Source: Planosporangium mesophilum (GTDB lineage: Bacteria; Actinomycetota; Actinomycetes; Mycobacteriales; Micromonosporaceae). Taken from it: a stretch of 43,790 nucleotides of DNA. Under the pieces are notes generated by a model. That model did not search any database and had not been told where the DNA came from. It saw only the letters and a program-made list of their open reading frames with translations. Positions 1 to 43,790 of the stretch are shown here, in pieces. Every line of letters starts with the position of its first letter. The stretch's first letter is position 1. The position numbers and the translations under genes are program-made. The stretch is taken from the NCBI RefSeq assembly GCF_016863255.1, contig NZ_BOON01000062.1, positions 1 to 43,790 of the forward strand. Direction: 5' to 3'.

Positions 1-1
1 A

Positions 2-34
2 AAAAAGGGGCGCCCCGAGGGGGCGCCCCTTTTT
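2..34. terminator. Symmetric intrinsic terminator
   Basis: Perfect inverted repeat: A5 plus GGGGCGCCCC (2-16), 3-nt loop GAG, then GGGGCGCCCC plus T5 (20-34). The A-tract on one side and T-tract on the other let it work in both directions. It probably ends a gene lying left of the window. It is the only hairpin here with a classical U-tract. Confidence 0.9.
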
Positions 35-106
35 CGTTCGTGAGGTAGCTCGCACACGATCCTGATTCTGCGAAAAGACCCGGATCCGACCGACGAATCT
101 CACGGA

Positions 107-136
107 CGGACCTTCTAGATGTCGAAGAAAGGTCCG
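107..136. other. Small inverted repeat upstream of the SGNH hydrolase
   Basis: CGGACCTT (107-114) and AAGGTCCG (129-136) form an 8-bp stem with a 14-nt loop, followed by AAAA. It lies about 40 nt before the hydrolase start. It could be a leader hairpin, a weak terminator or an operator; nothing in the sequence decides between these. Confidence 0.35.
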
Positions 137-176
137 AAAACCGTCGCCGGCCCAGGGCATTCCCAGGGGTATTGCG

Positions 177-809
177 GTGTTGAACGACCTGATGACTCTT
201 CGACTCGCAATCCTTGGTGACTCGATCGCCTACGGCGTCGGTGCGGCCCAGCCCACCGACGCGCTCGGGCCTAGTCTCGCCCGTGACTTGACCGCGTGCG
301 GCCTGCAAGCGCAGTGGCGAACGTTCGCCGTACCCGGAGCACGAAGCGCTGACCTCGCCCGGCAGGTCCAGTCTGCACGATTGTGGCAGCCGGGCATCGT
401 GGTGATCATTATTGGCGCCAACGACCTGACCCACCTCGTCCCGCCCGCTTCGGCCGCCGCGGACCTGGGCGACGCGGTGCGGCAACTACGCGCCGCCGAG
501 GCGGAGGTGGTCGTCGCGCCGGCACCCGATCTGAGCGTCCTACCGCAGGTGCCGCCCGCGATGCGAGATCTGGTCCAGGCCGGCAGTGCGCTGCTACGGC
601 AGGCCCAGGAGCAGGCGGTCCTCGGCGCAGGCGGCCGTATCGCTGACCAGCAGGGGTCAACATCGGCAATCTTCGCCACTGATCCTGCCCTGTTTGCCCA
701 CGACCGGTTCCACCCGTCCAGCGCCGGCTACGCGATGATCGCCAAGGCGCTGGCGCCGGTCGTGCGGGCTGCAGCCGACGCCTGCGGTCGGACCGACAAG
801 GTTGGATAA
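177..809 (+). CDS. SGNH/GDSL-type hydrolase
   Basis: Small serine esterase or lipase of the SGNH fold, 210 aa, about the usual single-domain length. Block I is GDSIAYG with Ser16 as nucleophile, block II has Gly in the VPGARS segment, block III is GAND (80-83) with the oxyanion Asn, and block V is DRFHP (176-180) supplying catalytic Asp176 and His179. There is no signal peptide, lipobox or membrane segment, so it is probably cytoplasmic. The GTG at 177 is followed by an in-frame TTG; an ATG at 192 is a reasonable alternative start that keeps the whole domain. It stands alone on the plus strand after a leader hairpin. Substrate unknown; acyl-ester or acetyl-sugar hydrolysis would be typical for the family. 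Confidence 0.85.
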   Translation: MLNDLMTLRLAILGDSIAYGVGAAQPTDALGPSLARDLTACGLQAQWRTFAVPGARSADLARQVQSARLWQPGIVVIIIGANDLTHLVPPASAAADLGDAVRQLRAAEAEVVVAPAPDLSVLPQVPPAMRDLVQAGSALLRQAQEQAVLGAGGRIADQQGSTSAIFATDPALFAHDRFHPSSAGYAMIAKALAPVVRAAADACGRTDKVG

Positions 810-919
810 ACCCCGTCCGCGCTAGCCGTCCGTGCCGGTTACCACGTTCGGTTACGGCACTGGGTAGGGCACGGTGCTTGCGTGAACTCGACGGTCGGCA
901 GGGCCGGTGCGAGAGACGA

Positions 920-1420
920 TCATCGCTGCGTCGTGGTGGGGCTGGGGACGGTGGTCGGGCTCGGCACCATCGTGGGGCTGGGCACGGTCGTGGTCATGGT
1001 CGAGGACGGGCCGCCGGGAGAGGTGGGCGGGATGACCACGGTGGTCGGGCTCGGCACCATCGTGGGGCTGGGAACAGTCGTCAGGCCCGGCGCGGCGGGT
1101 GAGATCGTCAAGCCCGGCGCGCTGGGTGAGGTCGTACCCGTTGTCGGGCTGGGCACCGTGGTCGGGCTCGGCGTGGTGGTGGGGCTGGGCACGGTCGTGG
1201 TCATGGTCGAGGACGGGCCGCCGGGAGACGCGGGTGGGACGACCACGGTCGTCGGGCTCGGCGCCATCGTGGGGCTGGGAACAGTCGTCGGGCTGGGCGT
1301 GGTCGTCGGGCTCGGTGCCGGGGTTGGCGACTCCTGGGCCCATGCCTCGCCGGCCCCTCCGCCGAGCGCTAGGGCCGTGCCAGCCGTAACTGCCAGCACG
1401 AGTCGACTGATCGGCTTCAT
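920..1420 (-). CDS. Secreted Pro/Thr/Ser-repeat protein
   Basis: A 166-aa protein with an N-terminal signal peptide (MKPISRLV core, Ala/Leu stretch, cleavage probably after AWA near residue 28). The rest is almost wholly low-complexity PSPTT, VPSPTT and PSPTM units. The ATG at 1420 is chosen because GGAGGG sits six bases upstream; an upstream in-frame start lacks this. Two longer blocks, each containing SPGGPSSTMTTTVPSP, are about 207 bp apart in DNA, showing internal tandem duplication. There is no catalytic domain, sortase motif or terminal membrane anchor. Possible roles are a cell-wall spacer, mucin-like O-glycosylated surface protein or linker remnant. The opposite strand reads open as a VGLG repeat only because of the repeat composition. 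Confidence 0.6.
   Translation of the reverse strand: MKPISRLVLAVTAGTALALGGGAGEAWAQESPTPAPSPTTTPSPTTVPSPTMAPSPTTVVVPPASPGGPSSTMTTTVPSPTTTPSPTTVPSPTTGTTSPSAPGLTISPAAPGLTTVPSPTMVPSPTTVVIPPTSPGGPSSTMTTTVPSPTMVPSPTTVPSPTTTQR
994..1300. repeat. Imperfect ~207-bp duplication inside the repeat-protein gene
   Basis: The segment starting TCATGGTCGAGGACGGGC at 994 recurs at 1201, and similarity continues for about 100 bp to the matching GGGGCTGGGAACAGTCGTC segments. Shorter 12-18 bp units encoding PSPTT fill the rest. Slipped-strand length change is likely here. Confidence 0.7.
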
Positions 1421-1769
1421 GGCGAACCCTCCTGCCGTGCTCAACGGCGGTCGTCGGACACCCTTTCCACCCTGCCCCCTTCAGCTGAGGAGACGCTGAA
1501 GAGCATCCGGCGTTGAGCAGGATGGCGGTGGTCCTGACGGCATGGCTGGTCCCGGCCGGTCGGTGGCGAACCGTGCGACAGCCCGCTCGTCTCGGTGACT
1601 CGGTCATCGCGGTGCAGCCAGGCGAGCAACTCCGGCATGGTCAGCGCAGGAGAGAACCTGCGCCGGGGACGCGCCGATGCGGCCGCAACCGGCTCCCGAC
1701 GGTCGTACAGCGCTCCCGCGTACGAACACGGGCAAGCTGCAGCGCTTCCGGCTACTCCCGCCCGGGTAC

Positions 1770-2332
1770 AGCGACACCGCCTCGATCGCCCGGGTGCGCG
1801 AGCTGTTCGCAGACATCCTCGACGGGCACGAGGTACACGCGACCAACTCGAGGTGGATCAGCTTCGCGACGGTACGCAACTCCAGCTGGCGGCACGGCAA
1901 CGTGGTGCTGCTCGGCGACGCCGCGCACACCGCCCACTTCTCCATCGGCTCGGGGACGAAGCTCGCCATGGAGGACGCCTTGGCGCTCGCGGCGTGCCTG
2001 CATGAGCATCCGACCGTCGAGGCGGCGCTCACGGCCTGCGAGGCCGAGCGCAAGCCGGTCGTACTCTCCACCCAACGCGCCGCGCAGGCGAGCCTGGAGC
2101 GCCGCCGCGTTCGCGGAGGCCGGCGCGGACGCGATCGACGTGTCGACCGGGCAGGTCACGCCACTGGAGAAGCCGGCGTTCGGCCGCTCGTACCAGACGC
2201 CGTACGCTGACGCGATCCGCAACCGGGTCGGCATCGCGACCATCGCGGTGGGGGTCATCAGCTCGTACGACGACGTGAACTCCCTGCTGCTGGCCGGCCG
2301 AGCCGACCTGTGCGGTGTCGGGCGGGCGCACT
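1770..2332 (+). pseudogene. Internally deleted bifunctional salicylyl-CoA 5-hydroxylase / 2-aminobenzoyl-CoA monooxygenase relic
   Basis: Two pieces of one fusion family lie side by side. Piece 1 (about 1770-2099) is the C-terminal part of an FAD aromatic hydroxylase: WISFATVRN, then GDAAHTAHFSIGSGTKLAMED (split here as GDAAHTAH / FSIGSGTK / LAMED) and QRAAQASLE. Piece 2 (2101-2332), in another frame, is the C-terminal part of the Old-Yellow-Enzyme-like domain: EAGADAIDVSTGQVTP, KPAFGRSYQTPYAD, VGIATIAVG, AGRADLCGVGR. In intact family members these are separated by a few hundred residues, so most of the flavin-reductase-like domain was deleted at about 2100 with a frame change. The FAD-binding N terminus and the extreme C terminus are also missing. 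No function is expected. It shows that an ancestor carried aromatic acyl-CoA catabolism here. Confidence 0.8.
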
Positions 2333-2349
2333 GCAGGCCGGCAGCCGCC

Positions 2350-2762
2350 GGCCGCTGAGCGGACGCACCGACGGGCCGAAGCCGCGGCTGCAACTCGTCC
2401 GGGAAGGCGTACCGGGTACGCGACACGCTCGTTGGCGTCCCGGGGGCGCATGCCGGTAGCCAGCCACCAGGGCGATCGTGCGGGTGGTGACCGCCAACTC
2501 GACCACGCCGTGCTGGGTTGCGCCGCCGTCCGCAAGGCCGGCCTCCGGTAAGATCAGTGTGTCGTGGACGCGACGATATCGGGAGGTGGGGCCTGCGATG
2601 AGTAGCAGCCAGCCTCCCAGTCCCCGCTGACGCTCCGGTGACCGCGCCTCCGCCGGAGGTGTCGTCTGGAACGCCGCCCGCGGTGCCGGCACCGACGGCC
2701 ATAGGTCAGATCTTCGCTCGCGCTGTTCGTTCGTCCGCGTCTTCGCAATAGAGGGTGGTGCC
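2350..2762. other. Non-coding stretch before corA
   Basis: About 410 bp without a convincing gene. Several minus-strand frames are open, but the residues switch sense between frames and match no family I recognise. It may contain further debris of the neighbouring pseudogene. The last ~40 bp hold the corA ribosome-binding site (GAGGG, 2751-2755). No clear promoter. Confidence 0.5.
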
Positions 2763-3914
2763 ATGTCCGACTGGCCGTCGCGTGCTCGGACTCCGTCAAA
2801 GCGTCTTCGGCGCCGCGCCAACGACCGGCGTCCGCCCTCGGCGCCGGAGTTGTCGATGGATCCGCGGGCCGCAGCGGTCGCCGCGCCGGTGGACCAGAAC
2901 ATGGTCAGCTCGGCGATCTACCGGGACGGGCATCGGGTCGACAGCCCGCCCACCCTGGCCGAGACGTACCAGCGGCTGCGTGAGCAGCCCGGCGTGATGG
3001 CCTGGATCGGGCTGTACCGGCCTGCTCCGGTCCAGTTGCTGGCCATCGCCGAGGAGTTCGGGCTGCATGAACTCGCCGTGGAGGACGCGATCGTCGCCCA
3101 CCAGCGGCCCAAGCTGGAACGCTACGGCGACACCCTGTTCGTGGTCCTACGCGCCGCCCGCTACCTCGACGACGTCGAAGAGGTCGACTTCAGCGAGCTC
3201 CACGTGTTCGTCGGCCCCAACTTCGTGATCACTGTCCGGCACGGCGAGGCCCCCGACCTCGCCGCCGTGCGCCACCGCCTGGAAGGCGATCCCGACCTGC
3301 TGCGTCGCGGTCCCGAAGCGGTCCTCTACGCCATCCTCGACAGCGTCGTGGACGGCTACGCGCCCGTGGTCGCCGGCCTCCAACACGACATCGACGAGAT
3401 CGAGACCGAGGTGTTCCGCGGCGACCCGAGGGTGACCCGACGCATCTATGAACTGTCCCGCGAAGTGATCGAGTTCCAGCGCGCCGCCCGACCGCTGCTG
3501 ACCATCCTGAACGGACTCGCGGCCGGGTTCGACAAGTACGGCACGGACGAGGAGTTGCGCCGCTATCTCGGCGACGTGGCCGACCACGCCACGACGGCGG
3601 CTGAACGCGTCGACGTCTTCCGCCAGACCCTCGCCGACATTCTGACGCTCAACGCCACCCTCGTCTCCCAGGCACAGAACGAGGAGATCAAACACCTCAC
3701 CGAGGCCAGCTACGCCCAGAACGAAGAGATCAAGAAGATCTCCGCCTGGGCCGCCATCCTGTTCGCCCCCACCCTGATCGGAACGATCTACGGCATGAAC
3801 TTCGAGTACATGCCCGAACTGCGCTGGAGGGTCGGCTACCCCTTTGCGCTCGCACTGATGGCCGCTGTCTGCGTCAGCCTGTACCTGGTGTTCAAACGCC
3901 GCGGCTGGCTGTGA
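2763..3914 (+). CDS. CorA-family divalent cation transporter
   Basis: A 383-aa inner-membrane Mg2+/Co2+ channel of the CorA (MIT) superfamily. The large cytoplasmic N-terminal part contains long helices (IDEIETEVF through the PLLTILNGL region). Two C-terminal membrane helices follow: the first ends in the diagnostic YGMN motif (GMN at 344-346), the second is YPFALALMAAV-CVSLYLVF, with the basic tail KRRGWL. The ATG at 2763 is preceded by GAGGGTGGTGCC. The first ~35 residues are Arg/Pro-rich and not typical, so an internal start such as the in-frame ATG at 2856 is possible. It is monocistronic and convergent with the MFS gene, from which a strong hairpin separates it. Confidence 0.9.
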   Translation: MSDWPSRARTPSKRLRRRANDRRPPSAPELSMDPRAAAVAAPVDQNMVSSAIYRDGHRVDSPPTLAETYQRLREQPGVMAWIGLYRPAPVQLLAIAEEFGLHELAVEDAIVAHQRPKLERYGDTLFVVLRAARYLDDVEEVDFSELHVFVGPNFVITVRHGEAPDLAAVRHRLEGDPDLLRRGPEAVLYAILDSVVDGYAPVVAGLQHDIDEIETEVFRGDPRVTRRIYELSREVIEFQRAARPLLTILNGLAAGFDKYGTDEELRRYLGDVADHATTAAERVDVFRQTLADILTLNATLVSQAQNEEIKHLTEASYAQNEEIKKISAWAAILFAPTLIGTIYGMNFEYMPELRWRVGYPFALALMAAVCVSLYLVFKRRGWL

Positions 3915-3963
3915 GCACACCGGCCGACACCGGCCCTGGGGCGTCGTGGTGTTCACGATGATG

Positions 3964-3995
3964 GCGGCGTGGGGCCTGAGCGGGCCCCACGCCGC
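3964..3995. terminator. Bidirectional hairpin between corA and the MFS gene
   Basis: Perfect 13-bp stem GCGGCGTGGGGCC (3964-3976) / GGCCCCACGCCGC (3983-3995) with a 6-nt loop, between two converging genes. No U-tract, as is common for actinobacterial terminators. Confidence 0.75.
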
Positions 3996-4002
3996 GCGTG
4001 AA

Positions 4003-5589
4003 TCAGTGAATCACCACTGGTGCGACCCGGTCGCCGCCCTGTTCGTGGTCGCGCAGGTGGGACTCCTGGCGCTTGCGCGGCAGGAAGAACACCGGGATGA
4101 AGGTCGCAAGGATCAGCACGAAGCCCACCCCGAACGTCGTGGCGAACGAGTCGGCCACGAACTCCAGGCCGCGCTGCAGCATCCCCGGATCGACCGGGAA
4201 CTGCTGGGCCAGTGCCGGGTTCTGCGCGACCGCAATCGCGAGCCCGGCCTCGGAGACCGTCCCGCCGGTCTGCGGGTTGACGGCGCCCGGGATGGCCGGG
4301 GAGCCGTTCAGTTCACTGGTCAGGATCACCGACATGATCGCCGAGCCGACCGAGCCGGCGATCTGCTGGAGGATGTTCAGCAGTGTCGAGCCGCGCGCCA
4401 CCTCGTGGTTGGTGAGCGTCTTCAGCGCCGACGTCATGATCGGCATCATCGTGCCGCCCATGCCGAGGCCCATCACGAACAGTGAGCCGCACAGCAGCCA
4501 GTACGACGTGTCCGTGCCGACCTGGGTGAACGTGAAGAAGCCTGCCGCCATCAGCGCCAGCGCGAACGGCACCGTCCGGCCGACCGGGATGCGGTCGGCC
4601 AGCATGCCGGCGATCGGCATGGTCACCATCGCGCCGATGCCCTGCGGCGCCATCAGCAGACCGGCGTCGAGTGTCGACTCACCGCGCACCTGCAGGAAGT
4701 AGCTAGGGAACAGCAGGCCGGCGCCCATGAACGCGACCGTGAACACGGCCAGCGTCACGGACGCGACCGTCAGGTTACGGTCGCGCAGCAGTCGCAGATC
4801 GAGCAGCGGATGCTTCGGCTTGAACGAGTAGAGGACGAACCCGACGACCAGCAGGCCGCCGACCAGCATGGGCAGCCACACCTTGTTGTCGGCGACCGTG
4901 CCGGCCTCTGGCAGCGACGACACGCCGTACAGGAAGAGGGCCAGACCCGGCGAGAGCATCAGCATGCCGATGAAGTCGAACGACTCGGACGGCTCCGGGT
5001 TGTCCTTGGCCAGCGCCCACTGTGCATAGATCAGCGTGATGAGGCCGATCGGCAGGTTGATCAGGAAGATCCATTGCCAGCTCGCGATGTCGATGAGCCA
5101 GCCGCCCAGGATCGGGCCGCCGATCGGGCCGAGAAGCATCGGGATGCCCAGCACGGCCATCAGCCGGCCGATCCGCTCCGGACCGGCCGCCCGTGTCATG
5201 ATCGTCATGCCGAGCGGCATCAGCATGCCGCCACCGAGGCCCTGCAGCACCCGGTAGCCGATGAGCTGGCCGATCGAGTCGGCGGTGGCGCAAAGGACGG
5301 AGCCGAGCGTGAAGAGCACGAGCGCGGTCATGTAGAGCCGCTTCGTACCGAAGCGGTCGGCGGCCCAGCCGGTCAGCGGAATGACCGTGGCGAGCGCCAG
5401 CGTGTAGCCGGTCATCGTCCAGGCGACCTGGGCGTACGAGGCGTCGAACTCGGTCTGGAAGGTGGGCAGCGCGACGCTGACCACCGTGACGTCGAGGATC
5501 GACATGATCGCGCCGAGGACAACGACCCCGGCGATTTTCAGTACGGCAGCATCGAGCTTGTTCGGTGCTGCCGCGGGTTGGCTGCTCAC
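4003..5589 (-). CDS. MFS drug exporter, DHA2 (EmrB/QacA) family
   Basis: A 528-aa integral membrane protein, the length of a 14-helix DHA2 proton-driven multidrug exporter. Family signatures seen: LDVTVVSVALPTFQTEF in helix 1 (motif D1), GWAADRFGTKRLY in loop 2-3 (motif A), RVLQGLGGGMLMPLG (motif B) and LGPIGGPILGGWL (antiporter motif C). The GTG start at 5589 has AGGAG seven bases upstream. The soluble tail is short and His-rich (RKRQESHLRDHEQGG). No regulator is adjacent; the upstream neighbour is a decayed flavoprotein gene, which may once have been its partner. Substrates unknown. Confidence 0.92.
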   Translation of the reverse strand: MSSQPAAAPNKLDAAVLKIAGVVVLGAIMSILDVTVVSVALPTFQTEFDASYAQVAWTMTGYTLALATVIPLTGWAADRFGTKRLYMTALVLFTLGSVLCATADSIGQLIGYRVLQGLGGGMLMPLGMTIMTRAAGPERIGRLMAVLGIPMLLGPIGGPILGGWLIDIASWQWIFLINLPIGLITLIYAQWALAKDNPEPSESFDFIGMLMLSPGLALFLYGVSSLPEAGTVADNKVWLPMLVGGLLVVGFVLYSFKPKHPLLDLRLLRDRNLTVASVTLAVFTVAFMGAGLLFPSYFLQVRGESTLDAGLLMAPQGIGAMVTMPIAGMLADRIPVGRTVPFALALMAAGFFTFTQVGTDTSYWLLCGSLFVMGLGMGGTMMPIMTSALKTLTNHEVARGSTLLNILQQIAGSVGSAIMSVILTSELNGSPAIPGAVNPQTGGTVSEAGLAIAVAQNPALAQQFPVDPGMLQRGLEFVADSFATTFGVGFVLILATFIPVFFLPRKRQESHLRDHEQGGDRVAPVVIH

Positions 5590-5689
5590 AGCAAATCTCC
5601 TGGTAAACCTGGCGGATAAGGTGATCGTTCGCGCGCTACGCCGCGCGCGGCACCGTGTCTTTGCAATAGGTCATCCCACGAGGCGTCCT

Positions 5690-6010
5690 CTACGGCCTTC
5701 AGGGATGCCACCTCGCCGTCCACCACGCTGATGCCGCGGGCAGCCAGCTTCTCCTCTGCCTCCTCGCCTGCCAGCGACGGCATGGTGTGGGAGAACATCG
5801 TGACATCGGCGCTCCACAGGCGGAACAGCAGCGCCTGGTGCGCTGAACAGCGGCCCACCGGCCAGCACGCCAATGGTCTGATCACGGATTTTCAACCATG
5901 GCAATACGGGCAATATACAACATCTCGCCCCCACCGAGCCCCACAGTCCCGGCACGTCCGGCAGTTCGTCAACCGGCCCGGTGGTCGCCAGCGGGGCTTG
6001 ACAGGAATCC
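5690..6010 (-). pseudogene. Decayed thioredoxin-reductase-like FAD/NAD(P) oxidoreductase
   Basis: Three minus-strand frames carry successive pieces of one protein family: GARWGRDVVYCPYCHG (stop at 5892), then KIRDQTIGVLAGGPLFSA, then HQALLFRLWSADVTMF followed by EEAEEKLAARGISVVDGEVASL. They contain the CPYC redox centre and NADPH-domain entry of actinobacterial thioredoxin-reductase-like disulfide oxidoreductases. At least two frameshifts (near 5890 and 5845) and loss of both ends make it non-functional. The relic lies directly upstream of the MFS gene on the same strand and under the promoter region of the divergent GMC gene. Confidence 0.75.
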
Positions 6011-6043
6011 AATGACTTGCAACAGTTCCCAACTGTTTGCAAG
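5998..6043 (+). promoter_or_regulatory. Possible promoter and operator of the first GMC gene
   Basis: TTGACA at 5998-6003 could be a -35 box. Twelve bases on lies a near-perfect palindrome, CTTGCAACAGTT (6016-6027) / AACTGTTTGCAAG (6031-6043), with a 3-nt centre and one extra base in the right arm. Its place over the expected -10 region and ~50 bp before the ATG suits a repressor site. It differs from the LacI-type 15-mer found further right. The regulator is unknown. Confidence 0.45.
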
Positions 6044-6093
6044 CAACGCCAGCCGGGCGGTCGGTGACGCTTGCGGCCGACGCAAGGCCGCGC

Positions 6094-7731
6094 ATGGGAG
6101 TGGTTGGTTTGGGTTCCAGGCAAGATCCTGCAGATGTCTTGATCGTTGGAGCGGGAACCGCGGCCGGGATCGCGGCCAGACACCTGGCCGAGGCGGGATT
6201 CACGGTGGTGGCCCTCGAACAGGGCACCTGGGTCGATCCGGGCAGCCTGCCGGGCAACAAGCCCGAGTACGAGTTGCTAGGGTCCAAGAACTGGCACCCG
6301 AGCCCGAACGTCCGTGGCCGTCGCGAGGACTACCCGGTGGACACCACCGAGGCCGACCTGCCGGTATGGCTGTACAACGGGGTGGGCGGCTCGAGTGTGC
6401 TCTACGGCGGCATCTGGGCGCGGGCCCTGCCGTCGGACTTCCGGGCGCGGACCCTCGACGGCGTCGCCGACGACTGGCCCATCAGCTACGACGAGCTCCT
6501 CCCGTACTACCAGGCCGTCGAGCGTGAGATGAGCGTCTCCGGCCTGGCCGGCAACCCCGCGTACCCGCCGGGGTTCGAGCCGCCGATGCCGGCCGCGCCG
6601 ATCCACCGGACCGGCCGGACGATGGCCGAGGGTATGAACAAGCTGGGCTGGCACTGGTGGCCCGGCACCAACTCCATCCCGACGCAGAACCGTACCCACG
6701 AAGGCAAGTGCGTCCGCTACGGCATCTGCCGGATGGGCTGCCCGGAGGGTGCCAAGTCCTCCACCGACGTCACCCACTGGCGGGACGCCGTGGCGCTGGG
6801 AGCCGAGGTCATCACCCGCGCCCGGGTCGCCCGGGTCACCGTCGACGAACGCGGCCGCGCCAACGGGGCCGTCTACCTCCGGGACGGCGTGGAGCACTTC
6901 CAGGCAGCCTCGGTCGTCCTCATGGCGGCCGGCGGCATCGGAACTCCCCGGCTGCTGCTGATGTCGGCGTCCGAGCGGTTCCCCGACGGCCTGGCGAACT
7001 CGTCCGGCCTGGTCGGTAAGCGGCTCATGCTCCACCCGTACGCCGCGTCCGTCGGCGTCTACGACGACGACCTGGAGAACTGGCTCGGGCCCGCCGGTGA
7101 GCACATCGGCTCCATGCAGTTCTACGAGACGGACTCCTCCCGCGGCTTCGTACGCGGCGCGAAGTGGGCACTGCTCCCCATCGCCGGGCCCCTCGAAGCG
7201 GCCGAGAAGTGGACCGACAGGGGCAGCCTCGCCGGTGAGGCGCTCTGGGGCGACGGCTCGGCCGACCGGATGAAGTCGTTCGTGCGCATGCTGCAGTGGC
7301 ACATCGTTCCGGAGGACCTCCCGGAGGAGACGAACGCCGTCTCGCTGCACCCCACGCTCACCGACTCCGACGGTCTGCCGGCGGCGAAGGTGCGGTACCG
7401 GGTCTCCGAGAACACGAACAAGATCATCGACTTCAACCTGGCCAGGAGCCTGGAGGCCCATGAGGCTGCCGGCGCCCTGAGGACCTGGGTCGCCGGGCGC
7501 AACTTCATGACCGGTCACAACACCGGTACCGCGAAGATGGGCGACGACCCCGCCACGTCGGTCGTCGACCGGTTCGGCCGGGCGCACGACGTACCGAACC
7601 TGTACATCATCGACGCGAGCGTGTTCACCACCTCGACGGGCGTGAACCCGACGGCCACGATCTGCGCCCTGGCCAAGCGCACCGCCACCCACATCGCATC
7701 CAACGCTCGCAACCAGGAGGTCGGGTCGTGA
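6094..7731 (+). CDS. GMC-family FAD oxidoreductase (sugar/glycoside dehydrogenase type) 1
   Basis: A 545-aa flavoprotein of the glucose-methanol-choline family. FAD-binding GAGTAAG lies near residues 19-25 (VLIVGAGTAAGIAARHL), followed by EQGTW, the GVGGSSVLYGGIWARALPSDFR segment near residue 100, and the C-terminal catalytic block GHNTGTAKMGDD ... NLYIIDASVFTTSTGVNP. The His of HNTGT and the Asn of GVNP are the usual active-site pair. No Tat or Sec signal is seen at the chosen ATG (AAGG upstream); an earlier TTG lies inside the palindrome and is unlikely. The stop overlaps the start of a small-subunit gene by 4 nt. Such pairs include bacterial glucoside 3-dehydrogenases and gluconate 2-dehydrogenases; the substrate here is unknown, as is the electron acceptor. 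Confidence 0.85.
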   Translation: MGVVGLGSRQDPADVLIVGAGTAAGIAARHLAEAGFTVVALEQGTWVDPGSLPGNKPEYELLGSKNWHPSPNVRGRREDYPVDTTEADLPVWLYNGVGGSSVLYGGIWARALPSDFRARTLDGVADDWPISYDELLPYYQAVEREMSVSGLAGNPAYPPGFEPPMPAAPIHRTGRTMAEGMNKLGWHWWPGTNSIPTQNRTHEGKCVRYGICRMGCPEGAKSSTDVTHWRDAVALGAEVITRARVARVTVDERGRANGAVYLRDGVEHFQAASVVLMAAGGIGTPRLLLMSASERFPDGLANSSGLVGKRLMLHPYAASVGVYDDDLENWLGPAGEHIGSMQFYETDSSRGFVRGAKWALLPIAGPLEAAEKWTDRGSLAGEALWGDGSADRMKSFVRMLQWHIVPEDLPEETNAVSLHPTLTDSDGLPAAKVRYRVSENTNKIIDFNLARSLEAHEAAGALRTWVAGRNFMTGHNTGTAKMGDDPATSVVDRFGRAHDVPNLYIIDASVFTTSTGVNPTATICALAKRTATHIASNARNQEVGS

Positions 7732-8162
7732 CGGTCGTCAACCTCTCGGACGAACTGGGTGACGCGTCGCGGGCCCGCCTCGCCACGCTGGCCGACGTCC
7801 TGATCCCGGGCGGGTCCGGCCTTCCGTCCGCGAGCGACGCCGACGTGGCGGGCCAGTGGATCAACCGTACGCTGGCCGCGAACCCCGACCTGGCCGACGC
7901 CGTCGCACACGTCCTGGCCGTCGAGGGTGCGCCCGGTGAGGTGCTCGAGAGGCTGCGGATCGAGCGTACGGACGTCTTCGACGCGTTCGCGTTCGCCGTC
8001 AGCGGTGCCTACTTCATGAACCCCGCGGTGCGTCAGGCCCTGGGATACCCGGGTATCGCACCGCGCCGGATGCCCGCGGCGGACGGCGAAGCCGAGTACT
8101 ACCTCGAGGACGACATCCTCGCCCCGGTCATCGGTCGGGGGCCGGTCTACCGACAGGCCTGA
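7728..8162 (+). CDS. Gluconate 2-dehydrogenase subunit 3-like protein 1
   Basis: A 144-aa small partner of the upstream GMC enzyme, starting at a GTG that overlaps its stop (GTGA). The start (ARLATLADVLIPGGSGLPSA) matches the beginning of the subunit-3 family domain, and the C-terminal LGYPGIAPR is also typical. In characterised systems this subunit often carries the Tat signal that exports the flavoprotein as a hitchhiker. No twin-arginine or hydrophobic stretch is present here, so the pair is probably cytoplasmic. It is shorter than the second copy at 19967 (234 aa). The family match rests on motif recall and context. Confidence 0.7.
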   Translation: MTVVNLSDELGDASRARLATLADVLIPGGSGLPSASDADVAGQWINRTLAANPDLADAVAHVLAVEGAPGEVLERLRIERTDVFDAFAFAVSGAYFMNPAVRQALGYPGIAPRRMPAADGEAEYYLEDDILAPVIGRGPVYRQA

Positions 8163-8295
8163 TCACGAGAGTGAGGTCGGAGCGGCCAACCCGCGCGGCT
8201 CTCGCCCCCGAGGGGCGACCGTCAGGCGTACTCGAAGTGCGCCTGTTGCCCTCGCGAAAGGCCCGGCGCCAGACCTGACTGGCCGGCATCCACAC

Positions 8296-8367
8296 GCTTT
8301 GCTCTGCTCCCGGATAGGCAACGGCAGGCGGTCCTGCCCTGTCGCCCATCCGGGAGCAGAGCAAAGC
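8296..8367. terminator. Long perfect inverted repeat between converging genes
   Basis: GCTTTGCTCTGCTCCCGGAT (8296-8315) is exactly complementary to 8348-8367. Two further pairs follow after a bulge, and an inner 6-bp hairpin GGCAGG/CCTGCC fills the loop. It lies between the plus-strand subunit-3 gene and the minus-strand kinase gene, so it is most simply a strong two-way terminator. The 20-bp perfect arms are longer than most and recall a small palindromic element. The remaining bases of 8163-8463 show no gene. Confidence 0.75.
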
Positions 8368-8463
8368 ATGCGGCGGAGTGCCCCGTGCCGCGCGGCCTTC
8401 GTCCAGCGCAGCGGGCGCTCAGGCGCCCGCGCCTACCCGGCGAGACTGCCGACGCAGACATCG

Positions 8464-9402
8464 TCAGGCCGGTTCGGCCAGGGGCCGCGCGCGGTCGATG
8501 ACGTCGTCGACGGTGACCGTGACGCCCGGGTCGGCGGCGGAGAAGAGGGTCCCCTCGTGCTGGACTGCCGCGGCTCCCCACGTCAGGGCGGTACGCAGGG
8601 CGTCGACGCCGCTTCCACCGGCCGCCAGGAAGCCGGCGAGCAGCGCGTCACCGGCACCGACCGCGCTCACCACCCGGGTCACCGGTGCGATCCCGTGGTG
8701 CACGCCGTCGTCGTCGACGAGGATCGCGCCGTCGGCGCCGAGGCTCGCCAGTACCGATCGGGCGCCGCGCTCGCGCAGGACGGTGGCCGCGTCGACGACG
8801 TCTCCGAACGTCTTCAGGGGGCGTTCGACGACCTCGGCCAGTTCGTGGGCGTTGGGCTTGACGAGGTCGGGGCCGGCCGGGAGCGCCGCGCGTAGGGCGG
8901 CGCCCGAGCTGTCGACGGCCACCTTGACGCCGCGGCGGTGGGCGTCGGCCGTCAGCTGCGCGTAGAAGTCCTCCGGCAGGCCGGCGGGCAGGCTGCCGCA
9001 CCCGGCGAGCCAGCTCGCGCCGTCGGCCTTCTCAAGGGCCGCGACGGCCAGGGCCCGGGCCTCGGCCGGGCTGAGGGCCGGCCCGGCTTCGTTGATCTTG
9101 GTGACGGTGCCGTCGGGCTCCACCAGGCTGACGTTGCTGCGGATGTCACCGTCGATGGGGACGGTGATGAGGGGGATGTCGGCGGTGTCGAGCATCGTCA
9201 TGATCTGGCTGCCCACGGCGCCACCCACCGGCAGTACCGCGACGACGTCGTGGCCGTGCGCGCGCAGGGCCAGCGCGACGTTGACCCCCTTGCCGCTGGG
9301 CTCGCTGCGGCTGCGCCGGCTGCGGATGACCGCGCCCCTGGGCAGCGCGTCGACGAAGACGGTGCGGTCGACGCTCGGGTTGGGGGTAACGGTGATGATC
9401 AC
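8464..9402 (-). CDS. PfkB-family sugar kinase (1-phosphofructokinase / tagatose-6-P kinase type)
   Basis: A 312-aa ribokinase-fold kinase. The start IITVTPNPSVDRT and SGKGVNVALAL are typical of the FruK/LacC subgroup, which phosphorylates ketohexose monophosphates to bisphosphates. The C-terminal SAVGAGDALLAGFLA is PfkB signature 2, containing the catalytic Asp. The GTG at 9402 overlaps the stop of the upstream deoR gene (GTGA), so the two are co-translated. With the FGGY kinase and class II aldolase next door it would give the middle step of ketose, ketose-P, ketose-bisphosphate, triose phosphates. Fructose 1-phosphate or tagatose 6-phosphate are the obvious candidate substrates; the sequence does not decide. 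Confidence 0.85.
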   Translation of the reverse strand: MIITVTPNPSVDRTVFVDALPRGAVIRSRRSRSEPSGKGVNVALALRAHGHDVVAVLPVGGAVGSQIMTMLDTADIPLITVPIDGDIRSNVSLVEPDGTVTKINEAGPALSPAEARALAVAALEKADGASWLAGCGSLPAGLPEDFYAQLTADAHRRGVKVAVDSSGAALRAALPAGPDLVKPNAHELAEVVERPLKTFGDVVDAATVLRERGARSVLASLGADGAILVDDDGVHHGIAPVTRVVSAVGAGDALLAGFLAAGGSGVDALRTALTWGAAAVQHEGTLFSAADPGVTVTVDDVIDRARPLAEPA

Positions 9403-10178
9403 GTCTGCTCCACTTCGAGGCCGGTGGCCTGCAGGGTTTTCAGGTCGGCGGCGGACAGGCCGGTGTCGGTGATGAGCAGGTCGATGTCGGACAGCTCTCC
9501 GTGCTTGCACAGGCTGACGGCGCCGACCTTGCTGTGATCGGCGAGGAGGATCCGCCGCCGGGCGCTCGCGAGCATGAGGCGCTTGATCGCGGCCTCCGCG
9601 GGGTCGGGCGTGGTCAGGCCGCGCTCCACGGAGATCGCGTTCGTGCCGAGGAACGCGACGTCGACGTTGATCTCGCTCAGGGCGCGCGCGGCCCAGTCGT
9701 CGACTCCGGCGAGCGTCAGTGGACGGACCCGGCCGCCGAGCGTGATGACCGTGAGCCGGGCACGGGTGGCGAGCGTGAGCGCGATCGACAGGGTGTTGGT
9801 GTAGACGGTCAGTTCCCGGTCGGCCGGGAACAGCTCCGCGAGGCGGGCGTTGGTCGACCCGGCGTCGATGAGGACGGACCCACGGGTGGGCAGATGGGCG
9901 AGCGCCGCCCGCGCGATCCGGGTCTTCTCCTCGGAGTAGTACGTGCGGGTCGACACCGCCGGCTCGAAGGAGAGCTGTTCCACGGGCACGGCGCCGCCGT
10001 GCACCCGGCGTAGCAGGCCCTGCTGTTCGAGTCCGATGAGGTCCTTGCGTACCGTCTCCTGGGTGACGCCGAGCTGGGCCGCGATGTCGGCGGCGTCGAT
10101 CCGCCCGGTGGCGCGGAGCTCCGTGATGATGGCCTGCTTGCGTTGCGCGGCATAGGGGACCCGCTCGGGCGTGCTCAC
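9399..10178 (-). CDS. DeoR-family sugar-catabolism regulator
   Basis: A 259-aa transcription factor with an N-terminal DeoR helix-turn-helix (RKQAIITELRATGRIDAADIAAQLG, split as RKQAIITELRATGR / IDAADIAAQLG, then VTQETVRKDLIGLEQQGLLRRVHGG) and a DeoR C-terminal sugar-phosphate sensor domain (SVLIDAGSTNARLAELF, TNTLSIALTL, FLGTNAISVERGLTTPD, LLADHSKVG). The GTG at 10178 gives the usual DeoR length; GGGGGCGCG lies upstream. It is between the two kinase genes in one minus-strand operon. Family members are normally repressors released by a phosphorylated sugar intermediate, which the flanking kinases could make. A possible binding site is the direct repeat at 11665-11680. Confidence 0.9.
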   Translation of the reverse strand: MSTPERVPYAAQRKQAIITELRATGRIDAADIAAQLGVTQETVRKDLIGLEQQGLLRRVHGGAVPVEQLSFEPAVSTRTYYSEEKTRIARAALAHLPTRGSVLIDAGSTNARLAELFPADRELTVYTNTLSIALTLATRARLTVITLGGRVRPLTLAGVDDWAARALSEINVDVAFLGTNAISVERGLTTPDPAEAAIKRLMLASARRRILLADHSKVGAVSLCKHGELSDIDLLITDTGLSAADLKTLQATGLEVEQT

Positions 10179-10275
10179 GCCGCGCCCCCGGCCCGGTGGG
10201 CGAGAGCGTGCCGCGTCGCGCCGCCGCTGGTCGTACGCGTGCTCATGCCAGCTGCTCCTTCGTTTGACGACCTGC

Positions 10276-11613
10276 TCAGTCAAGGGGCGGGAACTGCTCC
10301 CGTCCGGCGTAGACGCCCGCGGCCTGACCGGCCAGCAGCGCGGCGCCACGGGCGCCGGCCTCGGCCACATCGGGGTTCCGCAGGGGACCCAGGACCCTGC
10401 GCTTCACCTCGAGCAAAGCCCTGCTGCGCGACCACCCGCCGGTGACCACGAGCGCCTGGTGACCGCCGACGACCGCGGACATCGCGGAGTGGATCTGGTC
10501 GGCTTCCGCGGTGACGGCCTCCAGTGCGGCGCGCCACAGGTCTGCCGGGCCGACGCCGTTGGTCATACCGGAGATGCGCAGCTCGTCGGTATCGGCGCCG
10601 CTGACGGTCACGGTGGGAGTGTGGCGGGTCAGCGCCTCGCGGTCGAGTTCGCTGACATCGGCGGACGTACGGCCGAGCAGGCGCAGAACCCGTTGCAGGG
10701 CAAGCCCGCCCTGCGTACCGCCGAGCAGGCACCACCGGTCGGCCAGTACGTGCCAGCCGGTCGTGATCCCGCCCTTGGCGAGGGACGCGACGGCTGCCGT
10801 GTCGACGAGGCCGGCCGGTACCGTACGGACCAGCGCCTCGGCGGTGCCGCACGAGTCCAGCTCGTCGCCGGGTCCGGCGGCGTCCGCGCCGACGGTCGCG
10901 GCCTGGTGGTCGTGGCCGGCGACGGTCAGGACCGCGCCGGTCAGGCGGGGGATGCCCACCTCGTCACTGACCCGGCCCAGGGGGGTGCCCGCCGTGACGA
11001 CGTCGGGCATCAGCGAGCGGGCGGCGCCCGACCATTCCAGGGCCTCGGACCACCAGTCCCGGGTGGACAGCTCGAACCATCCGGTACGTGAGGCCAGTGA
11101 CTGCTCGGCCGACTCCTCGCCGCCGAGCCCCCGCACCACCCACTCGGCGATGTTCAGCCGGCGCACCGCACCCCTGGTCTGTGGATGGTGTGCCAGCAGC
11201 CAGCGGTGCTTGGTCAGCGACCACTGACCCCGAAGCGGCAGTCCGGTGTGGCCGGCGAAGCGGTCCTCGCCGAGCGCCGCCGTCAGGTCGCGGACCTCGG
11301 CACCGTCGCGGGTGTCGTGCCAGGCGATGACGGGCGCCAGCGGTACGCCGTGGGCGTCCAGGAGTACGCCCGACTCGCCCATGCTGGTCACGCCGACGCC
11401 GAGCACGGGGCCGTCCGGGGCCTGTGCCAGGGCCAGCCGCAACGCTTCCCGGGCCGAGGCGAGCAGTTCGACGGCGTCGAGCTCCGCCCCGTGTGCGGTC
11501 AGGGCCCACGGGGTGACCGCCTTGCCCTCGCTGACGGGTCGGCCGCTCGTGGTGAACACGACGGCCTTGCTCGTGGTCGTGCCCACGTCCAGGCCGACGA
11601 TCAGTGGATCCAT
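10276..11613 (-). CDS. FGGY-family carbohydrate kinase (xylulokinase-like)
   Basis: A 445-aa kinase, slightly shorter than classical XylB (~480 aa). N-terminal phosphate-binding loop GLDVGTTTSKAVVF, substrate-side GVTSMGESGVLLD and AWHDTRD, the second-domain GHDHQAATVGA, DSCGTAEAL, and the C-terminal adenosine motif VVTGGWSRS. Family members use ATP to phosphorylate ketoses, polyols or related sugars at O1 or O5/O6. It starts at the ATG at 11613 with a weak ribosome-binding site and is divergent from the aldolase. About 97 bp separate it from deoR, so one transcript is likely. Substrate unknown; a ketose feeding the PfkB kinase and aldolase is the natural guess. Confidence 0.88.
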   Translation of the reverse strand: MDPLIVGLDVGTTTSKAVVFTTSGRPVSEGKAVTPWALTAHGAELDAVELLASAREALRLALAQAPDGPVLGVGVTSMGESGVLLDAHGVPLAPVIAWHDTRDGAEVRDLTAALGEDRFAGHTGLPLRGQWSLTKHRWLLAHHPQTRGAVRRLNIAEWVVRGLGGEESAEQSLASRTGWFELSTRDWWSEALEWSGAARSLMPDVVTAGTPLGRVSDEVGIPRLTGAVLTVAGHDHQAATVGADAAGPGDELDSCGTAEALVRTVPAGLVDTAAVASLAKGGITTGWHVLADRWCLLGGTQGGLALQRVLRLLGRTSADVSELDREALTRHTPTVTVSGADTDELRISGMTNGVGPADLWRAALEAVTAEADQIHSAMSAVVGGHQALVVTGGWSRSRALLEVKRRVLGPLRNPDVAEAGARGAALLAGQAAGVYAGREQFPPLD

Positions 11614-11664
11614 GCACTCAGCCTTACTGTCCCGACCCGTTGCTTAGTTGTGAGTCGGTGGATA

Positions 11665-11680
11665 TCGTTGCGTTTCGTTG
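11665..11680. promoter_or_regulatory. Direct repeat TCGTTG in the divergent kinase/aldolase promoter region
   Basis: TCGTTG at 11665-11670 and 11675-11680, exactly one helical turn apart, within the 154-bp space between the divergent FGGY kinase and aldolase genes. DeoR/GlpR-type regulators often bind short TTTCG-like direct repeats, and a DeoR gene is in the same operon. Assignment by position only. Confidence 0.4.
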
Positions 11681-11767
11681 GTGGGGTGTCAAGAGAACTG
11701 ATGTTCCTAAAAGGCACACCCGATTCGCCCGCGAGACGTCTCGCGCCCGTCACCTCGGAGGCAGTGG

Positions 11768-12628
11768 ATGCCGCTCGTCAGTACCCAGCAGATCGTGGAC
11801 TCCGCCCGTGCCCGGGGCGTCGGCGCCGGGGCGTTCAACGTCATCACCCTTGAGCACGCGGAGGCCATCGTGACCGGGGCGGAGCAGGCGGGTGCGCCGG
11901 TGATCCTGCAGATCAGCGAGAACGCGGTCAAGTTCCACGGTGGCCGGCTGACGCCCATCGCGGCCGCCGCGGCGGCGGTCGCCCGGTCCGCGGCCGTACC
12001 GGTCTCGCTGCACCTCGACCACGTCGAGGACACCGCACTGCTGCACCAGGCCGCCGACGCCGGGATGAGCTCGGTCATGTTCGACGCCTCCAAGCTGGAC
12101 TACGACGCCAACGTCGCCGCCACCCGCGCCGCCGCCGAGTGGGCCCACGAGCGCGGCCTGCACCTGGAGGCGGAGCTGGGCGAGGTCGGCGGCAAGGACG
12201 GCGCGCACGCTCCAGGCGTCCGCACCGATCCGGCGGAGGCCGCCGCCTACGTCGCCGCCACCGGCGTCGACGCGCTCGCCGTCGCGGTCGGCAGCTCCCA
12301 TGCCATGACGACCCGTACCGCCAAGCTCGACCACGGCCTGATCGGCAAGCTGCGCGAGGCCGTACCGGTGCCGCTGGTGCTGCACGGCTCGTCCGGCGTC
12401 GCCGACGACGAGCTGCGCGAGGCCGTCGCCGCCGGCATCGTCAAGGTCAACATCGGCACGATCCTGAACGTCGCCTTCACCGGCGCGGTCCGGGACACCC
12501 TGCGCGATCCGTCGCTGGTCGACCCGCGCAAGTACCTCGCCCCCGCGCGGGTGGAGATGACGGCCGTCGTGCGGCGTCTGCTGACGGTCCTCACCGGCGC
12601 CGGGGACGCCGGCGCGAGCGCGTCCTGA
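11768..12628 (+). CDS. Class II ketose-bisphosphate aldolase (GatY/KbaY/Fba type)
   Basis: A 286-aa zinc aldolase that splits a ketose 1,6-bisphosphate (fructose or tagatose type) into dihydroxyacetone phosphate and glyceraldehyde 3-phosphate. Seen: GAFNVITLEHAEAIV, the zinc/catalytic HLDH (82-85), EAELGEVGGKDG, the zinc-ligand region VAVGSSHAM, VLHGSSGV with a zinc His, and the phosphate/K+ site VKVNIGT. Start ATG at 11768 preceded by GGAGG (11757-11761). It diverges from the FGGY-kinase/deoR/pfkB operon and precedes a long regulatory region. Tagatose versus fructose specificity cannot be judged. Confidence 0.9.
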   Translation: MPLVSTQQIVDSARARGVGAGAFNVITLEHAEAIVTGAEQAGAPVILQISENAVKFHGGRLTPIAAAAAAVARSAAVPVSLHLDHVEDTALLHQAADAGMSSVMFDASKLDYDANVAATRAAAEWAHERGLHLEAELGEVGGKDGAHAPGVRTDPAEAAAYVAATGVDALAVAVGSSHAMTTRTAKLDHGLIGKLREAVPVPLVLHGSSGVADDELREAVAAGIVKVNIGTILNVAFTGAVRDTLRDPSLVDPRKYLAPARVEMTAVVRRLLTVLTGAGDAGASAS

Positions 12629-12680
12629 GCGCAGGGTCGGCGTCGCTCGGGATAACAAGAACACGGTGTGGCGACAACCC

Positions 12681-12739
12681 TTGACATGTTAAATCCGCGT
12701 GTCTAAGTTCTAACCACCCTGATGTGACATCGATTACCT
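12681..12739 (+). promoter_or_regulatory. Promoter-operator module 1 (TTGACA-N17-TAAGTT plus LacI-type box)
   Basis: -35 TTGACA at 12681-12686, 17-nt spacer, -10 TAAGTT at 12704-12709, then after 15 nt the operator TGACATCGATTACCT at 12725-12739. The operator is an imperfect palindrome around the central CG, as expected for LacI-family sites. It would block a promoter with +1 near 12716. Modules with the same layout occur at 13088 and 22057. Confidence 0.8.
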
Positions 12740-13087
12740 CATCTCGAATGGTGACCTCCGAGGGGGTGAGTCGTGCGGACAGTGGTGGCCCGACCAGGGC
12801 GACCGTCCTGTTCCACGGTGATCGGTCCGACGGGAGCGACTGGCGCGTGCGCCGGTGTCGCGGTGCGCGCGTCGTGCCCACATACGACGCGTCGTTCCGC
12901 GGGCCGTCGCCGAGCCGGTCGGTCGGCTTGCTCGACCCGGTGGTCGGGTAGGTGGGCCGATGCGTCACGCCTGCCGCGAAAGCCCTGAAACGCCTGTGGC
13001 ACAAGGGAAATCGTGGAGCGACGGGACGGATGAGGCCGGTTGAGAACGACCTGGTGGCGCACCCGGAGGATCACGGTCTGCAGAGGC
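12740..13087. other. Leader region between the tandem promoters
   Basis: About 350 bp between the two promoter-operator modules upstream of the binding-protein gene. A 67-codon frame from ATG 12749 to TAG 12951 has high G/C at third positions but no recognisable domain and no good ribosome-binding site. A non-coding leader is the safer reading. Confidence 0.4.
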
Positions 13088-13146
13088 TTGACATCCCCGG
13101 TCGCGATACCTAGCTTGGGTGCACTTGCCGGTGACATCGATTACCT
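13088..13146 (+). promoter_or_regulatory. Promoter-operator module 2 upstream of the ABC importer
   Basis: -35 TTGACA at 13088-13093, 17-nt spacer, -10 TAGCTT at 13111-13116, 15 nt, then the exact operator TGACATCGATTACCT at 13132-13146. It lies 407 bp downstream of module 1 and about 200 bp before the binding-protein ATG. It is the likely main promoter of the operon. Confidence 0.82.
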
Positions 13147-13342
13147 TTCCGTGACCGTAACGGCCATGGACGACCGGAACAGTGCGGCGTCGAACGTCGC
13201 TGATTGGACCCGCGCTCCCATGTGAACCAACGGCGTGACACCAGAACCCGGGTCGCGGACGAAGGCAGCCGGGGCAGCGGTGAATCAGCGGGTTAAGAGG
13301 CACATCCCCCACAACGACACATTCCTCGGAAGGATCCACCGC

Positions 13343-14386
13343 ATGTCAATCTTCGACGCAAGGATGACGCGACGCGTCTCCTTGGCCGCCGCGGCGGCCG
13401 CCGTCCTCGCCACGGCGACGGCGTGTGGCACGTCGTCGGGCTCGAAGTCCGGCAACAAGGAGATCACGATCGGCTGGTCGGTCGCCTACTTCGACCACCC
13501 CGTCTACCAGCTCATGATGGAGGGGATCAAGGAGGAGGCCGCCAAGCAGGGCGTGAAGGTCATCCTCGCGGACGGCAAGAACGACCCCGCCGTCCAGACC
13601 CAGCAGATCAACAACTTCCTGGCGCAGAAGGTCGACGGGATCATCCTGACCCCGGCAGTCTCCGACCCGATGATCCCGGCGGTCAAGAAGGTCAACGCGG
13701 CGAAGGTACCGTTCGCGATTGTCGACCGGCGGATGGAGACCAAGGGTTCGGGCATCAAGTGGGACTTCCTGGTCAGCTGGGACATGGTCAAGTCCGGCAC
13801 GGTCGGCGGTGAGCAGGTCGTCAAGGCGCTGAACGGCAAGGGCAAGATCGCCGTCGTCGAGGGCACCGCCGGCGCCGGCTCGACGGTCGACCGAGGCGGG
13901 GCGTTCTACAAGGTCATCGCCCAGAACCCGGGCATCCAGGTGGTCTACAAGGCGGACGGCGACTTCAAGCGCAGCGGTGGACAGCAGGTGACCGAGGCCA
14001 TCCTCCAGCGCTTCCCCAAGGGTGAGCTCGACGCCATCTACTACATGGCCGACGAGATGCTGTTCGGTGGCATCCAGGCGATCAACAACTCCGGTCGCCG
14101 CGAGGGCTTGAAGATCATCAGCTGTGACGGTGACAAGAACGCCCTGGACATTCTGCGCAAGGGCCAGATCGACTACGACGGCATCTTCTTCCCCAAGGAC
14201 GAGGGCGTCATCGGCACCCGGCTGATGGCTCAGAAGCTCAAGGGCCAGAAGCCGGAATTCGGCAACCAGGAGTACGAGGGCCGCAAGGCCGCTCTCGTCG
14301 AGTACGAGGGCATGCCCTGGGTGAAGCCGGACTTCTTCGGTGTCGATTCCAGCAACATGAACGACCCGATGTTCGTCGGCTGGTAA
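13343..14386 (+). CDS. Sugar ABC transporter substrate-binding lipoprotein
   Basis: A 347-aa periplasmic-binding-protein of the ribose/pentose class (Peripla_BP_4 type), anchored outside the membrane as a lipoprotein: basic start MSIFDARMTRR, hydrophobic Ala-rich stretch, lipobox ATAC. Mature segments include ITIGWSVAYFDHPVYQLM, QTQQINNFLAQKVDGIIL and PFAIVDRR. The ATG at 13343 is chosen for the GGAAGG upstream and the proper signal peptide; an earlier in-frame GTG would bury it. It is the first gene of the importer operon behind two promoter-operator modules, and a hairpin separates it from the ATPase gene. The ligand is unknown; family members bind aldoses, polyols or cyclitols. Confidence 0.92.
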   Translation: MSIFDARMTRRVSLAAAAAAVLATATACGTSSGSKSGNKEITIGWSVAYFDHPVYQLMMEGIKEEAAKQGVKVILADGKNDPAVQTQQINNFLAQKVDGIILTPAVSDPMIPAVKKVNAAKVPFAIVDRRMETKGSGIKWDFLVSWDMVKSGTVGGEQVVKALNGKGKIAVVEGTAGAGSTVDRGGAFYKVIAQNPGIQVVYKADGDFKRSGGQQVTEAILQRFPKGELDAIYYMADEMLFGGIQAINNSGRREGLKIISCDGDKNALDILRKGQIDYDGIFFPKDEGVIGTRLMAQKLKGQKPEFGNQEYEGRKAALVEYEGMPWVKPDFFGVDSSNMNDPMFVGW

Positions 14387-14425
14387 CAGCCCCGGCTCTG
14401 CATCGCGGACAGCAATCCGCACCGC

Positions 14426-14465
14426 CCCTTCCCGCTCGCCGACGGCCGGTGGTGAGCGGGAAGGG
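14426..14465 (+). terminator. Intra-operon hairpin after the binding-protein gene
   Basis: CCCTTCCCGCTC (14426-14437) pairs with GAGCGGGAAGGG (14454-14465), a 12-bp perfect stem with a 16-nt loop and no U-tract. At this place such hairpins commonly attenuate read-through or protect the upstream mRNA, giving more binding protein than ATPase. Confidence 0.65.
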
Positions 14466-14514
14466 CACCTTGTCGACCGACCGCCAACGGGGAGTACGAG
14501 AAAGGGGGCGTGCC

Positions 14515-16083
14515 ATGGTCGCTTCATCGGTTCCACAGCCCCTCCTGCGCATGGAGGGCATAACCAAGTCGTACGGCAACGTCCAGGTACTCCACGGCGT
14601 CGATCTCGAGGTCGGGCGCGGCGAGGTCCTGGGGCTGCTGGGCGAGAACGGTGCCGGCAAGTCGACGCTGCTGAACATCCTCAACGGGGTGCTCCAGCGC
14701 GACACCGGCTCCATCCACATCGACGGCGGGCCGGTCGAGTTCGCCGGGCCGAAGCAGGCGCAGGACGCCGGTCTGGCCTTCATCCACCAGGAACTGAGCG
14801 TCCTGCCGTACCTCACCGTCGCGGAGAACGTCTTCCTCGGCCGCCTGCCCCGCCGCAAGGGCCTACCCTGGCTGGTCGACTGGGCCGCCTGCTACCGGCA
14901 GGCCGGTGAGATCCTCGAACGCCTCGCGGTGAAGATCGACCCGCGTACGATCGTCGGCCGCCTGGGCACCGCCGAGCAGGAGCTCGTCGAGATCGCCAAG
15001 GCGCTGTCGATGAACGCCCGGATCATCACGATGGACGAGCCGACGGCGTCGCTGACCGAATCGGAGATCGAGCGGCTCTTCACCCTGATGCGGGCGTTGA
15101 AGGCCGACGGCGTCTCCGTCCTCTACGTCTCGCACCGCCTGCACGAGGTCGCCGAGATCTGCGACCGGGCCACCATCCTGCGCGACGGGAAGATCGTGAA
15201 CACCGTCGACGCCAGGACGACCAGCTCGCACACGCTGGCCACGATGATGGTGGGGCGCGAGCTGTCGGAGCTCTTCCCGAAGACCGAGCACGAGCGGGGC
15301 CGCGAGACCCTGCGGGTGTCCAACCTGTCGACCCCGAAGCTCAAGGACGTCAGCCTGACCGCGCACCGGGGCGAGATCCTGGGCATCGCCGGGCTCGTCG
15401 GCTCCGGCCGTACCGAGCTGGCCCGGGCCGTCTTCGGCGCCGATCCGATCACCGCCGGCGAGATCTTCGTCGAGGGCGAGAAGGTCAGGGTGGACTCGCC
15501 GGGCGCCGCCATCCGGAACGGCATCGGCCTGGTACCCGAGGACCGCAAGCACCAGGGCGCGGTCCTGTCGATGAGCAACGCGCACAACATCAGCCTCGCC
15601 AGCCTGTCGAAGGTGAGCCGGTTCGGTCAGCTCGACCGGGGCGGCGAGAAGCAGGCGGCCCGCAAACTCGTCCAGGACCTGCAGGTCTACCCGCCGCGCG
15701 CCGAGCAGGAGACCGGCCGGCTGAGCGGCGGCAACCAGCAGAAGGTGGTGCTGGCGAAGTGGCTGTTCGCCGGCTCGAAGATCCTCATCGTGGACGAGCC
15801 CACCCGCGGCGTCGACGTCGGCGCCCGGGCCGCCATCCACGGACTGCTCAACGACCTGGCCGGCGAGGGCGCGACGATCATCATGATCTCCTCGGACCTG
15901 CCCGAGGTCATGGGCATGAGCGACCGCATCCTCGTCATGCACGAAGGACGGATCGCCGGTGAGCTCGCCCGGGAGGACTTCAGCGAAGAGGCGATCGTCA
16001 TGTACGCCTCGGGCCTTGAGCCGACGAGAGACCTCGAGCCGGCGAGAGACCTCGAGCCAACGATAGAAGGGTCGAACGCGTGA
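14515..16083 (+). CDS. Sugar ABC transporter ATPase (tandem RbsA/MglA type)
   Basis: A 522-aa protein with two ATP-binding cassettes. First half: Walker A GENGAGKST, Q-loop IHQELSVLP, signature-like LGTAEQELVEIAKAL, Walker B IITMDEPTAS, SHR switch. Second half: degenerate Walker A GLVGSGRTE, signature LSGGNQQKVVLAKW, Walker B ILIVDEPTRGVDVGA. This is the standard arrangement of the ribose/galactose importer class. The ATG at 14515 has AAAGGGGG upstream; an earlier start adds an unconserved leader. The C terminus ends in a threefold EPTRDL/EPARDL/EPT repeat. The stop overlaps the permease GTG by 4 nt. Confidence 0.93.
   Translation: MVASSVPQPLLRMEGITKSYGNVQVLHGVDLEVGRGEVLGLLGENGAGKSTLLNILNGVLQRDTGSIHIDGGPVEFAGPKQAQDAGLAFIHQELSVLPYLTVAENVFLGRLPRRKGLPWLVDWAACYRQAGEILERLAVKIDPRTIVGRLGTAEQELVEIAKALSMNARIITMDEPTASLTESEIERLFTLMRALKADGVSVLYVSHRLHEVAEICDRATILRDGKIVNTVDARTTSSHTLATMMVGRELSELFPKTEHERGRETLRVSNLSTPKLKDVSLTAHRGEILGIAGLVGSGRTELARAVFGADPITAGEIFVEGEKVRVDSPGAAIRNGIGLVPEDRKHQGAVLSMSNAHNISLASLSKVSRFGQLDRGGEKQAARKLVQDLQVYPPRAEQETGRLSGGNQQKVVLAKWLFAGSKILIVDEPTRGVDVGARAAIHGLLNDLAGEGATIIMISSDLPEVMGMSDRILVMHEGRIAGELAREDFSEEAIVMYASGLEPTRDLEPARDLEPTIEGSNA
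16016..16068 (+). repeat. Three 18-bp tandem units at the 3' end of the ATPase gene
   Basis: Units of the form GAGCCGACGAGAGACCTC occur three times in a row with few changes, the last incomplete. They encode a charged EPTRDL-like tail. Family members usually lack such a tail. Probably recent slippage. Confidence 0.7.
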
Positions 16084-17129
16084 GCACCACCGCGCAGGCG
16101 GACCGCCAGCAGGTGGACCGCAAGGTCGTCGAAGCGCCCAAGCGCGGCCTGGCGAAGTTCAACATTCAGCTCGAGAACATCGCCAGCGCCGTCGTGCTGG
16201 TGGGCCTCGTGATCGTCCTGAGCCTCGTCTCGCCGGCGTTCCTGTCGTTCTCCAACTTCCTCGACATCGCCCGCGTCGTGTCCATCACCGGCATCATCGC
16301 CGCGGGCATGACCCTGGTCATCATCACCGGCGGCATCGACCTGTCGGTCGGCTCCACCGTCGGGCTGGTCGGGGCGGTCACCGCGTCGCTGGTCGCCGGG
16401 TCCGCCAGCAACTCCCACTTCGTCACCGACTTCAAGCTGCCGGTACCGCTGGCCGTCCTCGTCGGACTCGCCGTCGGCAGCCTCATCGGATTCATCAACG
16501 GTCTGATCATCACCAAGACCAAGATCGAGCCGTTCATGGCCACCCTCGGCTCGATGATCTTCGTCAAGGGCCTGCTGTACCTGTTCACGGGCGGCTACCC
16601 GGTCCACTTCGACCCCATGCCGCACGCCTTCGCGTTCATCGGACAGGGTGCGCTGCTCGGGATCCCGACGCCGGTCTGGCTGTTCGCGATCGTGGTCGCC
16701 GTGCTCTGGTGGATCTCGCGGCGCATGTCGGTCGGCCGCGCCATCTACGCCATCGGCGGCAACCCGGAAGCGGCCCGCCTGTCCGGGCTGAAGGTCGACC
16801 GGACGAAGATCTTCGTGTACACGCTCCTGGGCCTTCTCGCCGGTCTGGCGGGAGTCATCCTGACGTCGCGGCTCGCCAGCGCCGACACCGTCAACGGCAG
16901 CGGGTACGAGCTGATCGCGATCTCCGGGGTCGTGATCGGCGGTACGAGCCTCGTCGGTGGCCGCGGCTCGGTCATCAGCAGCCTCATCGGCGTCTTCACC
17001 GTCGGCGTCATCCAGAACGCGCTCAACCTGTTCGGGGCCTCGACGCAGGTGCAGTACGTCGTCACCGGTCTGGTGCTGCTGGCGGCGATCAGCCTCGACG
17101 GGATCGCCCGTCGCCGGAGGCGGTCATGA
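16080..17129 (+). CDS. Sugar ABC transporter permease 1 (RbsC type)
   Basis: A 349-aa polytopic membrane protein of the BPD_transp_2 family. Diagnostic stretches: [19 protein letters not shown], a family hallmark after the first helices; the conserved FMATLGSMIFVKGL; AIGGNPEAARLSGLKV, the loop thought to contact the ATPase; and VVIGGTSLVGGRGS near the C terminus. Start is a GTG within GTGA overlapping the ATPase stop. About 50 nt lie before the second permease. The two permeases would form a heterodimer channel. Confidence 0.93.
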   Translation: MSTTAQADRQQVDRKVVEAPKRGLAKFNIQLENIASAVVLVGLVIVLSLVSPAFLSFSNFLDIARVVSITGIIAAGMTLVIITGGIDLSVGSTVGLVGAVTASLVAGSASNSHFVTDFKLPVPLAVLVGLAVGSLIGFINGLIITKTKIEPFMATLGSMIFVKGLLYLFTGGYPVHFDPMPHAFAFIGQGALLGIPTPVWLFAIVVAVLWWISRRMSVGRAIYAIGGNPEAARLSGLKVDRTKIFVYTLLGLLAGLAGVILTSRLASADTVNGSGYELIAISGVVIGGTSLVGGRGSVISSLIGVFTVGVIQNALNLFGASTQVQYVVTGLVLLAAISLDGIARRRRRS

Positions 17130-17179
17130 GCGCGTCGAGGTCGCTTCGGTTCACCGTGGCAGAGAGCAGGAGCAGGTAG

Positions 17180-18259
17180 ATGTCGACGTCGGTAGTAGAG
17201 ACTGCGGGGCGAAAGACCGAGGCGAGCAAGCCCAAGGCCGGCCGCCGGCTGCCCGTACAGGGACAGCAACTGGCGCTGGTCGTGCTGATCGTCCTGCTCG
17301 CGGCCGGGTTCGTCAGCCGGTCGCCGGAGTTCCTGTCCCTGAGCAGCATCGAGAACCTGCTGCGCAGCGCCTCGATGTTCGGCATCGTCGGCCTGGGCAT
17401 GACGGTCGTCATCATCGCCACCGGATCGCTCGGCGGCATCGACCTGTCGGTCGGGTCCATGATGGCGCTCGGCGGCGCGATCGGCGCCGGGCTGCTCGGC
17501 ACCGCGTTCAGCGCCGCCAACCCGGTCAAGCTCCCGGCCGTCCTCGCCGTGCTGATCGCCCTTGCGGTGACGGCGATCCTCGGCGCCGTCAGTGGGTCGC
17601 TGATCTCGCGGCTGAAGCTCGCGCCGTTCGCGGTCACGCTCGGCATGATGAGCGTGGCGCGAGGGCTGACCTATCTGATGATCGCCTGGGCGATCGGCAG
17701 CTCCAACACCGCCGGGGTCACGTTCTCCGATCCGCTGTTCGACTGGTTCGGCCTCACTAACTACGGGCCGGTCCCGGCGATCACGGTTCTGTTCGTCGTG
17801 CTCGCCGCGCTGATCGCGTTCGTCCTCAAGGCGACGCCCTTCGGCCGGACCCTGTTCGTCCTGGGCGGCAACGCCGACAACGCCCGGCTGGCCGGCATCA
17901 ACGTCCGTCGGACGGTCGTGATCGTGTTCGCGCTCAGCGGGCTGCTGGCGGGCCTCGGCGGCCTGATCCTGACCGGCCGCCTGTCGTCGGCGTCACCGCT
18001 GGCGGCGACCGGCTACGAGCTCGAGGTCATCATGGTCGCGGTGATCGGCGGCACCAGCCTGTCCGGCGGCCGGGGCTCGATCCTCGGCACCGTCCTGGCC
18101 GCGATCCTCGTCAGCGAGATCGACACCGGCCTGGACATGATGAACGTCCCCTCCTTCAACCAGTACCTGATCAAGGGCACGATCCTCGTCCTGGCCGTCG
18201 TGCTGGACAAGGTGTACCAGGCCCGCAGCTCCCGGAAGCTGGCAGCAGCGAGCGCATGA
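17180..18259 (+). CDS. Sugar ABC transporter permease 2 (RbsC type)
   Basis: A 359-aa paralogue of the preceding permease with the same hallmarks: [24 protein letters not shown] (split as VGLGMTVVIIATG / [11 protein letters not shown], with a four-residue insertion SLGG relative to permease 1), LGGNADNARLAGINVRR, and VIGGTSLSGGRGS. AGGAGCAGG precedes the ATG. Sequence divergence from permease 1 is large, so this is an old heterodimer pair and not a recent duplication. It is followed after 55 nt by the second GMC oxidoreductase, suggesting that oxidation follows uptake directly. Confidence 0.93.
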   Translation: MSTSVVETAGRKTEASKPKAGRRLPVQGQQLALVVLIVLLAAGFVSRSPEFLSLSSIENLLRSASMFGIVGLGMTVVIIATGSLGGIDLSVGSMMALGGAIGAGLLGTAFSAANPVKLPAVLAVLIALAVTAILGAVSGSLISRLKLAPFAVTLGMMSVARGLTYLMIAWAIGSSNTAGVTFSDPLFDWFGLTNYGPVPAITVLFVVLAALIAFVLKATPFGRTLFVLGGNADNARLAGINVRRTVVIVFALSGLLAGLGGLILTGRLSSASPLAATGYELEVIMVAVIGGTSLSGGRGSILGTVLAAILVSEIDTGLDMMNVPSFNQYLIKGTILVLAVVLDKVYQARSSRKLAAASA

Positions 18260-18314
18260 CGTCACCAGCGGGTCGGGGCACCGTCCCGGCCCGCTCCGGT
18301 TGAGAGGGAGCTTC

Positions 18315-19970
18315 ATGGAGTACGCGAGGAAGCCCGACCCGGTCGACGTCCTCATCGTCGGCATGGGCGCGTCCGGTGCCACCGCCGCGAAGGTGCTGTG
18401 CGAAGCCGGCCTGAAGGTGGTCGGCCTGGAGCGCGGGCCGTGGCTACGGCCACGCGAGCACTTCTCCGGTGACGAGATCAAGTTCCTCAACCGGACCTAC
18501 CTGTGGTCGGACCCGCGGGTCAACCCCCGTACGGTGCGCATGGACGAGACCGAGACGGCCGTGCCGACGCCGTTCTCGATGGTGCCGCAGATGGTCGGCG
18601 GCGGAACGGTGCACTGGGCGGGCTGGCTGCCGCGGCCCCGCCCGTCGGACTTCATGATGCGGACCCTGCACGGCGACGTCGAGGGCGCCAGCCTCGCCGA
18701 CTGGCCGATCACGTACGACGACCTCGAGCCGTACCTGTCCAAGGTGGAGTGGGCCTTCGGCTGTGCCGGCCTGGACGGCGCGGACGCGTACGAGCCGTAC
18801 CGCAGCACGCCGTACCCGACGCCGCCGGCGCCACCGACCCGGGCCGGCAGACGCTTCTACTCCGCGTGCGAGAAGCTGGGCATCAACGCGATGCCGATCC
18901 CGCAGGCCCTGATCACCAAGCCGTTCCGCGGCCGGACCCCCTCCAACTGGACCAGCTTCTGGAACGGGTACGGCGACCCGAGCGGGATGCGCTCGTCGAC
19001 GCTGGACACGTTCGTACCGGAGGCGCTCGCCACCGGAAACCTCGAACTGCGGGCGGAGTGCTACGTACGCGAGGTGACGGTCGGCCCCGACGGCCGCGCC
19101 CGCGGGGTCGTGTACCTCGACGCCGACGGCCGGGAGATCGAGCAGGAGGCGAGCCTCGTCCTGCTGTGCCTCGGCGCGGTCGAGTCGGCGCGGCTGATGC
19201 TGCTGTCGACGTCGCGGCAGCACCCCGACGGCCTCGCCAACTCGAGCGGGCAGGTCGGGCGCAACGCGACGTTCCACGAGTACCTGTTCGCCGTCGGCCT
19301 GTTCAACGACTCCGAGCCGCTGTACGGCTTCCCGGGCAACTACATCAGCGGCGGCTCCTTCCAGTTCTACGAGACCGACTACGACCGTGGCCACATCGGC
19401 GGCGCCCTGATCGGCGCGTCACACGTCGGCCAGCCGATCAACTGGAACTTCCCGGGCCGGCCGTCATGGGGGAGCGCGGCCAAGGACGCCGACCGCGACT
19501 TCTACAACCACGCCATGAAGATCGGCCACACCCTGCACGACATGCCGGTCGAGTCGAACCGGGTGGACCTCGACCCGGTGGTCAAGGACGCGTGGGGCCT
19601 GCCGGCCGCCCGGATCACCCACCAGGCGCACCCCAACGACATCCGCCTGGCGAAGTGGCAGGTCGACAAGAACGTCGAGATCCTCGAGGCGGCGGGCGCC
19701 TGGAAGACGATCCCGGTCTACCTGGAGCGCGGTCGCGCCAGCGGCAACACCTGTCACCAGCACGGCACGGTGCGCATGGGCAACGACCCGGCGAAGACCG
19801 TCCTCGACAAGTGGTGCCGGGCGCACGACGTCGACAACCTGTACGTGCTCGACGGCGCGAGCTTCCCGACGGCCACCGGGGTCAACCCCACGCTGACCAT
19901 CATGGCCAACGCGTGGCGGTGCGCCGACTACATCTCCCAGGTCCACGCGAAGGAGGGTGCTCAGCGATGA
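18315..19970 (+). CDS. GMC-family FAD oxidoreductase (sugar/glycoside dehydrogenase type) 2
   Basis: A 551-aa flavoprotein related to but distinct from the enzyme at 6094. FAD loop GMGASG at 16-21 (VLIVGMGASGATAAKVL), ERGPWLRPREHF, GGGTVHWAGWLPRPRPSDF, and the C-terminal block NTCHQHGTVRMGND ... NLYVLDGASFPTATGVNPTLT with His of QHGT and Asn of GVNP as the likely catalytic pair. No export signal. The ATG at 18315 has GAGGGAG upstream. It is the fifth gene of the importer operon, and its stop overlaps the subunit-3 gene (ATGA). The operon position suggests it oxidises the imported substrate or an early product inside the cell, for example to a keto-sugar; this is inference. Confidence 0.88.
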   Translation: MEYARKPDPVDVLIVGMGASGATAAKVLCEAGLKVVGLERGPWLRPREHFSGDEIKFLNRTYLWSDPRVNPRTVRMDETETAVPTPFSMVPQMVGGGTVHWAGWLPRPRPSDFMMRTLHGDVEGASLADWPITYDDLEPYLSKVEWAFGCAGLDGADAYEPYRSTPYPTPPAPPTRAGRRFYSACEKLGINAMPIPQALITKPFRGRTPSNWTSFWNGYGDPSGMRSSTLDTFVPEALATGNLELRAECYVREVTVGPDGRARGVVYLDADGREIEQEASLVLLCLGAVESARLMLLSTSRQHPDGLANSSGQVGRNATFHEYLFAVGLFNDSEPLYGFPGNYISGGSFQFYETDYDRGHIGGALIGASHVGQPINWNFPGRPSWGSAAKDADRDFYNHAMKIGHTLHDMPVESNRVDLDPVVKDAWGLPAARITHQAHPNDIRLAKWQVDKNVEILEAAGAWKTIPVYLERGRASGNTCHQHGTVRMGNDPAKTVLDKWCRAHDVDNLYVLDGASFPTATGVNPTLTIMANAWRCADYISQVHAKEGAQR

Positions 19971-20671
19971 CCTCCATGGCTGACTGGCCCGTCGTCGGAG
20001 TACCGGCGGATCCCGGCTCTGACGAGCGGCTGTTCTTCGACGACCACGAGTGGGACACGATCGAGGCGGCCTGCGCCCGCATCATCCCCACGGATCACGA
20101 CCCCGGCGCGCGCGAGGCGGGCGCGGTACGGTTCATCGACCGGTACCTGTCCGGCATCGACTACGTGTACGCCGCCGCGGACGGCAGCGGGTTCCTGCGG
20201 ATGAGCGGCAAGCTCGCCGACGCCTGGCGGGCGCGGATCGCGGATCTGCAGGCGACCTACCGCCAGGGCGTCCGCGACCTCGACGCAGGAGCCCGTGAGC
20301 GCTTCGGGTCGGACTTCGTGTCGCTGTCCGACACCGACCGGGACGCGGTCCTGGAACAGCTGTCCGGCGCGCCGAAGCCGGCGCCCGTCGCGCTCACCGG
20401 CGACGGGGGAAACCCCACCATCCAGGTGTACGCGTTCGACGACGGCCTGGCCTTCTTCGACGCCCTCGTGGCACACACCCGGCAGGGCTTCTACGGCGAC
20501 CCGGTCTACGGCGGCAACGCCGGCCGGGTCGGCTGGCGGGTGATCGGGTTCCCCGGCCCGGAGTCCCTGAAGGACACCATGGACGGCACGTACAGCGTGC
20601 GCGGGTACTACGTGCAGGACTACGACTGGCGCGACCTCATTCCGCACCTGAGAGGGGCGGACGCGTCCTGA
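19967..20671 (+). CDS. Gluconate 2-dehydrogenase subunit 3-like protein 2
   Basis: A 234-aa soluble protein. The conserved beginning FFDDHEWDTIEAACARIIPTDHDPGAREAGAVRFID (split as FFDDHEWDTIEAACARIIPT / DHDPGAREAGAVRFID) is the hallmark of gluconate_2-dh3, as are HTRQGFYGDPVYGGN and GWRVIGFPGP. These are normally small partners of GMC flavoproteins. AGGAGGG at 19951-19957 drives the ATG, which overlaps the GMC stop by 4 nt. No Tat signal, no heme CxxCH motif. No cytochrome c subunit follows, in contrast to many proteobacterial three-subunit enzymes. Last gene of the operon; a hairpin follows. Confidence 0.87.
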   Translation: MTSMADWPVVGVPADPGSDERLFFDDHEWDTIEAACARIIPTDHDPGAREAGAVRFIDRYLSGIDYVYAAADGSGFLRMSGKLADAWRARIADLQATYRQGVRDLDAGARERFGSDFVSLSDTDRDAVLEQLSGAPKPAPVALTGDGGNPTIQVYAFDDGLAFFDALVAHTRQGFYGDPVYGGNAGRVGWRVIGFPGPESLKDTMDGTYSVRGYYVQDYDWRDLIPHLRGADAS

Positions 20672-20681
20672 CCTCCACCGT

Positions 20682-20714
20682 CGCCGGTCCGCTCCGCTGC
20701 GGAGCAGGACGGCG
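20682..20714. terminator. Hairpin ending the importer-GMC operon
   Basis: GCTCCG (20691-20696) / CGGAGC (20700-20705) with a 3-nt loop, extended by GTCC/GGAC and CGCC/GGCG with one-base bulges to about 14 pairs. It follows the last operon gene by 10 nt. No U-tract. Confidence 0.65.
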
Positions 20715-20827
20715 TCTGGGATGGTGAGCCCGGGCGCCGACGGCGAGCCCGGCAACGATGAACGGTGACCTAACATCGACACATCAACGTCTATGAGCAC
20801 AGATGGACGTCTGGGTGACCCCAGGCG

Positions 20828-20842
20828 TAACAACGATTACCT
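20828..20842 (+). promoter_or_regulatory. LacI-type operator in front of lacI
   Basis: TAACAACGATTACCT differs from the 15-mer at 12725, 13132 and 22101 in only two positions and lies 35 nt before the lacI ATG. It suggests autoregulation. No TTGACA-N17-TAnnnT promoter stands at the spacing seen at the other sites, so the promoter here is different or weaker. Confidence 0.7.
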
Positions 20843-20876
20843 CATTCCACGTGGTGAGGGCGGCGGGGGTGTCTGG

Positions 20877-21890
20877 ATGAAGAAACCGGTGCGACTCAGT
20901 GACGTCGCCGCCGCTGCCGAGACGAGCGCCAAGACCGCGTCGCGCGTGATCAACGGCGATCCACGGGTGTCGGCGGAGACCCGCCGGCGGGTGGAGGAGG
21001 CGGTGGACCGCCTGGGGTACCGCGTCGACCTGCTGGCCAGGTCGTTGCGCCGCGGTGTGGACGACACGATCGGTGTCATCGTGGAGTCGATCGCCGACCC
21101 GTTCTTCGCGGCCGTCATCAGCGAGATCGAACTCGCCGCGCTCCGTCGCGGCCTGAACGTCATCGTGACGAGCAACCGGCGACTGCCGAACCGCGAGGCA
21201 GCCATCGTCGACAGCCTCCAGCAGCGCCGGGTCGCCGGCCTGATCATCACGCCGCACACCTCGGACCTGTCGTACCTGGCGTCCACCGGCACCCCGGTCG
21301 TCTTCGTGGACCGCCACCCCGGGAACTTCCCGGCGGACGTCGTGACGTTCGACGACCGCGGCGGCGCGCGGACGGCCGTGCGTCATCTGCTTCGCTACGG
21401 TCATCAGCGGGTCGCGTTCATCAGCGACGACCTGGGGGTCGAGACCTCCCGTAACCGGCACGCGGGCTACGTGGACGCGCTCCAGGAGTCCGGCCTTCCC
21501 GTGGTGGGCGAACTCGTCGCCACCGACTGTTCCGACGCGGCGATGGCCCGGGCACGTACCTGCGAGTTCCTGGACCTCGACGAGCCACCGACCGCGATCT
21601 TCAGCGCCCGGTCGGAGACCTCGCTGGGGGCGGTGAAGGTGCTTCACGACCGGAAACGCACCGACATCGCCATGGTGTCGTTCGGCGACTTCGCCCTGGC
21701 CGACGTCCTGTCGCCGGCGATCACCGTGCTCGAGCAGTCGCCGGAACTTCTCGGCCGGCTCGCGGCCGAGCGGCTCTTCGCCCGGCTGGACGGCGACCAC
21801 AGCGACCCGGTCAACACGGTCATCCCGCTGCGTCTGGTTCCCCGTGGATCAGGCGAGATCGTCCCGAGCGGCGGTGGCGCCGGGGCGTGA
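20877..21890 (+). CDS. LacI-family transcriptional regulator
   Basis: A 337-aa repressor-type protein. N-terminal LacI helix-turn-helix: VRLSDVAAAAETSAKTASRV (split from INGDPRVSAETRRRVEEA), followed by the hinge-helix region LLARSLRRG and a periplasmic-binding-like sensor domain (TIGVIVESIADPFFAAVISE, RRVAGLIITP, GHQRVAFISDD, SFGDFALADVLSPAITVLEQ). The ATG at 20877 is preceded by GGCGGGGG. Because the gene lies between the operons carrying the shared 15-bp operator and has a variant in its own promoter, it is the obvious candidate to bind it. The effector is presumably the imported sugar or a derivative. Confidence 0.92.
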   Translation: MKKPVRLSDVAAAAETSAKTASRVINGDPRVSAETRRRVEEAVDRLGYRVDLLARSLRRGVDDTIGVIVESIADPFFAAVISEIELAALRRGLNVIVTSNRRLPNREAAIVDSLQQRRVAGLIITPHTSDLSYLASTGTPVVFVDRHPGNFPADVVTFDDRGGARTAVRHLLRYGHQRVAFISDDLGVETSRNRHAGYVDALQESGLPVVGELVATDCSDAAMARARTCEFLDLDEPPTAIFSARSETSLGAVKVLHDRKRTDIAMVSFGDFALADVLSPAITVLEQSPELLGRLAAERLFARLDGDHSDPVNTVIPLRLVPRGSGEIVPSGGGAGA

Positions 21891-22056
21891 CGGTCAGGCT
21901 TCGGCCGATGCGCGGGCGGCCCACCGCCGACGCCATCGGCGGTCCCACCGTGTCTTCGCAGAGGCGCGGAGGGCGTCGCGATACAGGGATTTCGCGATGG
22001 TTCCGGGTGTCCGACCGCTGCATTTCCGTCCCCGTCCGCCCCGTACGCCGAACTGC
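21891..22056. other. Intergenic stretch after lacI
   Basis: About 165 bp with no gene, hairpin or repeat that I can support. The rest of the gap up to the nitrilase gene holds promoter-operator module 3 and a ~180-nt leader. Confidence 0.5.
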
Positions 22057-22115
22057 TTGACACGTCAGATGGAGGTGTTTACGGTGTTGTTTCGAGGCCG
22101 TGACATCGATTACCT
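22057..22115 (+). promoter_or_regulatory. Promoter-operator module 3 upstream of the nitrilase operon
   Basis: -35 TTGACA at 22057-22062, 17-nt spacer, -10 TACGGT at 22080-22085, 15 nt, operator TGACATCGATTACCT at 22101-22115. Layout identical to modules 1 and 2. The nitrilase GTG is 183 nt further on. Confidence 0.82.
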
Positions 22116-22298
22116 AAGCCCCGGAGTGCCGGGGCGCGGCGGCGCAGCCTCTGCGGACGTAGCCCGCCCGAGCATCACCAATCCACGTCGTGCAGCGTCG
22201 CTGGTGTGAAACCGCACCCGTACCGAGCAACGACGCGCTTGTAAGAAGAGTGCCGAGCGGCATACCGCTGAGGCGCATGAGTCAGGAGGAAACTGACT

Positions 22299-23384
22299 GT
22301 GGTTGAGCCGTACGGAGTGGTGGCGATCTCGCCGCGCATCGTCACGATGAAGAAGCGCGAAGACGCCGTCGAAAGCGCCAAGCGCATCTGCAACTTCATG
22401 GACATGGCGGTCCGCACCGCCGCCACCGAGGGCGCGCCGGTCAAGCTGGTCGTGCTGCCCGAGATGGCCATCCAGGGCATGCCGGAGGACTTCAAGGCCG
22501 GCAACCGGGAGGCCCACGCGTCGTTCGCCACGACCGTCCCCGGCCCGGAGACCGACGTCCTGGCGGCAAAGGCCCGCGAGCTGAACACCTACATCGCCGC
22601 CGAGCTGCTGTTCGTGACCGACGAGGACTTCCCGGGTCACCTGTTCAACGTGGCGTTCATCATCAACCCCGAGGGCGAGGTCATCTACAAGCGGGCCAAG
22701 TCCACCAGCGACGCCTACGAGGGTGGCGCGCTGGGCACCACCAACCCCCACGACATCTACGACGAGTGGGTGGCCAAGAAGGGCAACGGCAACGTCCTCG
22801 ACGCCATCTTCCCGGTCGCCAAGACCGAGATCGGCAACATCGGCTACATCATCTGCCACGAGGGTGCCTACCCGGAGACCTCCCGCGGTCTGGCGATGAA
22901 CGGCGCGGAGATCATCATCCGGGCCACGCTGATCGACCCGCAGACCAGCCAGGGCATGTGGGAGCTGCAGAACCGCGCCCACGCCATGTTCAACCAGACC
23001 TACGTGGTCTCGCCGAACCTGGGCCCGCAGTGCTACGACGACGGGACCATGTTCGACCTGTTCGGCGGCCGGTCGATGATCGTGGACAGCAAGGGCCACG
23101 TCGTCGCCCGCCAGGAGGGCGTGGTCCCCGGCGACTCGTTCGTCAGCTGCGTCATCGACATCGAGGCGCTGCGCCGTGCCCGCGCGCAGAACGGCGTCAT
23201 GAACTGGTTCAAGGACCTGCGCACCGAGCAGTACGCGGCCATCTACGAGCAGCCCATCTACGAGAAGCACCAGTACGTCGAGGAGCTGCCGCAGGAGGGC
23301 TGGCTGGCCCGCGAGGGCGTACGTCGCCAGGGCAACATCGACAAGCTCGTCGAGCGGGGCATCATCACCCCGCCCTCGGCCTGA
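22299..23384 (+). CDS. Nitrilase-superfamily C-N hydrolase
   Basis: A 361-aa cytoplasmic enzyme with the Glu-Lys-Cys triad of the carbon-nitrogen hydrolase fold: Glu in VVLPEMAIQG, Lys in VIYKRAKST, Cys in IGYIICHEGAYPE. PGPETDVLAAKA and NRAHAMFNQTYVVSPNLGP resemble the amidase/formamidase side of the family more than true nitrilases. GTG at 22299 follows an excellent AGGAGGA (22284-22290). First gene behind promoter-operator module 3, then ADH, Gfo/Idh and SDR genes. A C-N hydrolase inside a sugar regulon hints at a nitrogen-containing substrate or amide intermediate. Precise substrate unknown. Confidence 0.85.
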   Translation: MVEPYGVVAISPRIVTMKKREDAVESAKRICNFMDMAVRTAATEGAPVKLVVLPEMAIQGMPEDFKAGNREAHASFATTVPGPETDVLAAKARELNTYIAAELLFVTDEDFPGHLFNVAFIINPEGEVIYKRAKSTSDAYEGGALGTTNPHDIYDEWVAKKGNGNVLDAIFPVAKTEIGNIGYIICHEGAYPETSRGLAMNGAEIIIRATLIDPQTSQGMWELQNRAHAMFNQTYVVSPNLGPQCYDDGTMFDLFGGRSMIVDSKGHVVARQEGVVPGDSFVSCVIDIEALRRARAQNGVMNWFKDLRTEQYAAIYEQPIYEKHQYVEELPQEGWLAREGVRRQGNIDKLVERGIITPPSA

Positions 23385-23403
23385 CCTTTTCGACCATGTA
23401 GAA

Positions 23404-23447
23404 CGCTCGACCCTTCCAGTACGCGTCATCGCTGGAAGGGTCGAGCG
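23404..23447 (+). terminator. 16-bp hairpin between nitrilase and ADH genes
   Basis: CGCTCGACCCTTCCAG (23404-23419) pairs perfectly with 23432-23447 across a 12-nt loop. No U-tract. It may be a partial terminator or mRNA-stabilising element giving unequal expression of nitrilase and the dehydrogenases. Confidence 0.7.
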
Positions 23448-23478
23448 GCGTCTATCGCCTTTCTTGAGGAGCACATAC

Positions 23479-24483
23479 ATGAAGGCAGCCCTACTCGAAC
23501 AAACCGGCCCGATCGAGAGCAAGCCGCTGACGCTGCGCGAGGTGGCCGACCCCACCCCGTCGGCGACCCAGATCGTCATCAAGGTGGGCGCGTGCGGTGT
23601 CTGCCGCTCCAACCTGCACATGGTCGAAGGTGACTGGCTGCCCAACACCCCGGCGTCCTTCCCGATCATCCCCGGCCACGAGGTCGTGGGTACGGTCTCG
23701 TCGGTCGGCTCGGCCGTCACGCACCTCAAGGTCGGCGACCGGGTCGGCGTCCAGCCGATCTGGAAGACCTGCGGGGTCTGCGAGTACTGCTTCTCCGGCC
23801 GCGAGCAGCTGTGCCGCCAGCGGCAGATCACGGGGGAGACCCTCGACGGCGGCTACGCCGAGTACATGCTCGCCGAGTCGGCGTATGCGTACCCGCTGCC
23901 GGACAACCTCTCCTTCGAGGAGGCCGCACCGCTGTTCTGCCCCGGCATCACCGCGTACGGCTCGGTGTCCAAGGCACACCTGACCCCCGGCCAGAAGGTC
24001 GCCGTGCTGGGCGTCGGCGGCGTGGGCCACATGGTGATCCAGATGGCCGCCCTCACCGGCGCCGGCGTGTACGCCGTGACCCGTAGCTCGGTGCACCAGG
24101 GCGTGGCCGAGGAGCTGGGCGCGGTCGCCTCGTACAGCCCCAAGGGCTCGGGTGGCAACAACCTCACCGACAACGCGATGGACGCCGCGATCGTGTTCGC
24201 GCCGTCGGACGCCTCGGTCGCCGAAGCGATGCGCGTCGTCAAGCCGGGCGGGCGGATCGTCCTGGGTGTCGCCCAGAACGTCGGCCTGCTCGACATCGGT
24301 GACGAGCGGACCGTTGTCGGCTCGGTGCTGGGCAACCGCCAGCAGATGCGCGACGTCCTCGACCTCGCCGCCGCCGGCAAGCTGCGCTCGGTCCACGCCG
24401 ACTATCCGCTCGCCGAGGCCAACGAGGTGCTGGCGATGCTCAAGGCCGGCCAGGTCAAGGCGCGCGCCGTCCTCGTTCCGTAA
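23479..24483 (+). CDS. Zinc-dependent alcohol dehydrogenase (MDR family)
   Basis: A 334-aa medium-chain dehydrogenase. Catalytic zinc ligands in GACGVCRSN and GHEVVGTV; structural zinc from the four Cys of TCGVCEYCFSGREQLC; NAD(P) loop VLGVGGVGHMVIQMA. The Cys pattern and GxGGxGH loop match bacterial class ADHs acting on primary or polyol alcohols. ATG at 23479 with GAGGAG upstream. It follows the nitrilase after a hairpin and is 31 nt ahead of the Gfo/Idh gene, so transcription from the LacI-type promoter is likely. Substrate unknown. Confidence 0.9.
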   Translation: MKAALLEQTGPIESKPLTLREVADPTPSATQIVIKVGACGVCRSNLHMVEGDWLPNTPASFPIIPGHEVVGTVSSVGSAVTHLKVGDRVGVQPIWKTCGVCEYCFSGREQLCRQRQITGETLDGGYAEYMLAESAYAYPLPDNLSFEEAAPLFCPGITAYGSVSKAHLTPGQKVAVLGVGGVGHMVIQMAALTGAGVYAVTRSSVHQGVAEELGAVASYSPKGSGGNNLTDNAMDAAIVFAPSDASVAEAMRVVKPGGRIVLGVAQNVGLLDIGDERTVVGSVLGNRQQMRDVLDLAAAGKLRSVHADYPLAEANEVLAMLKAGQVKARAVLVP

Positions 24484-24514
24484 GTTCGCCCACAACGACG
24501 ACAGGGAGTTCCAC

Positions 24515-25639
24515 GTGTCGACCGAGGACCCAACGGCACGGTCCGGACCGGTGCGCTTCGGCGTCGTCGGCCACGGCTGGCGCGCGGACTTCTACCTCCG
24601 CCTCGCCCGCCTGGCCCCGGACCGCTTCCGGTGCGTCGGTGCGGTGACCCGGCGCGCCGAGGTGGGCGAGCGGCTGGAACGCGAGTGGAACATCCCGACG
24701 TACCGGACCCCGGAGGAGCTCGTCTCCTCCGGGGCGCCGGAGGTCGTCGTCACCTCCGTACCGAGGGAGGCCAACCCCGGCGTCATCGGGGCGCTCGTCG
24801 GGCTCGACACGGCGGTGCTGTCGGAGACGCCGCCCGCCGCGGATGCCGACGGGATGCGGCGGCTGTGGGCCGATGTCGGCGCGCGTGACCTGGTGCAGGT
24901 GGCCGAGCAGCACCCGTACCTGCCGGTCGTGGCCGCGGTGCGCTCGCTGGTCGACCAGGGGGTTCTGGGCGACGTGAGTTCCGCGCAGGTGTCCTGGACG
25001 CACGACTACCACGCCATGGCGCTGCTGCGGACCCTGCTCGGCGTACGGGCGGAGCCGGCGCGGATCAGCGCGGTCGAGACCACCGCGCCGGTACTGGAGG
25101 GGCCGGACCGCGGTGGATGGCCGGACGTCCAGCGGGTGCAGGACGCCGTGCACACCCTGTCCATTCTCGACTTCGGCGGCCGGACCGGCGTCTACGACTT
25201 CACCGAGGGCCAGTGGTTCCACCCCTGGCGCCGCCGGCACCTGATCCTGCGCGGCAGCCGTGGGGAGATCGTGGGCAACGACGTCATCTGGGCGGGTGAC
25301 GACGGCCGGCCGCTGTCCGCGCCGATCGTACGGCGCCACCTCGGGTTCGACGGCAACCTCGAAGGCGCCGACCTCGACACGCTGAGCTGGTGCGGCCGGA
25401 CGCTCTACCGCAACCCGTACCCGGGCTCCCGCCTGTCGGACGAGGAGATCGCCATCGCCACCTGCCTCGAGCGGACGGCGCTCTGGCGGCGCGGTGAAGC
25501 TCCCGCGCCGTACCCGCTCGCCGACGCCTGCCAGGACCACCTGCTGGCGCTCACTGTCCACGAGGCGGCCGAGCGGGGTGAGCCGGTGACGACCGGCGTC
25601 GAACCGTGGGCCGACGCTGTCCGAGGAGTCTGGGAATGA
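24515..25639 (+). CDS. Gfo/Idh/MocA-family oxidoreductase
   Basis: A 374-aa NAD(P)-dependent sugar/cyclitol oxidoreductase. The Rossmann start FGVVGHGWRADFYLRLARL has GxGxxx in place of the commoner GxGxxG. The EKP-like motif region reads VLSETPPAAD, with EKP replaced by ETP, so the usual catalytic Lys is absent at that place. AEQHPYLPVV and the C-terminal catalytic/substrate region GYDF-like VYDFTEGQW follow. GTG at 24515 after GGGAG; the stop overlaps the SDR ATG (ATGA). Family members oxidise or epimerise sugars, inositols and 3-keto-glycosides. The altered motif suggests a lyase/hydratase-like or divergent member. Confidence 0.8.
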   Translation: MSTEDPTARSGPVRFGVVGHGWRADFYLRLARLAPDRFRCVGAVTRRAEVGERLEREWNIPTYRTPEELVSSGAPEVVVTSVPREANPGVIGALVGLDTAVLSETPPAADADGMRRLWADVGARDLVQVAEQHPYLPVVAAVRSLVDQGVLGDVSSAQVSWTHDYHAMALLRTLLGVRAEPARISAVETTAPVLEGPDRGGWPDVQRVQDAVHTLSILDFGGRTGVYDFTEGQWFHPWRRRHLILRGSRGEIVGNDVIWAGDDGRPLSAPIVRRHLGFDGNLEGADLDTLSWCGRTLYRNPYPGSRLSDEEIAIATCLERTALWRRGEAPAPYPLADACQDHLLALTVHEAAERGEPVTTGVEPWADAVRGVWE

Positions 25640-26346
25640 CATCGCTCGCGGGAAAGGTCGCCTTCGTCACCGGGGCGAGCAGCGGTATCGGCGCCGCGGT
25701 CGCACGCGCCCTGGCGGCCGAAGGCGTCAAGCTGGGGCTCACCTCCCGACGGCCGGTGGACCTCGGGCTGCCCGACTGCGTGAACGCGGCCTGCGACGTC
25801 CGGGACCTGGCGCAGGTGGAGGCCGCCGTCGCGGCGACGGTCGACCGCTTCGGCGGCATCGACATCGTCGTGGCGAACGCGGGCGTCGGCTCGTGGGGGC
25901 CGTTCGAGAACACGCCCGTCGAGGATCTCGACGAGATGGTGGACGTCAACGTCCGCGGTCTGTTCCACACCGTCCGGGCGGCGCTGCCACAGCTCAAGGC
26001 GCGCGGTGCGGGTGACCTCATCACGGTCGCCTCCGAAGCCGGTCGGCGCGGACTTCCGGACGAAGCGGCGTACGTGGCGACCAAGTTCGCCTCGGTGGGG
26101 TTCACCCGGTCGCTGGACCACGAGCTTCGCGGCTACGGCATCCGCTGCACCAACATCTGCCCGGGCGGCGTCGCCACCAACTTCGGGATGGGGCGGGGCC
26201 TGCGTAACCCGGAGATGCCGGAACTCGCGGACATGATGCGCCCGGAGGACGTGGCCGAGATGGTGGTTTTCGCGCTCACCCGGCCGCGCCATTACCGGAT
26301 GCTCGAAGTCGCATTCCGTTCCATGACCGAACAGTCCTGGGGCTGA
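25636..26346 (+). CDS. Short-chain dehydrogenase/reductase
   Basis: A 236-aa classical SDR. Cofactor loop TGASSGIG, NAG motif VVANAGVG, active-site Ser in ITVASEAGRRG and Tyr/Lys in AYVATKFAS, then PGGVATNFG. The absence of an acidic residue at the usual place after beta-2 (LTSRRP has Arg-Arg) favours NADP(H). ATG overlaps the Gfo/Idh stop by 4 nt, so the two are co-translated. Probably interconverts an alcohol and ketone in the same pathway. Last gene of the unit; the transhydrogenase genes follow after 156 bp. Confidence 0.9.
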   Translation: MTSLAGKVAFVTGASSGIGAAVARALAAEGVKLGLTSRRPVDLGLPDCVNAACDVRDLAQVEAAVAATVDRFGGIDIVVANAGVGSWGPFENTPVEDLDEMVDVNVRGLFHTVRAALPQLKARGAGDLITVASEAGRRGLPDEAAYVATKFASVGFTRSLDHELRGYGIRCTNICPGGVATNFGMGRGLRNPEMPELADMMRPEDVAEMVVFALTRPRHYRMLEVAFRSMTEQSWG

Positions 26347-26502
26347 AACAAAAGCAAGACGGACGTTCGGTTTTCTTTTCCTTCCCGGCGTCTTCGTTGA
26401 GTCCCACGTATCAGGAGAATGCCTGGTCGGAACGGGTGGGGTGTCGCGCGTCACGTGAGACACCATATTCACGGCCATGCGCGATCATCTACTGTGCAGC
26501 GC
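26347..26502 (+). promoter_or_regulatory. Spacer and possible leaderless promoter before pntA
   Basis: A T-rich stretch GGTTTTCTTTTCC (26371-26383) follows irregular A-rich sequence and could be a weak terminator for the SDR operon. TACTGT at 26490-26495 is 7 nt before the pntA ATG and could be the -10 box of a leaderless transcript, since no ribosome-binding site is visible. No LacI-type box. Confidence 0.35.
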
Positions 26503-28032
26503 ATGATGATCATCGGCGTGCTGAAGGAGTCGCGCGCGGACGAGACGCGCGTGGCCGCGACACCCGCCACCGTGGTGCAACTGATCAAACTGGGCTACGA
26601 GGTGGTGGTCGAGCCCGGTGCCGGCCTCCGGTCCTCGTTCTCGGACCAGGCGTACCGCGAGGCCGGCGCGACGATCGGTGACCCGCTGGCGGCCGACATC
26701 GTGTTCGCCGTCAACGCGCCGTCGACCGAGCAACTGGACGGGCTGTCCAAAGGCGCCACTCTGATCAGCATCCTGAACCCGCGCCTGAACCCGGAGCTGG
26801 TCTCCGACCTGTCCCGGCGACCGATCACCGCGCTGGCGATGGACGCCGTACCGCGGATCTCGCGGGCCCAGTCGCTGGACGTGCTGTCGTCGATGGCCAA
26901 CATCGCCGGTTACCGCGCGGTCGTCGAAGCGGCGAACGTGTTCGGCCGGTTCTTCACGGGACAGGTGACGGCGGCGGGCAAGGTCCCGCCGGCGAAGGTG
27001 CTCGTCGCCGGCGCGGGCGTCGCCGGCCTGGCGGCGATCGGCACCGCCGGAAGCCTGGGCGCGATCGTACGGGCGACCGACCCCCGGCCGGAGGTGGCCG
27101 ACCAGGTCAAGTCCCTCGGCGGGGAGTACCTGGCCGTCGAGACCCCGGACGTGGAGGTCTCCGCGACCGGCTACGCCAAGGAGATGTCGGACGACTACAA
27201 CCGGCGCGCCGCCGAGTTGTACGCCGCGCAGGCCAAGGACGTCGACATCATCATCACCACGGCGCTCATCCCCGGGAAGCCGGCGCCGCGACTGATCACC
27301 GCCGAGATGGTCGCCGGCATGAAACCGGGCAGCGTGATCGTCGACATGGCCGCCGCCAACGGCGGAAACGTCGAGGGCACCGTCCCCGGCGAGGCGGTCG
27401 TCACCGAGAACGGCGTGACGATCGTCGGCTACACCGACCTGCCCGGGCGCCTGCCCGCCCAGGCGTCGCAGCTGTACGGCACCAACGTGGTGAACCTGAT
27501 GAAGCTGATGACGCCCAACCGGGACGGACAGCTCGTACTCGACTTCGACGACGTCGTACAGCGCTCGATGACCGTTGTGCGCGACGGGGACCTGACCTGG
27601 CCGCCGCCTCCGGTATCGGTGTCGGCGACGCCCGCGGCGGCCGCTTCGACGACCACCCCGGCCAAACCCGACGAGAAGCGGCCGGTCTCGCCGCGACGGT
27701 CGCTGGCACTGACCGGGGCCGGCGCGGCCGCGCTGTTCGGACTCGCGGCGCTGTCGCCGGTCGCCCTGCGGGGGCACCTCACGGTCTTCGCGCTGGCGAT
27801 CGTCATCGGCTACTACGTGATCGGGCACGTGCACCACGCGCTGCACACGCCGCTGATGTCGGTGACCAACGCGATCTCCGGGATCATCGTCGTCGGCGCC
27901 CTCCTGCAGATCGGGCACGGCGACAACGTCGTCACCGGGCTGTCCTTCCTCGCCATCCTGCTGGCGAGCATCAACGTCTTCGGTGGCTTCGCGGTCACGC
28001 GCCGCATGCTCGCCATGTTCTCCAGGAGCTGA
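26503..28032 (+). CDS. pntA: NAD(P) transhydrogenase alpha subunit
   Basis: A 509-aa protein matching the fused E. coli-type PntA. N-terminal NAD(H)-binding domain [30 protein letters not shown] loop, nucleotide motif [20 protein letters not shown] with following ATDPRPE, and [21 protein letters not shown] Pro/Thr/Ala-rich linker leads to the membrane domain with about four helices ([73 protein letters not shown]). Works with PntB as a proton-driven enzyme reducing NADP+ with NADH. ATG at 26503, with a second ATG next to it; probably leaderless. Expected to be a membrane complex. Confidence 0.95.
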
Positions 28033-28036
28033 TCTG

Positions 28037-29455
28037 ATGACCATCGAAACGGCGGCGCAGGCGGCGTACATCGTCGCCGCTCTGCTCTTCATCCTGGCGC
28101 TGGCCGGCCTGTCCAAGCACGAGACCGCCAAGGCCGGTAACACCTTCGGCATCGCGGGCATGGCGCTGGCGCTCGCGGCGACCATCGCGCTCGCGGTCGA
28201 CCACGGCATCAACAGCCTCGGGGTGACCCTGCTCATCGTGGCGACCGTCATCGGCGCCGCGATCGGACTGTACCGGGCGGGCAAGGTCGAGATGACCGGC
28301 ATGCCCGAGCTGATCGCGCTGCTGCACAGCTTCGTCGGCCTCGCTGCCGTGATCGTCGGGTGGAACGGGTACCTGCACGTGGAGGCCGACCTGGGCGGGG
28401 TCGAGGCCGCGCTGCTGCGCCGCCAGGAACTGCTCGGCATCCACAGCGCCGAGGTCTTCATCGGCGTCTTCATCGGAGCCGTGACCTTCACCGGGTCGAT
28501 CGTGGCGTACCTGAAGCTGTCCGCCCGGATCAAGTCCAACCCGCTGATGCTGCCGGGCAAGAACATCCTCAACCTCGGCGCGCTCGCCCTGTTCGTCGTC
28601 CTGACGGCCTGGTTCGTGATCCAGCCGCAGCTGTGGCTGCTGCTCGTCGTCACCGTGATCGCCCTGCTCCTGGGCTGGCACCTCGTCGCCTCCATCGGCG
28701 GGGGTGACATGCCCGTGGTGGTGTCGATGCTCAACAGCTACTCCGGCTGGGCCGCAGCCGCCTCCGGCTTCCTGCTCGAGAACGATCTGCTCATCGTCAC
28801 CGGTGCGCTCGTCGGCTCCTCGGGCGCCTACCTGTCGTACATCATGTGCAAGGCCATGAACCGGTCGTTCATCTCCGTGATCGCCGGCGGTTTCGGCATC
28901 GAGGCCGGGCCGGCCGACGACAAGGACTACGGCGAGCACCGGGAGATCACCGCCGAGGGCGTCGCCGAACTGCTGGCCACCGCCGACTCGGTGATCATTA
29001 CGCCGGGTTACGGCATGGCGGTCGCCCAGGCGCAGCACGGCGTCGCCGAGCTCACCCGGAAGCTCCGCGAGAAAGGCGTCAACGTCCGCTTCGGCATCCA
29101 CCCCGTGGCGGGCCGCCTCCCCGGTCACATGAACGTGCTGCTTGCCGAGGCGAAGGTGCCGTACGACATCGTCCTGGAGATGGACGAGATCAACGACGAC
29201 TTCACGGGAACCTCGGTCGTACTCGTCATCGGAGCCAACGACACGGTCAACCCCGCGGCCACCGAGGACCCGGCCAGCCCGATCGCCGGCATGCCGGTGC
29301 TCCAGGTGTGGGAGGCCGACAACGTCATCGTGTTCAAGCGCTCGATGGCCTCCGGCTACGCCGGCGTGCAGAATCCGCTGTTCTTCCGCGACAACAGCGC
29401 GATGCTCTTCGGCGACGCGAAGGACCGCGTGGAGGACATCCTGCGCGCGCTCTGA
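28037..29455 (+). CDS. pntB: NAD(P) transhydrogenase beta subunit
   Basis: A 472-aa partner of PntA (E. coli PntB is about 462 aa). The N-terminal two-thirds are membrane helices with [22 protein letters not shown] (split as [10 protein letters not shown] / [12 protein letters not shown]), the conserved His in [16 protein letters not shown] and [16 protein letters not shown]. The C-terminal NADP-binding domain III has [36 protein letters not shown] and [15 protein letters not shown] 8 nt before ATG at 28037; 4 nt after the pntA stop. Placing pntAB next to three or four NAD(P)-dependent dehydrogenase genes suggests cofactor balancing for the pathway. Confidence 0.95.
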
Positions 29456-29467
29456 CACCCCTTTCCC

Positions 29468-29511
29468 GACGCATGGAACCGGGTGGCCATGGCCGCCCGG
29501 TTCCATGCGTC
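29468..29511. terminator. Strong hairpin between pntB and the convergent beta-helix gene
   Basis: GACGCATGGAACCGGG (29468-29483) pairs perfectly with 29496-29511. The loop itself contains the palindrome GGCCATGGCC. It lies 12 nt after pntB and before a converging gene, so it is a two-way terminator. No U-tract. Confidence 0.8.
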
Positions 29512-29618
29512 GCCAACCGCTCCACCGACCGGTCCGGTGGCCGGGCCTTCTCGGTGAGTGGTCAGTCAGGCTCTCAAGGACCAGGCTTGACCCGCGCGTG
29601 CGGTGCTGACTGCGGGGG

Positions 29619-31325
29619 TCAGCAGTGTTCGCCGGGGCACGCGTCGAGGCCGAGGTTGTGATACCAGCAGCCGCCGGACGGCGCGGTGTCGAAGCGGGTG
29701 GGTGCGACGGCGTTGCCTTCGTAACTGTTGTCGTGGACCCAGCCGGACTCGCACATGCCGGTGTCGGTGATCTGCAGCCCGTAGGTCTGGGTCTGGTGTG
29801 GCTGGGCGTCCCAGACCCGGTTGTTCTGGATGGTGGCGCGGTAGGTGGCGGCGGCCAGCGTGATGCCTGCCCTGCTGACAGGACAGTCCGGTACCTCGTA
29901 CGGTGCACCCGGCGGCGGCCTGTGGTCCGGCCAGGCCGTCAGCGCGCCCGGCCGGCGCGGCGCCAGGTTGAGCTTCGTGGGCGTGTTGCCCATGACGATG
30001 ACGTCCTGCCCGTCGGCGGTGATCCACTTGCCGCGGTGCCCGTCCGGCACCCAGTTCGCGGCGGTATCGGTCAGGGACCGTTCGGTGTAGGAGACGGTGT
30101 CACCGCCTCCGGACGCACCGGGCTCGACGCGCCGGCCGTTGTCGCGGATCCGGTTTCCGGAGATGGACGGGTCGGCCAGGGAGGAGTCGACGAGGATGCC
30201 CTCCAGCGCGTTGTCCCAGAAGTCGTTGTTGTCGACGATCATGTTCGCAGCGGGTACCTGGGAGCCGCCGGCGAGGTTGTGCTGCCAGAAGCCGTAGCGA
30301 CCGTTGCGGCTGACGCGATTGCCGGCGAAGGTGTACGGGCCCGGGGTGTTGCCGATCGCGATCCCGTCCCAGACGTTGTCCTCGATGACGCAGTCGGTCA
30401 CGATGCCACCGCGCCCGGCGATGTGGGTGGTGCCCAGCGACGAGACGTCGTATCCGGCCTGGTGGTTGGCCATCATGGTGCAGGCGGAGACGACCATGCC
30501 GTCGGTGCCCCAGTCGGAGATGCCGAACCGGTTGCCTTCCGCGTGGCAGCCGATGATCCGGATACCGCGGGGCGGGGTCCACTCCCTGCCCTGCAGCTCC
30601 ATGAAGATGCCGCTGGTGCCGTTGCGGATCGTGGTGCAGGCGGTGATGGTCAACCGCTCGGTCGCGCCCCAGCCGCCGACTCCGATGCCGATGCCGGCGC
30701 CGCCCATCCACTGGCCGTTCTCCAGCCGCCCGCAGTGGATGATCAGCAGCTTGTCCAGGAACGTGTTCTGCAGGAAGTCGCAGCCGAACCCGGTGGCGGG
30801 AGTGTCGTGGATGTACAGGTCACGGAACCTCCCTCGCAGCACGTACTGCAGGCCCAGGCCCTTGGCGAGCACGTCGTAATCGGGAAGTCTGACCCCCGAG
30901 CCGTCGATCTCGAAGTGCGCCATGGTGCAGTCGGCGATGAAGTTGTCGCGGCTGGCGCCGTGCTGTTCCTCAGTGAAGTAGGCCAGCGGCGTCGGTGAGG
31001 TCGAATTCCCCGGATTGGACAGGGCGAACCGGGTGGCGGCCGGTCCCGCGCCGAGCAGCGACACCCCGCTTCGCCACGCGGTGCCCTCGTCCCGGATCGA
31101 ATACACCCCGGCCGGACAGTAGATGGCGCGGGGCTGGCCGTCGCGCCGGTAGGCCGCGCCGAGCTCGTCGACCAGGGCCTGCAGCGCAGGCTGGTCGTTG
31201 GTGGACCCGTCGCCGGCGAGCCCGCACTCGCGGGCGTTGTAGATGAACGGTCCCGCCGGCATGGTGTCGGTGGGTATCGTCGTGGTCGTTCTCGATCCGC
31301 TGCGGGCGGCTTCAGGCCCGTGCAT
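29619..31325 (-). CDS. Right-handed parallel beta-helix protein (pectate-lyase-like fold)
   Basis: A 568-aa protein. The N-terminal segment (NARECGLAGDGSTNDQPALQALVDEL, split as NARECGLAGDGST / NDQPALQALVDEL, then YCPAGVYSIRD) is typical of the pectate_lyase_3 / GH28-like beta-helix entry. Successive ~22-residue coils follow, rich in NxF/V, GI and DN turns (IIGCHAEGNRFGISD, VSACTMMANHQAGYD, DCVIEDNVWDGIAIGN, NRVSRNGRYGFWQ, NDFWDNALEGILVD, ISGNRIRDNGRR). The ATG at 31325 is chosen for GGGAG upstream. No signal peptide is seen, unusual for this fold. Activity (polysaccharide lyase, hydrolase, epimerase or binding) cannot be assigned. It ends with a Cys-rich tail. Confidence 0.75.
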   Translation of the reverse strand: MHGPEAARSGSRTTTTIPTDTMPAGPFIYNARECGLAGDGSTNDQPALQALVDELGAAYRRDGQPRAIYCPAGVYSIRDEGTAWRSGVSLLGAGPAATRFALSNPGNSTSPTPLAYFTEEQHGASRDNFIADCTMAHFEIDGSGVRLPDYDVLAKGLGLQYVLRGRFRDLYIHDTPATGFGCDFLQNTFLDKLLIIHCGRLENGQWMGGAGIGIGVGGWGATERLTITACTTIRNGTSGIFMELQGREWTPPRGIRIIGCHAEGNRFGISDWGTDGMVVSACTMMANHQAGYDVSSLGTTHIAGRGGIVTDCVIEDNVWDGIAIGNTPGPYTFAGNRVSRNGRYGFWQHNLAGGSQVPAANMIVDNNDFWDNALEGILVDSSLADPSISGNRIRDNGRRVEPGASGGGDTVSYTERSLTDTAANWVPDGHRGKWITADGQDVIVMGNTPTKLNLAPRRPGALTAWPDHRPPPGAPYEVPDCPVSRAGITLAAATYRATIQNNRVWDAQPHQTQTYGLQITDTGMCESGWVHDNSYEGNAVAPTRFDTAPSGGCWYHNLGLDACPGEHC

Positions 31326-31562
31326 CGCGCTCTCCCGTCGCAGCCGACTGTCGTCGACGGCAGTGCCGTCCGGCATCGGCGCGTATGCCGAAGTGTCCGG
31401 CGAGGGCGGATCGCGGTCCTGCGTACAGCGGGCGCATGCGGATCATCACCGTCGGCGCGGCGCCGGAAAGCCGGCTTGTCTGGTCGGCTCCAGTCGTCGG
31501 CTTCCCTTTTCCGGAAGGTGGAAACGCCGATCACGAGCCCGGTTGTGCCAGGGCCGTCCCGC

Positions 31563-33158
31563 TCAGATCAGCGCCGGTACCTTCTTGGTGATCGGCACGG
31601 TGAGGACGGTGGGCGCGTAGGCTCGCAGCGCCGAGCCCAGCGCGCCGCCGAGCGCGTCGGCCGACTCGGCGCGCTGCGCCTGGCAGCCGTACCCCCGCGC
31701 GATTGCGGGCAGGTCCAGGCCGGGCAGGTCCAGGGCCGGCACGTCCGGGGTGTGCTCGAACTCGGCGTAGGCCTTGAGGATGGCGTACTCCTCGTTGACC
31801 GGGACCACGACCACCACCGGCAGGCGGTGCCGCGCCGCGGTCCACAGGGCCTGGATCGAGTACTGCAGCGAGCCCTCGCCGATGACCGCGATCACGGGAC
31901 GGCGCCGGCCGGTGTGCCGCTCACCCAGGGCGATCCCGACCGCGGCGGGGAGCGCGTAGCCGAGGCCGGCGCTGGAGGCGGTGAAGAACGACGCCGGCCG
32001 GTGGATCCGCAGGCGCCGCTTGAGCGCCTTGACGTTGGACGGACTCTCCTCGACCAGCACCCCGTCATCGGGCCACTCCCGCGCCAGGGTGTCGAACAGG
32101 GCGTCCGGTGACAGCGGGGTGCCCGTCGGTGGCGGCTGCGGGGGCGAGGGCGGTAATGGCGCCGGCCGGTCGGCGGCGGGTACGAGGTCGGCGAGGGCGG
32201 CGCAGGTCAGGGCGGCGTCGGCCAGCAGGCTGTCGCCGACCGGGGCGCGGGCGGCCTCGTCCGGGTCGTCGGTGACGTGCAGCAGTCGGGTGCCCGCGGG
32301 CAGGTACTCGCCGGGCGCGTACGGGTAGTAGCGGAACACCGGAGCGCCGATCACCACGACGACGTCGTGCCCGCGCAACTGCTCGCCGAGCGGGCCGATG
32401 GCCGGTGGCAGCACCCCTCGGAACTGCGGGTGGTCCTCCGGGAAGGCGGTGCGTTCGTTCCAGGGTGGCGCCCACACCGGGGCGCGCAGCTTCTCCGCCA
32501 GCCGTACCGCGTCGTCCCAGCCGCCGGCCCGGTCGACGCCGCCGCCGATGACCAGCGCCGGGTTGCGGGCACAGGCGATGGCGTCGGCGAACTCCCGCAA
32601 CCGCTGCGGGTCGGCGGCGATGCGGTCGCTGACCCGCCGCACGCTCGGCGCGCCGTCGGCCGGCTGCTCCCAGTCGTCCATCGGGATCGACAGGTAGACC
32701 GGCCCGGCCGGCGGCTGCACGGCCCGGGCGTACGCCTGCATGAACGCCTGCGGCACGTCCTGGGCACGGGCCGGCTCGTAGCTCCACTTCATGTACGGCA
32801 TCGGCAGCAGGTGCGCGTACCGGTTGGTCAGCAGCGGCTCCAGCCGCAGCATGTCGCGGTGCTGCTGGCCCGACGACACGATCAGCGGCACCCGGTTGTG
32901 CCAGGCGGTGGCGAGGTTGCCCATCCCGTTGCCCACCCCGGGCGTGGTGTGCAGGTTGACGTGCGCGGGCTTGCCGGTCACCTGCGCGTACCCGTCGGCC
33001 ATCGCCACCGCCGTGGCCTCCTGCAGCGCCAGCACGTACGTGAAGTCCGCCGGGAACCGCGCCAGGAACGGCTCCTCGGTGGAGCCGGGGTTGCCGAAGA
33101 CCGTGGTCAAACCGAGATCACGTAGCAGGCCGTAGGTCGCATCGTGCACGGTCGTCAT
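31563..33158 (-). CDS. Benzoylformate-decarboxylase-like ThDP enzyme
   Basis: A 531-aa thiamin-diphosphate 2-oxo-acid decarboxylase. It aligns by eye with Pseudomonas putida benzoylformate decarboxylase from the start: GNPGS with Ser26, LQEAT with Glu47, LHTTPG with His70, KWSYEPA, GPVYLSIPMDDW, and GAPVFRY. Three differences stand out. The second catalytic His (His281 in FRYHQY of the Pseudomonas enzyme) is Tyr in FRYYPY. The ThDP motif GDGS is GEGS (427-430). The paired NN is VNEEY (454-458). Start ATG at 33158 after AGGGGG. It may be a substrate-shifted decarboxylase/carboligase. It is a lone minus-strand gene; 237 bp separate it from the beta-helix gene, which is downstream on the same strand. 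Confidence 0.85.
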   Translation of the reverse strand: MTTVHDATYGLLRDLGLTTVFGNPGSTEEPFLARFPADFTYVLALQEATAVAMADGYAQVTGKPAHVNLHTTPGVGNGMGNLATAWHNRVPLIVSSGQQHRDMLRLEPLLTNRYAHLLPMPYMKWSYEPARAQDVPQAFMQAYARAVQPPAGPVYLSIPMDDWEQPADGAPSVRRVSDRIAADPQRLREFADAIACARNPALVIGGGVDRAGGWDDAVRLAEKLRAPVWAPPWNERTAFPEDHPQFRGVLPPAIGPLGEQLRGHDVVVVIGAPVFRYYPYAPGEYLPAGTRLLHVTDDPDEAARAPVGDSLLADAALTCAALADLVPAADRPAPLPPSPPQPPPTGTPLSPDALFDTLAREWPDDGVLVEESPSNVKALKRRLRIHRPASFFTASSAGLGYALPAAVGIALGERHTGRRRPVIAVIGEGSLQYSIQALWTAARHRLPVVVVVPVNEEYAILKAYAEFEHTPDVPALDLPGLDLPAIARGYGCQAQRAESADALGGALGSALRAYAPTVLTVPITKKVPALI

Positions 33159-33255
33159 GTCAGACCCCCTGGATCGCCGGATCCGGCCGGTACGGTCACG
33201 GGCACGTAGGGTCAGCCGGCTACCCGGTTGCCCGGCCTCGAAACGGCCGGAGCCG

Positions 33256-33493
33256 TCAGGCGGCAGAGCCGGGCAGCTCTGGCTCGATCACCTCCCACTC
33301 GTGGAGCGTCGCGGCCGCCAGCGCCCGCACCTGCGCATTCCATTGACCGCGCAGCCGGACGTAGTCGTCCGCGCCGGCGGCGAGATCGGCGTTCACCAGG
33401 AGCCCGACCCTGCGCAGCCGGATGACCGCGCGCCGGTACCGGTCCCGAACTCGCCCAAGCGATCTGACCGCCGACCGGGCGCGGGTTCAACAC
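33256..33493 (-). pseudogene. C-terminal fragment of an unidentified protein
   Basis: A minus-strand frame closed by TGA at 33256-33258 encodes about 78 residues of normal composition, including RDRYRRAVIRLRRVGLLVNA, DDYVRLRGQWNAQVRALAA and HEWEVIEPELPGSAA. Third positions are strongly G/C. An in-frame stop just upstream (near 33494) and no convincing start codon make it a 5'-truncated remnant. I do not recognise the family with confidence; the pattern faintly recalls C termini of small ion-channel-like proteins. Confidence 0.4.
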
Positions 33494-33747
33494 GTCTGCC
33501 GGTTCCACAACGCAACGGCGCCCCTTTGGAGGCTTCATATTGACAGACCTAGATTTCTCGCCCATGCTCGAATCGGCGTTAGCGATAACATCCGTCATCC
33601 GTCCGACGCCGCCGTCGGATCCGGCGGGCATGCAGCGGCGGGGCCCACATGCTGTGCGGCTGGATTCCAGGCGGGGCGACTGGCAAGCGGCCGTAGACAT
33701 CATCCACCGCCGCGCCACATCCGGGTGGGGTCCAACCGGAGGAACCG

Positions 33748-33930
33748 ATGCGCATCGGAGAGAAGCTCGGCAGCCTCGGGCGGCGGCGGCGGCGGTGTCG
33801 GCGTTGGCGGCCTTGCTGGTGGCCGGTGCCGGGGGCCCCGGTCATCGTCCGACCGGTGCGCCGTGTGCGGCGGCGCACAGCACCACGCGGGCGCTCGCGG
33901 CCTGCAACGGACTGCCGTATCAGGTGCAGC
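33748..33930 (+). pseudogene. Frameshifted N terminus of a secreted protein
   Basis: GGAGGAA (33738-33744) sits just before ATG 33748, which encodes MRIGEKLGSLGRRR. The signal-peptide core AAAAAVSALAALLVAGAGG continues in the neighbouring frame after the GGC-repeat at about 33780, then ACNGLPYQV. A one-base change in the repeat would explain the break. No catalytic domain follows, so this is the beheaded start of a former exported enzyme. Confidence 0.5.
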
Positions 33931-33984
33931 GCGCCGCTGACCACGGCTGTCGGGCGCAGAACGCCGGGCGGCCGACCCCACTTC

Positions 33985-34002
33985 AATGTGAGCGATCACA
34001 TT
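33985..34002. promoter_or_regulatory. LacI/CebR-like operator before the CBM2 esterase
   Basis: AATGTGAGCGATCACATT, arms AATGTGA and TCACATT around GCGA, centred on CG as LacI-family sites are. It lies 60 nt upstream of the esterase ATG. It resembles the site at 40756-40769 before the furanose importer (ATGTGAGCG core shared) and the cello-oligosaccharide regulator type known in actinobacteria. Confidence 0.6.
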
Positions 34003-34061
34003 CCAGTCATGTGGTCCGCGTCCGCCGGCAGGACCGCCTTGAATTGAAAGTGAGTTGTGCG

Positions 34062-35369
34062 ATGTTGAGACGTAGACACTTCTTGACGATCGCGGCCGCT
34101 GCGCTTCTCGTCGTGGCCGCCGCTGGCGTGGCGCTGCGCGGTGGCTTCGGTGCAACCGCGCTGGCCGCGGAGAGTGACATGGTTGCAGCGGCTACGACTG
34201 CGGGATGCGGCAAGACCCCGACGCTGACCAGCGGAACACGCACGATTCAGAGCAGCGGCCAGAGCCGCTCCTACATCCTGAACATCCCCGGCAACTACGA
34301 CCGAAACCATCCGTACCGGTTGATCTTCGGTCTTCACTGGTTGAACGGAACCGCTGCCAACGTTGCCTCCGACGGCTACTACGGACTCCAGCCGCTGTCG
34401 AACAACAGTACGATCTTCGTGGCGCCCCAGGGCATCAACAACGGCTGGGCCAACACCAACGGCCAGGACCTGACCCTGGTCGACGATCTGACCAAGCTGA
34501 TCGAGGGTGACCTCTGCGTGGACACCACCCAGTTGTTCGCCCTGGGGTGGAGCTACGGCGGCGCCATGAGCTACGCGATCGCGTGCGCCCGGCCGACCGT
34601 CTTCCGGGCGGTAACGGTCTTCTCCGGCGCCAACCTCAGCGGATGCAGCGGCGGCACCCAGCCCGTCGCGTACTTCGGCATCCACGGCATCCACGACAGC
34701 GTGCTCAACATCTCCAACGGGCGCACGTTGCGTGACACGTTCGTCAGGAACAACGGCTGTACGCCTCAGAACCCGCCCGAGCCGCAGCAGGGCAGTCTGA
34801 CCCACATCACCACCGCCTACGCCGGGTGCAGGCCCGGGTACCCCGTCCAGTGGGCCGCGTTCGACGGAGACCACACCCCCGATCCGGTGGACGGCTCCAC
34901 CAGTACCACGTGGTCGAGGACCTGGACGTCGGGCGAGGTCTGGAAGTTCTTCACGCAGTTCCAGTCCACCACGCCGCCGACCACCACGCCGCCGACCACC
35001 ACGCCGCCGACGCCGCCGCCGACCACGGCGCCTCCGACGACGCCGCCGCCCGGCGGTGGGCAGCCCGGTACCTGCACCGCCACCTACCGGGCGGTCAACA
35101 GTTGGCCCGGTGGCTTCCAGGGCGAGGTCACCGTGGCCAATAACGGCTCAACCACCCTCAACGGCTGGACCGTGCGGATGACCCTCGCCAGCGGCCAGAC
35201 CATCAGCAGCCTCTGGAACGGCACCAACACCGGCACCACCGGCGAGGTCACCGTCAAGAACGCCGCCTACAACGGCACCCTCGCCGCGAACGCCTCGACC
35301 ACGTTTGGGTTCACCGCCACCGGTAGCAGCGCCACTCCGCCCAGCAACATCTCCTGCACCAGCCCCTGA
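34062..35369 (+). CDS. Secreted CE1-type esterase with CBM2
   Basis: A 435-aa exported enzyme. Signal peptide [20 protein letters not shown], cleavage probably after ALA near residue 35. Catalytic domain ~48-300 of the polyhydroxybutyrate-depolymerase/feruloyl-esterase-like CE1 group: nucleophile Ser164 in GWSYG, Asp212 in HGIHDSV, His271 in [21 protein letters not shown] linker (~302-334) joins a cellulose-binding CBM2 module ([21 protein letters not shown], split as [15 protein letters not shown] / QGEVTV, ending SNISCTSP). It probably removes feruloyl or acetyl groups from plant cell-wall xylan. The ATG at 34062 is set by the signal peptide; the ribosome-binding site is weak. A LacI-like operator lies 60 nt upstream. 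Confidence 0.88.
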
Positions 35370-35475
35370 CCACAACGGACGCAGGATCCGGCGCCATTCC
35401 GGAGACCGGCGGATCCCCTTCAACCCCTGCCGTGGCGTGCGGGTGCCCCACCCGAATCGGCTGGAACGCCCGCAC

Positions 35476-35900
35476 GCCACCACCGGGCAGGCCGCCGCGA
35501 TCGCCGCCCAGGCGCAGGGTGTCCCGGCGGTGGATTTCTTCAGCGTCGATACCGTGGTGCTACGCCGGCTGTATGTGTTTTTCGCGATCGAGGTGGACAG
35601 TCGCCGGGTCCATCTGCTCGGCGTCATCGCACATCCGGCGGGGGAGTGGGTGACCCAACAGGCCCGCCACCTGCTGATGGACCTCGGTCAGCGCGCTGAC
35701 CGGTTCCGATTTCTGATCCGGGACCGCGACACGAAGTTCAGCGCCGCGTTCGACGCGGTCTTCGCCGCAGCTGGCGTCGAAGTGCTCACGACACCCGTGC
35801 GGGCGCCGAGGGCCAACGCGTACGCCGAGGGCTGGGTCGGCACGGCGCGCCGCGAGCCGCTCGACCCGGATGCTGATCGCCCCCGTCCATGCCGGCGGCC
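35476..35900 (+). pseudogene. Integrase-core (DDE) transposase relic
   Basis: About 120 residues of an rve-type transposase: [20 protein letters not shown] (first Asp), [43 protein letters not shown] (second Asp), [18 protein letters not shown] (Glu; intact relatives have AERWVGTVRREC). The N-terminal helix-turn-helix is absent. After ARRE the family continuation [13 protein letters not shown] is found in another frame. No terminal inverted repeats or target duplication found. Inactive. It lies exactly between the CBM2 esterase and the 3' end of the ytf-like operon. Confidence 0.8.
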
Positions 35901-35913
35901 GGTGGGCGGGTAC

Positions 35914-36933
35914 CTAGGCCCGGTTGGTACCGCGGACCCCGATGACCCGCTGGAGGAGGATGAACGCCAGCAGCAGTACCCCGGTGAAGATCTTGATCCA
36001 CCAGGAGCTGAGCGTGCCCTCCGCCGAGATGATGGTCTTGATCAGGCCGAGTACCAGCACGCCGAGCAGCGAGCCGACGACGTAGCCGGCGCCGCCGGTG
36101 AGCAGGGTTCCACCGATGACGACCGCCGCGATCGCGTCGAGTTCCAGGCCGATCGCGTGCAACGGGTCGCCGGACTGGATGTAGAGCACGAAGACCAGAC
36201 CGGCCAGCGCCGAGCAGAAGCCGCTGACCGCGTACACCCCGACCTTGGTACGCCCCACCGGCAGACCCATCAGCAGCGCTGACTGTTCACTGCCGCCGAT
36301 CGCGTACACCTGGCGGCCGAAGCGGGTCAGATGCAGCACGTAGGCGGCCACCGCCACCGTGACCAGGGCGACGAGCGCCCCCACCGACAGGAACGTCCCG
36401 CCGCCGAGCGGAACGTGGTACTGGGCGAGCTGAGTGACGCCCGCGTCGTCGACGGGGATCGCTTCCTTGCTCAGCACCAGGCTCAGCCCCCGGAACAGGA
36501 ACAGCCCGGTGAGTGTGGCGATGAACGGCGGCACCTTGTAGACCTGCACCATGCCGCCCATCAGCGCGCCACCGGCGGTACCCACCGCCAGTACGATCAG
36601 CGCCGCGACCCCGGCCGGCACGTGGTAGGCGACGATCAGCTTGGCCAGCAGCATGCCGCTGAAGCCGATCACGGAGCCGACCGACAGGTCGATGCCGCCG
36701 GCGAGGATGACGAACGTGACACCGACCGCGGCGATGACCAGGTAGCAGTTGTTGACCAGGAGGTTCGGCCCCACCTGGGCGTCGAACGAGTACCGGTAGG
36801 AGCCGTAGCCGTACATCATCAGGAACAGCAGCGCGGTGGCGGCGACCGGCAGGCGGCGGTCGTGCAGCACCCGGCGCAGCCGCGGGGTGGTCGCGGTGGC
36901 GGGGGCGGCGGCGACGGTGGTCGGAGCGTTCAC
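35914..36933 (-). CDS. yjfF: Furanose ABC transporter permease (YjfF-like)
   Basis: A 339-aa BPD_transp_2 permease: [78 protein letters not shown]. This and the gene order binding protein, ATPase, permease, permease match the galactofuranose importer ytfQ-ytfR-ytfT-yjfF. GTG at 36933 overlaps the stop of the upstream permease (GTGA). It is the last gene of the operon; the transposase relic abuts its 3' end. The symbol is by similarity of family and order; substrate may be galactofuranose, arabinofuranose or another pentose/hexose. Confidence 0.85.
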
Positions 36934-38009
36934 GGCCGCGCCTCCACAGGGGTGTCGACGCCTGCCGGCTGGCGTACCGGTGGACTGCCCGTACGGGTAC
37001 CGCCGCGGAACGGTGCGGTGGCCCGGCGACGGAAGTCCGGGGACTGGATGAGGCACACGATGATGACGACGGCCGCCTCGAAGACCATGTTGGCCTGCGA
37101 CGGTACGCCGATGGTGTAGATCGTCGTCTTGAGCGTCTGGAGGATGAGCGCGCCGAGGACCGTACCGCCGAGGCTGAACCGGCCTCCGGTGAGCGGGGTA
37201 CCGCCGATGACGACCGCGAGGATCGCGTCCAGTTCGATCCACAACCCGGCGTTGTTGGCGTCGGCGTTGGCGAGGTTGGAGCTGTTCATCAGGCCGGCGA
37301 CGCCGGCACACAGCGCGCAGAACACGTACACCAGGATCGTGATCCGCTGCGCCCGCACCCCGGCGAGCCGGCTGGCCTCGGCGTTGCCACCGACGGACTC
37401 GACCAGCAGGCCCAGCGCGGTGCGCCGGGTCACGGCCAGCGTGCCGACGACCGCGGCGACGGCGATGAACACGCCGGTGGGGAGAGTGAACAGGTACCCG
37501 CCGATCGTCTGGTACGGCCGCGACTGCACCGTGATGATGAAGCCGCCGGTGATGAGCTGGGCGATGCCGCGCCCGGCGACCATCAGCACCAGCGTGGCGA
37601 TGATGGGTTGCACCCCCGCCCGCGCCACCAGCAGCCCGTTCCACGCGCCGAGCAGCAGCGACACCACCAGCGCGAGCGCTACCGCGGTCAGCGCGGCGGT
37701 CACCGCGTTCTGGTCGGGCTGCCGGCTGATGTACGAGCAGGCCAGCGCGCCGGAGATGGCCATCACCGCGCCGACGGACAGGTCGATGCCGCCGGTGGCG
37801 ATGACCATGGTCATGCCCAGCGCGACGAGGATCAGCGGGGTGCCGAAGACGAGAATCGACACCAGGCTGCCGTACAGATGCCCGTTGCGGACTCCGACGG
37901 CGAGGAAGCCGGGCGTGAAGGGCAGGTTGAACAGCAGCAGCGCGACCAGGATGGTCGCCGGCCAGAACAGCTGGTGCCGGGTCAACCGCCGCCAGCTGGT
38001 CAGGCTCAT
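36930..38009 (-). CDS. ytfT: Furanose ABC transporter permease (YtfT-like)
   Basis: A 359-aa polytopic permease with [60 protein letters not shown] and [32 protein letters not shown] and SNLANADANNAGLWIELDAI are like YtfT. Start ATG at 38009 overlaps the ATPase stop by 4 nt; the stop overlaps yjfF by 3 nt. The C-terminal ~25 residues are a Pro/Gly/Arg-rich extension. Heterodimer partner of the YjfF-like permease in the inner membrane. Confidence 0.87.
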   Translation of the reverse strand: MSLTSWRRLTRHQLFWPATILVALLLFNLPFTPGFLAVGVRNGHLYGSLVSILVFGTPLILVALGMTMVIATGGIDLSVGAVMAISGALACSYISRQPDQNAVTAALTAVALALVVSLLLGAWNGLLVARAGVQPIIATLVLMVAGRGIAQLITGGFIITVQSRPYQTIGGYLFTLPTGVFIAVAAVVGTLAVTRRTALGLLVESVGGNAEASRLAGVRAQRITILVYVFCALCAGVAGLMNSSNLANADANNAGLWIELDAILAVVIGGTPLTGGRFSLGGTVLGALILQTLKTTIYTIGVPSQANMVFEAAVVIIVCLIQSPDFRRRATAPFRGGTRTGSPPVRQPAGVDTPVEARP

Positions 38010-39571
38010 CGGTGTGCTCCGCTCGCGATCGTGCGCATGATGTGCTCCTCGGTCACCTCGGCGCCGTTGTCGAGCCGGGCGACGAGGCTGCGGTCCCGCA
38101 GGACGCCGATGGTGCGGCTGAGCCGCAGGACCTCCTCCAGTTCGGCGGAGATGTACAGCACCGCGAGCCCGTCAGCGGCCAGCGCCGCGACCAACTTCTG
38201 GATCTCGGCCTTCGCGCCGACGTCGATGCCCCGGGTGGGTTCGTCGAGGATCAGCAGCCGTGGTTGCGTGATCAGCCAGCGGGCGAGCAGGATCTTCTGC
38301 TGGTTGCCGCCGGAAAGCGCGCCGGCGCGTAGCTCCGGATCGGCGGGGCGGATGTCCAGCGCCGCGATGAACCGGGCGACCAGGTCGTCGACCCGGTCGC
38401 GGGGCACCGGGCGCAGCCAGCCACGCGCGGCCTGCATCGCCAGGATGATGTTCTCCCGGACGGTCAGGTCGGGGATGATCCCCTCCGCCCGTCGGTTCTC
38501 CGAACAGAACGCGACCCCCCGGGCGATCGCCGTGTGCGGGCCGCGCAGCACCACCGGCTCGCCGGCGATCGCCAGCCGGCCGCTGTCGCCCGCGTCCGCG
38601 CCGAACAGCAGCCGGGCCAGTTCGGTACGGCCGGAGCCGAGCAGCCCGGCCAGTCCCACCACTTCGCTGGCGTGCAACTCCAGGTCGAAGGGGGCGATAC
38701 CGCCGCGCCGTCCGAGCGCTTCGGCGCGCAGTACCGGGTCGCCGACGGGTGGACGGTCCGTTTCGGCCAGCGCCTCCAGTCCGCCCAGTTCCTTGCCGAT
38801 CATCAGCCGGACGAGTCCGACCCGGTCGAGGTCGGCCACCCGGTACTCACCAACGAGGCGGCCGTTGCGCAGGATGGTCATCCGGTCGCAGATCTCGTAG
38901 ATCTGGTCGAGGAAGTGCGACACGAACACGATCGCCACCCCCTCGTCGCGCAGCCGGCGCATCACCGAGAACAGCACCCGCACCTCGTCGCGGTCCAAGC
39001 TGGAGGTCGGCTCGTCGAGGATGAGCACTTTCGTGGCGGAGCCACCGTCCCGATCCGTGGCGGAGCCGTCCGCGCGGTACTCCACCGCTCGGGCGATCGC
39101 GACGAGTTGCTGGACAGCCAGCGGGTAGGACCCGAGCCGGGCGCCCACGTCCAGGGTGAGACCGAACCGCGCGAGCAGCTCGGCGGCCACGCGGCGGGTC
39201 TTCCGCCACCGGATCACGCCCCCCGGACCGGTCAGCTCGCGGCCGAGGAAGATGTTCTCCGCCACGGTCAGGTTCGGGCAGAGATTCACCTCCTGGTACA
39301 CCGTGCTGATGCCCATCCGCTGGGCCTGGTGCGGGTTGCTGACGCGTACCGGCGTGCCGTCGAGTTCCACGCTTCCGGTGTCGAGGTCGTAGACGCCGGT
39401 GAGCGCCTTGATGAGCGTCGACTTGCCGGCCCCGTTCTCCCCGAGCAGGGCATGGATCTCACCGGGCAACAGCCGGAAGTCGACCTCCGACAGTGCCTGC
39501 ACAGTTCCGAATCGCTTGCCGATGCCGGTCATCCGCAGCACCGGCCGGGTACCGGGGGCGACCTCCGCCAT
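38006..39571 (-). CDS. ytfR: Furanose ABC transporter ATPase (YtfR-like, tandem cassettes)
   Basis: A 521-aa double ATPase. First cassette: GENGAGKST, YQEVNLCPNLTVAENIFLGR typical of the sugar importer class, signature region LAVQQLVAIARAV, Walker B VLILDEPTSSLD. A short Asp/Gly/Ser-rich insertion (RADGSATDRDGGSATK) lies before Walker B and is not usual. Second cassette: GLLGSGRTE, ALSGGNQQKILLARW, LLILDEPTRGIDVGAK. ATG at 39571 with GGAAGGGAG upstream. It lies 35 nt after the binding-protein gene and overlaps ytfT. Confidence 0.92.
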   Translation of the reverse strand: MAEVAPGTRPVLRMTGIGKRFGTVQALSEVDFRLLPGEIHALLGENGAGKSTLIKALTGVYDLDTGSVELDGTPVRVSNPHQAQRMGISTVYQEVNLCPNLTVAENIFLGRELTGPGGVIRWRKTRRVAAELLARFGLTLDVGARLGSYPLAVQQLVAIARAVEYRADGSATDRDGGSATKVLILDEPTSSLDRDEVRVLFSVMRRLRDEGVAIVFVSHFLDQIYEICDRMTILRNGRLVGEYRVADLDRVGLVRLMIGKELGGLEALAETDRPPVGDPVLRAEALGRRGGIAPFDLELHASEVVGLAGLLGSGRTELARLLFGADAGDSGRLAIAGEPVVLRGPHTAIARGVAFCSENRRAEGIIPDLTVRENIILAMQAARGWLRPVPRDRVDDLVARFIAALDIRPADPELRAGALSGGNQQKILLARWLITQPRLLILDEPTRGIDVGAKAEIQKLVAALAADGLAVLYISAELEEVLRLSRTIGVLRDRSLVARLDNGAEVTEEHIMRTIASGAHR

Positions 39572-39606
39572 GCGGGCACTCCCTTCCGCTTGGTGGCGCG
39601 AGGCTC

Positions 39607-40584
39607 TTAGTACTTGCGGTTGGGTAGCGCCGACGCGGCGTCGGCGGCGAGGAAGTCGCTCTCCTGCGTCTTGATCCACTTTTCGACGCTCTGTTTGGCG
39701 AGGACCTTCTTCACCGTGTCCATCAGTTGGGGGCCGAGCAGCGGGTTGCACTCGGCGATCGCGTTGATCTGGCCCTGGGTCATCGCGACGAAGCCGTCGT
39801 GCACCCCGTCGATCGACACAATCTTGATGTCGGTGCCCGGCTTCCTGCCCGCCGCCTGGATCGACTGGATCGCACCGAGGGCCATGTCGTCGTTGTGCGC
39901 GAACAGCACGTTCGCCTCGGGATGCGATTGCAGGAACGCGGCCATCACCTGCTTGCCGCCGTCTCGGGTGAAGTTGCCGGTCTGGCTGGCGACGATCTTC
40001 CACTCCGGGTGCGAGGCGTCCATGACCTTCTTGAATCCGGCGGCCCGCTGGGTGGCCGGCGCGGAGCCCGTCGTGCCCTCCAGCACCGCGATGTTCACCG
40101 GGCCGGACGACTGCCCCAGCACCTTCTCCAGCAAGTGCGCGGCGCGCTCACCCTCGGCTTCGAAGTCGGAGCCGACCAGCGACACCCACAGCGAGGCGTC
40201 GGCGTCGACCTGCCGGTCGGTAAGGATCACCGGGATCTTCGCAGCCTTCGCCTCCTTCAGTACCGTGTCCCAGCCACTGCTGACCACCGGCGAGAAGGAG
40301 ATGACGTCGACCTTCTGGGTGATGTAGTCCCGGATCGCCTGGATCTGGTTCTCCTGCTTCTGCTGCGCGTCGGAGAACTTGAGGTTGATGCCGGCTGCCC
40401 CGGCAGCGTCCTTGATGGACGTGGTGTTGGCCGAGCGCCAGCCGGACTCCGAGCCGACCTGTGAGAAGCCCAGTGTGACGGTCTTGCCGCCGCCGGTGCC
40501 GTTGTTCTTCTTGCCGCAGGCGGCGAGCGAGCCGACGGCCACGGTGGCCGCCACGCCGGTCAGAAACGATCTTCTGCTGATCAT
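39607..40584 (-). CDS. ytfQ: Furanose ABC transporter binding lipoprotein (YtfQ-like)
   Basis: A 325-aa solute-binding protein with a Tat-type lipoprotein signal: ISRRSFLTG twin arginine, hydrophobic stretch, lipobox LAAC. The mature domain carries YtfQ-like sequences: VTLGFSQVGSESGWRSANT, QIQAIRDYITQKVDVISFSP, ILTDRQVD, VLEGTTGSAPATQRAAGF, NVLFAHNDDMALGAIQ, and the C-terminal CNPLLGPQ. ATG at 40584 follows GAGGGAGAG. First gene of the minus-strand importer operon, with a LacI-type site ~170 nt upstream. Confidence 0.9.
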   Translation of the reverse strand: MISRRSFLTGVAATVAVGSLAACGKKNNGTGGGKTVTLGFSQVGSESGWRSANTTSIKDAAGAAGINLKFSDAQQKQENQIQAIRDYITQKVDVISFSPVVSSGWDTVLKEAKAAKIPVILTDRQVDADASLWVSLVGSDFEAEGERAAHLLEKVLGQSSGPVNIAVLEGTTGSAPATQRAAGFKKVMDASHPEWKIVASQTGNFTRDGGKQVMAAFLQSHPEANVLFAHNDDMALGAIQSIQAAGRKPGTDIKIVSIDGVHDGFVAMTQGQINAIAECNPLLGPQLMDTVKKVLAKQSVEKWIKTQESDFLAADAASALPNRKY

Positions 40585-40755
40585 TTTCTCTCCCTCAACG
40601 GGGTTCCGGGGTGTCATGGGCGGTGGTCGGCGTGGGGCGCGTCATGGACCCGGGCGCGGTACCGGTCGCCAGCCGGGCATCGGGCCGGGCCCCCGCGCAC
40701 CGCCCACGGCGGATGACGCCGGTGGTGTTTGCCGCCGTCGCCACTGAAGAAAAAG

Positions 40756-40769
40756 TGTGTGCGCTCACA
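40756..40769. promoter_or_regulatory. LacI-type operator before the furanose importer operon
   Basis: TGTGTGCGCTCACA, one mismatch from a perfect palindrome centred on CG; on the coding strand the wider sequence reads GATGTGAGCGCACACAC. A TTGACG lies just upstream on the same strand and could be the -35 box. Similar to the site at 33985-34002, suggesting one regulator for importer and esterase. Confidence 0.6.
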
Positions 40770-40779
40770 TCAATGATCG

Positions 40780-41937
40780 TCAAGATGATGGACAACGCGA
40801 GCGGGTTACGAACAGATCACGACGGTCGATATGTCCGTACCGTTCACCGCTATGCTTTGCGCAGGTAAAAACGTACGTGTGAGCCCCGTACGCGCATCTG
40901 ACGAGGTGAAGCGTCGCCAACAGGCAGGACGAGCCGGGCCGCGAGCGACGGGCTGGAACCATGCCGGCCGGTGGGCAGATGTTAACGCTCATACTCCGCA
41001 CGGGTGCGCTGCCGTCCAGACCGAGAAAGGAGATCGCGTACCCGAGCATGCCGTTCATCGGCAGCTGGTGTCCGACACCGGCGATGCTGACGCCCTCGAC
41101 CGTGGCCTGGGTGCCGGTGTTGCCGTACCGGGTGCGCGTCCAGCTCGGCTGCGGGTGGTCGGTCAACGCCGGGGTCTGGCTCAGCCCGTGCAGGTTGGTC
41201 CACTGCTTGACCTCTTCGCCGAAGTTCGGGTACGCCAGCGTGGTGTCCGTGGTGCCGTGCCACAGCTGCATCCGGGGGTAGCCGCCGGTGTAGCCGGGGT
41301 ACATGGCGCGGGCCAGGTCACCCCACTGCTTCGGCGTCCTGCTGACGTTCCCGCCCGAACACTGGCTGTTCCACAGGGAGCCGTCGGTGGTGGCGAAGCA
41401 CCCCGCCGGCACCCCGGAGAAAGCGGAACCGGCCGCGAACACGTCCGGGTACTCGGCGGCCAGGACGTTGTTCATCATCGCCCCGGAGGAGAATCCGGAG
41501 ACCACGATGCGGGCCGGGTCGACGTTGTAGTGCTGGCGGGCGTAGCTGACCATCGACATGATGCCGGTGGAGTCGCTGCCGCCGTTGCGCTTGAGCGCCG
41601 CAGGCGAGGAGACATCGAAGCAGCTGCCGCTGCGGGTCGCCTCGGGCAGCACGATGATGTACCCGTACCGGTCCGCCGCGGTCACGTAGTCGTGTCCGTT
41701 GCCGTTGAAGATGCCGCTGGCCGAACCGGTGCAGTAGTGGACCAGCACCAGCAACGCCGGCCGCGGCACGACGGTGTCGGGCACATAGAGGTACATGTTG
41801 AGGTTCGTCGGGTTGCTGCCGAAGTTCGTCACCCGCGTCAGCGAGGCCGCAGCGGCAGGCCGGGCCGCCAGCAGTACCGCGCCGACGGCGAGCGGCAGCA
41901 ACGCCGCCACCAGGACCGCGCGCAGAAGTCGTTTCAT
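40780..41937 (-). CDS. Secreted CE1/PHB-depolymerase-type esterase with an aberrant C terminus
   Basis: A 385-aa exported esterase. Signal peptide MKRLLRAVLVAALLPLAVGA with cleavage after AAA near residue 31. Catalytic domain ~32-308: Ser150 in SGFSSGAMM, Asp231 in HGTTDTTL, His290 in GVGHQLPMNG. After FLGLDGSAP (residue ~312), where relatives have a linker and carbohydrate-binding module, the reading frame runs through ~75 residues of unlike composition (RRSRPGSSCLLATLHLVRCA and on) that overlap the importer's upstream region. This suggests a deletion joined the gene to foreign DNA and removed a CBM. The catalytic domain is intact. ATG at 41937 after AAAGGA. Likely removes acetyl or feruloyl esters from xylan. 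Confidence 0.85.
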   Translation of the reverse strand: MKRLLRAVLVAALLPLAVGAVLLAARPAAAASLTRVTNFGSNPTNLNMYLYVPDTVVPRPALLVLVHYCTGSASGIFNGNGHDYVTAADRYGYIIVLPEATRSGSCFDVSSPAALKRNGGSDSTGIMSMVSYARQHYNVDPARIVVSGFSSGAMMNNVLAAEYPDVFAAGSAFSGVPAGCFATTDGSLWNSQCSGGNVSRTPKQWGDLARAMYPGYTGGYPRMQLWHGTTDTTLAYPNFGEEVKQWTNLHGLSQTPALTDHPQPSWTRTRYGNTGTQATVEGVSIAGVGHQLPMNGMLGYAISFLGLDGSAPVRSMSVNICPPAGMVPARRSRPGSSCLLATLHLVRCAYGAHTYVFTCAKHSGERYGHIDRRDLFVTRSRCPSS

Positions 41938-42045
41938 ACGGTCGTCCTTTCGATCCGGCCGGAGCCGGCCGTCGTTGCCGCGGCTCGACCCGGGGCGGGC
42001 GGGCGGGGACGATGACCGACCACCCCGGGCGTCGTCCCGGACGCG

Positions 42046-43788
<1,743 letters not shown>

Positions 43789-43790
43789 CG

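What the first reader, a model, noticed from the sequence alone, without database searches (positions are those of the whole stretch)
12681..22115. A local LacI regulon with an invariant promoter-operator module used three times
TGACATCGATTACCT is exactly repeated at 12725, 13132 and 22101 and varied at two bases at 20828. At all three exact sites it is preceded by TTGACA, a 17-nt spacer, a TAnnnT -10 box and exactly 15 nt. Chance recurrence of the whole layout is very unlikely. It groups the ABC importer/GMC operon, lacI itself and the nitrilase/ADH/Gfo-Idh/SDR operon under one regulator, giving the pathway membership.
Basis: partly seen in the sequence, partly recalled or inferred. Interest (0 to 1): 0.72.

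Follow-up and report, generated by a model that had tools for sequence, protein, structure and literature searches.

The report
Lopsided one-way docking site for repressor
An actinobacterium appears to switch two neighbouring sets of transport and metabolism genes with one local repressor, whose DNA docking site is unusual for its family because its two halves differ and it points one way along the genes.

Summary
TGACATCGATTACCT lies at 12725, 13132 and 22101, with a two-base variant at 20828; the exact 15-mer occurs nowhere else in the 6.62-Mb genome. All three exact sites carry TTGACA-N17-TAnnnT-N15. Two modules sit in tandem before one operon, so the regulon is two operons plus perhaps lacI. 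The 20828 site has no such promoter, and "exactly 15" is not kept in relatives.

The LacI assignment is strongly supported. In 300 genomes of the family, all 11 with the exact 15-mer carry this LacI clade (recognition helix TS[AT]KTASR), a single branch of the tree, and sites recur around differently built clusters.

The surprise is the operator. Non-clade relatives mostly show a palindrome, TGACATCGATGTCA (LL). The clade joins that left half to a new right half, GATTACC (LR): 41 exact LR sites in 20 loci of 19 genomes, against 4 RR and 1 LL. With near matches there are 45 LR sites: 41 on the lacI strand, 4 divergent and facing their own reading frame. The halves differ at the family's specificity bases. 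A homodimer alone cannot explain a fixed direction; common descent could. Nothing was tested biochemically, and the substrate is unknown.

The parts
12681..12739 (+). Module P1: TTGACA (12681-12686), N17, TAAGTT (12704-12709), N15, operator TGACATCGATTACCT (12725-12739); distal promoter of the importer operon (promoter role inferred)
   Evidence: syntenic site in G002 and G011 and G162
13088..13146 (+). Module P2: TTGACA, N17, TAGCTT, N15, operator (13132-13146); proximal promoter of the importer operon (promoter role inferred)
   Evidence: syntenic in G002, G011, G162
13343..14386 (+). Sugar-type substrate-binding protein (Peripla_BP_4)
   Evidence: 88.8% and 84.2% identical copies in G002 and G011
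14449..16083 (+). Double ABC ATPase of a CUT2-type sugar importer (start codon uncertain)
16080..17129 (+). Importer permease 1 (BPD_transp_2)
17180..18259 (+). Importer permease 2 (BPD_transp_2)
18300..19970 (+). GMC oxidoreductase (start codon uncertain)
19961..20671 (+). Gluconate 2-dehydrogenase subunit 3-like protein (start codon uncertain)
20828..20842 (+). Variant operator TAACAACGATTACCT before lacI, no TTGACA module
   Evidence: TGACAACGATTACCT at the same place in G002
20877..21890 (+). LacI-family regulator, recognition helix TSAKTASRVIN, proposed to bind the operators
22057..22115 (+). Module P3: TTGACA, N17, TACGGT, N15, operator (22101-22115); promoter of the nitrilase operon (promoter role inferred)
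   Evidence: syntenic in G002 and G011 and in G162, where the nitrilase gene follows
22299..23384 (+). Nitrilase-superfamily amidohydrolase (CN_hydrolase)
   Evidence: 95.8% identical in G011, 94.9% over the part fetched in G162
23464..24483 (+). Zinc alcohol dehydrogenase
24530..25639 (+). Gfo/Idh/MocA oxidoreductase (start codon uncertain)
25606..26346 (+). Short-chain dehydrogenase

Best explanation
The LacI-family protein at 20877 is a local repressor. As a homodimer it binds a CG-centred 14-16 bp operator, roughly (C/T)GTGACAWC|GATTACCT, just downstream of promoters P1, P2 and P3 (about +9 to +23 if transcription starts about 7 nt after the -10 box). It blocks initiation or promoter escape of the importer/GMC operon and of the nitrilase/ADH/Gfo-Idh/SDR operon, perhaps also of its own gene through the variant site at 20828. 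An inducer related to the imported compound releases it. The operator is a mixed form of the palindrome TGACATCGATGTCA seen with the regulator's relatives: one half is shared (TGACAWC, promoter side), the other is new (GATTACC, gene side), and the direction relative to transcription is kept. Shown by sequence: sites, layout, exclusivity, co-occurrence with the LacI clade, mixed halves, fixed direction in the loci examined. Inferred: binding, repression, homodimer, inducer, start sites, and that the palindrome is the older form. Why the direction is fixed is not known; besides plain descent, my leading functional guess is that the promoter-side and gene-side protomers play different parts in blocking or releasing RNA polymerase.
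For: Exact 15-mer only in this cluster; layout only here. In 300 family genomes 11 have the exact 15-mer, and all 11 are among the 13 with a LacI hit at E <= 1e-85; the two others (G043, G093) have VSxKTVSR helices and no site in the fetched loci L074 and L073. In the loci scanned, every locus with a site and a readable LacI helix has TS[AT]KTASR, and no locus with V at that first position has a site. Sites are syntenic in G002 and G011 (LacI 93% and 86%) and G162 (87%), and recur before differently built PfkB-LacI-FGGY clusters where LacI is 52-57% identical while kinases and transporters are about 25-42%. The clade is one branch, 20 of 113 rows, support 100/97. Positions in the DNA-binding part differ between clade and non-clade: T16 20/20 against 0/90, A21 20/20 against 3/90, L7 20/20 against 11/87, R30 18/20 against 1/88, D51 20/20 against 10/91, and R6 20/20 against 1/16 (few rows reach it). 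Relatives: LL within 400 nt upstream of lacI in 53 of 93 non-clade loci, anywhere in 70 of 93, mixed or RR in 2 of 93 (91 distinct places). Exact site classes in 20 clade loci: LR 41 (both strands), RR 4, LL 1; reversed-sequence control 0. Direction: 45 LR sites; 39 on the lacI strand within the stretch, 4 divergent, 2 (G162) in a stretch without lacI but on the lacI strand of the same contig. 15 of the 45 have no TTGAC upstream, so direction does not merely follow the promoter module.
Against: No binding or expression data. The -10 boxes are poor (3 of 6) and a stricter scan finds no promoter. The sites were first found with the asymmetric pattern, which inflates its apparent invariance; one search is less biased, but its half-sites come from the same data. 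The sites are not independent: near relatives were counted, and the LacI clade is one evolutionary event. 23 of 93 non-clade loci show no LL site at all. The lacI-upstream site was not found in G011 and G162. The f2 genomes have sites with CGACATC and ACCCC or ACCAA ends. One clade locus (L078) also has an exact LL site. E. coli lac O1 is itself asymmetric (Camas 2010, passages), so asymmetry alone is not new.
Confidence: 0.85

Rival explanations
1. On the direction only: the mixed operator is an ordinary degenerate site of a homodimer, and its direction is merely inherited. The sites descend from an ancestral promoter-operator by vertical descent and copying, with no function in the direction.
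For: LacI clade is one branch. Three modules in this genome share one layout. RR sites in four genomes of one family and one exact LL site in L078 show that both half types also occur in symmetric pairs in clade loci.
Against: Module spacers in this genome are barely alike: 5, 9 and 6 of 17 spacer bases and 4, 4 and 5 of 15 bases after the -10 match pairwise. 15 of 45 sites have no TTGAC upstream yet keep the direction. The four sites on the strand opposite to lacI face a reading frame of their own. With LacI at 52-57% identity there was probably time for flips (inference).
Confidence: 0.45
2. Two different proteins read the two halves: a heterodimer of this LacI with another LacI, or a second regulator overlapping one half.
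For: Left half equals the half-site seen with TVSR-type relatives, right half is new. A fixed direction would follow if the two proteins have different places relative to polymerase.
Against: No second LacI hit in the 14 clade stretches examined by tblastn at 1e-6 nor on the window's contig. The 15 other LacI-like hits in this genome are at most 37% identical. The genome has no exact LL site and two with 1 mismatch. DeoR of the window cluster has no hit at 1e-8 in L032-L034. RR sites need no second protein. Other regulators in the distant loci were not looked for.
Confidence: 0.1
3. The motif acts in the RNA leader, not as a DNA operator, which would explain one direction and a position after the promoter.
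For: LR sites are in sense direction of the cluster; GTRA-N6-TTAC could pair.
Against: No Rfam match at gathering score in 11500-23000. The four window leaders fold about as shuffles do (z 0.17, -0.06, -1.56, 0.56). The half-site differences fall on LacI specificity bases. RR sites break the N6 pairing. The motif tracks a DNA-binding protein clade.
Confidence: 0.04
4. Chance or a general genomic element.
For: Fourteen-letter matches without the LacI clade exist: 12 of the 20 fetched stretches have no clade LacI nearby.
Against: Exact 15-mer only in this cluster; 0 of 100 shuffles reach four matches; reversed-pattern control 0 in the 300 genomes; the 15-mer tracks the LacI clade.
Confidence: 0.01

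Closest known systems
LacI-family local regulons with palindromic CG-centred operators (Ravcheev et al. 2014, PMC4052901, passages read)
   Same: LacI-type regulator next to its target sugar-type operons; CG-centred even site; possible autoregulation; few sites, local.
   Different: [quoted passage not shown] here the two halves differ consistently and the site keeps one direction.
TVSR recognition code of the LacI family (Camas et al. 2010, PMC2978694, passages, section 9)
   Same: Halves agree at the central bases and at NT-6, which the paper links to the conserved arginine, and differ at NT-4 and NT-5, which it ties to specificity (also at NT-7).
   Different: This clade has TASR, not TVSR, so it lies outside the set the code was made for. 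[quoted passage not shown] here one direction is seen.
E. coli lac operator O1
   Same: Asymmetric natural operator (Camas passages), just after the start site (recalled).
   Different: O1 asymmetry comes with an intervening central base; here the site is even and CG-centred, with two different half sequences.
TVSR-type LacI homologues with TGACATCGATGTCA nearby (exact in L095 Arthrobacter sp. B0490 and L117 Micromonospora globispora)
   Same: Related LacI proteins (about 37-50% identity); shared left half TGACAWC.
   Different: Symmetric site; V16 in 90 of 90 and V21 in 87 of 90 non-clade rows instead of T16 and A21.

Membership tests
LacI-family transcription factor | LacI HTH domain plus periplasmic-binding-protein-like sensor domain | tested here: met
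   PF00356 48.6 bits (cut-off 27), PF13377 97.7 (26.5), PF00532 95.2 (22.2)
LacI-family transcription factor | Even, CG-centred operator | tested here: met
   All four window sites have CG at the centre without it being asked for beyond the motif itself; CG was a search condition and proves nothing
[quoted passage not shown]
   LR 41 exact against RR 4 and LL 1 in 20 clade loci. This describes most operators of the family, not the protein family, so protein membership stands.
TVSR recognition group | TVSR in the recognition helix | tested here: not met
   TASR in 20 of 20 clade rows; A21 also in 3 of 90 non-clade rows
Local LacI regulon | Sites confined to operons next to the regulator gene | tested here: met
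   weaker matches elsewhere lack the layout
Local LacI regulon | Autoregulation of lacI | tested here: inconclusive
   Variant site at 20828 and in G002; none at up to 2 mismatches before lacI in G011 or G162
Repressor acting by promoter occlusion | Binding at the site represses transcription until an inducer binds | not testable with these tools
   needs gel shift, footprint, expression
Tetrameric, DNA-looping LacI | C-terminal tetramerisation helix | not tested
   337 aa against 360 for the E. coli chain 3edc_A, which suggests it is absent; no structure was predicted

The most novel reading that the evidence does not exclude
A LacI-family clade has evolved a polar operator. A symmetric homodimer reads two different half-sites, and the direction of the site matters for repression or induction, for example because the promoter-side protomer is let go or displaced differently from the gene-side anchor. 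This would make operator orientation a regulatory variable in a family described as using palindromes.
Probability: 0.3. Interest if true: 0.72.

Novelty: new variant of a known kind. Interest (0 to 1): 0.52.

Why it matters
LacI-family repressors are a model for how proteins read DNA. Here relatives with a palindromic site and a clade with a mixed, direction-fixed site can be compared side by side. The change goes with a few DNA-binding residues (T16 and A21 above all), so the step from one code to another is open to direct test. It also gives two operons of an uncharacterised catabolic route a candidate regulator.

Tried and rejected
Three modules for three operons: rejected. P1 and P2 both precede the importer operon, 407 bp apart, and the same pair exists 414, 365 and 370 bp apart in G002, G011 and G162. 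A small conserved gene between P1 and P2: not supported; the aligned stretch has scattered gaps and the 67-aa frame has no Pfam match at E <= 1.

A fused GMC/gluconate-dehydrogenase protein from the 18503 frame: rejected. Its first half is the wrong frame of a separate GMC gene. The 'GMC' query was still this faulty frame, so GMC identities there are not quoted.

RNA element: no Rfam match, ordinary folds. Perfect palindrome GGTAATCGATTACC in this genome: none exact, 13 places with 2 mismatches. A known operator in print: text searches for TGACATCGATTACC and TGACATCGATGTCA found 0 papers. Word searches on asymmetric, oriented, chimeric or Micromonospora LacI operators held 1, 0, 13 and 29 papers (up to 8 listed each), and two broader LacI searches. 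Of these I opened only PMC4052901 (passages) and PMC2978694 (passages and section 9); the rest I saw as listings. All this covers only the held open-access library. Whole-phylum sample: 1 of 396 genomes (this one) has a LacI at E <= 1e-90, at most 5 candidates scored a genome.

Pathway: comparison with solved structures gave general families or nothing; no substrate could be named.

Counting notes: the family protein search scored at most 7 candidates a genome. Most of the non-clade set was found with peptide patterns, one of which fixes SxKT[AV]SRV, so contrasts at those residues are biased. Two non-clade places were counted twice (L073/L076, L074/L077), and one search also held longer copies of four further loci (L035-L038). 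Non-clade reversed control: 4 inexact sites. L075 (clade helix, MAG labelled Planctomycetota) has only 63 nt before its LacI match and no site; it is in the tree but not in the site counts. L014, L068 and others were replaced in the site counts by longer stretches of the same genomes. Twelve fetched stretches with a 14-letter match and no clade LacI nearby were left out of the site counts (L204, L205, L209-L218). The three 1-mismatch places elsewhere in this genome were only glanced at.
Full report
Observation. The 15-mer TGACATCGATTACCT is present at 12725, 13132 and 22101, with a two-mismatch copy at 20828; 0 of 100 shuffles gave as many matches. In the whole genome (6.62 Mb, 103 contigs) the exact 15-mer is found only at these three places. 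A relaxed promoter-plus-operator pattern is found only there too, with 0 in the reversed control. All three exact sites have TTGACA, 17 nt, TAAGTT / TAGCTT / TACGGT, 15 nt. The -10 boxes match the consensus at 3 of 6 positions, and a stricter promoter scan reports none in the region, so the promoters are plausible rather than proven. Looser matches to the operator exist elsewhere (three places with 1 mismatch to TRACANCGATTACC), without the layout.

Gene context. P1 (12681) and P2 (13088) both precede an operon for a CUT2-type sugar importer (13343-18259) followed by a GMC oxidoreductase (18300-19970) and a gluconate 2-dehydrogenase subunit 3-like protein (19961-20671). lacI follows (20877-21890). 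P3 (22057) precedes a nitrilase-superfamily protein, an alcohol dehydrogenase, a Gfo/Idh protein and a short-chain dehydrogenase (22299-26346). The 20828 site lies before lacI but has no TTGAC within 62 nt upstream.

Phylogenetic footprint. G002 (LacI 93%) and G011 (LacI 86%) keep P1 and P2 before the importer, and a site at the P3 position after lacI; in G011 the nitrilase operon follows, while the G002 contig ends first. G162 (LacI 87%) has the paired sites between the aldolase and the substrate-binding protein, and a site after lacI before the nitrilase gene.

Link to LacI. In a 300-genome sample of the family, 11 have the exact 15-mer and 13 have a LacI hit at E <= 1e-85; all 11 are among the 13. 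The two without (G043, G093) have VSIKTVSR and VSAKTVSR helices, whereas clade members have TS[AT]KTASR. A search of 397 genomes of the order for TGACAWCGATTACC found 19 genomes. I fetched 20 stretches, two of them (G125, G104) already known from the family search. Of the other 18, 6 held the clade LacI with sites (L201, L202, L203, L206, L207, L208) and 12 held no clade LacI, so 14-letter matches alone can be unrelated. In f13, f2, g19 and G003 the LacI is 52-57% identical and sits with a PfkB kinase, an FGGY kinase and an importer in most stretches (PfkB not scored in L201 and L202; no importer next to the cluster in L207 and L208). Those neighbours are about 25-42% identical to the window's (one aldolase fragment in L203 is 70%, seen in no other of these stretches), so LacI is the best-conserved part they have in common. 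A tree of 113 LacI proteins puts the 20 T16/A21 proteins on one branch (100/97). T16 (20/20 against 0/90) and A21 (20/20 against 3/90) stand out; L7, R30, D51 and, on few rows, R6 also differ (residue numbers of the window protein).

The operator is not a palindrome. Non-clade relatives share the palindrome TGACATCGATGTCA: in 97 loci (1.56 Mb, some places held twice) it occurs 2 times exactly, 20 times with one and 46 times with two mismatches, against at most 1 for each of six scrambled palindromes. With up to one mismatch per half, 53 of 93 non-clade loci (91 distinct places) have it within 400 nt upstream of lacI and 70 of 93 anywhere; 23 have none, and 2 of 93 have a mixed or RR site. The clade shows the other pattern. 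In 20 loci of 19 genomes there are 41 exact mixed sites, 4 exact GGTAATCGATTACC sites and 1 exact LL site (L078); the reversed-sequence control gave none. The four symmetric RR sites lie just past the FGGY gene, one in each of four genomes of family f13; importer genes follow in two (L034, L206) and were not scored there in L207 and L208. Inexact matches in the clade were LR/RL 7 and LL 4; some of these may lie inside genes and be chance.

Grammar of the halves. Read outward from the centre, TGACATC and GGTAATC agree at NT-1, NT-2, NT-3 and NT-6 and differ at NT-4, NT-5 and NT-7. Camas et al. 2010 (PMC2978694; passages, section 9) tie NT-4 and NT-5 to specificity and NT-6 to the conserved arginine. 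The mixed site is therefore a LacI-family site whose two halves carry different specificity letters. Ravcheev et al. 2014 (PMC4052901, passages) describe the family's motifs as palindromes of highly conserved inverted repeats, mostly even with a central CG.

Direction. With up to two mismatches and an intact CGATTACC there are 45 mixed sites in the 20 loci. 39 lie on the strand of the lacI in the stretch, 4 on the other strand, and 2 (G162) in a stretch without lacI; on the G162 contig those 2 are on the lacI strand too. The 4 on the other strand (L032:5890, L201:9036, L202:3757, L203:9369) face a same-strand reading frame; in L201 and L202 the frame's first possible start lies just before the site. 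Reading frames were checked for 17 sites in 8 loci. So, as far as strand shows, all 45 point along the genes they precede, though they are not independent of each other. 15 of 45 have no TTGAC in the 62 nt upstream. For a homodimer alone a mixed site and its reverse are the same object, so binding energy cannot fix the direction; either descent or contact with the transcription machinery must.

Alternatives. A second LacI was not seen in the 14 clade stretches; the other LacI-like hits in this genome are at most 37% identical; the genome has no exact LL site and two with one mismatch. RNA structure is not supported. Common descent of the direction is a serious rival, weakened by the poor similarity of the module spacers (5, 9, 6 of 17) and by sites lacking the module.

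Verdict. What makes it worth a second look is the mixed, one-way operator of a small, rare LacI clade (1 of 396 genomes in a phylum sample). Its family f1 is probably Micromonosporaceae: the loci of two f1 genomes (G093, G043) are letter for letter contained in records titled Micromonospora sp. CPCC 205371 and Micromonosporaceae bacterium HOG30. Substrate and inducer remain unknown.

Noticed in passing
window 8464-12628: Neighbouring genes: PfkB kinase above the NCBIfam 1-phosphofructokinase cut-off, DeoR regulator, FGGY kinase and a class II aldolase; the window scan puts no LR site before them except P1, which follows the aldolase. Distant clade members have PfkB and FGGY genes beside their LacI.
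   Followed up: partly
window 26419-29455: PntAB transhydrogenase genes directly follow the nitrilase/ADH/Gfo-Idh/SDR operon; one search shows no PntA or PntB hit at 1e-8 in the G011 stretch, so operon membership is open.
   Followed up: partly
window 18503-20671: A 722-aa open frame is a misleading composite: its first ~490 residues are the wrong frame of the GMC gene at 18300-19970.
   Followed up: yes
L217:8259 (G036) and L205:8197 (G716): TGACATCGATTACC or TGACAACGATTACC lies 51 bp before an SDR-like match in two genomes of one genus, with no LacI hit in the fetched stretch; either chance in a conserved region or extra regulon members.
   Followed up: no
L075: A short contig of a MAG labelled Planctomycetota carries a LacI of this clade (58%); gene transfer or a wrongly binned contig.
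   Followed up: no
L033, L051, L052, L053, L054, L056 (genus g19): Two mixed operators in the same direction start exactly 22 bp apart (about two helical turns) before a PfkB gene in six genomes.
   Followed up: partly
window 29619-31376 (-): Protein with right-handed beta-helix and pectate-lyase-like domains.
   Followed up: no
window 33540-35369 (+): Protein with a C-terminal cellulose-binding domain, CBM_2.
   Followed up: no
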